Of a stretch of 64,000 bases of DNA, positions 1-64,000 are shown piece by piece (positions within the stretch are counted from its first letter, which is position 1; the number at the start of each line of letters is the position of its first letter). Location of the stretch: contig NZ_JYIJ01000019.1 in assembly GCF_001543895.1 (NCBI RefSeq), positions 496,001 through 560,000 of the forward strand, given 5' to 3'. This DNA comes from Carbonactinospora thermoautotrophica (GTDB lineage: Bacteria; Actinomycetota; Actinomycetes; Streptomycetales; Carbonactinosporaceae). The notes below the pieces were generated by a model. That model saw only the letters and a list, made by a program, of their open reading frames with translations. It had not been told where the DNA came from and did not search any database. Position numbers and translations under genes: made by a program.

Positions 1-343
1 CGTCACCGCCGCTGCCGGACTGGGCGACCAGGCTCAGCAGCAGGAACGGGTCGGCGGAGGAAGTCTCCTTCTCCCAGGGCAGCTTGGCGTTGTTGGCCTG
101 CGAGGAGTTGCCGCCGACGCCGTACGTGATCGAGGTGGCCTTGCTGACGCCGGAGCCGGTGACCTCGAACACGATCTTTCGCGTGCCGTCGTCCCCCTTC
201 TTCGTGCCTGCCTGCGAGCCGTCGCCGGCCTTGGAAGTGGAGACGCCCGGCCCCTTGGTCGTTCCGCTGTCGACGGCCGTGCTGGAGCAGCCGAGGACGA
301 GCACGGGCAGCGTGGCAAGGCCGATGAGGTGCAGCTTGCGCAT
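1..343 (-). CDS. MmpS-like lipoprotein, 3' end outside window
   Basis: Reading leftward from ATG at 343, the protein begins MRKLHLIGLATLPVLVLGC: a short positive start, a hydrophobic stretch and a lipobox-like end with Cys19, so a predicted exported lipoprotein. A Gly/Ser/Thr/Lys-rich linker follows, then a domain with IVFEVTGSG, ATSITYGVGG and PWEKE, ending near FLLLSLVAQSGSGGD at the window edge. This matches the MmpS/DUF4307-like transport-accessory fold of actinomycetes. ATG343 is preferred over ATG349 because the GGAAGG ribosome site lies about 7 bases upstream of it. At least 114 residues are visible; the C-terminus is cut. The partner (an MmpL exporter is usual) is not in view. Confidence 0.75.
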   Translation of the reverse strand, partial: MRKLHLIGLATLPVLVLGCSSTAVDSGTTKGPGVSTSKAGDGSQAGTKKGDDGTRKIVFEVTGSGVSKATSITYGVGGNSSQANNAKLPWEKETSSADPFLLLSLVAQSGSGGD

Positions 344-378
344 GGTCATTCCTTCCGGGTTCACGGGTGAGCTGTCCT

Positions 379-592
379 GTTCTCGGCCCGGCCGGGCACC
401 GCGTGGGACGTGATCATGAGAGCAGAGTCAGGCGAAAGGCGTCTAGATAGATCACTGATAACCTCGGATATCAGTTATCCAGTTGCTGAGATTTCCTGCC
501 ATCCCTACCATGATCGGGAACCGAGCCAGAGGGCACGCCGCCACCGCGGTTTCCCGGCGCCCGTCGGCGGCGACGCCGGCCGGCCGCTGTTC
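379..592 (+). repeat. Shortened copy of the RM-operon leader region
   Basis: Bases 379-530 match 7087-7240 (shared landmarks: gttctcggcccggccggg, tagatagatcactgataac, ccctaccatgatcgggaac), and 531-592 match 7386-7445, which is coding sequence of the HTH/methylase-like gene at 7293. About 145 bases of the full copy, including its start codon, are missing here, so this is a decayed promoter-plus-gene-start remnant. No open gene is left in it. It lies upstream of the lipoprotein gene and may now serve as its promoter region. Confidence 0.8.
454..475. promoter_or_regulatory. Operator-like inverted repeat (copy A)
   Basis: ACTGATA, 8 bases, TATCAGT. The same element is kept at 7162-7183 in front of the HTH/methylase-like gene, with one base different in the spacer. 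A conserved dyad in two diverged copies suggests a protein-binding site; the protein is unknown. Confidence 0.4.
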
Positions 593-614
593 CTCCTGCC
601 GTCTGCCAAGTGCG

Positions 615-668
615 CGTCGAGTGTGCGTGTCGTCACACGCGCGCGTGTGACGACACGCACACTCGACG
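615..668. repeat. 54-bp perfect palindrome without a loop
   Basis: The arms 615-641 and 642-668 (27 bases each) are exact reverse complements; the centre is ACGCGCGCGT. It ends one base before the stop of the small gene at 669, so it could end transcription from both sides, although no T-run follows. Such perfection is unusual for a plain terminator. Confidence 0.85.
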
Positions 669-935
669 TCAGGGGTGGCCGGGCGGCTGCTGCGCCGGCC
701 TGAGCGGTGGGTACTGGTGGGCCGGGGCGGTGCTGGTGGCCGGGTGCGTGATCACGTTCGGGGCCGGGGCGGTGCGCAGGCGGCGTTGCCGGATGTGCTG
801 GACCGCCGCGTTGACCCGGGCCTGGAGCAGTTCCAGGTCCTGGAAGGACAGCATGATGAGGTTGTGGAACGGGCCGGCGAGGAAGGCCAGGCGGTACCGG
901 TCGGGGCCGTGGTCCTCGATCCGGATGTCGTCCAT
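669..935 (-). CDS. Small conserved-looking protein, 88 aa, function unknown
   Basis: I do not recognise a named family. The first ~55 residues (MDDIRIEDHGPDRYRLAFLAGPFHN...) look like a compact alpha/beta domain with a helix ending ARVNAAVQHIRQRR; the rest is a Pro/Ala/His tail that is probably disordered. Start ATG935 follows AGGAGG with 8 bases spacing, which excludes longer in-frame starts. It is the last gene of a leftward operon after the anti-sigma ATPase and a 28-codon ORF, and ends against the 54-bp palindrome. The company suggests a role in the same signalling circuit. Confidence 0.6.
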   Translation of the reverse strand: MDDIRIEDHGPDRYRLAFLAGPFHNLIMLSFQDLELLQARVNAAVQHIRQRRLRTAPAPNVITHPATSTAPAHQYPPLRPAQQPPGHP

Positions 936-984
936 GATCTGATCCTCCTTTCCGCCCGGGCGGCCCGGGGCTTCGGTTCGGCGG

Positions 985-1071
985 TCACCGGTCCAGGCAG
1001 CCGCGCGCGAGCAGGAGCAGGGCGAGCAGCAGGGTCCAGGCGGCGTACCAGGCCAGCTCAAGCCGGGACAT
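985..1071 (-). CDS. 28-residue hydrophobic peptide
   Basis: A short frame starts at ATG1071, inside the end of the anti-sigma gene (stop at 1058), giving a coupled overlap. The product, MSRLELAWYAAW followed by a Leu/Ala run and RGCLDR, would be one short membrane helix with a positive C-terminal end. It has no separate ribosome site. It fills the space between anti-sigma ATPase and the 88-aa gene. A real micro-protein is plausible but chance cannot be excluded. Confidence 0.35.
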   Translation of the reverse strand: MSRLELAWYAAWTLLLALLLLARGCLDR

Positions 1072-1462
1072 CGGTCGGGTCAGGCGTGTGGTGGAGTTCG
1101 GCGTAGACGACCTTGCCGCCGTCGCGGGGCTCCCAGCCGAACTCGGCGGCTAACTCGGTAACGATGGCCAGGCCCCGGCCGGCCTCGTCGTCGAGATCGG
1201 CGTCCTGCGGCTGCGGGGTGTGCGAGCCGGGGTCGAACACCTCGATCCGCAGCACGCCGTCGACGTAGGCGACCCGCAGCCAGCCCGGGGCCTGGGCGTG
1301 GCGGACCAGGTTCGTCACCAGCTCTGAGACCAGTAGCGCCGCGGTGTCGGTGAGGGCCGTGAGGCCCCAGCGGGCCAGGTGTTCGCGCACCGCGTGCCGG
1401 GCCCGGCGCACCTCGGCCGGCTCGGGTTTCAGATCGGTCTGGTACGCCAGCGTCCCCGTCAT
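1058..1462 (-). CDS. RsbW-like ATP-binding anti-sigma regulator
   Basis: A 134-aa GHKL-type ATPase/serine kinase domain (HATPase_c_2). Visible motifs: N box SELVTN with Glu47 and Asn51, G1 box EVFDPGS with Asp77, G2 box GRGLAIV around residue 95. Such proteins bind ATP and hold or phosphorylate sigma factors or their antagonists. ATG1462 is chosen because AAAGGA lies about 8 bases upstream; a longer frame to 1504 exists but lacks a site. It heads a leftward operon and is divergent from an Scr1-type HTH gene, a frequent actinomycete arrangement. Its sigma partner is not in the window. Confidence 0.85.
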   Translation of the reverse strand: MTGTLAYQTDLKPEPAEVRRARHAVREHLARWGLTALTDTAALLVSELVTNLVRHAQAPGWLRVAYVDGVLRIEVFDPGSHTPQPQDADLDDEAGRGLAIVTELAAEFGWEPRDGGKVVYAELHHTPDPTDVPA

Positions 1463-1672
1463 GCTGGCCGTCCTTTCGTCTGCGTGTTCGCGAGGCCGAC
1501 TCAAGAGCGGTGGGCAGGCTCACGCGCTCCGAGTCGGGACGGAGGAATGATCTCCGCCACTTCGGATCATGGTGTCCAGACTTATCACTGGCAAGACTTT
1601 CCACTGAAATTACTTACCCTCGATCGGGTGATTGGTCGTGGATAGATCACGTGGGCAGGCAGACTGAGCCGC

Positions 1673-2545
1673 ATGGAGGTACCGCCTACAGTCCGGCAGC
1701 GGCTGCTCGGCGCGAGACTGCGTCGGCTGCGCGAGGCCGCCGGGATGACCCTGGACCAAGCTGGCCAAGTGATCGAGTGCACCGGCTCGAAGATCTCCCG
1801 CATCGAAACCGGCCATCGCGGGATCAAGCCGTTTGAGCTGCGCCACCTGCTCCGGGCTTACGGGGTGACCGACGAGGCTCGCATCGATGCCTTCGTGCGG
1901 GCATTCCGTGAAGCCAAGCGGCGCGACTGGTGGGACACGGGCGAGTACGACGAACTGCTGTCGGAAGCCCAGTACCGCGACTACCTCACCCTGGAGGCGG
2001 ACGCGGCTTGGATCCGTAACTTCGAGTCTCTGCTCGTGCCTGGGCTGCTACAGACGGAGGACTATGCCCGCGCGGTCATCGCCGCCTACCGGACCGAGGA
2101 CAGCTCGGACCAGATCGATGCGCTGGTGAAGGTGCGGATGGCACGCCAGGAGGCGGTGCTGAGACAACCAAAGCACCCGGTCAAGCTCTGGGCGGTGCTG
2201 GACGAGGCGGTCTTGCGACGCCCATGGGGCGGGCGCGACGTCATGCGTGCGCAGCTGCGGCACCTGGCCGAGATCGGCAGCACGCGAGGGAACAACATCA
2301 CGATCCAGGTGCTGCCCTTCAAAGCTGGCGACCACCCAGCTGTTGACGGATCATTCGTGCTGCTCAGCTATCCGGAGCAAATAGCGCCCGACATCGTCTG
2401 GCTGGAGATCGGCAACGGCAGTCTGTACTTGGAAAACACCGCCGATGTCGAGCGATATAACCTGATGTTCAGCCACCTGACAGCGCGGGCGCTGAGCCCG
2501 CCGGCGTCCGTCGAGTTCATCGCGCGAGCGGCGGAGGAGCTGTAA
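1673..2545 (+). CDS. Scr1-type helix-turn-helix regulator (XRE HTH + DUF5753)
   Basis: 290 aa. Residues ~8-65 form an XRE-type HTH (RLRRLREAAGMTLDQAG, SKISRIETGHRGI); the remainder is DUF5753 (ADAAWIRNFESLLVPGLLQTEDYARAV, WAVLDEAVLRRPWGG, DIVWLEI). These proteins are paired with DUF397 proteins throughout Streptomyces and relatives, where some pairs control development. Here the DUF397 gene follows directly. The gene is divergent from the anti-sigma operon; the 168-bp shared upstream region contains ggatagatcac, resembling the tagatagatcac string of the RM leader repeats. Confidence 0.9.
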   Translation: MEVPPTVRQRLLGARLRRLREAAGMTLDQAGQVIECTGSKISRIETGHRGIKPFELRHLLRAYGVTDEARIDAFVRAFREAKRRDWWDTGEYDELLSEAQYRDYLTLEADAAWIRNFESLLVPGLLQTEDYARAVIAAYRTEDSSDQIDALVKVRMARQEAVLRQPKHPVKLWAVLDEAVLRRPWGGRDVMRAQLRHLAEIGSTRGNNITIQVLPFKAGDHPAVDGSFVLLSYPEQIAPDIVWLEIGNGSLYLENTADVERYNLMFSHLTARALSPPASVEFIARAAEEL

Positions 2546-2770
2546 GTGACCATGGAGCAGATGCCCAGCCCGGTCGAGCTGTCCCGCGCTCGGTGGCGGA
2601 AGAGCAGCCGGAGCGGGTCGAACAACTGTGTGGAGGTCGCGAACGTCCGGGGCTTCGTCGCGGTCCGTGACTCCAAGAACCCGGACGGCCCCAGGCTCGT
2701 GTTCACCCGCTCCGGGTGGGCCGCCTTCGCAGCCGGCCTGAAGGCCGGGGACTTCGACCGCTTGGCCTGA
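2546..2770 (+). CDS. DUF397 protein
   Basis: 74 aa. Carries the family signature WRKSSRSGSNNCVEVA, then VAVRDSKNPDG and FTRSGWAAFAAGLKAGDFD. GTG2546 directly follows the TAA of the HTH gene; ATG2552 is an alternative start. DUF397 proteins act with Scr1-type regulators, so it likely modulates the upstream HTH protein. The transcript is closed by the hairpin at 2788. Confidence 0.9.
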   Translation: MTMEQMPSPVELSRARWRKSSRSGSNNCVEVANVRGFVAVRDSKNPDGPRLVFTRSGWAAFAAGLKAGDFDRLA

Positions 2771-2787
2771 CATCCCCCAGACCCATG

Positions 2788-2819
2788 AGCGCCGCCCCGG
2801 AGCAAGCCGGGGCGGCGCT
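2788..2819. terminator. Terminator hairpin between convergent genes
   Basis: A 13-bp perfect stem (AGCGCCGCCCCGG / CCGGGGCGGCGCT) with a 6-base loop lies 18 bases after the DUF397 stop and 40 bases after the end of the leftward glycosyltransferase gene, so it can serve both. Confidence 0.8.
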
Positions 2820-2858
2820 TGGTTCTGCCCGGCGCGTGTAGCCTCCAACGGCACTGCC

Positions 2859-4223
2859 TCAGGCTGCCACTTCCACTTTCTTACGGGTGCCCCAACCGGT
2901 CTTCAGGCAGGTGAGCATGGCGTACCAGCGGATCAGCCGAAGTACGAAAAACGCCCATAGCGCCGCCAACGGGGTCAAGGCATATGTGTACAGTTGCGAC
3001 CCCAGCGACTCGTCCGATCGGCGGATCGACAGGTACCGCAGCCCTTGCCCGTACGCGATGAGCAACGGAATCAGGAGCAGGGTCGGGACGATCCTCCTGT
3101 CCAGGACCGGCTGGACCACGAACAGGGTGACGAAGATGACGGTGGACAGCACCATCTGAACCCATGCGATCAGGTGGCCCCAGTAGGCATAAGAGTTCAG
3201 CGGCAGGTACTTGAACCTCCACCACGTCCGGATGAACGCACCACGCATCCACCGCAGGTACTGCCGCACGTGGTGCCCCAGCGTTTCCGGCATGGCCGTG
3301 AAGGCGAACGCCGACGGCTGCTGCACCGCCTTGCCGCGCTGTAGCGCATACAGCGTCAGCATCGAGTCGTCGGAGAACTCCACGTGCCTGCCGAAGAACG
3401 ACTCGTTCAAGTAGCCGTCCAGGTTCTCCGTCAGAACCTCGGCCCGGTAAGCCGCCAAGGGGCCGGAGTTCACCAGGACCGCCCCCAGCGTGGACATGGA
3501 AGAGCGGTCCACCAACTGGCCCGTCACGAACCACAGGTCGGTGAGGCGAGCCAGCAGGTTCTTGCGGTTGTTCGACGCCAGAACCACACCCGCTACCGAC
3601 ATGACCTCCGGATCGGCGAACGGCTTGAGGATCTCCTCGATCGCTCGCGGATCCAACATCGAGTCGGAGTCCACGGTGACGAAGATCGAGCCTTTCGGCA
3701 GCCTACGAGCCGTCACCCCCTGGGCCTGCCGCTTGCCCATGTTGTACGGCTGCCGATCCCAGATCACCTCCACACCCTGAAGACGCCCTGCCTGGACCAT
3801 GCGGCGGCTCAGTTCGGTGTAGTCCACCTTCGTGCCGTCGGGCATGGTGCCGTTCGAGCAGTCGTCCACCACATGAATGACCTGGGGCTTGCGTGTCTGG
3901 TTGAGCAGCGACGACAACGCTGCCTCCAACAACCGCGGGTCCTCGTTGTAGACCGGGATGTTGACCCAGACCTGCAAGTCGTCCAGCATCCGCTGCTGGC
4001 GCGCGGTAACCCTTCGGGGTCGCTCCAGCAGGCACAACACCATCTGCCACACCAGCATGACGAACGCCAGCGTGTACACGACGGCGAACTGCGCCCCCTG
4101 CCCCTGGACCGTCGCGATCATCGACGCCACGTGCCGGAAAGACCAGAAGACACAGGCGCAGATGACGATGGCGACGCCGAGGAGTACTCGGCGTCGCACG
4201 ATCGTCGCGGTGTAGGCGCTCAC
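2859..4223 (-). CDS. Membrane family-2 glycosyltransferase, hyaluronan-synthase-like
   Basis: 454 aa from GTG4223. Two N-terminal membrane helices (VLLGVAIVICACVFW, AVVYTLAFVMLVWQMVL), a GT-A domain (VNIPVYNEDP, VVDDCSN, TVDSDS as DxD-type metal site, EFSDDSMLTL acceptor region, QYLRWMRG as the Q-x-x-R-W motif), then four or more C-terminal helices. This is the layout of processive polysaccharide synthases (hyaluronan, chitin, NodC type); the polymer cannot be named. GTG4223 overlaps the stop of the small LPxTG-like gene upstream (GTGA), so translation was probably coupled. That upstream gene is now cut by the IS21 element, so expression may be changed. A longer frame to TTG4304 runs into the IS and is not biological. 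Confidence 0.85.
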   Translation of the reverse strand: MSAYTATIVRRRVLLGVAIVICACVFWSFRHVASMIATVQGQGAQFAVVYTLAFVMLVWQMVLCLLERPRRVTARQQRMLDDLQVWVNIPVYNEDPRLLEAALSSLLNQTRKPQVIHVVDDCSNGTMPDGTKVDYTELSRRMVQAGRLQGVEVIWDRQPYNMGKRQAQGVTARRLPKGSIFVTVDSDSMLDPRAIEEILKPFADPEVMSVAGVVLASNNRKNLLARLTDLWFVTGQLVDRSSMSTLGAVLVNSGPLAAYRAEVLTENLDGYLNESFFGRHVEFSDDSMLTLYALQRGKAVQQPSAFAFTAMPETLGHHVRQYLRWMRGAFIRTWWRFKYLPLNSYAYWGHLIAWVQMVLSTVIFVTLFVVQPVLDRRIVPTLLLIPLLIAYGQGLRYLSIRRSDESLGSQLYTYALTPLAALWAFFVLRLIRWYAMLTCLKTGWGTRKKVEVAA

Positions 4224-4297
4224 GCCTGGGAGATCCCCTTGTTCCGGCGCCAGCCGAGGCGGATCGCCAGCGCGCCCATGGCGATCAGGCCGGCCGC
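4220..4297 (-). pseudogene. 3' part of split LPxTG-like small membrane-protein gene
   Basis: Codons for LIAMGALAIRLGWRRNKGISQA and a stop at 4220. Joined to 6845-6944 after removal of the IS and one 7-bp target copy (CGGCCGC, 4291-4297), the frame is restored exactly to 56 codons. The stop overlaps the glycosyltransferase GTG. Confidence 0.85.
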
Positions 4298-4399
4298 CTG
4301 TCAACGGTCATTGAGATCTGCGGGTGGGTGGTCGTGAGGTGTCCGGGCTGGCGGTCGCCGGAAGTCCGGGTGGGTGGTCGGCTGGTGTCCCGGTGGGTG

Positions 4400-5173
4400 T
4401 CAGTTCAACGGGACCACCCCCTTGCCGGCGAGGGCTTCGGCGAGGCGGTGGGAGTCGCCTTGGGTCAGGACCAGGTGGGCGTGGTGTAGGAGCCGGTCGA
4501 CGGTGGCGGTGGCGAGGGTCTTGGGCATGATCGTGTCGAACCCGGAGGGGTGGATGTTGCTGGTGACCGCGACTGAGCGGCGTTCATAGGCGGCGTCCAC
4601 GAGCCGGTAGAAGGCTTCGGCGGCGTCCTGGCCGGCGGGCAGCATGCCGATGTCGTCGACCACGATGAGGTCGCAGCGGCAGATCCTGCTGATGGTGCGG
4701 GCGACCGATCCGTCGACCTTGGCCTTGCCGATCGTGGCGGTCAGGCTTTCGAGGGTGAACCAGGCGACGCGCAGGTCTTTTTCGATGGCGGTCTGGGACA
4801 ACGCCTCGACGAAGTGGGACTTGCCGGTCCCGGAGGGGCCTGCGAGGACCAGGTTCTCGGCCCGGCCGATCCACTCCAGCGTCGCGAGTGCGTGCTGGGT
4901 CGGTTCGGGGATGGAGGACTCCTCCGGCCGCCAGGAGGAGAAGGCCTTGCCGGTGGGGAAGTTCGCCGACTTGCGGCGCATCCGCCGGGTGGCGGCGTCC
5001 CGTCCGATGACCTCCTCGGTCAGCAGGACGCGGACGACCTCGGCGGGATCCCACCGTTGGGCGCGGGCGGTGGCGAGCACGTCGGGGGCTGCTTTGCGCA
5101 GGTAGGGCAGCCGCATCCGGCGCAGGATCCGGTCGAGGTCTTCGGGCAGGGGCGGGGCGGTGGGGCCGGTCAC
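4400..5173 (-). CDS. istB: IS21 helper ATPase
   Basis: 257 aa, the AAA+ partner that loads the transposase on target DNA. Walker A GPSGTGKS at residues 112-119, Walker B DLIVVDDIG at 168-176, C-terminal sensor region HHAHLVLTQGDSHRL. GTG5173 overlaps the istA stop (GTGA), the usual coupling in this family. The frame is intact, so the element may still move. Confidence 0.95.
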   Translation of the reverse strand: MTGPTAPPLPEDLDRILRRMRLPYLRKAAPDVLATARAQRWDPAEVVRVLLTEEVIGRDAATRRMRRKSANFPTGKAFSSWRPEESSIPEPTQHALATLEWIGRAENLVLAGPSGTGKSHFVEALSQTAIEKDLRVAWFTLESLTATIGKAKVDGSVARTISRICRCDLIVVDDIGMLPAGQDAAEAFYRLVDAAYERRSVAVTSNIHPSGFDTIMPKTLATATVDRLLHHAHLVLTQGDSHRLAEALAGKGVVPLN

Positions 5174-6711
5174 CGGGCCGCCTCCCCCAAGCGAGCCCAG
5201 CCGCTGGTGCCGGGTTGCGCCGAGTGGGCCTCATCGGCGATGACGACGTCGCCGGGTGGGCTCTCGGCCGCGAGGTGATCGCAGATCGCCGCCAGGTCGT
5301 CGTCGGCGAACCGGCCGGCCAGGGCGGCCAGGCCAAGCGCGTGGTCGACCCGGTCGCTGCCCAGGTGGGCAGCGAGTTCGACGGCGTGGGCCATCTTCGC
5401 CCGGACGCGGGTGGCGCCGGTGGCGGCGGCCTCGATCAGCCACCGGTGCGCTCCCTCGCCCAGCCCCAGGAACGCCGCCTCCTCCGCGGTGCGGGGCTGC
5501 GGCCGGGGCTGACGCGGCCCGTTCCCACCGGGGTGGTCGGGGTAGTGCTCCTCGGCGATGCGGGGGTTGCCCGGGGTGGACAACGCGTGCCGGGCGATCT
5601 CGGCCAGGCCCCGCCCGGTGCGGGCCACGATGACCAGCTCCTCGCCCTGGACACGGCACCACACCCGCTGCCCGATGTGGCCGGGAGGGGTGGAGTAGCG
5701 CACCGATCCGAACCGGATGGTCTGGTCCTCGTCGACCAGCCGCTCTTCCCCGAGCCCGACGCCGTGCGGTTCGGCCGGCACCGCGTGAAGGTGCTCCCGC
5801 TCGGTGGCCAGTCGATCCGCTGGAGGGACCTTCGTCTCCCGGTGCGGGCGGGCGTTCACCCGCTCGCACCAGCAGACGCAGGCCCGCTCGAGTTCGGCGA
5901 ACGAGGCGTACTCCCCGCGCAGGTTCGCGCTGGTGGGGACGAGGTCGGCCTTGGCGATCTTCACCGTGGCCTCCACCCCGCCCTTGGACTCGGGGTCATA
6001 AGGCACGCAGGTCTGGACCGTGCAGCCGTAGTAGCGGCCCAGCTGCACCATCTGCGGGTGGCGGACCGGCACCCCGGCCACGTGCTCGATCGTGACCGTC
6101 TTGGCGTTGTCGGTCAGCAGATACGTCGGCGCCCCGCCGATGACCCGCAAGGTGGCATCGATGCAGGCCACCAGCGTGCCGAGGCTCTGATCCCACGCCG
6201 GGATCACCACCCGGAACCGCGACCAGGCCAGCCAGGCGCAAAACAGCAGCGTGCGCCGCCCACCCACCCGCGGGCCCTCACCCCAGTCGAACTGCAACCA
6301 CATCCCCGGCTCAGGCACCCACGGCCGCCAGACCCGCCGCCGGCCCGCCCTCCAGGCCTGCTTGATCTCCGCCACCGCCCGCCGGGTGGTCCGCTCCGAC
6401 CCGCCGTACCCCATCGCGGCCAGCCGCTCGTGAACCTTGTCGGCCCGGATCCTGCCGCGGGAACGGTCCACCAGCTCCTCGACCTTGGCCAGGAACGGAT
6501 CGATCGACCGCGGCCGACGCGGCCGGACGAACGGGTCCCCACCCGCATCCCGGATCGCCACATAGCGGGCCACGGTCTTGGCGTCACACCCGGCCAGCTG
6601 CGCCGCCGACCAGGCACAGCGGGTCAGGTCGAACGCTTCGAAGATTTCCATGATCTCCCTGTCAGACTTGGACACGGTCCCTCCGGACGAGGCGGGCTTG
6701 GAAGCAGACAC
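5170..6711 (-). CDS. istA: IS21 transposase
   Basis: 513 aa. N-terminal HTH region (residues ~20-55, AAQLAGCDAKTVARYVA), then an RNase H-fold core with the DDE triad at Asp142 (QFDWGEG), Asp201 (LLTDNAKT) and Glu247 (SKGGVEATV), then a C-terminal beta/helical part. Length and motifs are normal for IstA. No frameshift is seen. Confidence 0.95.
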   Translation of the reverse strand: MSASKPASSGGTVSKSDREIMEIFEAFDLTRCAWSAAQLAGCDAKTVARYVAIRDAGGDPFVRPRRPRSIDPFLAKVEELVDRSRGRIRADKVHERLAAMGYGGSERTTRRAVAEIKQAWRAGRRRVWRPWVPEPGMWLQFDWGEGPRVGGRRTLLFCAWLAWSRFRVVIPAWDQSLGTLVACIDATLRVIGGAPTYLLTDNAKTVTIEHVAGVPVRHPQMVQLGRYYGCTVQTCVPYDPESKGGVEATVKIAKADLVPTSANLRGEYASFAELERACVCWCERVNARPHRETKVPPADRLATEREHLHAVPAEPHGVGLGEERLVDEDQTIRFGSVRYSTPPGHIGQRVWCRVQGEELVIVARTGRGLAEIARHALSTPGNPRIAEEHYPDHPGGNGPRQPRPQPRTAEEAAFLGLGEGAHRWLIEAAATGATRVRAKMAHAVELAAHLGSDRVDHALGLAALAGRFADDDLAAICDHLAAESPPGDVVIADEAHSAQPGTSGWARLGEAAR

Positions 6712-6844
6712 CCAAACCCCACCCGCTCCGGAGGGAACCCCTACCTCACGACACGCCGGTCACCGGGAGATCAACCGACCGTGCACCTGGAACCTCGATG
6801 ACCGCGTACCAGGACCCACGTGGCCACCCACCTGGATCATCCCG

Positions 6845-6944
6845 CGGCCGCTAGCACCGCCGCGACCAGCAGCCACACCTGGTCGAAGAACACGCCCCCC
6901 ACCGTGATGCCCGCACCGGTCAAAGGCAACTTTTCGTAACTCAT
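6845..6944 (-). pseudogene. 5' part of split LPxTG-like small membrane-protein gene
   Basis: ATG6944 follows AGGAAGG by two bases and encodes MSYEKLPLTGAGITVGGVFF, then DQVWLLVAAVLAA before the IS21 junction. LPLTG at residues 6-10 resembles a sortase motif but lies at the N-terminus, ahead of the single membrane helix; a basic end (WRRNKG) is encoded across the IS at 4220-4290. In place the frame hits a stop just inside the IS, leaving about 35 residues. Confidence 0.8.
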
Positions 6945-6976
6945 TGCCTTCCTTTCTACAAATCCCCCAAGAATCT

Positions 6977-7009
6977 TTTTTCGGGCAGATCCTCCCGAAA
7001 AAGCTGCCC
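6977..7009 (-). promoter_or_regulatory. Leader with two mutually exclusive hairpins
   Basis: In the transcript of the split gene, GGGCAG (7009-7004) can pair with CTGCCC (6988-6983), or TTTTTCGGG (7002-6994) with CCCGAAAAA (6985-6977). The two stems share bases 6983-6985, so only one can form. It lies 33-65 bases before the ATG. No known riboswitch class was recognised. Confidence 0.4.
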
Positions 7010-7086
7010 ACTGAGGACCGACACTGGAGGTGTCGTCCCGCCGACCAGATGGAGCCTTAAAAGGCTTCAGCGGAGACGCCTGGCCC

Positions 7087-7445
7087 GTTCTCGGCCCGGC
7101 CGGGCGCCGCGTAGGACGTGATCATGAGAGCAGAACCAGGCGTCAGATGGCTAGATAGATCACTGATAACCCCGGATATCAGTTACGCAGTTGCCGCGAC
7201 TTCCCGCCATCCCTACCATGATCGGGAACCAGGCCGGAGGGCACGTCGTCGCTCCGGGCGGTTCTTCATTGATCGCGGGCAGGGGGTGAGCGGTGGCCGG
7301 TACGTACCCGGACGGGACACTGCCCATCTCCATGCCGGAGATCGCGGAGCTTGCCGGCGTGCGCCGCCCGGTGGTCAGCGTGTGGCGCCGCCGCCACCCC
7401 GGCTTCCCGGCGCCCATCGGCGGCGACGCCGGCCGGCCGCTGTTC
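7087..7445 (+). repeat. Full copy of the RM leader region (matches 379-592)
   Basis: Contains the putative promoter and operator of the RM operon and the first ~50 codons of the gene at 7293. The remnant at 379-592 lacks about 145 internal bases. See that entry for the shared landmarks. Confidence 0.8.
7162..7183. promoter_or_regulatory. Operator-like inverted repeat (copy B)
   Basis: ACTGATA, 8 bases, TATCAGT, 110 bases before the GTG of the HTH/methylase-like gene. Because that protein begins with an HTH, self-control of the RM operon through this dyad is a reasonable guess. Confidence 0.4.
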
Positions 7446-9374
7446 GACGCGCGCCAGGTCGTCGACTGGCTCGTCGAAACCCGTCGTGCGGAGCGCGGCC
7501 AGATCGAGGCTGACCTGCGGCTTTACCTGCTCGGCTATCTCGGCACGAAGATGCCGCCGAAGGACCTGATGGCCGCGGCCACAGCGCTGATCTGCCTGCG
7601 CCACCTCGACGACGAGCTGCTCCGGCCCGAGGAATGCCACGACGTGATCACCCAGCTCAGGCGCCGAGCGGCGGAAGCAGACCCGCAGGATGCGCTCCTG
7701 CTGTCGGAGATTCGCGCGCTCCCGAGCGACGCCGGATGGCTCGCGTCCGTGGTCGACGAACTGATCGAGGCCGCGTGGGGGTGCCGCCAGGCGTTCGAGC
7801 GGTTGCTGGCCGTCCGGGGCCGGCTCAACGTCGCGGACCTCTACGTCGACGCGGTCACCCCCGAACTGGCCCGCCTGATCGCGGGCCTGTCCGGCGCCCG
7901 CGAGCACGCCGAGGAGTTCGGGACGGTACGGGTGGCCGACCCCGCGGCGAGAGCCGGTGACCTGCTGGTCGCGGTGCTCGGGCAGCTCAGCGAAGACAGC
8001 TTCCCGACGTTCGTCGGGGCCGAGTCGGACCCCTTCCTGGCCAGGATCGCCCGCCGCCGGCTGGTCGTACACGGGGTTCCGCCGCACGACATCGACATCC
8101 GCTGCCCGGGCGATCCACTGGTGCCGACGCCGGCCGACGTGCTGGTCACCAGCCTGCCGTACGCTCCGAAAGAGGAGCGCCCTCAGGAGAATCCGCTGGC
8201 CACGGTGAAAGAGCTCACCGACGGCCTCGCCCCCGGCCAGACCGCCGTGGTGCTCGGCCCCGCCGACAACCTCGTCGGCGGCCTCCCGCCGTACCGGCCC
8301 GCCGCCCGGACCCGGAACGAGCTGCTGGCCAGCGGCCGGGTCGAGGCGGTGATCCACCTGCCGGGCGGCCTGGTGCCGTTCCGGCCCGGCTACCAGACCG
8401 CGCTGTGGGTGCTGCGCCGGGAGGAGCCCTCTCCGTGGCAGGGGCGCGTGCTGCTCGCCGACGTCTCCGACCGGGCGCTCACCGACGACGTGGTGGAGAC
8501 CCTGATCTGGGACGTGGTGACCTGGCGGCGGGACGGCTACGAGCCGAAGGACCACAGCCGCGCCATCGCTGTACAGGTCGCGGTCTCCAGCCTGACCTCC
8601 TCCCGGGTGCGGCTGACGGCTCGACGCCCGCCGGCCATCCGCGAGGTCGCCGCCAAGGAGACGATCGCGCGGGTGTACGACCTGGAGTCCGAACTGCAGC
8701 GGATCGCCGATCCGCAGGCCGTCCCCCGCCCCCAGGTACGCAGCGGCCTGGCCGTTCGAGAGTCGGGATCCCCACCGCCGACGGTCGCCATCGGCGCCCT
8801 GGTCAAGGCGAGGCGACTGATCATGGTGAAGGGGGCTCGCCTGAAGACGGGCGACGTCATCCCGGACGGGCAGCACGCCGTGCTCGGCGCACCCGAGGTC
8901 GTGGGCGCGTCCCCGGTGGGCGCCCGTACCGTGGACCGCGCCGTGCTGGCTGAGAAGTACCCGCGGGCCCGGCTCACCGAGCCCGGCGACGTGATCGTGA
9001 CCGTGTCGCCGCGCTTCGGCGTCCACGTGGACCACGACGGGTTCTCCGTGGTCGAGTTCCCGGCCCGGATCCTGCGCATCCCGGAACAGGAACGCCAGCA
9101 GCTCACCCCCCGGGTCCTCGCCGCGCTCCTGGCCGCCGGCCACGCGGGCACCCGGGCGGCGGGGGCGGTCCGTCCGGCCTCGCGGCTGGATGAGCTCTGC
9201 ATCCCGCTGCTGCCGCCCGCTGAGGTGCGGCGGCTCGACGAACTGCTCACCGCGGCGGACGAACGCCGCCGGCTCGCCCGCCGCGAGATCGACCTGCTCG
9301 ACGAGGTGTGCCGCATCGCCGTCACGGGGCTCATCGACGGAACCCTGACCCTCGCACCGACCACGGATCAGTGA
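7293..9374 (+). CDS. HTH plus degenerate N6-methylase-like protein heading the RM operon
   Basis: 693 aa. Residues ~8-50 form an HTH ([26 protein letters not shown]). The centre resembles a type I/PglX-type adenine methylase but key motifs are altered: motif I reads [12 protein letters not shown] (~214) where active enzymes have DPxCGSG, and motif IV reads TSLPY (~287) instead of NPPY. The C-terminal half ([31 protein letters not shown]) resembles a target-recognition region of specificity subunits. GTG7293 follows AGGGGGTGAG. It is 11 bases upstream of hsdM and co-directional with hsdM, hsdS and hsdR. I infer a DNA-binding, probably non-catalytic component or regulator of this system; annotation as an active methylase would be doubtful. 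Confidence 0.7.
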
Positions 9375-9385
9375 GAAGGAGCACC

Positions 9386-11008
9386 ATGCCACCCAGGAGG
9401 AGAAAGGCCACCGAACAGGCGGCCCTGCCGGGCATGCCCACCATGGCCGACCTGCGCGACACCCTGTGGAAGGCCGCGGACAAGCTGCGCGGCTCGATGG
9501 ACGCCGCCCAGTACAAGGACTTCGTCCTGGGCCTGGTGTTCCTCAAGTACGTCTCGGACGCGTTCGAGGAGCGCCGCGAGGCCATCCGCGAGGAGGTCCT
9601 CAAGGACGGCATCCCCGAGTCCCGGCTCGACATGTTCCTCGACGACAAGGACGAGTACGTCGGCCACGGCGTCTTCTGGGTGCCCGAAGAGGCGCGCTGG
9701 TCGCACCTGGCCGCGCACGCCAAGAGCGAGGGCATCGGCGAGCTGATCGACCGGGCCATGGACGCCATCATGAAATCCAACCAGTCGCTCGCCGGCGTTC
9801 TACCCAAGATCTTCAACCGGGACAACGTGGACCAGCGCCGCCTCGGCGAACTGGTCGACCTCATCGGCGACGCCCGCTTCACCGGCCACGGCGACCGGCC
9901 CGCCCGGGACGTGCTCGGCGAGGTCTACGAGTACTTCCTGGAGAAGTTCGCCCGCGCCGAAGGCAAGCGCGGCGGCGAGTTCTACACCCCGGCCAGCGTG
10001 GTCAAGCTCCTCGTCGAGATGCTGGAACCCTACGCCGGGCGCGTCTACGACCCCTGCTGCGGCTCCGGCGGCATGTTCGTGCAGGCCGAGAAGTTCGTGA
10101 TCGCCCACCGCGGCATCCAGCACAAGGACGACATCGCCGTCTACGGCCAGGAATCCAACGAGCGCACCTGGCGGCTGGCGAAGATGAACCTCGCCATCCA
10201 CGGCATCAGCGGCAACCTCGGCCCCCGCTGGGCGGACACCTTCCGCGAGGACAAGCACCCCGACCTCAAGGCCGACTTCGTCCTCGCCAACCCGCCGTTC
10301 AACATGTCCGACTGGTCGCGCACCGTCGACGACCCCAGATGGCGCTACGGCACGCCCCCGGCGAACAACGCCAACTTCGCCTGGCTGCAGCACATCATCT
10401 CCAAGCTCGCCGAACGCGGCACCGCCGGCGTCGTGCTCGCCAACGGGTCCATGTCCTCCAAGCAGTCCGGCGAGGGCGAGATCCGCGCCGCGATCGTCGA
10501 GGCCGACCTGGTCTCGTGCATGGTCGCGCTGCCGCCGCAGCTCTTCCGCACCACCCAGATCCCGGCCTGCCTGTGGTTCTTCGCCAAGGACAAGAGCCCC
10601 CAGGGCGTCAAGCGGCTGGCCGACCGGCGCGGCGAGGTGCTGTTCATCGACGCCCGGAACATGGGCACGATGGTCGACCGCACCGAGCGCGTCCTCACCG
10701 CCGAGGACATCACCCGCATCGCCGACACCTACCACGCCTGGCGAGGCACCGCCTCGGCCCGCGCCAAGAACCTGAAGTACGAGGACGTCCCGGGCTTCTG
10801 CTACTCCGCCACCCTTGAGGAGATCCGCCAGCACGACCACGTCCTCACCCCGGGCCGGTACGTCGGCACGCCCGAGCCCGAGAACGAGGACGATGAGCCC
10901 ATCGCCGACAAGATCGCCCGGCTCACCAAGGAGCTGTACGACGCGTTCGAGGAGTCGGCTCGGCTGGAGAAGGTAGTGCGGGAGCAGTTGGAGCGGATCG
11001 ATGTCTGA
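9386..11008 (+). CDS. hsdM: Type I restriction-modification methyltransferase subunit
   Basis: 540 aa. N-terminal HsdM helical domain ([33 protein letters not shown] is the family signature start), GGEFYTP at ~196, SAM-binding [10 protein letters not shown] at ~221 and catalytic NPPFN at ~302, all intact. It transfers methyl groups to adenine in the complex with HsdS. ATG9386 follows AGAAGGAG. The gene ends inside hsdS (8-base overlap). Confidence 0.95.
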
Positions 11009-12203
11009 ACTGGAATACGTGGCTTTGAGAGAGTTCGCTGTGCCCGGAGGCCTCGTCGGCGGACCGTTCGGCTCCAAGCTGGTAAGTACGGACTACGTTC
11101 CCGAGGGCGTGCCGGTCATCCGAGGCCAGAATCTGGCGTCTCCCGGATATTTCGACGCTTCAGAATTCGTCTTTGTCTCCGAGGAGAAGGTCGAGCGCGA
11201 TCTGTCCCGAAATCTGGCTGAGCCGGGTGATGTCGTGTTTACGCAACGGGGAACCCTGGGCCAAGTAGGCATCGTTCCGGATGCGCCCTTCCCTCGGTAC
11301 GTGATATCTCAGAGCCAGATGCGAATGAGGGTGGACCGGCGGGTCGCAGAACCACGGTACATCTACTACTGTTTCCGCGATCCACGCATGGTTCAGATGA
11401 TCCAAGCACGGGCGATCACCACTGGCGTGCCGCATATCAACCTCGGCATTCTCGCAGAACTTCCGATTCCTCGGCGCCCCTTGGTTGAGCAGCGCCGGAT
11501 CGTCGAGGTGCTTGGCGCGCTGGATGACAAGATCGCGGTCAACGAGCGGATCGCGCGGAGTTGCGATGAATTGCGGGCACTTCGATTCGTTGACTTTATT
11601 CAGTCGAGTCCTAGCAAGGTCATCGAACGCCCACTCTCGTCGTTTGCCGATTTCGTGAACGGACGAGCTTTCACCAAAAATGCCACTGGCACGGGCCGGA
11701 TGGTCATTCGTATCGCAGAAATAAACTCCGGACCTGGCGGATCGACGGTTTACAACGACATCGATGTGCCCGATCGGCATTTGGCGCGCCCAGGCGATGT
11801 GCTGTTCGCTTGGTCTGGATCACTGACGGTGGCTCGCTGGTTCCGCCCTGAGGCGATTGTCAACCAGCATATCTTTAAGGTCATTCCGCGTGACGGTCTC
11901 CCTAACTGGCTTTTGTTTGAGCTTATAAGAACAAAACTGAAAAAGTTCCAGAGCATCGCGGCGGACAAGGCAACAACGATGGGCCACATTCAACGGCGTC
12001 ACTTGGACGAGCCAGTATCCGCTCCGGCCGATGACGTAGTTTCCCGCTTGGATTCGCAACTAGGTCCGCTGTGGGAACGTGCGCTCACGGCAGAGCAAGA
12101 GTCACTGACCCTCGCGGCGCTCCGCGACACCCTGCTGCCCAAGTTGATGTCCGGTGAGATCCGCGTACGAGACGCGGAAAAGGCAGTGGAGGAGGCACTG
12201 TGA
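11001..12203 (+). CDS. hsdS: Type I restriction-modification specificity subunit
   Basis: 400 aa with two target-recognition domains. The first ends in the conserved spacer [31 protein letters not shown] (about residues 153-182); the second ends in [19 protein letters not shown]. It gives the complex its DNA sequence choice. Base composition is visibly lower in G+C than in hsdM and hsdR (for example 11560-11960), as is usual for swapped recognition domains. Start ATG11001 overlaps hsdM; its end overlaps the hsdR start. Confidence 0.95.
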
Positions 12204-15200
12204 CGACCGACTTCGCCTCTCCGCTCCGTGACCTGTCCGAGGCGGAGTGGGAGGCCCTGGCGATGGACACCCTGGGCGAGCTCGGCTGGGAGCCGCGAAA
12301 AGGCGCGGAGATCGCCCCGGGTTCCGGTGAGCGGGAGTCCTGGTCGGAGCTGATCCTGCCCGGCCGGCTGCGTGAGGCGATCGCCCGGATCAACCCGCAG
12401 CTTCCGCCGTCCGCCGTCGAGGACGCTCTCATGGAGGTCACCAGCGCCAGGTCGCGGGACGCCCTGGCCGAGAACCGCCGGGTCCACGACTTCCTGACCA
12501 AGGGCATCCGGTCGGTGGTCTACACCGACGAGCACGGCGCGGAGCACAACCCGACGATCTGGCTGGTCGACTTCCGCGACCCGGAGGCCAACGACTTCCT
12601 CGCGGTCAACCAGGTGACGGTGATCGAGGGTGAGCACCGGCGGCGCTTCGACGTGGTGCTGTACCTCAACGGCCTGCCGGTCGGGGTGGTGGAGCTGAAG
12701 AAGGCCGGGGACGCGCACGCCGACCTGCAGGGGGCGTACGCGCAGCTGCGCACGTACGTCGAGGAGCTGCCGCTGGCGTTCCGCGCCAACGTGGTCTGCG
12801 TCGTCTCCGACGGGATCACGGCCCGCTACGGCACGGCGTTCACGCCGTTCGAGCACTTCGCGCCGTGGAACGTGGACGACGAGGGCCGACCGGTGCCGCA
12901 ACCGCCGGCCAGCGACGAGGACCTGGCGCTGAACCTGGTGCTACACGGCCTGTTCCAGCAGCGGCGGTTCCTGGAGATCCTGCGCGGCTATGTCGCGTTC
13001 GCCGAGACGCCGGGCGGCACGACCAAGCGGATCGCCAAGCCGCACCAGTACTTCGCGGTCAGCAAGGCCGTCGGCAAGACCATCGAGGCGACCCGCCGGG
13101 ACGGGCGCGCCGGGGTGGTCTGGCACACCCAAGGCTCGGGCAAGTCGCTGGAGATGGAGCTCTACGCCCACCAGGTCATGACGCACCCGAGCCTCGGCAA
13201 CCCGACCATCGTCGTGATCACCGACCGCACCGACCTGGATGACCAGCTCTATTCGGCCTTTCTCGCCAGCGAGCTGCTGCCCGAGAAGCCGGTGCAGGCC
13301 GCGACCCGCGACGACCTGCGTACCCAGCTCCTCAACCGTCGTACCGGCGGGATCATCTTCACCACGCTGCAGAAGTTCGGCCGCACCAAGGAGGAGCGGG
13401 ACGCGGGCCAGGCCCACCCGCTGCTGTCCGACCGGCGCAACGTCATCGTCATCGTCGACGAGGCGCACCGCAGCCACTACGACAGCCTGGACGGGTACGC
13501 CCGGCACCTGCGCGACGCCCTGCCCAACGCCACGTTCGTCGCCTTCACCGGCACACCGATCTCCGAGGCCGACCGCGACACCCGCGACGTGTTCGGCGAC
13601 TACATCGACATCTACGACCTGACCCGGGCCGTGGACGACGGCGCCACCGTGCGCGTCTACCACGAGAGCCGGCTCATCCCGGTGAGCCTGCCCAAGGACG
13701 TCGACCCCGAGGTGATCGACGACCGGGCCGACCAGATCACCGCGGGCCTGGACGACGCGGAACGGCAGCGCATCCAGCGCAGCGTGGCGGTGATGAACGC
13801 CGTCTACGGCGCCCCGGACCGGCTGAAGAAGCTCGCCGCCGACCTGGTCTCCCACTGGGAGGCCCGCTCCGCGCAGATGCGCAAGTTCATCGACGGCCCG
13901 GGCAAGGGGTTGATCGTGTGCGCCACCCGGGACATCTGCGCCCGGCTGTACGAGGAGATCATCGCGCTGCGCCCGGAGTGGCACGCCGACGCCGACGACA
14001 AGGGCAGGATCAAGGTCGTCTACACCGGCGACCCCAAGGACGAGCCCCACATCAGGAAGCACGTGCGCCGGCCGTCGCAGCTCAAGGTGATCCAGCGCCG
14101 GGCGAAGGATCCGGACGACGAGCTGGAGCTGGTGATCGTCCAGTCGATGTGGCTGACCGGGTTCGACTCCCCGCCGCTGCACACCCTGTACCTGGACAAA
14201 CCGATGCGGGGTGCCGCGCTGATGCAGGCGCTCGCCCGGGTGAACCGCACCTTCCGGGCCAAGCAGGACGGCCTGCTCGTCGGCTACGCGCCGGTCACCC
14301 AGAGCCTGCACGAAGCCCTGGCCGAGTACACCCAAGACGACCAGGACACCAGGCCGGTGGGCCGCGACATCGACGAGGTCGTGGCCCAGGTCCGCGACCT
14401 GCACGACGTGATCTGCAACGTGATCCTGCGCGGGTACGACTGGCGCGGCAAGCTGGCGGCCAAGTCGGACAAGGCCTTCCGGGAGGCCGTGCTCGGCACC
14501 GTCAACTACCTGCGTGACCCCGCGCTGCCCGAGAACCAGGTCGAGCCCGGGGAAGACAAACTCACGGAAAGGTTCCGGAAGGTCGCGGCGAAGCTGGACC
14601 GGCTCTACGCGCTGTGCGCCAGCAGCGGCCAGCTCAACCCCTACCGCGACGACATCGCCTTCTTCCAGGCCGTACGGGTCTGGATGGCCAAGTTCGACGT
14701 CGAGGACCGCCGGGCCCGCGGCCTGCCGATCCCCGCCGAGATCGCGCTCTACCTCAAGCAGCTCACCGCCGGGGTCATCGAAGCCGGGGGCGTCACCGAC
14801 ATCTACGAGGCCGCCGGCATCGACCGACCCGACCTGTCCCACCTGGACGAGGCGTACCTGGAACGCCTGCGGGCCTCGAAGACGCCCCACCTCGCGATCG
14901 AGGCGCTGCGGCGGACCATCGAGCAGACGATGCGCCGGGTCACCCGGCACAACGTGGTGCGGCAGAAAGCCTTCTCCGACCGGTTGATCGAGCTGATGAA
15001 CCGGTACACCAACCAGCACCTCACCTCGGCCGAGATCATCGCCGAGCTGGTGGCCATGGCCAAGGAGGTAGCCGCCGACGCCGACCGCGGCAAGGCGTTC
15101 GACCCTCCGCTGAGCGAGGACGAGCTGGCCTTCTACGACGCCGTGGCGCAGAACGAGGCGGCGGTCACCGAGATGGGTCCGGGGGTGCTCGCCGACATCG

Positions 15201-15406
15201 CACGCGACCTGGTGAAGACGGTACGCAACTCCGTCACCGTCGACTGGGTCTCCCGCGACGACGTGCGCGCCAAACTGCGCACCATGATCAAGCGACTGCT
15301 CGCCAAGCACGGCTACCCGCCGGACGCCGCACCGGCCGCCATCGACCTGGTCATCCGGCAGATGGAGACCTTCGCCGAGGACTGGTCACCCGAAGCCGGC
15401 CGGTAG
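12200..15406 (+). CDS. hsdR: Type I restriction endonuclease subunit
   Basis: 1068 aa, normal HsdR size. N-terminal PD-(D/E)xK nuclease (FDVVLYLNGLPVGVVELKK, ~150-167), DEAD-type translocase with Walker A HTQGSGKS (~309), DEAH in IVIVDEAHRSHYD (~420) and motif III AFTGTPIS, then the C-terminal assembly helices. It cleaves unmodified DNA after ATP-driven translocation. GTG12200 overlaps the hsdS stop (GTGA). All visible catalytic residues are present, so the system appears functional. Confidence 0.95.
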   Translation: MTTDFASPLRDLSEAEWEALAMDTLGELGWEPRKGAEIAPGSGERESWSELILPGRLREAIARINPQLPPSAVEDALMEVTSARSRDALAENRRVHDFLTKGIRSVVYTDEHGAEHNPTIWLVDFRDPEANDFLAVNQVTVIEGEHRRRFDVVLYLNGLPVGVVELKKAGDAHADLQGAYAQLRTYVEELPLAFRANVVCVVSDGITARYGTAFTPFEHFAPWNVDDEGRPVPQPPASDEDLALNLVLHGLFQQRRFLEILRGYVAFAETPGGTTKRIAKPHQYFAVSKAVGKTIEATRRDGRAGVVWHTQGSGKSLEMELYAHQVMTHPSLGNPTIVVITDRTDLDDQLYSAFLASELLPEKPVQAATRDDLRTQLLNRRTGGIIFTTLQKFGRTKEERDAGQAHPLLSDRRNVIVIVDEAHRSHYDSLDGYARHLRDALPNATFVAFTGTPISEADRDTRDVFGDYIDIYDLTRAVDDGATVRVYHESRLIPVSLPKDVDPEVIDDRADQITAGLDDAERQRIQRSVAVMNAVYGAPDRLKKLAADLVSHWEARSAQMRKFIDGPGKGLIVCATRDICARLYEEIIALRPEWHADADDKGRIKVVYTGDPKDEPHIRKHVRRPSQLKVIQRRAKDPDDELELVIVQSMWLTGFDSPPLHTLYLDKPMRGAALMQALARVNRTFRAKQDGLLVGYAPVTQSLHEALAEYTQDDQDTRPVGRDIDEVVAQVRDLHDVICNVILRGYDWRGKLAAKSDKAFREAVLGTVNYLRDPALPENQVEPGEDKLTERFRKVAAKLDRLYALCASSGQLNPYRDDIAFFQAVRVWMAKFDVEDRRARGLPIPAEIALYLKQLTAGVIEAGGVTDIYEAAGIDRPDLSHLDEAYLERLRASKTPHLAIEALRRTIEQTMRRVTRHNVVRQKAFSDRLIELMNRYTNQHLTSAEIIAELVAMAKEVAADADRGKAFDPPLSEDELAFYDAVAQNEAAVTEMGPGVLADIARDLVKTVRNSVTVDWVSRDDVRAKLRTMIKRLLAKHGYPPDAAPAAIDLVIRQMETFAEDWSPEAGR

Positions 15407-15564
15407 TGCCGGTTCTCGGCGGCACCGACGCCGGGGAAGCGGCTCGCCGGGTTTCACGCGAGTGGAACTCTGGCACCCGTCCGGCGAGCCTCCCACCGAG
15501 TACCGCTGAGCCACCGGTGGACGCCGTGCCCACGCCCGGCTTTGACACCGGCTCAACCGGTGCG

Positions 15565-15605
15565 GCGTGTGCCCCCACCCGTGCCCAACCGGGTGGGGCA
15601 CACGC
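15565..15605. terminator. Terminator hairpin after hsdR
   Basis: GCGTGTGCCCCCACCCG pairs with CGGGTGGGGCACACGC around an 8-base loop, with a single bulged C. It is 159 bases past the hsdR stop and directly left of the IS remnant. No T-run follows. Confidence 0.6.
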
Positions 15606-15608
15606 ACC

Positions 15609-16176
15609 CTAAAGCTGTCACGTAACTTGTTCTCCGGGTTGGGCACAGCTGCTGACCGGTGCCGGTTCGGATCAGCCGGCGAGGGCAAGGTCGTACAGAA
15701 AGGCGATGCCAGCGGCGGTGTCACGCAGGGTGTGGGCCCTGCGCCGGTAATCACGCGGAATCTTCCAGCACTTCATCCGAGCCAGGGTGTGCTCGATCCG
15801 GGCCCGCACACTGCGGTGCACCGCGTTGAGGTCCTCCTGCCAGCCCGGCAACGGCGTGCCGTCCCGCGGGGCCTGCGGTAGGAGATGATCACGCCCGGGT
15901 TGCCCTGGTAGCCGCCGTCGCCCATCACCGCCCGCCTCGCCAGGACCTGGGCGATGCCGGACTCCCGATAGGCCCGGGGAGTCGTTGCGGTTCCCCTGCT
16001 GCGGGTCCCCCACCGCGACCACCAGCCGGGTGTTGGCGTCGATGGCGACCCGCAGATTCGTCGAATACCGGTAGTTCTTCGACCGCTCGGCCACCGTCCG
16101 GTCCCGGGTCGGCACCAGGGTGCCGCCTCGCGATGCACACCTGATCGACGGAGCGGAGTTACGTGACAACCTTTAG
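15609..16176 (-). mobile_element. Internally deleted IS5-like element
   Basis: Bounded by imperfect inverted ends: CTAAAGCTGTCACGTAACT at 15609 and CTAAAGGTTGTCACGTAACT read inward from 16176. Only about 568 bases remain, and the transposase N-terminus is missing. No clear target duplication was seen. Confidence 0.8.
15672..16140 (-). pseudogene. IS5-family (DDE_Tnp_4-like) transposase fragment with frameshifts
   Basis: Recognisable pieces lie in two frames: LRVAIDANTRLVVAVGDPQQGNRND, then in another frame AVMGDGGYQGNPGVIISY (second catalytic Asp in GDGGY), then back to VRARIEHTLARMKCWKIPRDYR (catalytic Glu region). At least two frameshifts and loss of the N-terminus make it inactive. Confidence 0.85.
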
Positions 16177-16238
16177 AGCCCCTCGGCCAACCATGGCTGA
16201 GGAAATGTTCCTGTCCAGATCCCGTCGTTCAAGGTCCC

Positions 16239-17459
16239 TCAGCCGAGGACGACATAAACGTCCTGGACTGCGGTTGTGATCCTTACCGGTTGGTAGAGAA
16301 CGCGATCCCCGCCTCTGCTGTATCCGCCGACAATGTGGCCGTGGATGCGCAGGAAGCCATTTTGCATGCGCAAATACACGGGACCACCGCTGTCCCCCGG
16401 TCGGACAATGACTTCACCAAGCCGTTGCGCCAGGTGGAGATTGCAGCGTTCACGGGTCGTTCCGTCTGACGTCTGGAATGTAAAGCAGCCTGGAGCTGAG
16501 TTGACGATACGCGCAGAGCACTTCTCGCCCGTTCGCGTCCCACTGAGATACAAGGAGTAGCCCACAGGGTCAGCGCTGGCCGACTCCTTGACGGTAATCC
16601 ATGTGCTGGTGACTCGACCACCCACCCAAATACGCCCAGCGAAGCGTGCATCGATCAGAGCACTGTCGTACTGGTCGTTATCTTTGCGCTGAATCAGATC
16701 ACCGATCAGACGTGCGTTATGATAGGCGGTCCGGGAACGCCTTCCGCAGTGACCAGCAGTGACTCCATAGTGCACACGATTCCTGCCGACCGCATAGCCC
16801 GCAGTGCATTCCGATCCCGCTGGCGACCCCATTGCCAACGGAATTCCGCCCTTGAAGGGGGATGAGTCATCCGTACGAGACATCTCGCGGAACGGCTCCA
16901 TCTCCACGAGCCGAACGGCGGCACCAAACTTGTTGAACGTCTCCTCTACCGCTGGCGTGAGCTTTCTTACACCCACCTCCACAGCATTGATGTCATCGCG
17001 AATGTAATGTGCGGTCACAAGCTCGGGAACCTGCTGGCCGCGAACCAGCTTCGAGATCTCGATATCAACCTGTTTCAGGTGGGCACGGCTGTACTTACGC
17101 CACTCAATCGTCACATCACTGGTGAGTGAGGCTTCCCGAATTTGATCCGATAACGCCTCGATCTCGCCGGGGGAGTAACGACCGGGCCGGAGCCGCGCGT
17201 CTCCTTCAATCAATTGCAGGACTACCTGACCCGCGTCGTTGATATACGCTCCCCCATAGCTGGCCGGGTTCTTCTCCACCAGCTGTGTCAATGTGCTAGC
17301 TGTGTCTCCGCTGGACATTTCGACGGCCCTGGCGTTCTCACCCGCACTCACCACATCCTGCTTATGAGGGCTTGTTGGCGAACTCGCGTGAGCGTTAGCA
17401 GTCGTTGCGGCGAGGACACCTGCTCCCGCCAACAGCAACAGCAGTCCAGATAGGCGCAT
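16239..17459 (-). CDS. Secreted streptogrisin-like serine protease with pro-region
   Basis: 406 aa. Signal peptide MRLSGLLLLLAGAGVLAATTANA (~1-25), pro-region ~26-200 containing a chaperone-like module (YGGAYINDAGQVVLQLIEG), then a chymotrypsin-fold protease with His237 (VTAGHCG), Asp265 (DSALID) and Ser357 (RPGDSGGPVY), and Cys pairs around 218/238 and 314/325. An exported precursor that matures by self-cleavage is expected. Start ATG17459 is the first Met before the signal peptide; the longer open frame to 18560 lacks protein character. The gene is divergent from a small protein whose sequence resembles the pro-module. Confidence 0.85.
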   Translation of the reverse strand: MRLSGLLLLLAGAGVLAATTANAHASSPTSPHKQDVVSAGENARAVEMSSGDTASTLTQLVEKNPASYGGAYINDAGQVVLQLIEGDARLRPGRYSPGEIEALSDQIREASLTSDVTIEWRKYSRAHLKQVDIEISKLVRGQQVPELVTAHYIRDDINAVEVGVRKLTPAVEETFNKFGAAVRLVEMEPFREMSRTDDSSPFKGGIPLAMGSPAGSECTAGYAVGRNRVHYGVTAGHCGRRSRTAYHNARLIGDLIQRKDNDQYDSALIDARFAGRIWVGGRVTSTWITVKESASADPVGYSLYLSGTRTGEKCSARIVNSAPGCFTFQTSDGTTRERCNLHLAQRLGEVIVRPGDSGGPVYLRMQNGFLRIHGHIVGGYSRGGDRVLYQPVRITTAVQDVYVVLG

Positions 17460-17564
17460 GACGATATATCCCCGTGGATAAGGAAGTAATCTGGTTACTG
17501 GACAAGGAAATACTTGCGCGTCGAGCCGCGTGCGACAATCAAGGGACGACAGGAGTGACCGACT

Positions 17565-18038
17565 TTGGCTGAAGACAGCTGGACCCGTGTCCGAAAATGG
17601 GCTGATGAGCAAGCTGCGCTGGAAGAGGACTACCGGGCCGCCGTCGCCTACGGGGAGTCGCACCCGGAGGTCTGGGCCGGCACCTGGTTCGAGAACGAAC
17701 CGGTCACGCGGATCGTGGTCGCGTTCGTCGAGGGCTGCGACCTCGCCGAGCACGAGGCAGCGTTGCGCCAGATCCTGCGCCATCCGGACCGGCTGCTGGT
17801 GCGTCCTGCTCCCCGGACGGTGGCCCAGCTCGAGGCCGACGCCGATGTCGTGCGCCAGCGCGTAGCAGGGTTGCCGGGCGTCGTAGGGGTGCTCCCGGAC
17901 GTACACGAGGAGCAGATGCAAGTCCAGGTGATCGTCCACTTCCGCCAGGCGACACCCGAGCTCCTGCGCCGGGTACGGGAGCTGACGTCGCCGATCCCGG
18001 TGGTCGTCCAAGAGCTGGAGCCCTTCGAGGACCTCTGA
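17565..18038 (+). CDS. 157-aa protein resembling a protease pro-domain module, function unknown
   Basis: Starts at TTG17565 after AGGAG. Residues ~35-100 (PEVWAGTWFENEPVTRIVVAFVEG, then RLLVRPAPRTVAQLEADADVV) follow the pattern Trp/Tyr-x-Gly-x-Tyr/Trp-hydrophobic strand-helix seen in alpha-lytic-protease-type pro-regions, including that of the neighbouring protease; a second, weaker module VHEEQMQVQVIVHFRQATPELLRRVREL follows. No signal peptide, so probably cytoplasmic. No catalytic motif. The resemblance is my reading and is not a firm family assignment. Confidence 0.6.
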   Translation: MAEDSWTRVRKWADEQAALEEDYRAAVAYGESHPEVWAGTWFENEPVTRIVVAFVEGCDLAEHEAALRQILRHPDRLLVRPAPRTVAQLEADADVVRQRVAGLPGVVGVLPDVHEEQMQVQVIVHFRQATPELLRRVRELTSPIPVVVQELEPFEDL

Positions 18039-18503
18039 GGCAGAGTTCCGGCCTGGTGACCGGGATCTCACGTCAGGCCAGGTCAACACTCCAGCAGCGG
18101 ATCGAACCTGCGGTTGTTCTGCACAGCCTGGCCATGCCGGGAGCGAGCCTGGTCGTCGGCTTGGCGAGCTTGCCGCCCAGGCCGAGCAGTGGCCCCCTTT
18201 ACCTCTCAACGCGATGATCCGCGCGCAAGGACGGGACGGTCGCGTACGCGGTCGTCTGGCGCCTGGGCGGCACCCGTACGGGCAGACAGCAGACCGAACC
18301 CATTGGAAGCGCGAACCCGCGAGCCCCAGGACCCTCGCGAACCGGCACGGCCCGCTGTACGCGATCATGCGGGTGCGGGTATCCCCGCCGTCCCCCTCCG
18401 CGCTCCCTGCCGGCTCGGCCCGGCCTCGGAAGCGCGTGCCCACTTCTCCCAGCCGCTCCTTACCGGTGGGTGTATGCGTCGTCGGCATTGCGCAGACGCA
18501 GCG
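18039..18503. other. Non-coding stretch left of the large direct repeat
   Basis: No convincing gene on either strand. From about 18380 on it is similar but not identical (roughly three quarters of bases) to 44511-44652, then identity becomes complete at 18504. Confidence 0.6.
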
Positions 18504-18609
18504 GGGTATGCATGAGAACGACTCGGACGGACACGCTGTCGCGACTGCCGAAGTGCTCAAGCGTCGGGCATGCTGAGGCCGCCCATCCCTGCGTGGGAAG
18601 GGGCCCCTG

Positions 18610-20049
18610 ATGAGTGATCACGGAACGTGGCGCGAGCCCGCAGCGCCGTGGACTGCCGAGGAGGTAGGGGTGTCGCCCGGCGTGGCCGTGCTGGTGGCGT
18701 CGGTGGCGGCGCTGGGGGGACTCCTGTTCGGCTACGACACAGCGGTCATCAACGGCGCGGTGGGCGCGATCGACGACCGCTTCAACGCCAGCAGCCTCGC
18801 GCTCGGCCTCACCGTGTCCGCCGCGTTGATCGGGTCGGCGGTGGGCGCCCTGCTCGCCGGGCGGCTGGCCGACCGGTACGGGCGGCTGCACACCATGCGG
18901 GTGGCCGCGGCGCTGTTCTTGGTGAGCGCGGTGGGCAGCGGGCTTGCCTGGTCGCTCCTCACCCTGGCCGTGTTCCGGGTGGTCGGCGGCGTCGCCGTCG
19001 GCATCGCCTCGGTCATCGCGCCCGCGTACATCGCGGAGATCTCACCGGCGCGCATCCGCGGCCGGCTGGGGTCGCTGCAGCAGCTGGCCATCGTCTCGGG
19101 CATCTTCCTGGCGCTGCTGGTCGACTACGCGATCGCCGCGGCCGCCGGCGGCTCGATGGCCGACTTCGCCCTCGGGCTGGAGGCGTGGCGGTGGATGTTC
19201 CTCGCCATGACGGTCCCCGCGGTGGTCTACGGGGTGCTCTCGCTCACGATCCCGGAGTCACCGCGTCACCTGGTGGCGAAGGGCCGCATCGAGGAGGCCC
19301 GCGCGGTGCTGCGCCGGCTCCTCGGTGAAGCAGGTCTGGATCACAAGATCGCGCAGATCCGGGAGACCCTCACGCTGGAGAGGCCGCCCAGCATGCGCGA
19401 CCTGCACGGCCCCGCGCTGGGGCTGCTGCCGATCGTGTGGGTCGGCATCGGGCTGTCGGTGTTCCAGCAGTTCGTCGGCATCAACGTGATCTTCTACTAC
19501 TCGAGCGTGCTGTGGCAGGCGGTCGGGTTCTCCGAGGGGAACGCGCTGCTCATCACGGTGATCACGAGTGTGGTGAACATTCTCACCACGCTGGTCGCCA
19601 TCGCGCTGATCGACCGTCTCGGTCGTCGCCCGCTGCTGCTCATCGGGTCGGCCGGCATGGCGGTCACGTTGGGGATACTCTCGTTCGTCTTCGCCAACGC
19701 CCCGCTCAACGCGCAGGGCCTGCCGGAGCTGGCGGGCGCCGCCGGACCGATCGCGCTCCTTGCCGCGAACGTGTTCGTGTTCGCGTTCGGCATGTCCTGG
19801 GGGCCGGTGGTGTGGGTCCTCCTCGGTGAGACGTTCCCGAACCGCATCCGCGCCGCCGCGCTGTCCGTCGCCGCCGCGGCGCAGTGGATCGCGAACTGGG
19901 TGGTGTCCACGACGTTCCCGTCGCTCAAGGACGCCGGGCTGGGACTCGCGTACGGCATCTACACGGCGGCGGCGGTCCTGTCGTTCTTCTTCGTTCTCAA
20001 GTTCGTACGCGAGACGAAGGGGCGGGAACTCGAGGAGATGGGCCGCTGA
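18610..20049 (+). CDS. Sugar-porter MFS transporter (copy 1)
   Basis: 479 aa, 12 predicted membrane helices. Sugar-porter motifs: FGYDTAVINGA in helix 1, GRLADRYGR between helices 2 and 3, PESPRHLVAKGR before the central loop, FQQFVGINVIFYYS in helix 7, DRLGRRPLL, and VVWVLLGETFPNRIRAAA. A proton-sugar symporter such as GlcP or XylE is likely; the sugar is not determined. ATG18610 follows GGAAGGGG. Directly after the stop, 20046-20129 encodes VAIGGTKVAAG, reminiscent of a ROK sugar-kinase start, but stops after 28 codons. Confidence 0.9.
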   Translation: MSDHGTWREPAAPWTAEEVGVSPGVAVLVASVAALGGLLFGYDTAVINGAVGAIDDRFNASSLALGLTVSAALIGSAVGALLAGRLADRYGRLHTMRVAAALFLVSAVGSGLAWSLLTLAVFRVVGGVAVGIASVIAPAYIAEISPARIRGRLGSLQQLAIVSGIFLALLVDYAIAAAAGGSMADFALGLEAWRWMFLAMTVPAVVYGVLSLTIPESPRHLVAKGRIEEARAVLRRLLGEAGLDHKIAQIRETLTLERPPSMRDLHGPALGLLPIVWVGIGLSVFQQFVGINVIFYYSSVLWQAVGFSEGNALLITVITSVVNILTTLVAIALIDRLGRRPLLLIGSAGMAVTLGILSFVFANAPLNAQGLPELAGAAGPIALLAANVFVFAFGMSWGPVVWVLLGETFPNRIRAAALSVAAAAQWIANWVVSTTFPSLKDAGLGLAYGIYTAAAVLSFFFVLKFVRETKGRELEEMGR

Positions 20050-20186
20050 AACCCGCCGCCCTGGCGGGGACGGTCGCCATCGGGGGCACGAAGGTCGCGG
20101 CGGGCCCGCCACGGGCCGAAGCCACCTGATCACCCATCGCCGCGTCGCGCTCACCGCGTGGGGAGCCCGGAACGCGTCAGGAGCTC

Positions 20187-20213
20187 TTAACACGCCGGAA
20201 ACGCGGGGGAAAC
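20187..20213 (+). promoter_or_regulatory. GlnR-like box, copy 1
   Basis: TTAAC, 6 bases, GAAAC, 6 bases, GAAAC: fits the actinomycete GlnR pattern gTnAC-n6-GaAAc with an extra half site. Same as 46336-46362 but now drives a truncated amt. Confidence 0.6.
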
Positions 20214-20310
20214 AGGGTCGCGATACCGCAGTACATGAGGGCTCGACGAGTACCTGCCGGCTCATCCCGCCCTTCCCCTGCAGAGCCTCCCTCCCCGAGG
20301 GGGCGTGGCG

Positions 20311-20736
20311 ATGGATCCCTACCCCAGTTGGGTCAATCCCGGGGACAACGCGTGGCAACTGATGGCCGCGACGCTCGTCGGCCTGATGAGCATCCCGGGG
20401 GTCGCGCTCCTGTACGGCGGGCTCGTGCCACGGAAATGGGTCGTGAACACCATGCTGATGGTGTTCAGCGCGTTCTCCGTGGTGCTGATCGTGTGGGTCC
20501 TGTGGGGCTTCAAGATGGGATTCGGCAGCCCTGTGAAGCTCGGACCCGGCATCCTGGGGAGCTTCGTGGGCCATCCTGCTCCCGTACTCGGGCCCGCGGC
20601 CGAGCAGGGCAGGGCGAGCATCCCGCTGCTGGAGGGCTCGGTCGGTGTCCATGCTCGTCACCGATGCTCCTTCACATTCACATTGACAGGTTCTGGCGAA
20701 TCGAAGGCCAGGCCGTTCTCGTCGAGCGCGTTGTAG
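20311..20736 (+). pseudogene. amt: Truncated ammonium transporter gene (copy 1)
   Basis: Codons 1-109 equal those of the intact gene at 46460 (MDPYPSWVNPGDNAWQL...SIPLLEG). After 20637 the sequence changes to unrelated DNA and the frame runs on for 33 foreign residues to a stop at 20736. Only about two or three of eleven membrane helices remain, so it cannot transport. Confidence 0.9.
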
Positions 20737-21165
20737 ATCTCCAACTGGCCGTTGGGGAACGTGAAGCCGACGGCAACCGTGCCGCGAGCGATGTCCTGGC
20801 CGGTCCACTCGAGGAGCTCGACCGTTTCCAGCGTCTGGCCGTGCAGTGCGACCAGCTCAGGCGGAGTGTCGTCGCGCCAGGACACGCGGACGCCGTCCAA
20901 GGTGGGCCATCTGACCGGTCGGGTTGGGTCGACCGAGTTCCAGGTGATGGAGAGGTCGCCGAACTTCCGGTGGTTGATCTCTACCTGTTCCCCGGCGAAG
21001 TCGAGCAGGACCGGGCAGTCGGCGAACCACTCGTCGTCATCGAGGTCCCAGACCAGCCAAGTACGGGTCAGGCGGCGACCGACGAGTGCCCGCAGGCGAC
21101 GACCGTGGGAGGCCCTGGCCGTTCAGCCATTGCGGCCGGTAGCCTTCGATTCCGAAGTCGAACAT
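20658..21165 (-). pseudogene. Frameshifted small protein gene of unknown function
   Basis: ATG21165 encodes MFDFGIEGYRPQWLNGQGLP; then near 21105 the protein-like sequence jumps frame and continues GRRLTRTWLVWDLDDDEWF, ADCPVLLDFAGEQVEINH, DLSITWN, ELLEWTG, NALDENGLAF to the stop at 20658. Both parts have strong protein character and neither has its own start or end, so one frameshift (or a sequencing error) splits a ~165-aa protein. I do not recognise the function. Its 3' end lies 21 bases from the repeat junction. Confidence 0.6.
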
Positions 21166-21470
21166 CTGACGATCTTGACTGGGTCAAGGGGCCGGTCGAA
21201 CGCCGACTCGGACGTCGCTGAACCGCAAGCGAACAGATCGCTCATGCCGCTGTCAGCGCGTGGGTGGGCGCCCGGCGGGCCGGCCTGAGCGCGGACCGCG
21301 CCCTCAGACGGCCCTTGCCGTCGGGCGGGGCCGAATCCCCCATCGGAAGAACCAGCGCAGGAACGGTGAGGCCAACACTGAGCCTTAGAGCCAGCCCATC
21401 ATGGGGAACAGCTTGAGAACACGTAACCACATCAGGCTTTCGCGCTAGAAAGTAGAAACATGCCCCGCGC
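21166..21470. other. Intergenic, nothing recognised
   Basis: No frame with protein-like composition and ribosome site. It lies between the APH-like gene stop and the start of the frameshifted gene, both leftward, so it should carry the promoter of the latter. Confidence 0.4.
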
Positions 21471-22373
21471 TCACGCTTCGGCCAGGTGCCAGCGCGCTCG
21501 GGGGTCGCCGCGCATGATCGAGTCGAGTCGCACGGCGAGTTCCCGCCGGGAGAAGGGGTCCGCGGGGGCGTTGCGGATGTGGATGCCGATCGCGTACAAC
21601 TCCCGGATCTGGATGAGGGTGTCGTAGCCAGGCCAGTCACGCAGGTCCCAGCCGTAGGCGTCGGCGAAGGCCTCCACGTCGGCGGCGCTGAGGCCGAACC
21701 GGCGGTGGCCGTGGTAGGTCGGGATGAGGTCCCACTCGCGCGGTCCGACACTGACGCTGTCCCAGTCGCACAGGACGACGCGCCCGCCGGGGTCGCGCAG
21801 GAGGTTGTCGATCCACCCGTCGCCGTGCAGCAGCGCAGGCGGTGAGGAGAACCGGAGGTTGTCCCACGCCTCGGTCAGCTCGGCGATCCGGTCGGCCAGC
21901 CATGCCCGCTCCCGGTCCGACAGCACGCCGGGCGCGTGCTCGACCGCGTACCGGACGCGGGCCAGCGGGTCGGCCAGGCGGCGCAGCTCGAACGCCGGGG
22001 CGGGCTGGTCGTGCAGGGCCCGCAGTAGCCGGCCGAGGTCGCGCGTCGTGGGCTTCCCACCGGGTCCCGCCGGCACGTACCGCCAGAACGACACCGCCCG
22101 GCCGTCCTGAAGTAGGGGCTGCCCGGGGACGTCGGCCGGCCGCACGGTGGGGAATCCACGACCGGCAAGCCACCGGGTGACCTCAAGCGCCTGGACGACT
22201 CTCGGCAGGGCGTCCGGAGCGGTGGCGACGCGTACGACGACGCCCTCCCGGAGGCGGAAGACGGCGTTGCTGCGCAGCCGGAGCAGTTCGGCGCCCGAGG
22301 GATCCAGGCCGACGCGTCGGCACACCGCGACGAGGATCTGGTGCATCTCCTTGTGCAGCACGCCTGGGGACAC
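21471..22373 (-). CDS. Aminoglycoside-phosphotransferase-like kinase
   Basis: 300 aa with the APH/choline-kinase fold: glycine-poor N-lobe (AVFRLREGVVVRVAT), SFWRYV hinge, catalytic loop LLHGDGWIDNLL with Asp and Asn, and metal-binding VLCDWDSVSVGPREWDL. Residues needed for phosphotransfer are present. The substrate is unknown; resistance is not implied. Start GTG22373 is the first in frame; a later ATG at MHQILVAV is possible. It lies leftward after the TPR regulator gene, 41 bases apart. Confidence 0.8.
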   Translation of the reverse strand: MSPGVLHKEMHQILVAVCRRVGLDPSGAELLRLRSNAVFRLREGVVVRVATAPDALPRVVQALEVTRWLAGRGFPTVRPADVPGQPLLQDGRAVSFWRYVPAGPGGKPTTRDLGRLLRALHDQPAPAFELRRLADPLARVRYAVEHAPGVLSDRERAWLADRIAELTEAWDNLRFSSPPALLHGDGWIDNLLRDPGGRVVLCDWDSVSVGPREWDLIPTYHGHRRFGLSAADVEAFADAYGWDLRDWPGYDTLIQIRELYAIGIHIRNAPADPFSRRELAVRLDSIMRGDPRARWHLAEA

Positions 22374-22414
22374 TCGACCATCTTGCCCGGCTCCGGACGC
22401 GGGGCCGAATTGGG

Positions 22415-23926
22415 CTAACGGCCGGCCGTGTCGAGGGCGAAGGCTTCGCGGAACTGCCGTACGGCCTTCAGGTCGCGCCGGGCCGGGGGGACGGCGAGCA
22501 CGAGGTCGCGGGCCCGGGTGAGCACGATCGGGGTTCGGTGTTCGGCGGGCAGGTCCTGCAGGGCGTGCGCGGCGAGCTGGCAGGCGTCGACGATCGCGTC
22601 GTCGTGGACGAGGCAGATGGCCTGGTCCAGCCGGATCAGGGCGGGGTCGATGGAGGCGGCGTCGGGCGGGTAGGAGGCGAGGGCCTGCTGCTGGACGGCG
22701 GCGGCGCGCCTGCTTTCGCCGAGGTAGGTGAGGGTGCCGCTGAGGTAGAACAGCAGGCGCTGCTCGGTGAAGGCGAACGCGATGTGGTCCTGGCCGGAGG
22801 GGTCTGTCTGGCTGAAGATCCGCTGCGCTTCGCGCATGGCCGTCTCGGCTGCCTCGCGGTTGCCCTGACGGGCCAGGGCGCGGGCCTCGGCGGCAGCGGC
22901 GAGCGCGGTGGCCGAGCAGGGGAGGTTGCGGGCCAGGGCCCGGGCTTCCGCGGCCAGTCGTACGGTCTCGTCCAGCGAACCGTAGTAGTACGGAAGCATC
23001 GCCTCCTGCGCGCGGACGAGGGCGCGCAGACGCGGGTCGCTGGTGTCGTCGGCGGCGGTCCGGGCGGTGGCGTACCAGGCGCGGGCCTGGCGGGTGTCGC
23101 CGAGCTTCATCAAGGCGTCGGCGGACAGCACCGCGAGCAGCGCGGTCACCCGCGACAGGCGGCGCTGGATCGCGGCGGGCTGGCGTTGCGCCGCCAGGTT
23201 GCGCACGTCGGCGAACTCCAGCACCAGCTGGCAGAGCATCGGCAGCGGCGGGGTGCGCAGGTAGTCACGCCGGTACCGCAGGACCGTCTCCTCCAGGCGG
23301 TCCATCTGGTCCTCGGTGACCGTGCCAGTGGCGAGGGTGCGGTCCATGTCCTGGCGGGTCTTCTCGACTGCGGCGAGGAACCGGCCGCCGAGAGTGAGCC
23401 CGGCGCCGGCCAGTACCTGGTGGAACAGGGCGCGGCGTTCCATCTCGTCGAGTCCTTCCTCCGGGCTCGCACCCCCGTACGCGCCGCGCGGACCAGTGGC
23501 GGGGTAGCTCACCGTTCCGGTAGTTCCAGTCCCGGGTTCGGTCGGGGCGACGAGGACGAGCCGTTCCGCGCCGTCCTCGTCATCCGTGTAGTCCTCGGCC
23601 AGTCCCAACCGGACCGCGTTGGCCCGGTACAGACGCGCGAGCAGGTCGATGGTTTCCGGGCGTGGCCGGCCTCGGCCGTTCTCCCACACGTTGAGTAGGT
23701 CCTCACTGACCTTCGGCCGGCCGAGCTGTTCCCGCTCGCATAAGTCGAGAAGCTCCTCGACGGCTTCGCGGACCGTCCAGCCACGCGCGAGGCGATGGGC
23801 CTTGAGCAGGCTCACACCACAGCAGGCGTGGATCGCCTGCGTGGTCCGCCACGTCGTCCAGCGCTCGGCGGCGGCGCGGTCGCGCCACTGCCGGCTGCAT
23901 GCCGGTGTGTGTTCCCCACGGGCCAT
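22415..23926 (-). CDS. XRE-like HTH regulator with TPR-like C-terminal domain
   Basis: 503 aa. N-terminal HTH region ~25-105 (LLKAHRLARGWTVREAVEELLDLC, WENGRGRPRPETIDLLARLY), then a spacer and ~300 residues of helical repeats (DALMKLGDTRQARAWYATA, ALARQGNREAAETAMREA, LGESRRAAAVQQQAL). The plan is that of actinomycete cluster regulators that sense a ligand through TPR repeats. ATG23926 follows GGGGAGG. It is divergent from the ATPase/resolvase-fold pair and probably controls the cluster to its right. Confidence 0.85.
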   Translation of the reverse strand: MARGEHTPACSRQWRDRAAAERWTTWRTTQAIHACCGVSLLKAHRLARGWTVREAVEELLDLCEREQLGRPKVSEDLLNVWENGRGRPRPETIDLLARLYRANAVRLGLAEDYTDDEDGAERLVLVAPTEPGTGTTGTVSYPATGPRGAYGGASPEEGLDEMERRALFHQVLAGAGLTLGGRFLAAVEKTRQDMDRTLATGTVTEDQMDRLEETVLRYRRDYLRTPPLPMLCQLVLEFADVRNLAAQRQPAAIQRRLSRVTALLAVLSADALMKLGDTRQARAWYATARTAADDTSDPRLRALVRAQEAMLPYYYGSLDETVRLAAEARALARNLPCSATALAAAAEARALARQGNREAAETAMREAQRIFSQTDPSGQDHIAFAFTEQRLLFYLSGTLTYLGESRRAAAVQQQALASYPPDAASIDPALIRLDQAICLVHDDAIVDACQLAAHALQDLPAEHRTPIVLTRARDLVLAVPPARRDLKAVRQFREAFALDTAGR

Positions 23927-24213
23927 CGTCGCCCTCCCCGCTGGACCTGTGCCCGGGTTTGCCGCGTCGAGCCCACAGTAACCTCGCCACCGCCCCGACA
24001 GGTCCCTGAACCCGGTGATACGCCCTGAAAACCGTGGCCGGGCCACGGCTTCGAGTCCCACCACCGTGAAAGGACCGCGGAATCCGACGTAGCCGTGGAA
24101 TCGGCAGGATTGCCCGCTCGCCACAGCGGGGCCAGCCTTCCGGTCGGGCAAGACTCCATCCGCCCGGCGCTGTACCGCCCGGCGTCCGTCTGTTCACGAG
24201 AGGGGTCAGTTCG

Positions 24214-24720
24214 ATGTCGACGTGTACCTTTCTTCCGGCTTCACGGCAAACGACTGTCGCTCCCGTCATCTCGTGCGGTGGGCAGCCGAACACCGGCGCC
24301 GGGATCCGTGCCGCCTTCGGGGGTGGCGGCGTGCAGAGCGCTGTGAAGTACCCGCCGCGCCCGGACATGGCGGGCCTCGTTCGGCGGCACGTGGCCGGGT
24401 ACGTCGCGTGGCGGGGACTGACCCACCGCTACGCCGTCGACGAGGTGCAGCTCGTCGCGACCGAACTGTTCGCCAACGCCGTAGCCCACGCACGCCACCA
24501 GGGACGTCCGATCCGGGTCGCCGTCGAACACCGGGGTGATGTGCTGCGGATCGAGGTGCACGACCCCGATCCCACCCCGCCAGCACCGAGGTGGATGCCC
24601 GATCGGACCTACGGGCGCGGCCTGCTCCTCGTGGAGGCGCTGGCCAGCCGGTGGGGCACCGTGCCGGCACCCGATGGCGGGAAGCTGGTGTACGCCGAGT
24701 TCCGGGCGGTGCGGCGATGA
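24214..24720 (+). CDS. RsbW-like ATP-binding protein
   Basis: 168 aa. HATPase_c_2 domain from ~45: N box ATELFANAVAHA, G1 box EVHDPDPT, G2 box GRGLLLVEALASRWG. An N-terminal extension of ~45 residues precedes it. ATG24214 follows GAGAGGGG; an internal start near residue 49 would also give a full domain. It overlaps the next gene by 4 bases (ATGA). Such ATPases often sit at the edges of actinomycete regulatory loci; the partner is unknown. Confidence 0.8.
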   Translation: MSTCTFLPASRQTTVAPVISCGGQPNTGAGIRAAFGGGGVQSAVKYPPRPDMAGLVRRHVAGYVAWRGLTHRYAVDEVQLVATELFANAVAHARHQGRPIRVAVEHRGDVLRIEVHDPDPTPPAPRWMPDRTYGRGLLLVEALASRWGTVPAPDGGKLVYAEFRAVRR

Positions 24721-25340
24721 TCCCCGCCAGCGCCACGTCCCCGACGCCCGTGGTCGGCTACTTACGGTCGAGCACCTGGAGCCCATCACAGTGGGGCGTG
24801 ATGGAGGACCGGTTACGCGAGACGGCGCGTCGCCGCGGGTTCTCGTTGGTCGCCGTCGTCCGCACGAGCGGGGTCCCCGGCTCCGAGACCGGCTGCCCGG
24901 ACCTCGGCCGTGTCCTGGAAGCCATCAGCGGCGGCCAGGCCGCGGGGGTGCTGACGCTCGCCGATTTCAGCTTCGCGTGGGATCGCGAGATCGCCGCGCA
25001 CGCGGTGCGACGCATCCGTGAAGTCGGCGGATTCGTGGAGTACGCCTACGGTCCCGCGCCACGTCTGCGGGACTCGCGGAACGAACCCGGAAGGTCTTCC
25101 CCGTGGGTGCCGCCGCTCCCCGCGCCGAAGGGCGGCACGGCGGCCGCCCGGTGTCTCGCCCCCCACATGGCACCGGGCGGCCGGCCCCTCGCCACGGCGG
25201 ACCGGTGCGCCGAAACCAGCACACCAGCGGTCTGGTTCCCCCGCCACAGGTCGGACGACGAACCGCCGACGGAGCCCTTGGGGATCCGCCCAGGCCGCGC
25301 GCTGGCCGGGCTGGCCTGCGCAGGTGGCCAACAACCATGA
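24717..25340 (+). CDS. Resolvase-fold protein without DNA-binding domain
   Basis: 207 aa. Residues ~12-115 follow the serine-recombinase catalytic fold (VVGYLRSST with candidate Ser, RLRETARRRGFSLVAVV, GCPDLGRVLEAISGGQAAGVLTLADFSF, IREVGGFVEYA). The rest is Pro/Arg-rich and has no HTH or recombinase domain, and the conserved Arg set is incomplete. It therefore looks like a co-opted fold used in regulation, not an active recombinase. ATG24717 overlaps the ATPase stop. Confidence 0.65.
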   Translation: MIPASATSPTPVVGYLRSSTWSPSQWGVMEDRLRETARRRGFSLVAVVRTSGVPGSETGCPDLGRVLEAISGGQAAGVLTLADFSFAWDREIAAHAVRRIREVGGFVEYAYGPAPRLRDSRNEPGRSSPWVPPLPAPKGGTAAARCLAPHMAPGGRPLATADRCAETSTPAVWFPRHRSDDEPPTEPLGIRPGRALAGLACAGGQQP

Positions 25341-25392
25341 CAAGTCAGACGATCTTCCCTGGGCATGACAAGCAGAGATGAGGAGGCCGGCC

Positions 25393-25860
25393 GTGGTGAA
25401 CGTGGTGAGGCGCAACGCGCGGGCGATCCTGATCGACGGCGACGACCTGGTGCTGATCAAGCGCACCAAGCCGGGACGCGAGCCGTACTGGGTCACCGTC
25501 GGGGGAGGAGTGGACCCCGAGGACCCGTCGGTGGAGGACGCCCTGCGTCGGGAGGTCTTCGAGGAGCTCGGCGGCAACGCCGTCGACCCCGTCCAGGTGT
25601 ACGTCCTCACCGAACCTAAGGACGACGGGATCGTCGTGCAGCACTTCTTCCTGTGCCGCCTGCACGGCATGGACCTGTCCCGCCGCACTGGGGCGGAGTT
25701 CGGCAGGCCGGAGCGGGGCGGCTACGAGGTGGTGCGCGTCCCGTTCACCCGGGAGGGCATCCGGGGGATCGACCTCATGCCGCCCGAGCTCGCCGACTAC
25801 CTGGCCGCCAACGCCGAAGGGCTGCTCTCGCTGTTCAACACACGCGTTACGCGCTCTTGA
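25393..25860 (+). CDS. NUDIX hydrolase
   Basis: 155 aa from GTG25393, placed 6 bases after GAGGAGG; an upstream ATG25378 would overlap that site. Nudix box GGGVDPEDPSVEDALRREVFEELG matches G-x5-E-x7-REUxEExGU at residues ~38-61 apart from Asp for the first Glu. It hydrolyses a nucleoside diphosphate linked to another group. First gene of the eight-gene cluster, followed after 38 bases by the P-loop kinase. Confidence 0.85.
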   Translation: MVNVVRRNARAILIDGDDLVLIKRTKPGREPYWVTVGGGVDPEDPSVEDALRREVFEELGGNAVDPVQVYVLTEPKDDGIVVQHFFLCRLHGMDLSRRTGAEFGRPERGGYEVVRVPFTREGIRGIDLMPPELADYLAANAEGLLSLFNTRVTRS

Positions 25861-25898
25861 ACCCTCTCCCGCTCGCGAAAGCCCGGACAGGAGGCGTC

Positions 25899-26558
25899 AT
25901 GGGTCGACGCATGCTGGAATTCGTCAGTCTCAACGGGCCGGACCACGTCGGGAAGACGACGCAGATCCGATTACTGGCCGATCGGATCCCGGGCGTCCAA
26001 CCGCTCGGAAGCGTGCACGAGCACGACCGCGAGGCCTGGGACCGCGTGGCGCGCACGGACTACGCGCGGTGGTGGTTCGAGCAGAGCTCCACCGAGGAGC
26101 TGACGCGGATGCTGCTCACCAGCCACCGCAGGCGAAGCGCCGCCCGCTCCCCGAACCGGCTCGCCCTCCTGGACCGTGGGTTCCCGATGCTCGTCGCGGT
26201 GGCCGCGGCGACCTGCACGGTCAGGGACGGCCTGGACACCTCGCGAGCCCTGCGAACCGTCAACGGGATCGCCGCCGACATGGGGTCGTTCCCGGACGAG
26301 TTCTCGGTGCTCCTGCTGCCGGCGCGTGACGTCGAGTGCAGCCTGCGGATCACGTCGAGCCGGGCGGGGCGGCCATGGACCGGGGTGTACCCGGAGTACC
26401 AAACGGCCCTGCACGCGGTGCTGGTCGAACAGGCACGCCGCGGTGTCTACACGCACGTCATCGAATGCGGCGACCGCACGGCGGACGCCGTCCACGACGA
26501 GATCCTCGCCGCCGTCCGGAACGCGATGCCCGGTGCCTGGAGCGCCGGTTCCCGCTGA
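25899..26558 (+). CDS. Thymidylate-kinase-like P-loop kinase
   Basis: 219 aa. Walker A GPDHVGKTT at residues 13-21, LLDRGFPM as the Asp-Arg motif of nucleotide kinases, then an Arg-rich lid-like stretch (SLRITSSRAGRP). Shorter conserved regions for dTMP are not obvious, so the substrate could be another nucleotide or sugar. ATG25899 follows AGGAGG. Confidence 0.7.
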   Translation: MGRRMLEFVSLNGPDHVGKTTQIRLLADRIPGVQPLGSVHEHDREAWDRVARTDYARWWFEQSSTEELTRMLLTSHRRRSAARSPNRLALLDRGFPMLVAVAAATCTVRDGLDTSRALRTVNGIAADMGSFPDEFSVLLLPARDVECSLRITSSRAGRPWTGVYPEYQTALHAVLVEQARRGVYTHVIECGDRTADAVHDEILAAVRNAMPGAWSAGSR

Positions 26559-26586
26559 TTTCCGCTCTTCCACAATGGGGTGACGC

Positions 26587-28410
26587 ATGTCCACATCTGC
26601 CGACACACCACCGGCATTAGAGGTACCGGGGAACTTGGCCGCGGCGGTGCTGCGGCTTTCCGAGAAGGACCGGCGACGCTTCTCCGAAGCGCTGGGGCAG
26701 CTCCACGCCGTGAACGCCCAGCTCTGGGAAGCCGAGGACCTGGCCCGCGACTCCGCGCTACCACTCCCCCAGCTCGGGAGGTACAAGCGCCGCATCGACC
26801 TGCTCAACCAGGAGCGCAACCGGCTCATCGAGCGGATCGACCTGTCCCTGACCGGCCTGGGGCACGACGCGGCCAACGATGCGCCGCTGCACACCGAAAC
26901 CCTCGGCTCGGCGCTCGACCGTCTGTCCGTGCTCACCCTCCGGCTCTTCCACACCGCCCGCGCCGCCAGGGACTCGGTCGGGATCTCGCGGTCACGCCTG
27001 CCCGCGCTGCGAACGCAGCTCGATCAGTTACGCACCGGCCTGGACGCACTGGTGGCGGAGGTGACGGCCGGGACGCGCCGCCTGCCGTCCGGGCAGCGCT
27101 TCAAGCTGTACGGGCGCGAGGCAACCGTCCGCGAACCGGTCCGGGTCAGCCCGAACATCGACCAGGTCATCGCGTTCGGCGGGCTGAGCGAGTGCGGAAA
27201 GAGCAGTTCCGCGCAGTACCTGCGGTACGCCACCGGCACGTACCGCTTCAAGATCGGCTACCTGCTGGATTCCGCCGTCGTCCGCGCCGGTCTCGCCGAC
27301 CCGTACCTGCTGCCGAGCGAGCAGCAGGCGGAGCTGCTGCTCGCGGAGCTGAACAGGTTCGCCGACGCGCACGCCGAGGCGCGCCGGTTCACGATCGAGA
27401 GCGTCCACGACGACCGGCTCATCGCCGCGCTCAAGCGACACCTGGGCGGGCGGCTGCGCATCGTGTACCTCGACGTCCCCTTCCCCGTCCGCGTCCGGCG
27501 TGCCCGCGTGCCGGAAGCCGCCGTGCGCGCCAAGGACCAGGTCAAGACCGACCGGGGGGCGCACCGCGTGGCGAACATCGCCGACCACCTGGTGAACAAC
27601 TCGGGTACCGTCCACAGCCTGCGTGCCCGGCTACGCGTGATCGCCGCACCAGCGCAGCCAATCCCGGTACGGACCAGCCCCGTGCCCGCGCTCGGCCTGC
27701 CGGCCGACGTGACCGAAGCCGTGGAGCGATCCGTCGCAGCCCTGGGCGGGGACGACATCGGGCTCGTCGCCTTGACCGGGAGCGCCGCTGAAGGCGGTTG
27801 GTCGCGAGGCTGGTCCGACCTCGACCTCCTGGTCGTCGCCGAGCAGCGATGCGCGCCAGCCGTCGAGGAGGCCGTACGGGGCCTACGCCGGTCCCTCGCC
27901 GAGCCCGACCCGGTCAAGGTCGCCCTGACCCTGGTCACGCCCGCCGAGGTCGCCGCCCGCGCGGTGCAGCCCCGCGTGCTCTACAGCCTCTGGCGGATCG
28001 GCTCCGGGCAGCACCCTGTCCTGCACGTGCGGCCGGACCTGCGGCTGCCCCGCGTCGAGCCGGACGAGGTCGCCCTCGCCGCCGAGCGGGAGCTGCCCGT
28101 TGTGGTCGTCACACTGCGCCGGCTGCGGGCGCTGGCCGGAACCGACCGGTTCGACCTGCGCGCCACGTACAAGCATCTGCTGCTCGTCTGCCGCCTCGCC
28201 CTGCACATCCAGGGTCATTGGGTGCCTGACCAGGAGGAGGTCGTCCCGGCCGCCCGGCGGGAACTCGACGGCCTCTCCGGTTTCGAGGTGCCGCCCCTAA
28301 CCACGGTGCGGGACGCCTACGTGACCGGGACGGAGGAGCGGGTGACCGACGCCGTGCTCGCGGCGGCTGACGAGCTCCTCGACTGGTACGAGCATCAGCT
28401 CATCGCCTGA
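26587..28410 (+). CDS. Three-domain fusion: DUF4254-like, P-loop kinase, nucleotidyltransferase
   Basis: 607 aa. Residues ~25-95 resemble DUF4254 (LGQLHAVNAQLWEAEDLARD, RRIDLLNQERNRLIERID). Residues ~190-350 are a P-loop kinase with Walker A GGLSECGKSS (198-207), DSAVVRAG and IVYLDVPFPVRVRRAR. Residues ~375-600 are a MNT-type nucleotidyltransferase with GS (398-399) and the metal pair SDLDLL (Asp411, Asp413). The frame is continuous with no internal ribosome site. Kinase and nucleotidyltransferase in one chain suggest phosphorylation followed by NMP transfer on one metabolite. ATG26587 starts 28 bases after the previous gene. Confidence 0.75.
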   Translation: MSTSADTPPALEVPGNLAAAVLRLSEKDRRRFSEALGQLHAVNAQLWEAEDLARDSALPLPQLGRYKRRIDLLNQERNRLIERIDLSLTGLGHDAANDAPLHTETLGSALDRLSVLTLRLFHTARAARDSVGISRSRLPALRTQLDQLRTGLDALVAEVTAGTRRLPSGQRFKLYGREATVREPVRVSPNIDQVIAFGGLSECGKSSSAQYLRYATGTYRFKIGYLLDSAVVRAGLADPYLLPSEQQAELLLAELNRFADAHAEARRFTIESVHDDRLIAALKRHLGGRLRIVYLDVPFPVRVRRARVPEAAVRAKDQVKTDRGAHRVANIADHLVNNSGTVHSLRARLRVIAAPAQPIPVRTSPVPALGLPADVTEAVERSVAALGGDDIGLVALTGSAAEGGWSRGWSDLDLLVVAEQRCAPAVEEAVRGLRRSLAEPDPVKVALTLVTPAEVAARAVQPRVLYSLWRIGSGQHPVLHVRPDLRLPRVEPDEVALAAERELPVVVVTLRRLRALAGTDRFDLRATYKHLLLVCRLALHIQGHWVPDQEEVVPAARRELDGLSGFEVPPLTTVRDAYVTGTEERVTDAVLAAADELLDWYEHQLIA

Positions 28411-28443
28411 CCACATCACCACCAACGACGGAGAGGTGTCCTC

Positions 28444-29028
28444 ATGGAGGCTTCCCCGACGTCCGCCAACGCCCAGGGCGCTTTCCGGGCCCGCGTCGTC
28501 GAGCGGCTCGGCGTGTCCGGCGTCGGCCGGCGGGAACGCATCGTCCACACCCTCGACGGACTGGAAGACACGGCGACGGCCCGCCAGCTCCAGGACTGCT
28601 GCGCGGAACTCTGGGACAGGTGCCGCGGGCAGGTACCGGGGCTGGCCGGGATTGACTACCTGCTGGGCCTCGACGCGGGCGGCATCCTGCCTACGGTCGG
28701 CTTGGCCCTAATAAGCGGCTTGCCGTACAAGATCGCGTGGAAACTGCGGCTCCCGTTGCCGGGCGCGGTCCACTTCGTCGAACCCCACGCGACCCGACCG
28801 GACGTCTACGCGTACGGCATCGAGACCGGCCGGCGGGTCCTGCTCGTCGACGACGAGGTGACGACCGGGTACACGCTGGCCAACCTGGCGGCGAGGCTGC
28901 GCGAGGCCGGGGCCGAGCCGGTCGGCGCAGCCTGCCTGGTGGAGGACACGCGGTTCGGCGCGCGGGACCTGCTGGCGGCAGCCGGCGTGCCACTGGTCAG
29001 CCTGCTCGTCCTGGACGGTGCGGCATGA
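28444..29028 (+). CDS. Phosphoribosyltransferase
   Basis: 194 aa. Type I PRTase fold with the PRPP loop VLLVDDEVTTGYT at 132-144 and the PPi loop near LGLDAGGILPTVG (~74-86). Closest in layout to orotate or xanthine/adenine PRTases; the base cannot be told. Overlaps the GT9 gene by 4 bases (ATGA). Confidence 0.85.
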   Translation: MEASPTSANAQGAFRARVVERLGVSGVGRRERIVHTLDGLEDTATARQLQDCCAELWDRCRGQVPGLAGIDYLLGLDAGGILPTVGLALISGLPYKIAWKLRLPLPGAVHFVEPHATRPDVYAYGIETGRRVLLVDDEVTTGYTLANLAARLREAGAEPVGAACLVEDTRFGARDLLAAAGVPLVSLLVLDGAA

Positions 29029-30218
29029 CCGGCACCGGGTTGTTCTTCCACTCCGGCCGGGAGCCGTTCCGGGCCGACTCGCTGTGCGGGCGACCGCTCG
29101 GATACGACCGCGATATGTTCGATCCCGGGGCACGCCTGCCGGTCCACGGCGACCCGCACCTGAGCCGGGCGCTCGCCGGCTGCGACGAGGTCGCCGTCCA
29201 CTTCCCCACGCCCAAGCTCGGCGACACGCTGCTCGCCCTCGGAGCCGTACGGGCGCTCTGGGACTGGGCTCGGATGTGCCGGCCGTGCCGCCGCCCGGTG
29301 TTCCGCCTCGTGGGACCGCAGGCTCGCCTGCTCGCCGCCGCGATCTTCTTCCGCTCGGAAGCCGGCGGCGTCCCGGTCACGACCGGTGCTCCGGCCACGC
29401 CGGCCCGTCGTGTCGTCATCGGGGACGCTGAGGGCGTCGTCCAGGCGCGTGGTTGGCCCGGCACCGGGACCTACCTCGTCGTCGATCCCACGCGAACGCC
29501 ATGCTGGCTGGCCGGCGGGATCGCCCACCCGTACCTGCCGGATCGCTACTACCTCGCGATAGAGCGGCACCTGGCCGTGCGGCTCCCGGGGGAGCCGCCG
29601 TTCCAGCCCGGCGTCTGGCTGCCGTCCGGCCGGCTCGCCGTTGCGTTGAAGGAGCGGGAGGTGCTCGGGCTGGACACGATCGCGGCCGTCACCGCGACGA
29701 GTTGGCCCGCGCGCAAGGACTACACCGCCAACCGGTATCTCCGGGTCGCCGAAGAACTGTCGGCGCGCACGGGACGGAGGTTCCACCTCCTCCTCGTCGG
29801 CGGACAGGACCAGCCCGGACCAGGTCGGCTTTCCAGCGACGGCCGCATGGAGGTCGCCGATCTCGGTGCCGCGCCGCGTGACGAGCTCGTGCCCGTCTTC
29901 GCCCGGTGCGGGCTTGTCCTGGGCAATGACACCGGGCTCACCCACCTGGCGGCCATGAGCCGCAAGCGGCTCTCGGGCGGCGCGCCGGAGGTGATCGGCC
30001 TGTACGCCCGTCACAGCCACTCCAAGTGGCGTACCGGCCTCCCCAACCACCACGCCGTCGCCACCGGCTTCTCCGAACTCATGCACCGCGAGGACCGCTG
30101 TCCGGTGCGGGACCAGATCGACGACTGCGCATACGGCGCGGCAGCGGACCTCGACACCGTCGGACCGGAGTTCGTGGCCGACGCGGTACTGCGCACCGTT
30201 CTGGAGCTGGCACGGTGA
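29025..30218 (+). CDS. GT9 (heptosyltransferase-like) glycosyltransferase
   Basis: 397 aa. GT-B fold: VHFPTPKLGDTLLALGAVRAL at the N-lobe, and the C-lobe site LVLGNDTGLTHLAAM, the GT9 hallmark. Family members use ADP-heptose or related donors; actinomycetes have no LPS, so a secondary metabolite, nucleoside or cell-wall acceptor is likely. Overlaps both neighbours by 4 bases, so it is a fixed member of the operon. Confidence 0.8.
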   Translation: MTGTGLFFHSGREPFRADSLCGRPLGYDRDMFDPGARLPVHGDPHLSRALAGCDEVAVHFPTPKLGDTLLALGAVRALWDWARMCRPCRRPVFRLVGPQARLLAAAIFFRSEAGGVPVTTGAPATPARRVVIGDAEGVVQARGWPGTGTYLVVDPTRTPCWLAGGIAHPYLPDRYYLAIERHLAVRLPGEPPFQPGVWLPSGRLAVALKEREVLGLDTIAAVTATSWPARKDYTANRYLRVAEELSARTGRRFHLLLVGGQDQPGPGRLSSDGRMEVADLGAAPRDELVPVFARCGLVLGNDTGLTHLAAMSRKRLSGGAPEVIGLYARHSHSKWRTGLPNHHAVATGFSELMHREDRCPVRDQIDDCAYGAAADLDTVGPEFVADAVLRTVLELAR

Positions 30219-31468
30219 CCCGGCTGTTCCGGCTGGCAGCCCCGAGGCGGTACACGGCCAACTGGGTCACGGCACTGGACGTGGCACGCCGGCCCTTCCT
30301 GCTCAAGTACACCCGGGACGCGGCCGAGGCCTGGGAGGAGGCCCGCGGCCACACCGCGATCCGCGACCACTACCGGGTGCCCGCCCGGTACGCCAGCGTG
30401 CCCCTGCCACGCGGCCGGCTGACGCTGCTAGAACGGGTCGGTGCCAGCGGCCGGGACGAGGGACTGTTACTGGACCTGCTGAACGCAGCCGACGACACCG
30501 ATCCCGAGATCGCCCAGCCGGCGCAGCGGACGTTGGCCGAGTACCTGCGGCAGATGACCGGCGTGTACCGCCGGGTCATGCTCGCCACGGCGCGGCAGAC
30601 ACCGCCGGCCCAGCTCGTCCGCAAGCTGTATTGGGACCGGGCCGCACCCGGCGGTCGCCTGGACCAGTACTACGCGGGCCGTGACTTCCTCGTGGCCGAC
30701 GGCCTGGTGGACGTACCGGTCAGCCGGTTCCACGAGTACCAGCTGACGATCAACGGAGAGGCGTACCGGCTCGACTGGGACGCGTTCCGGCACGAGCTGC
30801 GGGCCCTGTTCGCCCGCGACGAGCCAGTGTGGTCCGCCATCACTCAGGGCGACCCGACCGACGTGAACCTCGCCGTGCCGCTCGCGTGGCTCGACCTCGA
30901 CACCGGCGGCCGCAACGCCCTCGCCGGGGAGTTCGCCAACTTTCTCTGGTACATGGCGTTCCTCGGCGGCTACCTCGTGCCGCGCCATAACCCGGCCGCC
31001 TTCATCGACCACCCGTGCACCTTCGCGCGAATCCCGGACAACGCGCCTGAACTTCGGGTCCTGGACGTGGACCACCGCCGCCGGTCCATGATCGCGGACC
31101 TGGCATTGCGCCCAGCGCCCGCCCGCCGGTACGCGATCGCCACCTACTGGCGGGAGGTGGTCGAGCCCGTCAGTGCGGAGCTGGGATTCACCGACCGGAT
31201 CGACCAGATGATCAGGCCTTACCTGGCCATGCGCATCATCGCCGTCCACAACCTGGCCGACCTCGAACCCCGGGACCGCCTGGTGCTTCTCCTCGCGCTG
31301 GTGCTCTGCATGAGCGGGCGCTTCTCCGCCGCGAGGTTTTTCCATCTGGAGGACGCATGGGCACCCAGCGCCGACCGCTGCACGGAACCGCCGCCCTCGT
31401 CACCGGGGCCGCGGGAGGCATCGGCTCCGCCATCGCTGTACGGCTCGCCGGGGACGGCGCGCGTGTGA
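30215..31468 (+). CDS. Kinase-fold (APH-like) protein
   Basis: 417 aa. The centre has a phosphotransferase-like active region AITQGDPTDVNLAVPLAWLDLDTGGRN, comparable to HGD-x-x-x-x-N ... D-x-D of APH kinases but with Gln for His. N-lobe pieces: FLLKYTRDAAEAWEEARGH. The last ~37 residues (after FHLEDA) are read out of frame inside the SDR gene and look non-native, so the true C-terminus may have been lost or shifted. GTG30215 overlaps the GT9 stop. Confidence 0.65.
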   Translation: MTRLFRLAAPRRYTANWVTALDVARRPFLLKYTRDAAEAWEEARGHTAIRDHYRVPARYASVPLPRGRLTLLERVGASGRDEGLLLDLLNAADDTDPEIAQPAQRTLAEYLRQMTGVYRRVMLATARQTPPAQLVRKLYWDRAAPGGRLDQYYAGRDFLVADGLVDVPVSRFHEYQLTINGEAYRLDWDAFRHELRALFARDEPVWSAITQGDPTDVNLAVPLAWLDLDTGGRNALAGEFANFLWYMAFLGGYLVPRHNPAAFIDHPCTFARIPDNAPELRVLDVDHRRRSMIADLALRPAPARRYAIATYWREVVEPVSAELGFTDRIDQMIRPYLAMRIIAVHNLADLEPRDRLVLLLALVLCMSGRFSAARFFHLEDAWAPSADRCTEPPPSSPGPREASAPPSLYGSPGTARV

Positions 31469-32127
31469 TCCTCAACCACCTGGACAGTCCTGGGGAAGCC
31501 GAGTCCCTCGCCGAGGAGATCAGGCGACGCGGCGGGCAGGCGCTGCCGCTCCAGGCAGACGTCCGCGACGCCGGGCAGGTGCGCGCGTTGCGGGAGGCGG
31601 CGGAGGCCGCCTTCGGTCCCGTGACGGTTGTCGTGAGCAACGCGGGCGCATACCCGCGCATCCCGTGGGAGGACGTCGATGTGGTCGCCTGGGAGGACGG
31701 GCTGCGCACCAACCTCACCTCCCACTACCTCGTCGCCCGCGAGTTCACCCCCGGTATGCGGGCCGCCGGCGGCGGAGCGCTCGTCACCATCGGTAGCGTC
31801 CTCGCCCGCGTGGGCAGGCACGACCTCGCCCCGTACATCAGCGCCAAGGCCGGGCTCGAAGGGCTCACCCGCGCGCTGGCCCGCGAACTCGGCCCGCACG
31901 GGGTGCGCGTCAACTGCGTCGCGCCCGGCTCTATCGAGGTGCCCGCCGAGCAGGCGGTCGTACCCGACCACGCCGCGATGATCGAACGGCAGCTCGCCCG
32001 TCAGTGCCTGAAACGACGTGGCCGGCCCGAGGACGTCGCGGGAGCCGTCGCGTTCCTCGCCGGCCCGGACAGCGCCTTCGTCACCGGCCAGACCCTTCAC
32101 GTGGACGGAGGCTGGTTCCTTGGCTGA
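31357..32127 (+). CDS. Short-chain dehydrogenase/reductase
   Basis: 256 aa, classical SDR. NAD(P) loop TGAAGGIG at ~17-24, SNAGAYPR, catalytic Ser in TIGSV, Tyr-x-x-x-Lys in YISAKAG, and C-terminal FVTGQTLHVDGG. It oxidises or reduces a hydroxyl/keto group, probably on the cluster's sugar or nucleoside. ATG31357 follows GGAGG, within the last 112 bases of the previous frame. Confidence 0.9.
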   Translation: MGTQRRPLHGTAALVTGAAGGIGSAIAVRLAGDGARVILNHLDSPGEAESLAEEIRRRGGQALPLQADVRDAGQVRALREAAEAAFGPVTVVVSNAGAYPRIPWEDVDVVAWEDGLRTNLTSHYLVAREFTPGMRAAGGGALVTIGSVLARVGRHDLAPYISAKAGLEGLTRALARELGPHGVRVNCVAPGSIEVPAEQAVVPDHAAMIERQLARQCLKRRGRPEDVAGAVAFLAGPDSAFVTGQTLHVDGGWFLG

Positions 32128-32695
32128 GCCCGCAATCCACCTGATGCGCCACGGCCACAGCCAAGGCACCCCGGCCACGACGGAGGTCCACGCCGCACCC
32201 GACTGGCCGCTCAGCCCGGCCGGGATCGCCCAGGTCGAGGCCGCTGCCGCGCACCTGCCACCCGGTGTGCGCGCGATCGTCTCCAGCGCCCTGCCTCGCG
32301 CCCGGCGGACCGCGCGGATCCTCGCCCACGTCACCGGCCTGCCCGTGGTCGGGCAGACACCGTTGCTGGACGAGTGGCGCTCGCCGAGCAGCGTCCACAA
32401 CGTCGCGGCCTCCGATTACCCGGCCGGGTACCGCGCCTGGAGGTGCCGACGCGTCGCCGAGCCCCACCTCGCCTACGAGGACGGGGAAAGTCTCCTCGAC
32501 CTCATGGCCCGAGCCAACCGGGCGCGTGGCTGGCTCATCGGCTGTGCCGCGAGACACGGCACGCTGCTCGCCGTCTCGCACAAGCTGCTCATGGGCGTGC
32601 TTCTCCGGCTGGACCAGGGACCGGAAGCCTTCGAGCTCGCCAGCCGGGACGACTGGGAGTTCACGGAGATCCGCCCGTTCACGGACGCGGGATGA
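32120..32695 (+). CDS. Histidine-phosphatase-family protein
   Basis: 191 aa. Phosphoglycerate-mutase-like fold: LMRHGHSQ with the phospho-His at residue ~11, SSALPRARRTARIL, and AVSHKLLMGVLL for the second His. It removes phosphate from a small molecule. Start TTG32120 overlaps the SDR stop by 8 bases. Last gene of the cluster; the next frame is 103 bases on and differs in composition. Confidence 0.85.
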   Translation: MAEPAIHLMRHGHSQGTPATTEVHAAPDWPLSPAGIAQVEAAAAHLPPGVRAIVSSALPRARRTARILAHVTGLPVVGQTPLLDEWRSPSSVHNVAASDYPAGYRAWRCRRVAEPHLAYEDGESLLDLMARANRARGWLIGCAARHGTLLAVSHKLLMGVLLRLDQGPEAFELASRDDWEFTEIRPFTDAG

Positions 32696-32798
32696 TCACA
32701 TCGAGAGGGAGGGTCCGCTCCTTCGCTGGCCATGGGGGTCGGTGTCCGGGTGGGGCCTGGCCGGGACGCGATGACGTCCTAGGCAGCAGAATCTACGC

Positions 32799-34091
32799 AT
32801 GGTCGCGATCATTCACTGTGACGAGGAGGAAGCCAGGTTCCTGCGGGAGCGGCGGTCCAGGCCGGAGGACCTTGAGCGTGGCTGGGAGACGACGCGATCG
32901 GCCGCCGTCTGGAAGGGGACGCACATCGCGTTGATCGTTACGGAGGACAAACCGCAGAACCCGGCAATCGCTTACGTCGGTCGTGTCTCCGTTGGGCGAC
33001 AGCATGGAACTTTGGAACGCGACCTGACGGTGACGCAGGTGCATGCGCTTGAGTGGCCGGTGCCCTTGGATGAACTCGCACAAGCTCTACCCTCGCGTGT
33101 ACGCGCACTCGCCTACAAGGCGGAGCCGCTGCCGAAGCGCAGCGGAGAAATCCTGTTGGACGTTCTAACAGGGCTACGGCCAGAACTGACCCTGGTATTG
33201 GAGTCGCTGCAACAACGCAAACCACCGATCGTAGTCCGTAACGCTGCCGCCAGACTTCTCGCGTTCGAGCGCGACGCCATAGGCGTGGCGTTGCAGATGG
33301 CAGACTTCGACCGGTCGCTGCTCGAAGAGGCTCAACTGCCGGAGACGTTGGATGGGCCACTGGGATCCTTCCTTAACTATATGCCGGTTTATGGAGCTCA
33401 TGAGGATGAGTTGATCAACCATGATGCGGCGAGGTTCCTCGACTGGATGGGAGAAGACACCAATCACAGAGGGTGGCGTGTCTATGCCAAGGGGAAGCAG
33501 CGTCTTTTCATCGGCAATGTGAACCGCAAGCCAGCCGAGGAAACGCTCGGTGTCGACCTGATCTACTACCACGTACAACGGCAGAGCTTCGTTCTCGTTC
33601 AATATAAGGAGATAACGCCTGACGGCAACGATTGGTCGTACTACCCTTCCACAGACCGCGACCTCGATTCACAGCTACAGCGCATGCATGCGGTGGACGA
33701 AGCTTGCCGGAAAAGCATAAAGAATCCGAATGACTACCGTTTGTCCGAAACTCCGTGTTGGCTGAAGCTTTGCCGCGCAAACGGTTATATTCCAAGGACA
33801 AGCGAACTCATTCTCGGCATGTACCTGCCCCACGACTTCTTCAGACAGCTTCGGGGCGAAGATATCGGATGGTTCGGGTACAAAACCGTCCCTCGTTACT
33901 TGGACAACACCGCATTCACCCAACTTGTCTGCGACGGCTGGATCGGCAGCGCGGGGACTGGCGACGATCTTGTACGGGAGCAGATCGACGCGAGCCAGGC
34001 CTGGGGCCGAGATCTTATCTTCGCTGTGCTGTTGGGAGAATCTCCGTTCAAGGGTGAGCGGATCAAGCAGCGTCTGGTTAGATTCTTCTGA
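32799..34091 (+). CDS. Unknown protein with nuclease-like core
   Basis: 430 aa, no family recognised. Residues ~200-275 have a PD-(D/E)xK-like pattern: acidic helix HEDELINHDAARFLDW, then strand GVDLIYY (Asp253), and VLVQYKEI with Gln268-Tyr-Lys270 in the place of (D/E)xK, as in Mrr-type enzymes. Sequence here is richer in A+T than either side, a sign of separate origin. It converges on the helicase operon and ends 200 bases from it. I infer a possible nuclease effector for that system; this is not proven. Confidence 0.6.
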   Translation: MVAIIHCDEEEARFLRERRSRPEDLERGWETTRSAAVWKGTHIALIVTEDKPQNPAIAYVGRVSVGRQHGTLERDLTVTQVHALEWPVPLDELAQALPSRVRALAYKAEPLPKRSGEILLDVLTGLRPELTLVLESLQQRKPPIVVRNAAARLLAFERDAIGVALQMADFDRSLLEEAQLPETLDGPLGSFLNYMPVYGAHEDELINHDAARFLDWMGEDTNHRGWRVYAKGKQRLFIGNVNRKPAEETLGVDLIYYHVQRQSFVLVQYKEITPDGNDWSYYPSTDRDLDSQLQRMHAVDEACRKSIKNPNDYRLSETPCWLKLCRANGYIPRTSELILGMYLPHDFFRQLRGEDIGWFGYKTVPRYLDNTAFTQLVCDGWIGSAGTGDDLVREQIDASQAWGRDLIFAVLLGESPFKGERIKQRLVRFF

Positions 34092-34108
34092 TCACAAGCC
34101 GAGAGCTG

Positions 34109-34134
34109 TCCCGGATCCCGAGGTGGGTCCGGGA
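34109..34134. terminator. Terminator hairpin between convergent genes
   Basis: TCCCGGATCCC, 5-base loop, GGGTCCGGGA: ten pairs with one bulged T. It lies 17 bases after the stop of the unknown gene and about 160 bases past the helicase stop. Confidence 0.55.
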
Positions 34135-34291
34135 TAACTGCCGCTACTCGCGCCACGGGCATGAGGCAGTCCCACTGACGCGGGCGGTGGGTGGCCAGGG
34201 GTCCGAGTGCGGCGGCGAAGATCGCGTGCGTGCAGCGCTCGGCAAGCGCCACCACCCGCACCTGCGGGGTGCCACTCCTCAGCTCCGGGTC

Positions 34292-37200
34292 TCAGCGGAC
34301 TGCCGATGCGAGTCGGTACTCGGACATGAGCGCGTCCAGTTCCCCTGCTGACCGGCTCCGGATCGCCGCCCACTCGTCGGGTGGGATGGGCTCCCGCAGG
34401 GTGGCGAGGTGGGCGGGAAACAGTCGAGCCAGTGGGACGCGGAGCCTCTCCTGGAAGGCCCGCGCGTACGCCCAGGCGCTGGTCGCGTCCTGGCCGAGGG
34501 AATGCCAGACCGTGACCGGGTCGACGTCCTCCTGCCCCTCGTATCGCAACGCGGCACACCCCGCGGCCAGGGTCTCGTGGACCAGGGCGAGGAACCGTTG
34601 CCGCAGCGTGTCGAGCCACCGCTGGTTGCGTGCGGACAGGATCTGCGTCTCGTAGGCGCGCCGGGCGGCTGTGGCCTCGAGGGCGATGGTGTTCGCAAGC
34701 GATTCGGCTTCGCCACGAGCGGCCGGGGGTCCGAGTTCTGCGACGTCGGCCAGGCTGCGGATGGGCTCTGGAGGCGTGCGGTCTGCCCGAACCGCGGCGA
34801 CCACACCGCGGTCTGTAGTCGCGAGCACGAGAGCGCTGCTATCCGGGAGGGAGGCTCCGGCCATGTGGTCGAGCCGCGCCTCGAGGCGCGGATGCCCATA
34901 GGTGGCCAGTGCCGTCCATCCGTCCGGGTCCCGGGACGCTCGGGCAGGGTCGAACGTGACCGGGCGGTCGGGCTCGTCGAGGACGGCCGCGAACCGGTCG
35001 ACGAGCACCTCGCGGAGGTCTTCGAGCGTGACCGGGGCCGGCGGGTGTTCGGGCAGCGGCATCGGGTCCTCAGGAGTGAAGTCGATGCCTTCGGCCCGGA
35101 GCGTGTCGACCTCATCGAGCAGTTGCTTGATGATCTTGTCCTGGGCGGCGCGTCGCTCGCTGCGCGGCGCCTTGAAGATGCTCTGGAACGCCCGTTCGGT
35201 GGCGCCGAGAATCGGCTGGAGATCGCCGAGCAGTTCCCGAAAGTCGTCGATGCGGCTGGCCAGCGCCCGGTAGACCGACTCCTCGACGGTGCCGGGGATG
35301 AAGTAGCTGCGCACGTGCACGACGTCGCGTGCCTGGCCGAGCCGGTCGATGCGGCCGATCCGCTGTTCCACCCGCATCGGGTTCCACGGCATGTCATAGT
35401 TGATCAAGTAGCTGCACGCCTGCAGGTTCAGCCCTTCACTGGCCGCGTCGGTGGCGAGCAGCACGGTGACCCGCCGGGAGCGGATCGCCTCGACCAGGTC
35501 GCGTTTGGAGATCTCCACCCAGCCCTCGGCCTCCCGGAAGACCTGGCCGCCAGCGCCGGTGAAGGTGGCGAGCTGAGAGCGGTACACGCCGACGAGACGG
35601 TCCCGCAGGTCCTCGAGGGTGTCGGTGAACTGGGTGAAGACGATCGTGGAGTGCCCGGCGCCGCGGGCGGCGTCGAGGTCCTGGCGAAGCCGGTTGAACT
35701 TCGAGTCGGTGACGGTGGATATGCGGTCGATGTAGCCGCGGATCTCCGCGATCTCGTCTTCGGTGAGGGGAACGGCCTGGATGTCGTTCACCGTGCCGCC
35801 GAGGCCGGTTTCGAGGGCGTCCTCGGCCTCCTCGAGCAGGTCATCGTCGAGGACGAGGGCTTCCCGGTCGAGCCGGCGGGTGAGCGTCTTGCGGATAGCC
35901 GCCCACGAGGACGTCAGCCGACGGCGGTACACGGTGAGCACGAAGCCGGCGCCGCGGCGGCTGCCGTGGGCCTCCATGAGCCGGTCGATCAGCTCGTCCA
36001 GTTCTTCGTAGAGCCGCTGTTCGGGCTCGTCGAACGGGACCGGCACCGGCAGCACGTCACGGTCGGCAAGGTTTTCCGAGAGCAGGCCCTGGGCCCGGTA
36101 GAGCTTCAGCGTCTCCCGACTGTGACGAGTGACGAACTGGCCTACCGGGCTGAGGGTTCGCAGCCACGTCCGCAGCTCCGCCCGCCCGGCGGGGGAGAGC
36201 TGTTCGACGATCTCCTGCCCAGGCATCTCGCCGGTGCCGAACTTCTCGATGAGCGCCGCCTCGATCACGCCGACCCGTCGGCGGATGCGGTCGAGTACGG
36301 CCTCCTCGGCACCGGTCCGGGGCAGCCGCGGCGTCTCCTGCAGGACCTGGTCCAGCCAGGCCCACGCGGTACGGGCGTCGTCGTCCTTGCCGAGCTCCCG
36401 GAAATAGCGGAGGAACGCGTCCTCGTTGGCGAGCGTGCCGTGCAGCCCGGTGTGCCGGAGCAGGTCGCGCAGTTCGACGGGAGTGACCTGCATCGGGGTG
36501 GCGGTCAGCAGCCACACCGCGGTCGCCGCGCCCTGGGCGCTGACCTTGTCGAGCAGTTCCAGCAGGCGACCGGGGCGATAACGGTCCTCCTCGACGTGGC
36601 TGCGCCGGGCGTGGTGCGCCTCGTCGACGATGAGCAGGTCGTATGGCGCTGCGGCGAGCACGAGCTTCTGCTGCTCGGGCCGGCGGGCGAGGTGGCTGGA
36701 GGCGATGAGCAGCGGATGTTCCGCGTACGGGTTGGCGCCTCGGGCGACCGGGCGGACGTCGTGGGGATGCGCCCCGTAGACCTTGTTCCCGTCCAGGCGA
36801 GGAACCCACAGCCCGAACTTCTCGAACAGCTCGTCCTGCCACTGTCGGCACACGTTGGCCGGGGCGAGGATCAGGGCGCGGCGGACTCGCCCGGAGAGCA
36901 GGAGCCGCCGCAGCGCCATGCCAGCGGAGATCGTCTTCCCGAGGCCGACCTCGTCGGCGACCAGCCACGAGCGGGGGTAGAGGCCGGCCAGCCGCTCGAC
37001 CACCTGCCGCTGGTGCGGGAAGAGCTTCACCCCGACGGTGGCCTCGGGGAGCGCTTCCGCCCCGACGAGCCGCGGTGCGACTCGCAGGTAGTGCGCGACC
37101 GCCGCGTCATCGCCGACCGCGGGCGGCTCCTCGGGGTCCCGTTCGCCGGGCGCCACGTCCGGGGCCAGGCTGATCAGCCGCTCGCGGGCCGCGTCCGGCA

Positions 37201-37885
37201 GCGGGTAGACCCGGAACCCCCTGAGCCGGCCGGCCCAATGCTCCTCGAACTTGTTGGCCCAGAAGCTGAAGTGGGTCGCGGTGGCATCCCAGGAGCAGTA
37301 CACCGAGAAGGACTCGAAGTTGCGGGTCCACGCGGTGGCCGACTCGTTCACCGAGCCCTGGAACGCCACCCCGTCGCCGTGGTCGTCGCGCAGGACGCCG
37401 ATCTTTTCGTGGAAGTACGGGTCGTGCTCCCCGCCGACGAGCGGTGCGCCCTGCTCGTCGACCGCGATCGCGATGCGCACCTCCAGGCGGCCCTCCTTGG
37501 CCAGCCAGGCCAGCACCTCGAGCCGTCGGCGGTCCACCTCGTTGTCGGTCACCAGCCGCTGGGCGAGCCGCTCGGCGAACGCGCCGTCGAGGCTGGTACG
37601 GCCGAGCAGCGCGTCACGGTCGGCGGGGGTGATCTCCGCGCCGCACAGCAGCCGCACCCGCCCGCCGCCGTTGATGAACCGCGACAGGCCCCGGGCGGCG
37701 ACGCTGAGCGCCGAGGAGCGGAAGTAGCCGACCGACCGGTCGTAGCTGGTCGCGCGGGAGAGTACGGGCACGTAGAAGGTCTCCAGCACCCGGTCGCTGG
37801 AGTCGTAGCCGGGCTTGAGGTCCAGCCCCCGCAAGCCCGGCCGTTCCGTGCCGTCACCGACGATCGGGTCGAGCTGTTCGGTCAC
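34292..37885 (-). CDS. PLD-domain SNF2-type helicase
   Basis: 1197 aa. N-terminal phospholipase-D-like domain (GYFRSSALSVAARGL; His159-x-Lys161 in PYFHEKIGV; AFQGSVNES as the Asn/Ser part), then a SNF2/Swi2 ATPase: DEVGLGKT at 311-318, DEAH at 421, LLTATPMQ, and C-lobe TDAASEGLNLQ and QRIGRIDRLGQ. About 300 further residues are helical. Only one HxK half-motif is seen, so the PLD part may act as a dimer or only bind DNA. GTG37885 overlaps the methyltransferase stop. Relatives occur in DISARM-like and other defence loci. Confidence 0.85.
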   Translation of the reverse strand: MTEQLDPIVGDGTERPGLRGLDLKPGYDSSDRVLETFYVPVLSRATSYDRSVGYFRSSALSVAARGLSRFINGGGRVRLLCGAEITPADRDALLGRTSLDGAFAERLAQRLVTDNEVDRRRLEVLAWLAKEGRLEVRIAIAVDEQGAPLVGGEHDPYFHEKIGVLRDDHGDGVAFQGSVNESATAWTRNFESFSVYCSWDATATHFSFWANKFEEHWAGRLRGFRVYPLPDAARERLISLAPDVAPGERDPEEPPAVGDDAAVAHYLRVAPRLVGAEALPEATVGVKLFPHQRQVVERLAGLYPRSWLVADEVGLGKTISAGMALRRLLLSGRVRRALILAPANVCRQWQDELFEKFGLWVPRLDGNKVYGAHPHDVRPVARGANPYAEHPLLIASSHLARRPEQQKLVLAAAPYDLLIVDEAHHARRSHVEEDRYRPGRLLELLDKVSAQGAATAVWLLTATPMQVTPVELRDLLRHTGLHGTLANEDAFLRYFRELGKDDDARTAWAWLDQVLQETPRLPRTGAEEAVLDRIRRRVGVIEAALIEKFGTGEMPGQEIVEQLSPAGRAELRTWLRTLSPVGQFVTRHSRETLKLYRAQGLLSENLADRDVLPVPVPFDEPEQRLYEELDELIDRLMEAHGSRRGAGFVLTVYRRRLTSSWAAIRKTLTRRLDREALVLDDDLLEEAEDALETGLGGTVNDIQAVPLTEDEIAEIRGYIDRISTVTDSKFNRLRQDLDAARGAGHSTIVFTQFTDTLEDLRDRLVGVYRSQLATFTGAGGQVFREAEGWVEISKRDLVEAIRSRRVTVLLATDAASEGLNLQACSYLINYDMPWNPMRVEQRIGRIDRLGQARDVVHVRSYFIPGTVEESVYRALASRIDDFRELLGDLQPILGATERAFQSIFKAPRSERRAAQDKIIKQLLDEVDTLRAEGIDFTPEDPMPLPEHPPAPVTLEDLREVLVDRFAAVLDEPDRPVTFDPARASRDPDGWTALATYGHPRLEARLDHMAGASLPDSSALVLATTDRGVVAAVRADRTPPEPIRSLADVAELGPPAARGEAESLANTIALEATAARRAYETQILSARNQRWLDTLRQRFLALVHETLAAGCAALRYEGQEDVDPVTVWHSLGQDATSAWAYARAFQERLRVPLARLFPAHLATLREPIPPDEWAAIRSRSAGELDALMSEYRLASAVR

Positions 37886-40878
37886 GCGTCCTCGCTGCCC
37901 TCTTCCTCTTCGTCGTAGCCGAGTTCGCCAGGCAGTTTGAATCCGAGCGTGCCCTCGATCTCGAACAGACCTCCCTGGGTCGCCTGGGGCGTCTCCTCGA
38001 CCGGAGCAGGGATGTCCTCGAACAAGGTGGCGCGCAGGCTGTTGAGGATGCGCGCCTCGGGCCGGACGAACTCGCCCTTGACCTTCACCCGCGGGATCGC
38101 GTGCAGCGCCGCCCGGACCAGGTCCCTGAACCGCGGGTCGCCATCCAGCCCGGCGCGGTTCAGCCACGCCCGGGCCGCGGGCAGCTGGCCCTCGTCGTAG
38201 ACGAGCATCAGCGCGTGCAACCGGTCCAGCCAGGTCGGCAACGAGTTCGCGTCCGGATCGAGGCCGCCCGCGGTGTGCCGCTGGGCCGGGGTGAGCAGGG
38301 TGACCGTGCCGCTGCCCTGCTTGATCACCTTGTGCTGCTTGGCCAGGTCGTCCAGCTCCAGGTGGGTCGCGATGGACAGCTTCCGCGCCTCGTCGTAGGG
38401 GAACTCCGCTGCGCCGAAGTCGTTCCAGGCCAGCAGGTACCAGTCGGTCACCCGGTCGAACTCGACGTCCCGGCCGCCGAGCAGGCCGCGCTTCTTCAGC
38501 GTCGCGACCCGCTCCCGCGCCAGGTCCAACGCGGCGTCCGGGCGGAGCACCTCAGGGTTGCCGTCGGCGTCGAGGTCGCCGCTGTAGACCGGCCACCGCT
38601 CCGACAGCACCGACAGCACCGGCCCGTACGTGGCGATCGTCAGGTCCACCCCGGTCAGCCCCAAGTCGGCGAACCGCTTCGCCGCCTCCTCCGCAGCCCT
38701 CTCGACATCGCGGCGGATGTTCGTCCAGTACGCCGGTTCGTTGTTCTCCCGCTTGCGGCAGGCCAGGAAGATCGTCGACGCGGCGGCGTTCTTCTTCGCC
38801 TGGTGCAGCGAGTGCTCGAATTCCGTGTGCACCGGCCACGAGGCCTGGATGGAGAACCCTGCGTCGAGCAGCGCCGCGCCGAGCGTGTCCCAGGCGTCCA
38901 CCCGCTTGTGGGTGAACATCACTGTGAGCACGCCGTCGTCCTTGAGCACCCGGTGCGCCTCGCGGAACGACCACGTGAGCAGTTCCTCATAGCGGGCGTC
39001 GGCGAGTTCGGCCGCGGTCTTGCCGTCCTCCGGCCTGCGGCGTCCCCGGCGCGCCGGCGCCGCGACGTCCTTGAACAGCGTGGGATTGGCGACCGCCTCG
39101 CCGTGCTTGTCGGTGAGAACGAGGTCGCAGAACTCTGGCCAGGTGTCGCGCAGAGCGCGCTTCAGCCAGACATAGAAGTAATCCGAGCACTCCGCGTACA
39201 TCACATTGTCGTAGTACGGCGGATCGGTCACGATGGCGTCGACGGAGGCGTCCGGAAGGGGCAGCGAAGATGCTGAGCCGCGCACGATGCGGGCCTGGGC
39301 GCGCCGCTCGGGGCTGATCATGTCTTCCGGCCGGTACGCGAGCTTCGCGATGCCGGCGTAGGCATCCACGACCTGGTCGACCGCCCACGGCAGCAGGGAA
39401 TGCGCGCCGTCGAACTCCGCGAACGACCACTTGTAAGCGAAGTCATGTCGATCGAATGTGCTGCGAATCTTCGTCTGCGGCGCAATCCAACTCGACAGCA
39501 TGCCATTGAAGTTGACGCTCTTGTCGAGCGCCATCGCGAGATACAGGGCCAATGCCTTCCAGTGATCGTCGCTTAGTTCGGTGCGGGCTTCGGCGATGAG
39601 CTTCCGCAGTTCCTCAAGCGCGGTGATGTTCGTCAGCAGCTGCCTGGGCGTGAACATGTCACGCCAGCGGTGCAGTCCCATGTCGACGCTGCGCTTGGTC
39701 TCCTTGCCCTCGAAGATCTGCTCGTTCGGGACGAGATCCTCGATCTCCCAGCCGGGTAGACGGCGATCCAACTCGGCCTCTGCTGCGGCAACCGCTTTGA
39801 GATCGTCCGAGGTGGGCGCGCGGAACTGCCGGCCCGCTACACCAGGCCGAGTGATAGACACCGCCAGCAGCATCTGCCCGACCCGGCCCTCCTGGCCCAT
39901 CCGACGGATGTAGTCGCCGGAGAACGTCTCGCCCGTCCAGATGCTCTCCGCGGCACCTCGCTTGTACGTCGACCGGTTGCCCCACTGCTTAGCCTCCGGC
40001 CCCTCTACTATCCGCAGCGAGCACGTCCCTGCGGCGCGGTCCACCTCAAGCGCGACTGCCACGTCACGGCCGGCCTTGCCCCGGGCGAGCCAGAAGTCTG
40101 GAGCCAGAGGGGTCGGCCTGCCGGTGGTCGGACATGGGACGGTATGTGCCCAGATGTAGGCGAGGATCGACTCACCGTTCTGTTTGGGGAAGAACTGCTG
40201 CAGCCGCGAGGCCACTCGATCAGCCCACTTGGTGCCCCACTCGCGAATGGTGATCGCGAATTCGGGGCCTAGCTCGGCGGGCAGTGCAACTGTGCCCTGG
40301 AGGATCGCCGTGGCGACCGGGTTGAGCTCGTTGGCGATGGTTTCGCAGCCGTACCTTGCCGCCTCGAAGGGAATGCTGCCGCCGCCGGCGAACAGATCCA
40401 GGACGGTGATGCGATCGCCGACATCAGCGCGCAGGGACGCCAGACGATGGATCCGGTCGATGGTCTTGTCATCCGGGGAGACGGTGAAGGCGCGAGGGTA
40501 CCCATAACCGTTGCCGTCGAGCTTGATGCCTGCTTCGTTCGCCTCCTTGATCTCGGCTCGTGCTGCTACGGGGTCGCCGAGGATACCCAGCGCCTTCAGG
40601 TACCAGTCACGGTATTCAGCCTCCCCGCCGGGAAACTCGGACTTCAGCCCCGCCAGGATCTTGGCCGCCTGCGGATCTTCTGCCGCCTCGGTCTCACTCG
40701 GCCAGGCCGGGAGCAGCGAGGCGAGTACCGCGGCCCGGCTCGCGGTCAACGGCCGCCGTGCCCACCACACGTGCAGGAAGTTGATCGGCGGCAGCGCGCT
40801 CGACGCGCCGCGTTCCCGCATGCTCTCCGCGCCGATGGTCTGGGCGGGCAGCCACTGTTCGATCAGGCTACGGGTCAT
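37882..40878 (-). CDS. DUF1156 adenine-type DNA methyltransferase
   Basis: 998 aa. DUF1156 start INFLHVWWARRPLTASRAA (~32-50), SAM motif DLFAGGGSIP at 161-170, catalytic TDPPYYDNVMYAE near 550, and a late motif DDGVLTVMFTHKRVDAW. A beta-class N6-adenine or N4-cytosine methyltransferase is expected. ATG40878 overlaps the small gene's stop (ATGA) and the end overlaps the helicase start (GTGA), so all subunits are translationally coupled. Probable role: marking self DNA for the system. Confidence 0.85.
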   Translation of the reverse strand: MTRSLIEQWLPAQTIGAESMRERGASSALPPINFLHVWWARRPLTASRAAVLASLLPAWPSETEAAEDPQAAKILAGLKSEFPGGEAEYRDWYLKALGILGDPVAARAEIKEANEAGIKLDGNGYGYPRAFTVSPDDKTIDRIHRLASLRADVGDRITVLDLFAGGGSIPFEAARYGCETIANELNPVATAILQGTVALPAELGPEFAITIREWGTKWADRVASRLQQFFPKQNGESILAYIWAHTVPCPTTGRPTPLAPDFWLARGKAGRDVAVALEVDRAAGTCSLRIVEGPEAKQWGNRSTYKRGAAESIWTGETFSGDYIRRMGQEGRVGQMLLAVSITRPGVAGRQFRAPTSDDLKAVAAAEAELDRRLPGWEIEDLVPNEQIFEGKETKRSVDMGLHRWRDMFTPRQLLTNITALEELRKLIAEARTELSDDHWKALALYLAMALDKSVNFNGMLSSWIAPQTKIRSTFDRHDFAYKWSFAEFDGAHSLLPWAVDQVVDAYAGIAKLAYRPEDMISPERRAQARIVRGSASSLPLPDASVDAIVTDPPYYDNVMYAECSDYFYVWLKRALRDTWPEFCDLVLTDKHGEAVANPTLFKDVAAPARRGRRRPEDGKTAAELADARYEELLTWSFREAHRVLKDDGVLTVMFTHKRVDAWDTLGAALLDAGFSIQASWPVHTEFEHSLHQAKKNAAASTIFLACRKRENNEPAYWTNIRRDVERAAEEAAKRFADLGLTGVDLTIATYGPVLSVLSERWPVYSGDLDADGNPEVLRPDAALDLARERVATLKKRGLLGGRDVEFDRVTDWYLLAWNDFGAAEFPYDEARKLSIATHLELDDLAKQHKVIKQGSGTVTLLTPAQRHTAGGLDPDANSLPTWLDRLHALMLVYDEGQLPAARAWLNRAGLDGDPRFRDLVRAALHAIPRVKVKGEFVRPEARILNSLRATLFEDIPAPVEETPQATQGGLFEIEGTLGFKLPGELGYDEEEEGSEDA

Positions 40879-41288
40879 CGACGATATCCCCCATCGAGCA
40901 GGACACGCAGGGCCTTCAGCCCGTGACGGCGGCGGGTCTGGGCGTGCCAATAGCTGGCCTCCTCGCGGCTCATCCCTGCCACTCCTTCGGCGACACCGAC
41001 GATGCGGTCGATGCGGCGCAGTGGCTTGACCGTCCTGAGCAGCAGTTCGGCGTGGGCGCCGAGGGTCGGGCTGAGCGCGAACGGCTTCGGCGAGGTCCAT
41101 TGGCGACCGCGCAGGCCGGCCGAACGGAGTACCTCCTGAAGGAACGCGGCGACGTGGGTCGCACGCTCGCCCTCCAACCGCACGACCCGATGGCCGCCGT
41201 CGAGGTCGTCGACGGCGACCTCGACGGCGGTGATGCGCCCGTCGCGATCGCGCGTGATGGCGCAGGTGTAGCGCTCGGAGCGGGTCAC
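40875..41288 (-). CDS. Small conserved partner protein of the DUF499/DUF1156 operon
   Basis: 137 aa. I cannot name the function. N-terminal strands (SERYTCAITRDRDGRITAVEVAVDDLDG), then helices (THVAAFLQEVLRSAGL, AHAELLLRTVKPLRRID, SYWHAQTRRRHGLKALRVLL). No catalytic motif. Overlaps the genes on both sides by 4 bases, so it is a fixed subunit and may link the ATPase to the methyltransferase. Confidence 0.7.
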   Translation of the reverse strand: MTRSERYTCAITRDRDGRITAVEVAVDDLDGGHRVVRLEGERATHVAAFLQEVLRSAGLRGRQWTSPKPFALSPTLGAHAELLLRTVKPLRRIDRIVGVAEGVAGMSREEASYWHAQTRRRHGLKALRVLLDGGYRR

Positions 41289-44200
41289 GTCTCCCCTTCG
41301 GTCACGAAAGTGATCGTGCACTTGGTCGGCCCGGTGTCACTGGCCCGCTGGGCGAGCTGGTTGACCTCCTCACCGGACAGCTGGAGAGGATTCTCGAACA
41401 CTGCGTGGATCCGTGCCCGCAGGGTGGCCTGGCGTGGCGCGAGCAGCTGCTTGAGCGCCTCCCGGAGGGGAGCGTAGTCGGTCGGGGAACCGTGGTAGCG
41501 GACGAGCGCGGTCTCGCTCGGGTCCGAGGACAGCGACACGCTGGCTTCCACGTCGTAGACGAGCCGGACGCCCAGGGTGCCCGTGGGGACGATGGTGTGC
41601 AGCCGGGCGAGCTCGGTGCCGGCTCCCTCCCCGACGTGGTCGATCTCGACGACGAGCTCGCGAAGGGCGGCGCGCCCAGCCTCGGCGGCGGCCGTTCGGG
41701 CATCCACGAACGCCTTCCCAGCCGCCCCGGATCCGGTGAACCGGGTCGGGACCAGGACGGTGACACCCCCGCCGGACGAGCCGGAACCGCCAGGCGTGTC
41801 GACCGTGTCGGGGCAGCCGACGCCCGGGTGGCTGGTGCCGCAGAACGGGCAGAGCTGCTCCTTCGGTGCCGGGGCGGAGCCGACCGGGTGCAGGTAGGTG
41901 TCCTCCGCCAGCCGCACGGCGGTGGTGGGCCGGTCCTTGGTCGCCCAGCCTTCATCGCCGCGTTCGGGGTCCTGGTACTCCCACACTCCGTTGCGGACCC
42001 CGGCCGCCACAAGGGCGACCAGCTGGGCCCGGTCGAAGACCATCTTCAGGTCCGTGCGCCGGGCGAACGCGCGCACCAGCTCCATGGTGGGCTGGCTGGT
42101 GGTGAGCAGCGCTCCGAGCTTGGCCTTCACGTAGCCAGGGTCGAGGGGCTTGTCGCCGGCGGCGAGGGTCTTGTCCATCGCCTCCAGCCGCTCGACGATG
42201 GCGTCGGTCTGGTTCGGGCGGACCGACGCCTGGGTCACCACGTCGAGCTCCACTGTCTCCAGTCCGCTCGCGGTGGGCACATACAGCACGTTCACGTGGT
42301 TGCACACCGCGATCCGGGCAAGCAGCTTCGATTCCTCGAGCCGGTTCTTCAGATCGTTCCACTTGTCGTCGCCGAGCGCGGCCCGCGTCTCGGCGTTGCC
42401 CGAGAGCGCCTCGAGCGCGAGGTGCGTGCGTACCGCGCGGACCATCGAGTCGTGGGTGCCTCGGCTCGGGGCCAGGATGACCAGCCGGTTGCGGTACTCC
42501 CGCTTGCCTCCGGCCGCGGTGCGCTCCCACAGCTCACGGACCTTGGCCGGGATGGGACCGTGCGGGTCGACCCCGCGCGCGTCGCCGAAGTCGTCCCAGT
42601 GGAAGATCACCAGCCAGGCGTCGTCGGCGTTGTCAGGGACCTTGGCGTTCTCCCAAGCCCGGCGCACCTTCAACACGCCGTCGCGGAACTGGTTGGCGAG
42701 GATCTTAGTCGCATGCGCGCGGGCCTTGGTGACGCTGACCTCGCGCTCGGCCTCCTGGATCAACTTGACCAGGGACGCCTCGGTGGAGAACCGGTACCCG
42801 CGCACGTCGGAGTGCAGGTACCAGCAGGACTCCTCAAGTCCCTCCAGAGCCCGCTGCATGAGGTTGGGATCGTCGCCCGGGGCGAGCACCGCGCCGTACA
42901 GCTCGGCGACCGGGACCCCGGGGACGTCCCGGGTCAACGAGTACAGGTAGATCGCGGTGGCCAGGCGGCGGCCATAGCGGCTGCCCATCCGCTCGTCGAC
43001 CCGTTCGGCGTGCGACGGCTCACTGCCGGGCTGGGAAGCGACGTCGGCGCGGATCACCGGTTCGAACTGAGGTCGCTCCAGTCGACTGGACAGCTCCTCA
43101 CTGATCACCTTGTCGGCCAGGTCGACATGGTGGAGGTGGATCAGGCCCACCCCGTCAGGCCGCTCGTTCCAGAGCCGCCTGATCACCCGGGCGAGCAGCC
43201 GCAGCGCGCCACGGGTGCGCTGGAAGTTCGGGATCGTGGACAGCCGCTTGTCCAGCACGCGGATCAACGCAGGGTGGAATGGGTAGGTCTGGGTGATCTC
43301 GGTCGCCCATCCCGCCCCCGTCATCCCCTCGGGCAGGTCCAGGCCGCGGTCGGCAGCCGCGTCCGCCGCCGCGGCGTACGCCTCCGCCACCGGGGCCGCC
43401 GCGTCCGCGGGGAGCGACTCGAAAAGCCGCCGGGCGAGGATCTTCGGCAGGTCGACCTCCTCGCTGGGCTTCAGCACCAGCTCCTTGCGGGCCATCAGCG
43501 AGCGGGCCTCGTTGATCGCTTCGAGCACCTCGGCGGTGTCCTCGCCGAACGCGTCCGTGACCTCCGTAGTGGTGATCACCAGCACGGCGCGGGGGAGCGC
43601 GTCGACCGCCTCCATGAGCGCCATGAGGAACGCGGTGGTCTGCCCGGCCAGGGTGGTGTCACCGACCCGCACACCGCGCGCCACCGCGTAATAGCGGGCG
43701 ATCTCGTCGATGAGCAGGAGGGTCGGGGCGTCGCCGAACACCCGCTTGAGCGCCGTCGCGCCCGGCGCGGTGAGCGCCTCGTCGTCGGCCCGCACGTGCT
43801 CGTACCCGGCCCTGCCGGCGACCTGGAGCGCCAGGTGCCCCCACACGGTGCGCGGGGTCACCCCGTCGGTCTCCGGGAAGCTCGTCGCCCCGGAGCTCGT
43901 CCCGACGAACACCCCGATCTGCGAGACCGGATCCTGCGGGAGCAGCCCAGGATCCATGAACTCCGGTGCTCGCTCCCGGCTGAGCTGGCCCTGAGCCGCG
44001 TGGTACAGCGCGATGAGGTTGTGAGTCTTGCCGCCGCCGAGGTTGGTCTCCAGCCGGATCACGCTCGCCCCGTCGGGCTTTCCGCCACCGACCCGGCCCA
44101 GGGCCTCGTTCAGCAGGGACCGCAGCCCCGCCGACGGGTAGGTGGCGGCGAAGAACGCGTCCGCGTCGCCGTACGCGTCCGGTGCCGTCTCGGCTACGAC

Positions 44201-44290
44201 CTCCTCCAAGCTCGCCGCGAACCGCGCCTCGGTCAGTTCCCCCGCCAGCACCTCACGGCGCGGCACCACGCGCTCGAACAAGCTCTCCAC
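41285..44290 (-). CDS. DUF499 large ATPase
   Basis: 1001 aa from GTG44290 after GAGAGGGGG. P-loop NLGGGKTHNL at 83-92, Walker B TLLLIDEIARYY near 190-201, sensor-like VLVITTTEVTDAFGED. The C-terminal third has a possible Zn knuckle CPFCGTSHPGVGC. DUF499 ATPases are recorded beside DUF1156 methyltransferases and helicases in predicted defence islands. First gene of the leftward operon. No PglZ, so not a BREX set. Confidence 0.85.
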   Translation of the reverse strand: MESLFERVVPRREVLAGELTEARFAASLEEVVAETAPDAYGDADAFFAATYPSAGLRSLLNEALGRVGGGKPDGASVIRLETNLGGGKTHNLIALYHAAQGQLSRERAPEFMDPGLLPQDPVSQIGVFVGTSSGATSFPETDGVTPRTVWGHLALQVAGRAGYEHVRADDEALTAPGATALKRVFGDAPTLLLIDEIARYYAVARGVRVGDTTLAGQTTAFLMALMEAVDALPRAVLVITTTEVTDAFGEDTAEVLEAINEARSLMARKELVLKPSEEVDLPKILARRLFESLPADAAAPVAEAYAAAADAAADRGLDLPEGMTGAGWATEITQTYPFHPALIRVLDKRLSTIPNFQRTRGALRLLARVIRRLWNERPDGVGLIHLHHVDLADKVISEELSSRLERPQFEPVIRADVASQPGSEPSHAERVDERMGSRYGRRLATAIYLYSLTRDVPGVPVAELYGAVLAPGDDPNLMQRALEGLEESCWYLHSDVRGYRFSTEASLVKLIQEAEREVSVTKARAHATKILANQFRDGVLKVRRAWENAKVPDNADDAWLVIFHWDDFGDARGVDPHGPIPAKVRELWERTAAGGKREYRNRLVILAPSRGTHDSMVRAVRTHLALEALSGNAETRAALGDDKWNDLKNRLEESKLLARIAVCNHVNVLYVPTASGLETVELDVVTQASVRPNQTDAIVERLEAMDKTLAAGDKPLDPGYVKAKLGALLTTSQPTMELVRAFARRTDLKMVFDRAQLVALVAAGVRNGVWEYQDPERGDEGWATKDRPTTAVRLAEDTYLHPVGSAPAPKEQLCPFCGTSHPGVGCPDTVDTPGGSGSSGGGVTVLVPTRFTGSGAAGKAFVDARTAAAEAGRAALRELVVEIDHVGEGAGTELARLHTIVPTGTLGVRLVYDVEASVSLSSDPSETALVRYHGSPTDYAPLREALKQLLAPRQATLRARIHAVFENPLQLSGEEVNQLAQRASDTGPTKCTITFVTEGET

Positions 44291-44652
44291 GTAAACCCCC
44301 TCTCAACCCGTCCCGGACCTTAGCCTCCGGCTCCGACGCTCTTGGGGCGACGGCACGGGCGGCGTACCCCAAGTTTGCCCCTACGGCGCGGGACTGCTCG
44401 TCGATCCCGGGTAACCGCTCTGCCAAGGTGATCACCGCTTGCTGAGAAGCCGGTTTCAGTTCGTGGTAGTCGTGTTCGATACACCAGCGGATCTTGATCA
44501 GGATCGGTGTCCCCCCTGTCCCTCCTCCGCGCTCCCCGTAGGCTCGGCGTGGCCTCGGAAGCGCGTGTCCGCTTCCCCCAGCCGCTCCTTACCGGCGGTT
44601 GCGCCGTCGGCGCTGCGCGGGCACAGCGGTCGGGGGTATGCGTGAGCGGCCA
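44291..44652. other. Promoter region of the DUF499 operon and left edge of repeat
   Basis: No gene. CTTGGGG at 44341 and CCCCAAG at 44367 form a 7-bp inverted repeat 19 bases apart, possibly an operator; minus-strand TAAGGT about 35 bases before the start codon could be a -10. From ~44511 the DNA resembles 18380-18503, then merges into the exact repeat. Confidence 0.35.
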
Positions 44653-44758
44653 GGGTATGCATGAGAACGACTCGGACGGACACGCTGTCGCGACTGCCGA
44701 AGTGCTCAAGCGTCGGGCATGCTGAGGCCGCCCATCCCTGCGTGGGAAGGGGCCCCTG

Positions 44759-46198
44759 ATGAGTGATCACGGAACGTGGCGCGAGCCCGCAGCGCCGTGG
44801 ACTGCCGAGGAGGTAGGGGTGTCGCCCGGCGTGGCCGTGCTGGTGGCGTCGGTGGCGGCGCTGGGGGGACTCCTGTTCGGCTACGACACAGCGGTCATCA
44901 ACGGCGCGGTGGGCGCGATCGACGACCGCTTCAACGCCAGCAGCCTCGCGCTCGGCCTCACCGTGTCCGCCGCGTTGATCGGGTCGGCGGTGGGCGCCCT
45001 GCTCGCCGGGCGGCTGGCCGACCGGTACGGGCGGCTGCACACCATGCGGGTGGCCGCGGCGCTGTTCTTGGTGAGCGCGGTGGGCAGCGGGCTTGCCTGG
45101 TCGCTCCTCACCCTGGCCGTGTTCCGGGTGGTCGGCGGCGTCGCCGTCGGCATCGCCTCGGTCATCGCGCCCGCGTACATCGCGGAGATCTCACCGGCGC
45201 GCATCCGCGGCCGGCTGGGGTCGCTGCAGCAGCTGGCCATCGTCTCGGGCATCTTCCTGGCGCTGCTGGTCGACTACGCGATCGCCGCGGCCGCCGGCGG
45301 CTCGATGGCCGACTTCGCCCTCGGGCTGGAGGCGTGGCGGTGGATGTTCCTCGCCATGACGGTCCCCGCGGTGGTCTACGGGGTGCTCTCGCTCACGATC
45401 CCGGAGTCACCGCGTCACCTGGTGGCGAAGGGCCGCATCGAGGAGGCCCGCGCGGTGCTGCGCCGGCTCCTCGGTGAAGCAGGTCTGGATCACAAGATCG
45501 CGCAGATCCGGGAGACCCTCACGCTGGAGAGGCCGCCCAGCATGCGCGACCTGCACGGCCCCGCGCTGGGGCTGCTGCCGATCGTGTGGGTCGGCATCGG
45601 GCTGTCGGTGTTCCAGCAGTTCGTCGGCATCAACGTGATCTTCTACTACTCGAGCGTGCTGTGGCAGGCGGTCGGGTTCTCCGAGGGGAACGCGCTGCTC
45701 ATCACGGTGATCACGAGTGTGGTGAACATTCTCACCACGCTGGTCGCCATCGCGCTGATCGACCGTCTCGGTCGTCGCCCGCTGCTGCTCATCGGGTCGG
45801 CCGGCATGGCGGTCACGTTGGGGATACTCTCGTTCGTCTTCGCCAACGCCCCGCTCAACGCGCAGGGCCTGCCGGAGCTGGCGGGCGCCGCCGGACCGAT
45901 CGCGCTCCTTGCCGCGAACGTGTTCGTGTTCGCGTTCGGCATGTCCTGGGGGCCGGTGGTGTGGGTCCTCCTCGGTGAGACGTTCCCGAACCGCATCCGC
46001 GCCGCCGCGCTGTCCGTCGCCGCCGCGGCGCAGTGGATCGCGAACTGGGTGGTGTCCACGACGTTCCCGTCGCTCAAGGACGCCGGGCTGGGACTCGCGT
46101 ACGGCATCTACACGGCGGCGGCGGTCCTGTCGTTCTTCTTCGTTCTCAAGTTCGTACGCGAGACGAAGGGGCGGGAACTCGAGGAGATGGGCCGCTGA
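44759..46198 (+). CDS. Sugar-porter MFS transporter (copy 2)
   Basis: 479 aa, same protein as the copy at 18610; motifs are described there. It stands upstream of the intact ammonium-transporter operon, with 261 bases between. Two identical copies 26 kb apart can recombine, which would delete the 24-kb segment and leave one transporter. Confidence 0.9.
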   Translation: MSDHGTWREPAAPWTAEEVGVSPGVAVLVASVAALGGLLFGYDTAVINGAVGAIDDRFNASSLALGLTVSAALIGSAVGALLAGRLADRYGRLHTMRVAAALFLVSAVGSGLAWSLLTLAVFRVVGGVAVGIASVIAPAYIAEISPARIRGRLGSLQQLAIVSGIFLALLVDYAIAAAAGGSMADFALGLEAWRWMFLAMTVPAVVYGVLSLTIPESPRHLVAKGRIEEARAVLRRLLGEAGLDHKIAQIRETLTLERPPSMRDLHGPALGLLPIVWVGIGLSVFQQFVGINVIFYYSSVLWQAVGFSEGNALLITVITSVVNILTTLVAIALIDRLGRRPLLLIGSAGMAVTLGILSFVFANAPLNAQGLPELAGAAGPIALLAANVFVFAFGMSWGPVVWVLLGETFPNRIRAAALSVAAAAQWIANWVVSTTFPSLKDAGLGLAYGIYTAAAVLSFFFVLKFVRETKGRELEEMGR

Positions 46199-46335
46199 AA
46201 CCCGCCGCCCTGGCGGGGACGGTCGCCATCGGGGGCACGAAGGTCGCGGCGGGCCCGCCACGGGCCGAAGCCACCTGATCACCCATCGCCGCGTCGCGCT
46301 CACCGCGTGGGGAGCCCGGAACGCGTCAGGAGCTC

Positions 46336-46362
46336 TTAACACGCCGGAAACGCGGGGGAAAC
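46336..46362 (+). promoter_or_regulatory. GlnR-like box upstream of amt
   Basis: TTAAC-n6-GAAAC-n6-GAAAC, 97 bases before the amt ATG. It fits the known actinomycete GlnR consensus gTnAC-n6-GaAAc at the invariant bases, with a third half site in phase. Nitrogen-limited activation of amt, the flotillin-like gene and the glutamine synthetase gene is the expected result. Confidence 0.65.
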
Positions 46363-46459
46363 AGGGTCGCGATACCGCAGTACATGAGGGCTCGACGAGT
46401 ACCTGCCGGCTCATCCCGCCCTTCCCCTGCAGAGCCTCCCTCCCCGAGGGGGCGTGGCG

Positions 46460-48757
46460 ATGGATCCCTACCCCAGTTGGGTCAATCCCGGGGACAACGC
46501 GTGGCAACTGATGGCCGCGACGCTCGTCGGCCTGATGAGCATCCCGGGGGTCGCGCTCCTGTACGGCGGGCTCGTGCCACGGAAATGGGTCGTGAACACC
46601 ATGCTGATGGTGTTCAGCGCGTTCTCCGTGGTGCTGATCGTGTGGGTCCTGTGGGGCTTCAAGATGGGATTCGGCAGCCCTGTGAAGCTCGGACCCGGCA
46701 TCCTGGGGAGCTTCGTGGGCCATCCTGCTCCCGTACTCGGGCCCGCGGCCGAGCAGGGCAGGGCGAGCATCCCGCTGCTGGAGGGCGCCGCACCGGAGTT
46801 CCGGTTCCCGCAGTCGTCGCTGGTCTACTTCCACTTCGCGTTCGCCGCGATCACGCCGGTGCTGCTCCTCGGCAGCCTGATCGGCCGGATCAGCTTCAAG
46901 GCCTGGCTGCTCTTCGTCCCGCTGTGGTCGACGCTGGCCTACTCGGTCAACGCGTTCCTCCTGTGGGGTGGCGGCTTCTGGGCTCAGCAGGGCGCCCTGG
47001 ACTACAGCGGTGGCTACGTCATTCACCTGGCGGCCGGGACATCCGGGTTCGTCGCCGCAGCCGTCATCGGGCCCCGGCTCGCCCGCGACCGCGCTCACGG
47101 CGTACCCAACAACCTGATGATGGTCGCGGCCGGCGCCGGGATCCTGTGGATCGGCTGGAACGGCTTCAACGGCGGCGACATGTACTTCGCCGGCGCGAAC
47201 GCCGCCACGGCGGTGCTCAACACTAACCTCGCCGCCGCCGCTGCCCTGCTGACGTGGGTCGTGCTGGACATGACCTTCGGCCCGCAGCGCAAGCCCACCT
47301 TCCTCGGCTCGGTGAACGGCATGATCGCCGGGCTGGTCGCGATCACCCCGGGAGCCGGCTATTGCGACGGCGTCGGGGCGCTCCTCACCGGTCTGATCGC
47401 CTCCGCCGTGGTGTGGCTGTCGTGGAACAAGCTGAGCCGGCTCCCGCTCTTCAGGCGGGTCGACGACGCGCTCGGCGTCTTCCACACCCACGGCGTGTCG
47501 GGTCTGGTCGGCGGCATGCTGATCGGCCTGTTCGCCGATCCCAGGGTCATCGTCTACCTCGGCGCAGGCGGCGCGGAAGACGTCTCGTTCAGCGGCCTCT
47601 TCCACGGCAACCCGAGGCAGCTCGTGTGGCAGGCCGGCGCCGCTGCCACGATCATCGCCTGGGACGCGCTCGTGACCTTCGTCATCCTCAAGGCGCTCGG
47701 GCTCTTCATGTCACTGCGCGTCCCAGAAGAGGCGCTCCCCTCCGGTGACCTCGCCGTCCACGACGAAGAGGCCTACCCCACCGAGACGATGGTCGCCGAG
47801 GCGGCGAGGTCGACGCGCAGCGGCGCGGCTGCCGTACCCGCGGAGCCGCACCACACCGGGGTGCGGGTACGGCTGGCGCGCAACCCGGAGTCGGGTAGGC
47901 CGGACGCGCCGCCGTACTTCTTCGTGGTGGAGGCGCCGGGGTCGCACGCTCGCCTGCCGGTGCGGCGGCAGGTCACCCCGGGAGACTCCTACCGCAAAGA
48001 GATCTACCGGACCGAGCTTCTCGGCCAGATGGTGGAGCGTGGGAACCTCCCGTCGCTGGAGGCCGCGGTGCGCCAGGTGCTCGCCGGGATGGCGCCGGAG
48101 GGGACGGCGCCCGGGTACGTGCTGCGCGGAGCCGCCGACACGTTCATCCCGGTCTTCCGGCAGGGCCGGGTCTTCCGCGCTCTGGTGCAGGATCGCTGGT
48201 TGGAAGAGCGCGATCTGAGCGCGTTGCGCGCAGCGGCCACCACGCGCCTGACGGGCCGCGGGAGGCCCACGGGCGACCTCACCGTGCTGTGCGTCGACCC
48301 GGGAGACCTCAGCGGCGTCCCGCCGGTCCTCGCGTTCAGCCACCGCGAGGTGTGGGTCCCGGCCTTCCCCACCCCCGCCGGCCGGCTCCGGGTCGAGGTG
48401 GCCGGCGAGGAGGTCGAGGCCGAAGCCGGACTCTCCGGGGTGCTCGCCCTGCGCGGCGAGGTCGCGCGGCTCGGGCACGAGTCCGGGCGGTTGTACAACC
48501 CGCTCGACCTGGCCGTGACCGGGATCTCCGCCGGGCTGTGGGCGAGCTGGTCGGATGAGCTCGGCCCGGTGGAGGAGCTGTCGGTCGGCTGGCGGGAGCA
48601 CCCGGTGCGGACGTATCGGTACGGCGAGGCGACGCTCGCCGCCATGACCGGCCCGGACGGCAAGGTGAGCGTGTTGTTCGGCAGGGACAGGTTTGACCTT
48701 CTGGCCCGAATCGAGACGGCGACCCGCGCCGGCGAGGCCGGCACGGCAGTGCGGTGA
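46460..48757 (+). CDS. amt: Ammonium transporter with large C-terminal extra domain
   Basis: 765 aa, where Amt proteins usually have 400-480. Residues ~1-445 are a normal Amt channel: DYSGGYVIHLAAGTSG (signature Asp and first pore His) and FHTHGVSG (second pore His), eleven helices. After ~480 comes a soluble region of ~285 residues (PPYFFVVEAPGSHARLPVRRQV, GYVLRGAADTFIPVFRQGR, YNPLDLAVTGISAGLWASWSDELG) that I cannot assign. ATG46460 has the better-spaced GAGGGG than GTG46454. No glnK follows; instead the flotillin-like gene begins 27 bases later. Confidence 0.85.
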   Translation: MDPYPSWVNPGDNAWQLMAATLVGLMSIPGVALLYGGLVPRKWVVNTMLMVFSAFSVVLIVWVLWGFKMGFGSPVKLGPGILGSFVGHPAPVLGPAAEQGRASIPLLEGAAPEFRFPQSSLVYFHFAFAAITPVLLLGSLIGRISFKAWLLFVPLWSTLAYSVNAFLLWGGGFWAQQGALDYSGGYVIHLAAGTSGFVAAAVIGPRLARDRAHGVPNNLMMVAAGAGILWIGWNGFNGGDMYFAGANAATAVLNTNLAAAAALLTWVVLDMTFGPQRKPTFLGSVNGMIAGLVAITPGAGYCDGVGALLTGLIASAVVWLSWNKLSRLPLFRRVDDALGVFHTHGVSGLVGGMLIGLFADPRVIVYLGAGGAEDVSFSGLFHGNPRQLVWQAGAAATIIAWDALVTFVILKALGLFMSLRVPEEALPSGDLAVHDEEAYPTETMVAEAARSTRSGAAAVPAEPHHTGVRVRLARNPESGRPDAPPYFFVVEAPGSHARLPVRRQVTPGDSYRKEIYRTELLGQMVERGNLPSLEAAVRQVLAGMAPEGTAPGYVLRGAADTFIPVFRQGRVFRALVQDRWLEERDLSALRAAATTRLTGRGRPTGDLTVLCVDPGDLSGVPPVLAFSHREVWVPAFPTPAGRLRVEVAGEEVEAEAGLSGVLALRGEVARLGHESGRLYNPLDLAVTGISAGLWASWSDELGPVEELSVGWREHPVRTYRYGEATLAAMTGPDGKVSVLFGRDRFDLLARIETATRAGEAGTAVR

Positions 48758-48784
48758 GAGCCGCGGTGAGAGCAGGGCAGACAG

Positions 48785-50206
48785 ATGGCAGTCGTATTCG
48801 GGATCGGCGTCCCGGTCCTTGCGATCCTTATCGTCGCCTGGGTCGTCTGGGCGGCGCGTTACACCAAGGTCGGGCCGAACCGGGTCCTGATCGTGGTCGG
48901 CCGGTCCCGCCGGGTGGTCGACCCCGCGACCGGCCAACGGACGGTCACGGGGTACCGGCTCGTGAAGGGCGGCGGCACCTTCGTCCGCCCGATCCGGGAG
49001 CGCGCCTACCAGCTCTCCCTCGAACTGACCACGCTCGACGTGCACGCGAAGGACGCGTACTCCTCCCAGGGCGTTCGAGTCTCCGTGGACGCCGTGGCCC
49101 AGATCAAGATCGGCGGCGCGACCACGCTCATCGAGCGGGCCGCCGAGCAGTTCCTCGGCCGCTCCCGGGAAGACATCGCCCGGGTCGCCTTCGAGACCCT
49201 GGAGGGCCACCTGCGGGCGGTGACGGGAACCATGACCCTGGAGGAGATCTACCTGCAGCGCGATCGGCTCGCCCGCGCCGTCCGAGAGGCGGCCAGGGAG
49301 GACCTGGCGGCCATGGGCCTTGAGGTCATCTCCTTCACCGTGCGCGGCATCACCGACGTGCAAGGCTACCTGGAGGCGATGGGCCGACCACGGATAGCCC
49401 AGGTCAAACGGGACGCGGTCATCGGCGAGTCGGAAGCCGACCGGGTGGCCCACCAGGCCAGATTCGAGGCTGAGGCCAAGGTCGAGCAGTACCGCCGCGA
49501 CCTCGAGCTCACCCGCGCCGGGTACGAGGCCGAGGTAAGCGGCAAGCGCGCCGAGGCCGACCTCGCCTACGAGCTCGCCCGTAACCGGGTCGCCAAGCAG
49601 GTGCGCGGCGGGGAGATCGAGATCGAGATCACGGCCGAGGAGAAAACGATCGAGCTGGCGGAGCGGCAGGTCGCCCGGAGGGAGAAGAACCTCGAGGCCG
49701 AGGTGCGCAAGACCGCCGAGGCGGAGCGGTACCGGATCGAGCAGCTGGCCGAGGCGGAGCGGCGGCGCCGGGTCGTCGAGGCGGAGGGCGCGGCCACCGA
49801 GATCCGGGCACAGGGGCAGGCGCAGGCCGAGGCCACGCAGGCGGTCGGCGAAGCGGAGGCGTGCGCGATGGCGCGCAAGGCGGCGGCGTGGGCGGACTAC
49901 AACCAGGCGGCCGTCGCCGAGATGTTCGTCAAGATCCTGCCCGAGCTGGCCGAGAAGGTCGCCGCCCCGCTCGCTCATACCGAGAAGATCGTCATAGTCA
50001 GCACGGGCGGCAGCAGCGATAGCGCGGCGGCCGGGGCGAGCCGGGTCACCGCGGACGTGGCCGCGGTGCTCGGCCAGCTCCCAACGATGATCGAGGCGCT
50101 GACCGGGGTGAGCCTGGAGCACCTGCTCGAGCGGTTGCCCGCGCTCCGGCGTCCTCCCACCACGGCATCGCCGATGCCGGACGCGTCGAACCGAGGAGTG
50201 ACGTGA
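48785..50206 (+). CDS. Flotillin-like SPFH/band 7 membrane protein
   Basis: 473 aa. One N-terminal membrane helix (VFGIGVPVLAILIVAWVVWAA), SPFH domain ~30-200 (VGPNRVLIVVGRSR, TTLDVHAKDAYSSQGVRVSVDAVAQIKIGG), then a long Ala/Glu coiled coil ~210-390 and a Ser/Ala tail. Flotillins organise membrane complexes. Its place between amt and glutamine synthetase, with a 1-base overlap to the latter, suggests it gathers or scaffolds ammonium-uptake proteins. Confidence 0.85.
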   Translation: MAVVFGIGVPVLAILIVAWVVWAARYTKVGPNRVLIVVGRSRRVVDPATGQRTVTGYRLVKGGGTFVRPIRERAYQLSLELTTLDVHAKDAYSSQGVRVSVDAVAQIKIGGATTLIERAAEQFLGRSREDIARVAFETLEGHLRAVTGTMTLEEIYLQRDRLARAVREAAREDLAAMGLEVISFTVRGITDVQGYLEAMGRPRIAQVKRDAVIGESEADRVAHQARFEAEAKVEQYRRDLELTRAGYEAEVSGKRAEADLAYELARNRVAKQVRGGEIEIEITAEEKTIELAERQVARREKNLEAEVRKTAEAERYRIEQLAEAERRRRVVEAEGAATEIRAQGQAQAEATQAVGEAEACAMARKAAAWADYNQAAVAEMFVKILPELAEKVAAPLAHTEKIVIVSTGGSSDSAAAGASRVTADVAAVLGQLPTMIEALTGVSLEHLLERLPALRRPPTTASPMPDASNRGVT

Positions 50207-51675
50207 TGGTCACCATGGCGCATGTCACCAGGGCCGCCCGGGAACGGCGGGCGGCGGCCGCGCTGGCCCGCGTGTTCGAACTCGTCGAGCGGGAGCGGGT
50301 GGAGGTCGTCGACCTGCGCTTCACCGACCTCTTCGGCCAGCTCCAGCACCTCTCGATCCCGCCAGAGGAGCTCGACGGGAACGCCTTCCGCAAAGGGGTC
50401 GGCTTCGACGGCTCCTCGATCCGTGGCTTCCAGGAGATCCACGAGTCGGACATGCTGCTGGTCCCCGACCCCGAGACCGCGTTCGTCGATCCCGTGACCG
50501 AAGAGGCCACGCTGGCGCTGCTGTGCGACGTGCGTGACCCGGTCACCGGCGAATGGTTCTCCCGCGACCCGCGGTACGTGGCCCGCAAGGCCGAGCAGTA
50601 CCTGGTCGAGACGGGCATCGCCGAGGTGTCGTACTGGGGTCCGGAAGCGGAGTTCTTCGTCTTCGACAGCATCCGCTTCCAGATCGACGAGCGCTCCTCG
50701 AGCTACGTCATAGATTCCGAGGAAGGCATCTGGAACTCCGGGCTCGACGGGGAACGGCCCAACCTCGGGTACCGGCCGCAGTTCAAGGGCGGGTACTTCC
50801 CCGCCCCGCCGACCGATTCGCTGCAGTCGCTGCGCACCGAGGTCGTGCGGGCGCTCCGCCAGGTCGGCATCCGTGTGGAGGCGCACCACCACGAGGTCGC
50901 CACAGCCGGCCAGTGCGAGATCGACCTGCGGTACGCGCCTTTGGTCAAGCAGGCCGACCAGCTGCAGACGTACAAGTACTTGATCAAGAACGTCGCCCGA
51001 CGGCGGGGCAAGACGGCGACGTTCATGCCCAAACCGCTGTTCGGCGACAACGGCTGCGGCATGCACTGCCACCAGTCGCTGTGGCAGGACGGGCAACCGC
51101 TCTTCTACGACTCGGAAGGGTATGCGCAACTGTCGCCGATGGCGCTGCACTATGCCGCCGGGCTGCTTGCCCACTCGCCTGCGCTCCTCGCCTTCTGCGC
51201 GCCGACGACCAACTCCTACCGGCGGCTCGTCCCCGGGTTCGAGGCTCCCGTCAACCTCGTCTACTCCCAGCGCAACCGGTCGGCGGCGGTACGGGTGCCG
51301 ATGTATTTCCCCGACCCGGTCGCCAAACGGCTCGAATACCGTTGTCCGGACCCGACGGCCAACGCCTACCTGGCCTTCTCCGCCATGCTCATGGCCGGCC
51401 TCGACGGGATCGAGCGCGGCCTGGACCCGGGCGCGCCGATGGACGTGGACCTGTACGAGCTCGCCCCCGAGGAGCTCGCAGCGGTCCGCAAGACCCCCGG
51501 ATCGCTCGAAGAGGCGCTCGCCGCTCTGGAGGACGACCACGAGTTCCTGCTCCGCGGGGGTGTGTTCACCGAAGACTTGCTCGCGACGTGGATCGCCACG
51601 AAACGGGAGCACGACGTGGCGGCGGTACGCACCCGCCCGCACCCGTACGAGTTCTTCCTCTACTACGACGCCTGA
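50206..51675 (+). CDS. glnA: Glutamine synthetase, type I
   Basis: 489 aa. GFDGSSIRGFQEIHESDMLL, metal-site GPEAEFFVFD, HHHEVATAGQCEID, ATP/ammonia region NGCGMHCHQSLW, GFEAPVNLVYSQRNRSAAVRVP, and DPTANAYLAFSAMLMAGLDGI. Near the C-terminus VDLYELAPEE keeps the Tyr that GlnE adenylylates in related enzymes. ATG50206 has GAGGAG 7 bases upstream. It makes glutamine from glutamate, ATP and the ammonium imported by the upstream transporter. Confidence 0.95.
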   Translation: MVTMAHVTRAARERRAAAALARVFELVERERVEVVDLRFTDLFGQLQHLSIPPEELDGNAFRKGVGFDGSSIRGFQEIHESDMLLVPDPETAFVDPVTEEATLALLCDVRDPVTGEWFSRDPRYVARKAEQYLVETGIAEVSYWGPEAEFFVFDSIRFQIDERSSSYVIDSEEGIWNSGLDGERPNLGYRPQFKGGYFPAPPTDSLQSLRTEVVRALRQVGIRVEAHHHEVATAGQCEIDLRYAPLVKQADQLQTYKYLIKNVARRRGKTATFMPKPLFGDNGCGMHCHQSLWQDGQPLFYDSEGYAQLSPMALHYAAGLLAHSPALLAFCAPTTNSYRRLVPGFEAPVNLVYSQRNRSAAVRVPMYFPDPVAKRLEYRCPDPTANAYLAFSAMLMAGLDGIERGLDPGAPMDVDLYELAPEELAAVRKTPGSLEEALAALEDDHEFLLRGGVFTEDLLATWIATKREHDVAAVRTRPHPYEFFLYYDA

Positions 51676-51740
51676 GCAGCGCTTCGCAGCACGGGTTCAG
51701 CGCGGGTCACGGACCGGGTTCCCCGCGACACAGCAGGCGT

Positions 51741-51796
51741 GCGTCGTTTTCGACGCCAGCCCGGTCTCCTGCCGCTGACGCCCGTCAGGAGGAGAC
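51741..51796. terminator. Paired hairpins after glutamine synthetase
   Basis: GCGTCG-tttt-CGACGC (51741-51756), then an arm pair GTCTCC...GGAGAC (51764-51796) enclosing CTGACG-cc-CGTCAG. They lie between convergent glnA and the STAS gene. Confidence 0.5.
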
Positions 51797-51804
51797 AGGC
51801 GCCG

Positions 51805-52176
51805 CTACTCGAAGACCAGGGCCTGATCGACCGTGGGGGAGATCGGGAGGGTCCGGGCGAGACCAGAGACCCGGAACGCCTTCTCCACCTGCGGCCTCAG
51901 GGCCGCGAGCCGGAGGCCGCCGCCGTGGATGCGGGCGCGCTTCCCCAGGTGCACGAACGCCCCCAACCCGGTCGAATCGCAGAAGGTCAACCCTGACAGG
52001 TCGAACACCAGGCGATAGTGACCGCCCTCGATCAATCCGACCGCCTCGTCCCGCAGGATCCGCACCGTGTGCAGGTCCAGCTCACCGACCACCAGCACGA
52101 CTGCCACGCCGCCGTCGATGTACCGGGGTGACAGAACCAGCGAGAGATGACACGGATGCGTGTCGATACCAGCCAT
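51805..52176 (-). CDS. STAS-domain anti-sigma-factor antagonist
   Basis: 123 aa SpoIIAA/RsbV-like. VVLVVGELDLHTVRILRDEAV, DLSGLTFCDSTGLGAFV with phospho-acceptor Ser68, then a helix-strand end. It binds RsbW-type kinases and frees a sigma factor when unphosphorylated. ATG52176 follows AGGAGG. Its kinase may be elsewhere; two such ATPases occur at 1058 and 24214 but are not linked. Confidence 0.9.
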   Translation of the reverse strand: MAGIDTHPCHLSLVLSPRYIDGGVAVVLVVGELDLHTVRILRDEAVGLIEGGHYRLVFDLSGLTFCDSTGLGAFVHLGKRARIHGGGLRLAALRPQVEKAFRVSGLARTLPISPTVDQALVFE

Positions 52177-52350
52177 GTCGTCCTCCTACCCCCGGAGGCC
52201 ATGGCGTAAGGCTCCTGCTCGGCAGCGACCGTCCGTCGGCACTCCGATGAGCGCTCCCCGGCGTGGAATTCGCGGTGGAATTCGTGGCCGGTCCACGGCG
52301 TGGCGGGCCGAGCCGGCGCTGTCGGCGGACGATCGCGGTCACCGTCGGCT

Positions 52351-52749
52351 CTAGTCCTGCGTGGTTCCCGCCACCAGCCTGGCCTTGATCCGAGCGAACT
52401 CGTCGGCGTCGATGACGCCCTGGTCCCGAAGCTGCGCCAGCCTCGTCAGCTCGTCCGCGACGCTGACCCCGCCCCGGGCTGTGTCGCGCGCGTCGAGCCG
52501 GTCCGCCTCCTGCTGACGCAGTGCGCGCTCGGCCATGTCCCGTCCCCGGACGATCAAGTACACGAGCACCCCCAGCAGCGGAAACACCAGGACGAACACC
52601 ACCCACAGGGCCTTCGCCCACCCCGACGTCGTACGGTCACGAAAAATGTCGGCGAAGATCGAGATGAGCAACCAGAACCAGACCACGAGCAGGAACAGCC
52701 ACAACATCGAGAGCAGCACGTCGCCGAATTGCCACTGAGCGCTGATCAT
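52351..52749 (-). CDS. SHOCT-domain membrane protein
   Basis: 132 aa. Two membrane helices (LSMLWLFLLVVWFWLLISIFADIF, ALWVVFVLVFPLLGVLVYLIV; a PLDc_N-like segment) and a C-terminal SHOCT motif (ELTRLAQLRDQGVIDADEFARIKARLV). Start ATG52749 after AGAGG. Common small actinomycete membrane protein of unclear function. Confidence 0.85.
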   Translation of the reverse strand: MISAQWQFGDVLLSMLWLFLLVVWFWLLISIFADIFRDRTTSGWAKALWVVFVLVFPLLGVLVYLIVRGRDMAERALRQQEADRLDARDTARGGVSVADELTRLAQLRDQGVIDADEFARIKARLVAGTTQD

Positions 52750-52943
52750 GACATGGCCTCTTTGCTTTTCATTTCCAGCTTTCCAGGACGGGGGGATCTT
52801 CTGGGGGCGTGCCTGACCTGCCGGTCGATGCAAGGGGCCGGGCGGGATCACTTCGGCGGCGAGAAATCCGGCCCCACGGCCGGAACGGCATCGAAGACCT
52901 GGCATACGGCGCCACGCGCGACCCGATGGGAAAGCAATATCGT

Positions 52944-52971
52944 TTCTTCCCTGCCGATTCTTCCCTGCCGA
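52944..52971. repeat. 14-bp tandem repeat, two units
   Basis: TTCTTCCCTGCCGA twice without spacing, in the 496-base gap between the SHOCT gene start and the ycnI end. The remainder of that gap (52750-53245) shows no gene; it also holds the hairpin at 53127. Confidence 0.8.
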
Positions 52972-53126
52972 CAGGGACTCAACCCTCACGTTTTCTCAAG
53001 GCCGATGAGCAGCAGCACCAGGGGTGTCAAAGCTCGATTTGCGTAGCTTTCCGATTCGGGGAGGGTCGATTTACTCCCCGGGGGATGCCGCGGGCGGAGG
53101 CGCATGAACGCCGCGTCAGGCAGCGG

Positions 53127-53166
53127 TCTTCCAGGTGGCGGTAACCGGTTCCCGCCACCTGGAAGA
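53127..53166 (-). terminator. Terminator hairpin after ycnI
   Basis: A 15-bp perfect stem (TCTTCCAGGTGGCGG / CCGCCACCTGGAAGA) with a 10-base loop, 80 bases beyond the ycnI stop on the same strand. Confidence 0.7.
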
Positions 53167-53245
53167 TGACAACGGTGAGGGAGCGGCGGCCCTGGCGACG
53201 AGAAACCGGCCGCCGCGGTCCAGGCTCCACCGGCCGAGACGACGC

Positions 53246-53926
53246 TCAGCGGCGGCGCACAGCCGCGACCAGACCGCCGGCGCCGAGCAGCAGGGCCACC
53301 ACGGACAGGGCCAGGGCCAGGGTCGCCCTTCCCGAATCCTGCGTTTCCGTTCCGGCCTGCCCGGCGGTGAGTTGGGTGTTCTCCTGCTTCGGCACCAGCT
53401 TCAGAACAGGTGCGGGATGCTTGGGCTCGGCGGTGGCGCCCGGAGCGGCCTCCTCGATCCAACGGACGACCTCGCCGTTGTCGTAGGTCTGCAGCGCCTT
53501 GAACACCATCTGCTCGGCCTTGGGCAGCCGTCCGGCGCTGACCTGGAACTCCTCGAACTCGCCGGGCTTGACCCCCGCACCCTCGTTCGCGGTCCAGGTG
53601 ATCTTGCGCACGACCTCGGTCACCTGCTTGCCGTGCGAGTCGATCGGGGTGCTCAGCTTCGCCTTCTCGATCTGGTACGACCAGCCGGGGTGCGGCTTGA
53701 CCCTCACCGACGCCAACGGCTGGTTCTCGGGGAAGACGATTTCCAACTTGACGGTGCTCGCGTTGTCGCGTTCGTTGGGGACACGGAAGGTCAGCGAGGC
53801 GTAGCCGTCCTGCTCGGCCTCTTTGGGGTTGACGGTCACGTGCGCCGCAGCGGTGCCGGTGGCGATCGCGAGGAGCGCGACGGCGCCGGTCAGCACGGCC
53901 AACAGGCGGAAACGGATCCGGTTCAC
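53246..53926 (-). CDS. ycnI: YcnI-family copper-binding membrane protein
   Basis: 226 aa, DUF1775. Signal peptide to TAAA, after which mature His begins HVTVNPKEAEQDGYASLTFRVPNE, the family's copper-binding start. Trp-containing core, Pro/Lys linker, one C-terminal membrane helix (ATLALALSVVALLLGAGGLVAAV) and basic end. It follows the copCD gene by 27 bases, as in many copper-handling operons. Confidence 0.9.
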   Translation of the reverse strand: MNRIRFRLLAVLTGAVALLAIATGTAAAHVTVNPKEAEQDGYASLTFRVPNERDNASTVKLEIVFPENQPLASVRVKPHPGWSYQIEKAKLSTPIDSHGKQVTEVVRKITWTANEGAGVKPGEFEEFQVSAGRLPKAEQMVFKALQTYDNGEVVRWIEEAAPGATAEPKHPAPVLKLVPKQENTQLTAGQAGTETQDSGRATLALALSVVALLLGAGGLVAAVRRR

Positions 53927-53953
53927 CGGGGTTTTCCCTCCTGGCTGATGCGG

Positions 53954-55579
53954 TCAGGGATGTTTCGCGACGCCCACCCGAAAGTCCGAGGTCACCACGT
54001 GGGCGTCGACGTCTGAGGTGCGGACGGTGAGGTCGAGCCGCCAGGTGCCGGGAAAAGGCAGCGTGACCTGGCCGACATGGCCTCCTTGCGGGTCGCCGCG
54101 CAGCCGGATCTCGAACGGGCCGAGGTCACGGCCCGGCAGGCTCACCCGGGCGGTCACCTCCGGAACAGCGCGCACCCGGTGGTCCGGGTCGTGGATCACC
54201 ACGTGGAACTCGTTCGCCCCCACGGTCGCAGGAGTCACGTGCACCGAGGCGCTGCCCCCGTCCGGCAGCGGCATGGCCAGTTCCGGCGTCGGGGTCGCCG
54301 CCTGCGGCGGCGTGGCGACGAGCACCGCGGTGATGCCGAGCACCACCGCGAGGCAGGCGATCTCCACCGGCACGATCCGGCGCAACGCGGTCTCCCGGGA
54401 ACGGCGCACAGCGAGCCAGGCAAGGCCACCCAACCCGAGCAGGCCGGCGAACACGGCGATCTTGGCCAGGATCAGCCGGCCGTACGAGGTCCCGGCCAGG
54501 GCGGCGAGGGAGCCGACCTCCCGCCACGCCTGGAACGCGCCGGTGGCGGCGAGCACGGCCGCCGCGCCGACCGCCAGCCGGGAGAACCTGGCCGGCGCGT
54601 CGCCGAGCGCAGGCGCGCGCGGCGGCAGCGCGCACGCGGCCAGCATGACAAGACCGCCGGCCCACAGGCTCGCCGCGGCGAGGTGGGCCCCGTCGCTCAC
54701 CATGGCCAGCACGCGCCGCTCGCCCACCGCGGCGTGGCCGGCGATGGCATGCGTCGCGACCAGGCCGGTGGCGAGCAGGCCCGCGGCGACGACCGCCGCC
54801 CGCCGCGCGCCGGGCCGCAGCACGGCGCGCACCGGCCAGACCAGGGCGAGCAGCAGGGCGAGCCGCGCGAGGTACCCGATCCCGAACCGCGATCCCGCGG
54901 TATCGGCGAGCAGCCGCGGATCAACCACTGAGCTGAGGGGACGACCGGCGGCGTAGGGGCCGTGGACGAGCAGGCTGACGGCGGCCGCGACGAGGGCGGC
55001 GACCCATCCGCCGAGAACCAGCCGGCGCGCCCTGGGCAGGCCGCGCCCAGCGGGCCAGCACGCGGTGAGGAAGACGACGCCGCCGAGGAGTAGCGCCGTG
55101 CCGGAGTACCCGATCCAGCGGCACACCGCCAGCGCGGTCGCCGCCGCGGACACGTTCGACTGCGAGGTGCCCGGTGTGGTGACCGGGTCCACGCCGACGC
55201 CGAAGGTGAAGGCCCCCGAGACCGGATGGGTGTCGCCGGAGATCACCCGCCAGCTCACCACGTACGCGCCCGGGGCCAGCTTCGCCGGCAGCGGCAGCAC
55301 GACCGTGTGCCCCGCTACCCGAGGCGATGTCCGGATCTCTCGGCCCTGGGCGTCGAGCAGCCGGATGCCGTCGCGCGTGGGCTGGACCTGCTCGTTGAAC
55401 TCCAAAAGCACCTCGCGCGGCGCGGCGTCCAACCGCTGGCCGCCGGCCGGGATGGTGCGGACCAGCTCGGCGTGCGCGAACCCGGCCGGCGCCAACGGAC
55501 CTAACCAGATCGCGGCGAAACCGGCGCACAGGACGACCGCACGGCGCCAGCCGCCCACGCGCCGGGAGCGCCGGGTCAT
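53954..55579 (-). CDS. copCD: CopC-CopD fusion copper-uptake protein
   Basis: 541 aa from ATG55579. Signal peptide ending GFAHAEL; CopC domain with His at the mature start and in ISGDTHPVSGAF; eight-helix CopD domain (~145-400) with HGPYAAG, HAIAGHAAVG and SDGAHLAAASLWAGGL; and a C-terminal extracytoplasmic YtkA-like domain (ANEFHVVIHDPDHRVR, TWRLDLTVRTSDVDAHV). Earlier in-frame starts to 55708 lack a ribosome site. It imports or delivers copper together with YcnI. Confidence 0.85.
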   Translation of the reverse strand: MTRRSRRVGGWRRAVVLCAGFAAIWLGPLAPAGFAHAELVRTIPAGGQRLDAAPREVLLEFNEQVQPTRDGIRLLDAQGREIRTSPRVAGHTVVLPLPAKLAPGAYVVSWRVISGDTHPVSGAFTFGVGVDPVTTPGTSQSNVSAAATALAVCRWIGYSGTALLLGGVVFLTACWPAGRGLPRARRLVLGGWVAALVAAAVSLLVHGPYAAGRPLSSVVDPRLLADTAGSRFGIGYLARLALLLALVWPVRAVLRPGARRAAVVAAGLLATGLVATHAIAGHAAVGERRVLAMVSDGAHLAAASLWAGGLVMLAACALPPRAPALGDAPARFSRLAVGAAAVLAATGAFQAWREVGSLAALAGTSYGRLILAKIAVFAGLLGLGGLAWLAVRRSRETALRRIVPVEIACLAVVLGITAVLVATPPQAATPTPELAMPLPDGGSASVHVTPATVGANEFHVVIHDPDHRVRAVPEVTARVSLPGRDLGPFEIRLRGDPQGGHVGQVTLPFPGTWRLDLTVRTSDVDAHVVTSDFRVGVAKHP

Positions 55580-55895
55580 CCGACGTTCGCCAGCGGTCCG
55601 GCCGGCGGGCTCCACGCCGACGCGCGACACTGCCCACCCCGCGCCGTACGCAGGATCCCCGCCCTCGACCCCCCGCGACCGGGCATCGCTCCGGGTGCCA
55701 CCTGTCACGCCGACTTAGTCGGTGGCGCTGCCAGGAGAGTTCCGCCACGTTGGCTTCCCCGTCGCGGCGTCCCGCCCCGGGTCTGCTGGGGGTCATGAGC
55801 CGCCGGGTCGGTGGTGGGTCGAGCGCCACATCCGTCCCGCGGGAAGGACTGCTGGCGCACCGTCAGCGGTGACGAAGCGATTCGGGTCGAAGGTG

Positions 55896-55933
55896 CGTTC
55901 GCGCAGGAGCCCAGCCGGACTCCTGCGCGAACG
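55896..55933 (-). terminator. Terminator hairpin after the NCS1 permease
   Basis: A 14-bp perfect stem (CGTTCGCGCAGGAG / CTCCTGCGCGAACG) with a 10-base loop, 10 bases after the permease stop. The rest of 55580-55942 shows nothing beyond the promoter space of copCD. Confidence 0.85.
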
Positions 55934-55942
55934 GGCACAGGT

Positions 55943-57643
55943 TCAAGCGTGCTGACGCGGGGCAGGCACTTTCTCCCCGGAAGACACTCCGGACGACGAG
56001 CGGGTGCAAGCGTCGTGGCAGTCCGAGTCCAGGCTGCAGCACAGCGAGCAGATCGCTCCGGCGTGGAAGGGGCAGTCGGCGACGTCGGGCAGTTCGTAGT
56101 CGGTCTGGCAGACCACGCAGGTGCGCGTGGTGCGTTCGCCCGCGTTTTCGGCTTCGGGGCCGGAGACGAGGTTCGGCCGGGCCAGGTAGTAGCGGCCCTT
56201 GGTGGCCCACGCCACTACAGGGCAGAGCGTCATGGCGATGAGCAGGGCGAGGAAGGGGCTGAAGGCCTGGGCCAGTTCGCCGAAGGCGCCGAAGAACGCG
56301 GCGATGGATACGATCGAGGCGACGACCATGGCACCGAACCCGGCCGGGTTGACAGGGTACAGATAGGCCCGCTTGAACTCGATGTAGCGGGGGCTGAGAC
56401 CGAGCGGCTTGTTGATGACCAAGTCCGCGCAGACCGCCCCGATCCAGGCGATGGCGACATTGGAGTAAAAGCCGAGCAGCGTGTTGAGCACCTCGAACAT
56501 GCCCAGTTCCATCAGGAGCAGGGCGATGCCGCAATTGAGGAAAATGAACCAGACACGGCCCGGGTGGCGGTGGGTGACGCGGGAGAAGAAGTTCGACCAG
56601 GACAGCGAGCCGGAATAGGCGTTCGTCACGTTGATTTTGAGCTGGGAGACGATGACGAACAGCGCGGCGAACGGCAGCGCGAATTCGCCCAGCCAGGGCC
56701 GCAGCGACTCGACGTACGGGGCGATGGGTTCCAGCGCCGCGGCCGGGCCGACGGCGGCGAGGGCGCAGAAGGCGAGGAAGGCGCCGCCGAGCTGCTTGAC
56801 CGCGCCGATGACCACCCACCCTGGGCCGGCCGCGAGCACGGCCGCCCACCACCGGCGCCGGTTCGTCTCGGTTTCAGCCGGCATGAAGCGCAGGTAGTCG
56901 GCCTGCTCGCCGATCTGCGCGATGAGGGACAGCGCCACGCCCGCGCCGAGTCCGAAGCCGGTGAGCGTGAACCCGGACCCTGCCCCGTGCGTGCCCCCGA
57001 AGGAGGTGAATTCGGCGAACTTCTGCGGGCTGGTGACGGCCAGGATGACGAACGGAAGGATCAGCCCGACGATCCACAGCGGCTGGGTCCAGGCCTGCAG
57101 CTTCGCCAGGGCCGTCATCCCGTAGACGACGAAGGGGATGATGATCAACGTGGTGATCAGGTACCCCACGGGCAGCGGCAGGCCCACGGCCTCCCGGAAG
57201 GCCTGGGCCATGATCGACCCTTCCAGCGCGAAGAAGATGAAGGTGAAGCTGGCGTAGATCAGCGAGGTCAGCGTGGAACCGAAATAGCCGAACCCGGCGC
57301 CGCGCGTGAGAAGATCCATGTCCACGCCGTAGCGGGCACAGGCCCGCGCGATCGGGATTCCGGTCAGGAAGATCACCACGGCCGCGGTGAGGATAGCGGC
57401 CACCGCGTTGGTGAAGCCGTGGTTCATCACGATGCTGGCGCCGATGGCGTAGTCCGCGAGATAGGCGATGCCGCCCAGCGCCGTCGAGGCGACCAGCAAA
57501 GGCGACCAACGCCGGAAGGAGTGCGGCACGTAGCGCAGGGAGTAGTCCTCGCGCGTCTCATCGGCGACGAGCCGCGCATAGCGGCGACGCGCCTGGCGTG
57601 GCGGCTCTTCAATCGGTGGTGCGTCGGTCGTGGTCTCAGACAT
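55943..57643 (-). CDS. NCS1-family permease with Cys-rich C-terminal domain
   Basis: 566 aa. Twelve membrane helices of the NCS1/CodB family (ALGGIAYLADYAIGASIVMNHG, DLLTRGAGFGYFGSTLTSL, LSLIAQIGEQADYLRFMPAE, KINVTNAYSGSLSWSNFFSR). Residues ~505-547 form a soluble zinc-knuckle-like tail with Cys at CVVCQ, DCPFHAGAIC, CC and CHDAC, unusual for this family. ATG57643 follows GAAAGGG. Divergent from urease, so a nitrogen source such as allantoin, hydantoin or cytosine is a likely substrate; not certain. Confidence 0.8.
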   Translation of the reverse strand: MSETTTDAPPIEEPPRQARRRYARLVADETREDYSLRYVPHSFRRWSPLLVASTALGGIAYLADYAIGASIVMNHGFTNAVAAILTAAVVIFLTGIPIARACARYGVDMDLLTRGAGFGYFGSTLTSLIYASFTFIFFALEGSIMAQAFREAVGLPLPVGYLITTLIIIPFVVYGMTALAKLQAWTQPLWIVGLILPFVILAVTSPQKFAEFTSFGGTHGAGSGFTLTGFGLGAGVALSLIAQIGEQADYLRFMPAETETNRRRWWAAVLAAGPGWVVIGAVKQLGGAFLAFCALAAVGPAAALEPIAPYVESLRPWLGEFALPFAALFVIVSQLKINVTNAYSGSLSWSNFFSRVTHRHPGRVWFIFLNCGIALLLMELGMFEVLNTLLGFYSNVAIAWIGAVCADLVINKPLGLSPRYIEFKRAYLYPVNPAGFGAMVVASIVSIAAFFGAFGELAQAFSPFLALLIAMTLCPVVAWATKGRYYLARPNLVSGPEAENAGERTTRTCVVCQTDYELPDVADCPFHAGAICSLCCSLDSDCHDACTRSSSGVSSGEKVPAPRQHA

Positions 57644-57905
57644 GGGTAGCCCTTTCTCGGCGGTCAGCCACGACTCGTCAGCAGATGGTGCGAAGAGCGG
57701 GGCGGCCCTCGGCACAACCCCGAGAACTGACGCCGAAAACGTAGAAGGCTGTTGTGACGCCCTAGCTGCCGCGCCGTTTCCGGCGGGTAAGCGCAATGAT
57801 CTTCGCGTTAAAAATATGTAAATAATGTAAACAATAGATTAGTCAACGGCTCATATCTCCGTATATCGAGCCCAAATATGTGGCGTCTCGGTTAGAGTCA
57901 AAGCC
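57644..57905. promoter_or_regulatory. A+T-rich divergent promoter region of permease and urease genes
   Basis: 57795-57900 is far richer in A+T than anything nearby. It has the direct repeat ATGTAAATA-ATGTAAACA (57816-57833) and half-site-like GTTAA, GTAAA and GTCAAC strings. These resemble GlnR half sites, but the spacing does not fit, so the regulator is open. ureA starts at ATG57906. Confidence 0.45.
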
Positions 57906-58208
57906 ATGCACCTGACCGCCAGGGAACAGGAAAAGCTACTCGTGCACGTGGCCGCGGATCTCGCGATGAAACGCCGCGAGCGCGGCCTGCGGCTGAACTA
58001 TCCGGAGGCCGTCGCGGTGCTCACGGCCTTCGTCTTGGAGGGCGCGCGTGACGGCTGTTCGGTCGCCGACCTGATGGAGTCCGGACGGCGGGTGCTCTCC
58101 CGCGAGGACGTGCTGGAAGGCGTACCGGAGATGCTGGACATGGTGCAGGTCGAGGCGACGTTCCCGGACGGCACCAAGCTCGTGACGCTGCACCAGCCGA
58201 TCCCATGA
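57906..58208 (+). CDS. ureA: Urease gamma subunit
   Basis: 100 aa, standard size. [37 protein letters not shown] and [18 protein letters not shown] are the family's ends. Part of the (UreABC)3 enzyme that splits urea to ammonia and carbamate. Overlaps ureB by 4 bases (ATGA). First gene of ureABCFGD. Confidence 0.97.
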
Positions 58209-58591
58209 GCGCCGCGCCGAGGGATCCTGAGTCGGCCGCCGTGCCGGGTGAGGTACTGGTGGCCGCCGAGCCGGTGGAACTCAACGCGGGCCGCCCGCGC
58301 GTCACGCTGGTGGTCGTCAACACCGGGGACCGCCCGATACAGGTCGGCTCGCACTACCACTTCGCCGCCGCCAATCCCGCTCTGGAGTTCGACCGGGCCG
58401 TGGCCTGGGGCCACCGGCTGGATGTTCCGGCGGGCACGTCGGTCCGGTTCGAGCCCGGTGTGCCCCGGGAGGTACGACTGGTGCCGCTCGCGGGGCGGCG
58501 GCGAGTGCCGGGGCTGCGCGGCGAACTCGCCGGTCCGCTCGACAGCGGACCGCCGCAGGGTCAGGGCCGCGCCGCAAGGACGGAGCGCTGA
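58205..58591 (+). CDS. ureB: Urease beta subunit
   Basis: 128 aa. [40 protein letters not shown] and [14 protein letters not shown] are diagnostic. The last ~25 residues (Gly/Arg/Gln-rich) are not typical. Stop overlaps the first ureC ATG within a duplicated 18-bp junction. Confidence 0.97.
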
Positions 58592-58619
58592 TGAGCCTCA
58601 GGGACGGAGCGCTGATGAG
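58578..58619 (+). repeat. Duplicated ureB/ureC junction
   Basis: GGACGGAGCGCTGATGAG occurs at 58578-58595 and again at 58602-58619, 24 bases apart and in frame. Each copy has GGAG five bases before an ATG, giving ureC two usable starts (58591 and 58615). Confidence 0.85.
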
Positions 58620-60336
58620 TTCCCTGGATCGGGCCGCGTACGCGAAGCTGTACGGCCCCACAGTCGGGGACCGGATCCGGCTCGCGGACACCAACCTGCT
58701 GATCGAGATCACTGAGGATCGTTGCGGCGGACCAGGGCGAGCCGGTGACGAAGCCGTCTTCGGCGGCGGCAAGGTGATCCGGGAGTCGATGGGCCAGGGC
58801 GTGGCCACCCGGGCGGACGGCGCGCCCGACCTGGTGATCACCGGTGCGGTGATCCTCGACCACTGGGGGGTCGTCAAGGCCGACGTCGGGATACGTGACG
58901 GCCGCATCACGGCGCTGGGCAAGGCCGGTAATCCGGACACCATGGACGGTGTCGACCCGAAGCTGGTCATCGGCCCGTCCACCGAGGTGATCGCCGGCAA
59001 CGGGCTGATCCTCACCGCGGGGGCGGTCGACAGCCACGTCCACCTGATCTGCCCGCAGCAGTTGTCCGAGGCGCTCGCCGCGGGCGTGACCACGGTGATC
59101 GGCGGCGGTACCGGTCCCGCGGAGGGGACCAAGGCCACGACGGTCACGCCCGGGGCGTGGTACCTGGCACGGATGCTGGAGGCGCTCGACGACTGGCCGG
59201 TCAACGTGGCCCTGCTCGGCAAGGGCAACACGGTCTCGGTCGACGGGCTGTGGGAGCAGCTTCGCGGCGGAGCCAGCGGCTTCAAGCTGCACGAGGACTG
59301 GGGTTCGACCCCGGCGGCGATCGACACCTGCCTGCGGGTCGCCGATGCCGCCGGTGTGCAGGTGGCGATCCATACCGACACCCTCAACGAGGCCGGGTTC
59401 GTGGAATCGACCCTGGCCGCGATCGGGTCGCGGACCATCCACGCCTACCACACCGAAGGCGCCGGCGGTGGGCACGCGCCGGACATCATCACCGTGGCCG
59501 GCCAGCCCAATGTGCTTCCGTCGTCGACCAATCCGACCCGCCCGCATACGGTGAACACCCTCGACGAGCACCTGGACATGCTCATGGTGTGCCACCACCT
59601 CAACCCGTCCATCCCCGAGGACCTGGCTTTCGCCGAATCCCGGATCCGGCCCACCACGATGGCGGCCGAGGACGTGCTGCACGACCTCGGCGCGATCTCG
59701 ATGATCGGCTCGGACTCCCAGGCGATGGGCCGGATCGGGGAGACGATCGTGAGAACCTGGCAGACCGCGCACGTGATGAAGGAACGGCGGGGCGCGCTGC
59801 CCGGTGACGGGCCGGCCGACAACGCACGCGCGATGCGGTACGTGGCCAAGTACACCATCTGCCCGGCCGTGGCCCACGGCCTGGACGCCGAGGTCGGCTC
59901 GGTGGAGGTCGGCAAGCTCGCCGACCTGGTGCTGTGGCGGCCGGCCCTGTTCGGCGTCCGGCCGCACCTGGTCCTCAAGGGCGGGGTGATCGCGTACGCG
60001 GCGATGGGCGACGCCGGCGCCTCCATCCCGACGCCGCAACCGGTCCTGGCCCGCCCGATGTGGGGCTCGGCGCCGGCCGTCGCCTCGGCCACCTCGGTGC
60101 ACTTCGTGGCCCCCGCGGCGCTGGAGGACGGGTTGCCGGACAGGCTCGCGGTACGGCGGCGCCTGGTGCCGGTCCGTGACGTGCGCCGGCTGACCAAGAC
60201 GGATATGCCGCGCAATGACGCGCTGCCCCGCATCGAGGTGAACCCGGACACCTTCGAGGTGACCGTGGACGGGGAACGGATCGAACCGGAGCCGGCCAGC
60301 CGCCTGCCCATGACCCAGCGCTACTTCTTGTTTTGA
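58591..60336 (+). CDS. ureC: Urease alpha (catalytic) subunit
   Basis: 581 aa from the first ATG, 573 from the second. Nickel-site residues are all visible: HVH in [11 protein letters not shown], the carbamylated Lys232 in [30 protein letters not shown], catalytic CHHLNP and Asp in GSDSQAMGR. The enzyme should be active. The extra eight N-terminal residues come from the duplicated junction. Confidence 0.97.
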
Positions 60337-60340
60337 CCCG

Positions 60341-61051
60341 ATGACGGGCACGACCAGACCACCCGACCACCCCCGGACAGCCGCGCTGCTCCTGCTGGCC
60401 GACTCGCGGCTGCCCGCGGGCGGCCATGTCCATTCCGGTGGTCTGGAGGCGGCCGTGCGGGCCGGTCTGGTGACCGACCTCGCCTCGCTCGCCGGCTTCC
60501 TGCGCGGCCGTCTCGCCACCGTGGGTCGCGTGTCGGCGGCCTTCGCCGCCGCTGCCGTCCGCCTGGCCGGCGACCCCGACGCGGGAGCCGCCGCGTGGGC
60601 CGAACTGGACGCCGAGTTGGACGCGCGCACGCCGGCCCTGCCGCAGCGGCAGGCGTCCCGCACCCAGGGCCGCAGCCTGCTGCGGATCGCCTCGGCTGTC
60701 CACGGTCCGCACGCGCTCAGCGCGTTGCGGGAAGGCTGCGGCGAGGCACCACATCAGGCGATCGCCTTCGGCGCGCTGGCCGCGCAGGAGAGCGTACCGC
60801 CGCAGGCCGCCGCCGCCGCGATGGCGTTGGCCAGTGTGACCGGGCCCGCGAGCGCCGCGGTGCGGCTGCTCGCCCTCGACCCGGTCCGGGTCCATGCGCT
60901 GCTCGCCCGGCTCGCCCCTGAGGCGGACGCGATCGCCGCCGCCGCGGCCTCCCCCTGCCCGCCAGCGGCCCTGCCGGATGCGAGCGCGCCCCTGCTGGAC
61001 ATCCTGGCCGAACACCACACCGCACAGGAGGGACGGCTCTTTGCTTCCTGA
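60341..61051 (+). CDS. ureF: Urease accessory protein UreF
   Basis: 236 aa, mostly helical. [24 protein letters not shown] is the family start; [13 protein letters not shown] and [12 protein letters not shown] follow. UreF works with UreD and UreG to insert nickel and checks GTP use. ATG60341 is four bases after ureC. Ala-rich C-terminus overlaps ureG. Confidence 0.93.
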
Positions 61052-61760
61052 GAACACTCCTTCGGTACGGCACACCCATCCCACCGGCGCCGCCCACGAC
61101 CACGCGGTGGACCCCTGGGAGCCGCCGGTCGTGCGGCACCTCGGGGCCAGCCCCCGCATCGGCATCGGCGGGCCGGTCGGGTCGGGCAAGACGGCTCTCG
61201 TCGCGGCACTGTGCCGGGCGCTGGCCGGGCGGTTGCGGCTCGGGGTGGTGACCAACGACATCTACACCACCGAGGACGCCGAGTTCCTGCGCCGGGCCGG
61301 GGTCCTCGACGACGACCGGATCGTGGCCGTACGCACCGGCTGCTGCCCGCACACCGCGATCCGGGACGACATCGCCGCCAACCTGGACGCGATCGAGGAG
61401 CTGGAGACCCGGCACGGTCCGCTCGACCTGGTGCTCGTCGAGAGCGGCGGGGACAACCTGACCGCGATGTTCAGCCGCGGCCTGGTGGACCGCCAGATCT
61501 TCGTGCTGGACGTCGCCGGAGGCGACAAGGTGCCGCGTAAAGGAGGCCCCGGAGTAACGCTCTCGGACCTGCTCGTGATCAACAAGACGGACCTCGCGCC
61601 GCTGGTCGGGGCGGACCTGGCCGTGATGGCGCGGGACGCCGAGGCGGTCCGCGAGGGCAGGCCGGTGCTGTTCACCTCGCTGGCCGAGGACCCGTACGCG
61701 AGCGCCGTGGCCGCCTGGGTGCGGGAGGTGCTCGTCGAGCTGAACGAGCGTGCCGCGTGA
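61041..61760 (+). CDS. ureG: Urease accessory GTPase UreG
   Basis: 239 aa from TTG61041 (GGAGG upstream). A His-bearing N-terminal segment ([13 protein letters not shown]) may hold nickel. P-loop GGPVGSGKT at 43-51, nickel-binding CPH in [19 protein letters not shown] and NKTDLAP for guanine. Supplies GTP energy for nickel insertion. Overlaps ureF by 11 bases and ureD by 4. Confidence 0.95.
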
Positions 61761-62548
61761 GGGCCCAGGCGATCGTCGGTGTCGCGGCGGACCAGGGGCG
61801 CAGCAGGTTCGTTCAGCTCCGTTCGCAGCCGCCGCTCACCCTGCGCCCCACCGGCTCGGGATGCCTGCACCTGGTGGCCTCGGCCGCGGGACCCCTCGGC
61901 GGCGACGAACTGCGTCTCACCGTCCACGTCGGGCCGCGCGCCGACCTCGAACTGCGCGGCCTGGGTGCGTTGCTCGTCCTGCCCGGGGGCGTGGCCAGAC
62001 CTGCGACGATGCTGACCGAGCTGCGCGTGGCGGACGGCGCCTGGCTGGACGCGCGGTTCCCGCCCACCATCCTGGGGCGAGGATGCCTGCTGCACAGCCG
62101 GCTGTCGGTGGAACTGGCCGAGCACGCGGGCCTGCTCTGGTCCGAGGTCACCGTACTCGGAAGGCACGCCGAACCGTCCGGGCGAGCGGTCCAGACATTG
62201 TCGGTGACCCGCGGTGGACGGCCGCTCCTGCGCGCCACGACGGACCTGAGCGATCCGGCCCTGTACCGGTCGCCCGCGGTGCTCGGGGTCGCCCGCGCCG
62301 TCGGGCACGCGCTGGTCGTTCCCCCGCAAGACCCGCGGGATGAGGCGGCGGCCCACGCTCCGACGCCCGACACCCATGCCATGCGGGACGGCTGTTACGG
62401 CGCCGTCCACAAGCTCGCCGCGGGACATCTGGTCTGCGTCGTCGGCTCGGACGCCCGACTGGTCACCCGCCATCTCGAAGCCCTGGTCACGCCGCTGTTG
62501 GAGCAGGCTGGCGGGGCGTCCGGCGGCCACCGGCGCCCGCGCGCATGA
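61757..62548 (+). CDS. ureD: Urease accessory protein UreD (UreH)
   Basis: 263 aa. [34 protein letters not shown]-like segment, [29 protein letters not shown] are typical. It is the scaffold through which nickel reaches apo-urease. GTG61757 overlaps the ureG stop. Last gene of the operon. Confidence 0.92.
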
Positions 62549-62591
62549 GCCGCTCGGCACCGCGCCGCCGGAAACGAGTCCACCCCGGCCG

Positions 62592-62631
62592 CCACAGAAC
62601 CGAGGTCGTCCCCACAGGACCGAGGTCGTCC
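62592..62631. repeat. 20-bp imperfect tandem repeat after ureD
   Basis: CCACAGAACCGAGGTCGTCC and CCACAGGACCGAGGTCGTCC, one base different, in the 194-base gap before the convergent NuoCD-like gene. No clear terminator stem was found there. Confidence 0.7.
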
Positions 62632-62742
62632 ACGGTACGAGCCCGATCGAATCGGCTCCGCAAGGCCACCCGCGCTTCCCCACGAGCAAGCCGTGATCAA
62701 GAGGACCGGATCAGCTCACGGGCGCTGACCGAAAGACCCTGA

Positions 62743-64000
62743 CTAGAGGTCGTTGCCGGCGTAGGAGAGGTTGAAGCTTTTATTGGCCAGGGGGAAGTCG
62801 GGGACGATGGTGTCGGCGAGGGCGACCGGGAGAGCCGGCCAGTTGAAGAAGGACGGGTCGACGATCTTGACCCGGGTGAGGGTGTGGTCGGGGCTGAGTT
62901 CGACGCGGTGGGTGATGGCGCCGCGCCAGCCTTCGACGACGCCGACGCCGGAGGCGGCGGGAGCACGGCCGGGCATGGGTGCGACGTGACGGCCGGGGGT
63001 GGCGCCGGGGATGAGGTGGGTGAGGATCGCCAGGGAAGCGTCGATCTCGTCGGCGCGGATGAGGAAGCGGGCGAGCACGTCGCCGCTGGTACGGGTGGGC
63101 ACGCTGAGGACGCTGCCCAGGTCGAGGAAGGGGTGGGCGTGGCGGGCATCGTAGTCCAGGCCGCTGGCGCGGGCGACGTAGCCGAGGGTGCCGATGTCGC
63201 GGGCCTGGGCGAGGGTGAGGACGGCGGTACCGGTGAACCGGTCACGGACCACGGTGTGGCCCAGGGCAAGGTCGATGATCTGGCGGATGTCGGCACCGAT
63301 GGCCCGCAACTGGTCGGGGTGGGGCAGCTCGTGGACGGCGGCGCCGCCCAGTTGGACGCCGCCGCGTAGCAGCCGGTGTCCGGTGACGTCGGCGTTCAGG
63401 CGCAGCAGGGTTTCGCGGATGCGCAGCGCGTGGGCGTGCAGGACGGAGTGGCCGACGTCGTTGCACAGGGCGCCGATGTCGCCGACGTGGTTGTACAGGC
63501 GCTCCAGTTCGAGCAGGATCGCGCGCAGCCGGCGGGCTTGGGTGGGCACCGGCCAGCCCAGGGCGTCTTCGACGGCCAGGCAGTAGGCCAGGGCGTGGCC
63601 GACGGCGGTGTCGCCGCTGACCCGTTCGGCCAGCGGCAGGCGCGCGGCCGGCTGGTGGTGTTCGAAGAGTTTCTCGATGCCTTTGTGGACGAACCACAGT
63701 CGGGCTTTGAGCTTGAGAATGGTTTCGCCCACCACGGAGAAGCGGAAGTGGCCGGGTTCGATGAGGCCGGCGTGGACGGGGCCGACGGGGATCTCGTACA
63801 CGCCGGGACCCTCGACGGTGAGGAACGGGTAGGGGGCCTCGGGGTCGCCGAAGGGGGGCGGGGGGCCGGCGTCGGCGCGCATCGGGTACCAGCCGCGGGG
63901 CCAATGCTGGTGTCGGACCAGGCGGCGGGGCAGCGGGTGGTGCAGCGGCACGACCCCGTACAGGTCGTGCATTTCGCGTTCGAACCGGCTGGCGGGGAAG
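62743..64000 (-). CDS. NuoCD/HyfG-like large subunit, start outside window
   Basis: At least 419 residues, continuing leftward from the window's right edge. The visible N-terminus (FPASRFEREMHDLYGVVP, RHQHWPRGWYPM) is the end of a NuoC-like domain fused to a NuoD/[NiFe]-hydrogenase-4 large-subunit domain (VGPVHAGLIEPGHFRFSVVGE, GIEKLFEHH, LERLYNHVGDIGALCNDVG). The paired Cys of hydrogenases are absent: ERVSGDTAVGHA replaces the first CxxC and DPSFFNWPALPVAL the last. It is therefore probably a quinone or ion-pump complex subunit, not an active hydrogenase. Other subunits should lie beyond 64000. Confidence 0.85.
   Translation of the reverse strand, partial: FPASRFEREMHDLYGVVPLHHPLPRRLVRHQHWPRGWYPMRADAGPPPPFGDPEAPYPFLTVEGPGVYEIPVGPVHAGLIEPGHFRFSVVGETILKLKARLWFVHKGIEKLFEHHQPAARLPLAERVSGDTAVGHALAYCLAVEDALGWPVPTQARRLRAILLELERLYNHVGDIGALCNDVGHSVLHAHALRIRETLLRLNADVTGHRLLRGGVQLGGAAVHELPHPDQLRAIGADIRQIIDLALGHTVVRDRFTGTAVLTLAQARDIGTLGYVARASGLDYDARHAHPFLDLGSVLSVPTRTSGDVLARFLIRADEIDASLAILTHLIPGATPGRHVAPMPGRAPAASGVGVVEGWRGAITHRVELSPDHTLTRVKIVDPSFFNWPALPVALADTIVPDFPLANKSFNLSYAGNDL

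Follow-up and report, generated by a model that had tools for sequence, protein, structure and literature searches.

Operons centred on a DUF499 ATPase have been described, as BREX-related (BR) or Hma systems, in papers from 2013 to 2026. Three DUF499-centred BR types are distinguished in PMC12839542 (Rakesh & Krishnan 2026). Type-1 corresponds to Hma (PMC8565338, Payne 2021) and has three genes; Type-2 additionally has DUF3780, found as a stand-alone gene in 98% of the Type-2 taxa, and a helicase whose N-terminus bears an HKD nuclease instead of Tudor; and Type-3 adds PglZ and iSTAND. The same work regards BR systems as restriction-modification (RM)-like and includes a phage-defence experiment in which the Type-1 helicase was examined. 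Restriction had been predicted in 2020 for an EVE-linked COG1743-DUF499-SWI2/SNF2-nuclease operon, some of whose helicases are PLDc-fused (PMC7641849).

Here, we analysed a cassette in a 64,000-nucleotide stretch of Carbonactinospora thermoautotrophica (the window, meaning this whole stretch), whose closest described kind is BR Type-2 and whose small protein is DUF7680. This family is not mentioned in the main text of PMC12839542, although such loci may be counted in its supplements.

A four-gene cassette of the DUF499-centred kind

The cassette occupies a minus-strand block (44290-34292) of four genes joined by three 4-bp stop/start overlaps:

44290-41285, minus strand: DUF499 ATPase gene, 1001 aa, GTG start
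41285..41288, minus strand: overlap GTGA, DUF499 stop / DUF7680 start
41288-40875, minus strand: DUF7680 gene, 137 aa, GTG start
40875..40878, minus strand: overlap ATGA, DUF7680 stop / DUF1156 start
40878-37882, minus strand: DUF1156 methyltransferase (MTase) gene, 998 aa, ATG start
37882..37885, minus strand: overlap GTGA, DUF1156 stop / helicase start
37885-34292, minus strand: HKD(PLD)-SNF2 helicase gene, 1197 aa, GTG start

All four ORFs are open at these coordinates, and their coding status is backed by GC3 periodicity (codon-position GC). The original prediction had each gene overlapping the next by four bases, which is what we found, but its further claim that the subunits are made in fixed ratio went too far, since the overlaps suggest translational coupling only and the exact -4 overlap at the DUF499/DUF7680 junction is not universal, being seen in 25/69 relative loci.

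The profile matches of the four proteins lie well outside the range of chance. Judged from its profile matches (Pfam DUF499 1.3e-40, PADLOC HmaC 2.3e-85, PADLOC DUF499 1.6e-54, and NCBIfam NF042962 under its cut-off), the gene 1 product is a DUF499 ORC/CDC6-like AAA+ ATPase, BrxC-like, with intact Walker A (GGGKTH) and Walker B (IDE) motifs; GGGKTH and the Walker B residues DE are essentially invariant in 64/64 relative ATPases. Gene 3 matches Pfam DUF1156 (3.1e-16), N6_N4_Mtase and PADLOC HmaB (4e-81), and its product is a predicted DUF1156-type amino (N6-adenine) DNA methyltransferase, with motif I DLFAGGGSIP and motif IV DPPYYD, the DPPY being kept in 69/69 relatives. The predicted gene 4 product unites an HKD (PLD-family) nuclease and a SWI2/SNF2 helicase in one chain (NCBIfam PLD-helicase NF042964 1.5e-104, under cut-off; PADLOC PLD_Helicase 2.3e-75), in which the motifs HxK...D plus GSxNE, DEVGLGKT, DEAH and QRIGRIDR were found; the HKD residues (HxK...D and GSxNE) are essentially invariant in 58/58 relative helicases. 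The helicase core is RapA-like by PDB sequence match, and phmmer returned no solved relatives of the DUF499 protein or the MTase. Given that the catalytic residues conserved in relatives are all present in the window copy, the cassette is predicted to be active. Scores with the NCBIfam "anti-phage-associated" models NF042962-NF042964 are all far under the curated cut-offs, so those models would not name it.

The tripartite BR core (DUF499 ATPase, DUF1156 N6-MTase and SWI2/SNF2 helicase) is present in one operon. As in BR Type-2, the gene order is DUF499 - small protein - DUF1156 MTase - HKD/SNF2 helicase, the helicase has the N-terminal HKD domain, the small protein shares both the gene slot and the predicted order of secondary-structure elements, and PglZ is missing (no match among 22 window proteins with PADLOC). 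The lack of a PglZ match also sets the cassette apart from BR Type-3. Unlike BR Type-2, the small protein is DUF7680 instead of a stand-alone DUF3780, the proteins stay under all three NCBIfam cut-offs, the MTase falls in a different clade and, with the ATPase, scores nearer Hma/Type-1, and the helicase is longer (mostly ~1030-1320 aa in DUF7680 systems versus ~900-940 aa in Type-2). With DUF3780 as such missing and the architecture matching, we filed the cassette as a Type-2-related variant and not as a Type-2 member.

In PADLOC, gene 1 matches HmaC best and gene 3 HmaB; Hma/Type-1 nonetheless differs in having three genes only, in the order helicase-MTase-ATPase, with no small subunit, no N-terminal HKD and an often HEPN-fused DUF499. 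The systems of PMC7641849 share all three core proteins with the cassette, some with the PLDc-fused form of the helicase, and a restriction role is predicted for them, but no small DUF7680 subunit is described in the passages considered, where EVE is a separate partner. BREX Type-3 (BrxC, PglXI, BrxHII) has distantly homologous MTase and helicase proteins, whereas the cassette is without PglZ and BrxA/B/F and has its HKD nuclease fused to the helicase. Two earlier statements on the helicase need revision: classical nuclease subunits were said to be absent, yet the HKD domain is a predicted nuclease; and the fusion of PLD and helicase, which is real, is typical of BR Type-2 and not an unusual trait.

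The DUF7680 subunit and its conservation

The 137-aa protein matches Pfam DUF7680 (PF24728, 1.5e-32), its sole Pfam match above cut-off. The DUF7680 alignment is too variable for scanning genomes, and thus the genome collection was scanned with the MTase alignment, the 80 loci obtained being the best 80 of at least 545 relatives, a sample biased towards the window's own lineage. Within these best 80 of at least 545, nearly all loci with an HKD-helicase also carry DUF7680, in the same order. Together with plasmid and other loci, 72 loci with DUF7680 and MTase were available. The four genes co-occur as a conserved set, a point that the original prediction had left to a neighbourhood search: the full order DUF499-DUF7680-DUF1156-helicase was found in 63/72 loci, across bacteria and haloarchaea. 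Seven of the remaining nine are without one gene (mostly contig ends), in one the MTase lies on the opposite strand, and in one a weak additional helicase match occurs upstream. DUF499 and DUF7680 lie at most 30 bp apart in 64/69 loci, and the HKD domain is present on the helicase of DUF7680 loci wherever enough helicase sequence exists. Loci without DUF7680, truncated ones aside, are mostly helicase-MTase-DUF499 with no HKD domain, that is, Type-1.

The hosts belong to Actinomycetota, Chloroflexota, Acidobacteriota, Pseudomonadota, deltaproteobacteria, Cyanobacteriota, Planctomycetota, Bacillota and haloarchaea, with many relatives on plasmids of haloarchaea, cyanobacteria and Rhodococcus. 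Per genome, DUF7680 is rare: it was found in 3/396 Actinomycetota (DUF3780 in 1/296) and in 4/299 genomes of the phylum of a Sphingomonas, the centre genome counted. Phage records yielded no DUF7680, and IMG/VR a single occurrence. One Pseudomonadales DUF7680 cassette (L046) has very large insertions of about 8.9 and 4.6 kb, the first ahead of the MTase and the second behind it (1082-9975 and 13036-17523). The small proteins of two odd loci (L164 and L165) match neither the DUF7680 nor the DUF3780 profiles; in L165, on a Citrobacter freundii plasmid, DUF499/DUF1156/SNF2 genes enclose SIR2 and ATP-binding genes, and with two such non-matching proteins this locus is possibly a further variant.

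All 67 aligned small proteins of the relatives match DUF7680 and none matches DUF3780 (Pfam, 1e-3). Profile comparison of the two families with hhalign gave a probability of 90 (E 1.6e-6), of 84.5 (E 7e-6) with other alignments and of 81 (E 1.2e-5) with a stricter column choice; under the stricter columns, 200 column-shuffled decoys reached a maximum probability of 2.3 and the reversed profile 0.5. The AlphaFold2 model of DUF7680 (pLDDT 92) has the order strand-strand-strand-helix-strand-helix-helix-helix-helix (EEEH-E-HHHH), and that of DUF3780 (pLDDT 84) has the same element order plus one terminal helix, in agreement with the four strands and five helices given in PMC12839542. In eleven DUF3780 loci, the small gene directly follows DUF499 and the overall order is mostly the same as in DUF7680 loci. 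Based on the profile match and the predicted element order, DUF7680 is probably a remote homologue of DUF3780. When the DUF7680 model was searched with Foldseek, neither PDB nor BFVD gave anything with E < 0.001, and a single, weak ribosomal-protein match of the alignment (PDB sequence search, E 0.0076) was taken as chance.

The 137-aa partner had been called uncharacterised, which holds as regards a functional description but overlooks its Pfam family, its constant slot and its probable homologue. HKD-helicase BR systems of two domains of life consistently have this small gene between DUF499 and DUF1156, and the small subunits are probably one superfamily under two Pfam names. An unnamed ORF becomes a testable fourth subunit, and DUF7680 a marker for defence-finding tools, such systems now scoring under curated cut-offs.

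Placement of the DUF7680 systems

In the MTase tree, the DUF7680 systems form one clan (69/69, support 0.986), and the DUF3780 (10/10, support 1.0) and Type-1 (13/13, support 0.999) MTases form clades of their own. After six more Type-1 loci from plasmids had been added and BREX-3 PglXI used as root, DUF7680 joined Type-1 in this tree (support 0.972). The helicase tree, rooted on BrxHII, joined DUF7680 and DUF3780 instead (0.889), with DUF3780 nested inside (0.871), and in the unrooted ATPase tree the DUF3780 ATPases attach inside the DUF7680 ones (0.877); a BrxC outgroup was sought for it but not recovered. By identity and PADLOC scores, the window ATPase is nearer Type-1. The MTase tree thus differs from the helicase and ATPase trees, and the proteins disagree on the placement of DUF7680, a conflict that could come from long-branch effects or MTase exchange.

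We tentatively propose, at less than even odds, that the DUF7680 systems might be an unlisted deep BR lineage of bacteria and archaea, with the DUF3780 Type-2 systems as a derived offshoot, and that the DUF7680/DUF3780 superfamily might be the ancestral fourth subunit, paired with HKD-helicase effectors and setting which DNA is attacked. A possible alternative, also at less than even odds, is that these are ordinary BR Type-2 systems with a diverged DUF3780, without a separate lineage, and that DUF7680 is simply a poorly matched DUF3780. The common slot, gene order and HKD-helicase architecture, the significant profile match and the predicted element order all agree with it, as does the grouping of DUF3780 with or inside DUF7680 in the helicase and ATPase trees. 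Against it stand the complete lack of Pfam DUF3780 matches among the 67 DUF7680 proteins, the separate and well-supported MTase clades, with DUF7680 nearer Type-1 than DUF3780 in the rooted tree, and the PADLOC scores of the window ATPase and MTase, which are higher with Hma than with the DUF3780-linked models.

Predicted activity and genomic setting

With a probability of about 0.8, we read the cassette from its sequence as a four-subunit RM-like defence system of the DUF499-centred BR/Hma kind, a variant lineage with a DUF7680 small subunit. It is probably a methylation-guided restriction system of BREX-related kind. The DUF1156 methyltransferase would mark adenines at the target site in host DNA, and the ORC/CDC6-like ATPase would load on DNA and scan for unmarked or foreign-modified sites together with the small DUF7680, which would serve as reader or specificity subunit. 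On a positive call, the ATPase would pass the DNA to the SWI2/SNF2 motor for translocation, during which the N-terminal HKD domain of the helicase would cut, probably as a dimer.

A target-reading or specificity role seems the most likely one for DUF7680. Three of the 67 DUF7680 proteins also carry an ASCH modified-base-reader domain, and parallel fusions of DUF3780 to ASCH/RAMA are reported in PMC12839542, both of which point to nucleic-acid reading and make it unlikely that DUF7680 is instead a regulator or inhibitor of the complex. Its small size, usually single domain and probable translational coupling would suit such a regulator, as would the lack of a structural neighbour in PDB or viral models; regulators, however, are often encoded upstream, whereas the DUF7680 gene sits inside the operon, straight after DUF499.

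The cassettes of the relatives are frequently opened by other genes, the gap exceeding 300 bp between DUF7680 and the MTase in 25/71 loci and between the MTase and the helicase in 23/66. Genes inserted between the core genes encode IetS, OLD/GajA/AriA-like ATPases, GmrSD, a C5 methylase, DarT plus a Macro domain, a Schlafen-type protein and a ThiF/multiubiquitin/JAB set. The known defence genes embedded in these cassettes are good circumstantial evidence for defence, and since many of them are known anti-phage or anti-invader genes, they also argue against the cassette being an addiction or anti-plasmid/selfish module that would stabilise its element, with the methyltransferase as antitoxin. 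We consider this latter reading quite improbable, even with many relatives plasmid-borne and such operons argued in PMC7641849 to resemble TA systems; as RM-type modules often do both, it is also compatible with defence.

A DISARM-like system, in which a DrmD-like helicase and a PLD (DrmC-like) partner would exert a methylation-dependent block of incoming DNA, is very hard to credit: the cassette does have a DrmD-like SNF2 helicase (PADLOC 5.8e-67, NCBIfam 7.2e-76), a DNA methyltransferase and a PLD domain, but PLD_Helicase and NF042964 match the helicase better, the PLD domain is part of the helicase, DISARM has nothing that corresponds to DUF499 or DUF7680, the relatives hold the BR and not the DISARM gene order, and no separate DrmA, DrmB (DUF1998) or DrmC was found among the window proteins scanned with PADLOC, so DISARM membership was rejected. 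The earlier description as DISARM-like gives way to DUF499-centred BREX-related/Hma systems as nearest kin (PMC12839542, PMC8565338 and PMC7641849), while its picture of a defence-type set of methyltransferase, ATPase and PLD-helicase without PglZ or DrmA/DrmB agrees with the family matches and the PADLOC scan.

Two perfect 2,134-bp direct repeats enclose the 24 kb (20638-44652) in which the cassette is found; their similarity extends ~125 bp further upstream at lower identity. Features around the cassette are the following:

7293-9374: further MTase-like ORF
9308-11008: MTase_I, match 9e-193
12200-15406: REase_I, match 1e-267
18504-20637: left direct repeat, with an MFS sugar-porter gene and the 5' part of an Amt/ammonium transporter gene, truncated at 20637
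32799-34091, plus strand: gene for a 430-aa protein, convergent with the helicase gene
44653-46786: right direct repeat, identical 2,134-bp copy; the Amt gene on this side is intact

The probable integrated element of the original prediction has partial backing from the perfect repeats on either side, but no integrase was found among the ORFs inspected in 20638-44652. Order-level relatives gave no contiguous match across the repeat in an empty-site comparison. Integration through recombination between homologous segments, segmental duplication or an assembly effect are possible origins of the flanked stretch.

A DDE transposase fragment lies near the left repeat (15672-16169, minus strand). 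With Type I restriction-modification genes at ~7.3-15.4 kb (7293-15406), the region can be regarded as a wider defence island. Between 21471 and 32695, genes for an APH-like phosphotransferase, an XRE/TPR regulator, NUDIX, kinase-like, DUF4254-nucleotidyltransferase, phosphoribosyltransferase-like, heptosyltransferase-like (GT9), SDR and histidine-phosphatase-like proteins form a cluster with a putative role in sugar/nucleotide biosynthesis or modification. The 430-aa protein has no Pfam or PADLOC match and was ruled out as a member of the system, as no homologue occurs in any relative locus. Distant homologues of it are found on plasmids, one of them (L170) adjoining an ATP-binding protein/UvrD-helicase pair and a RES/Xre toxin-antitoxin pair.
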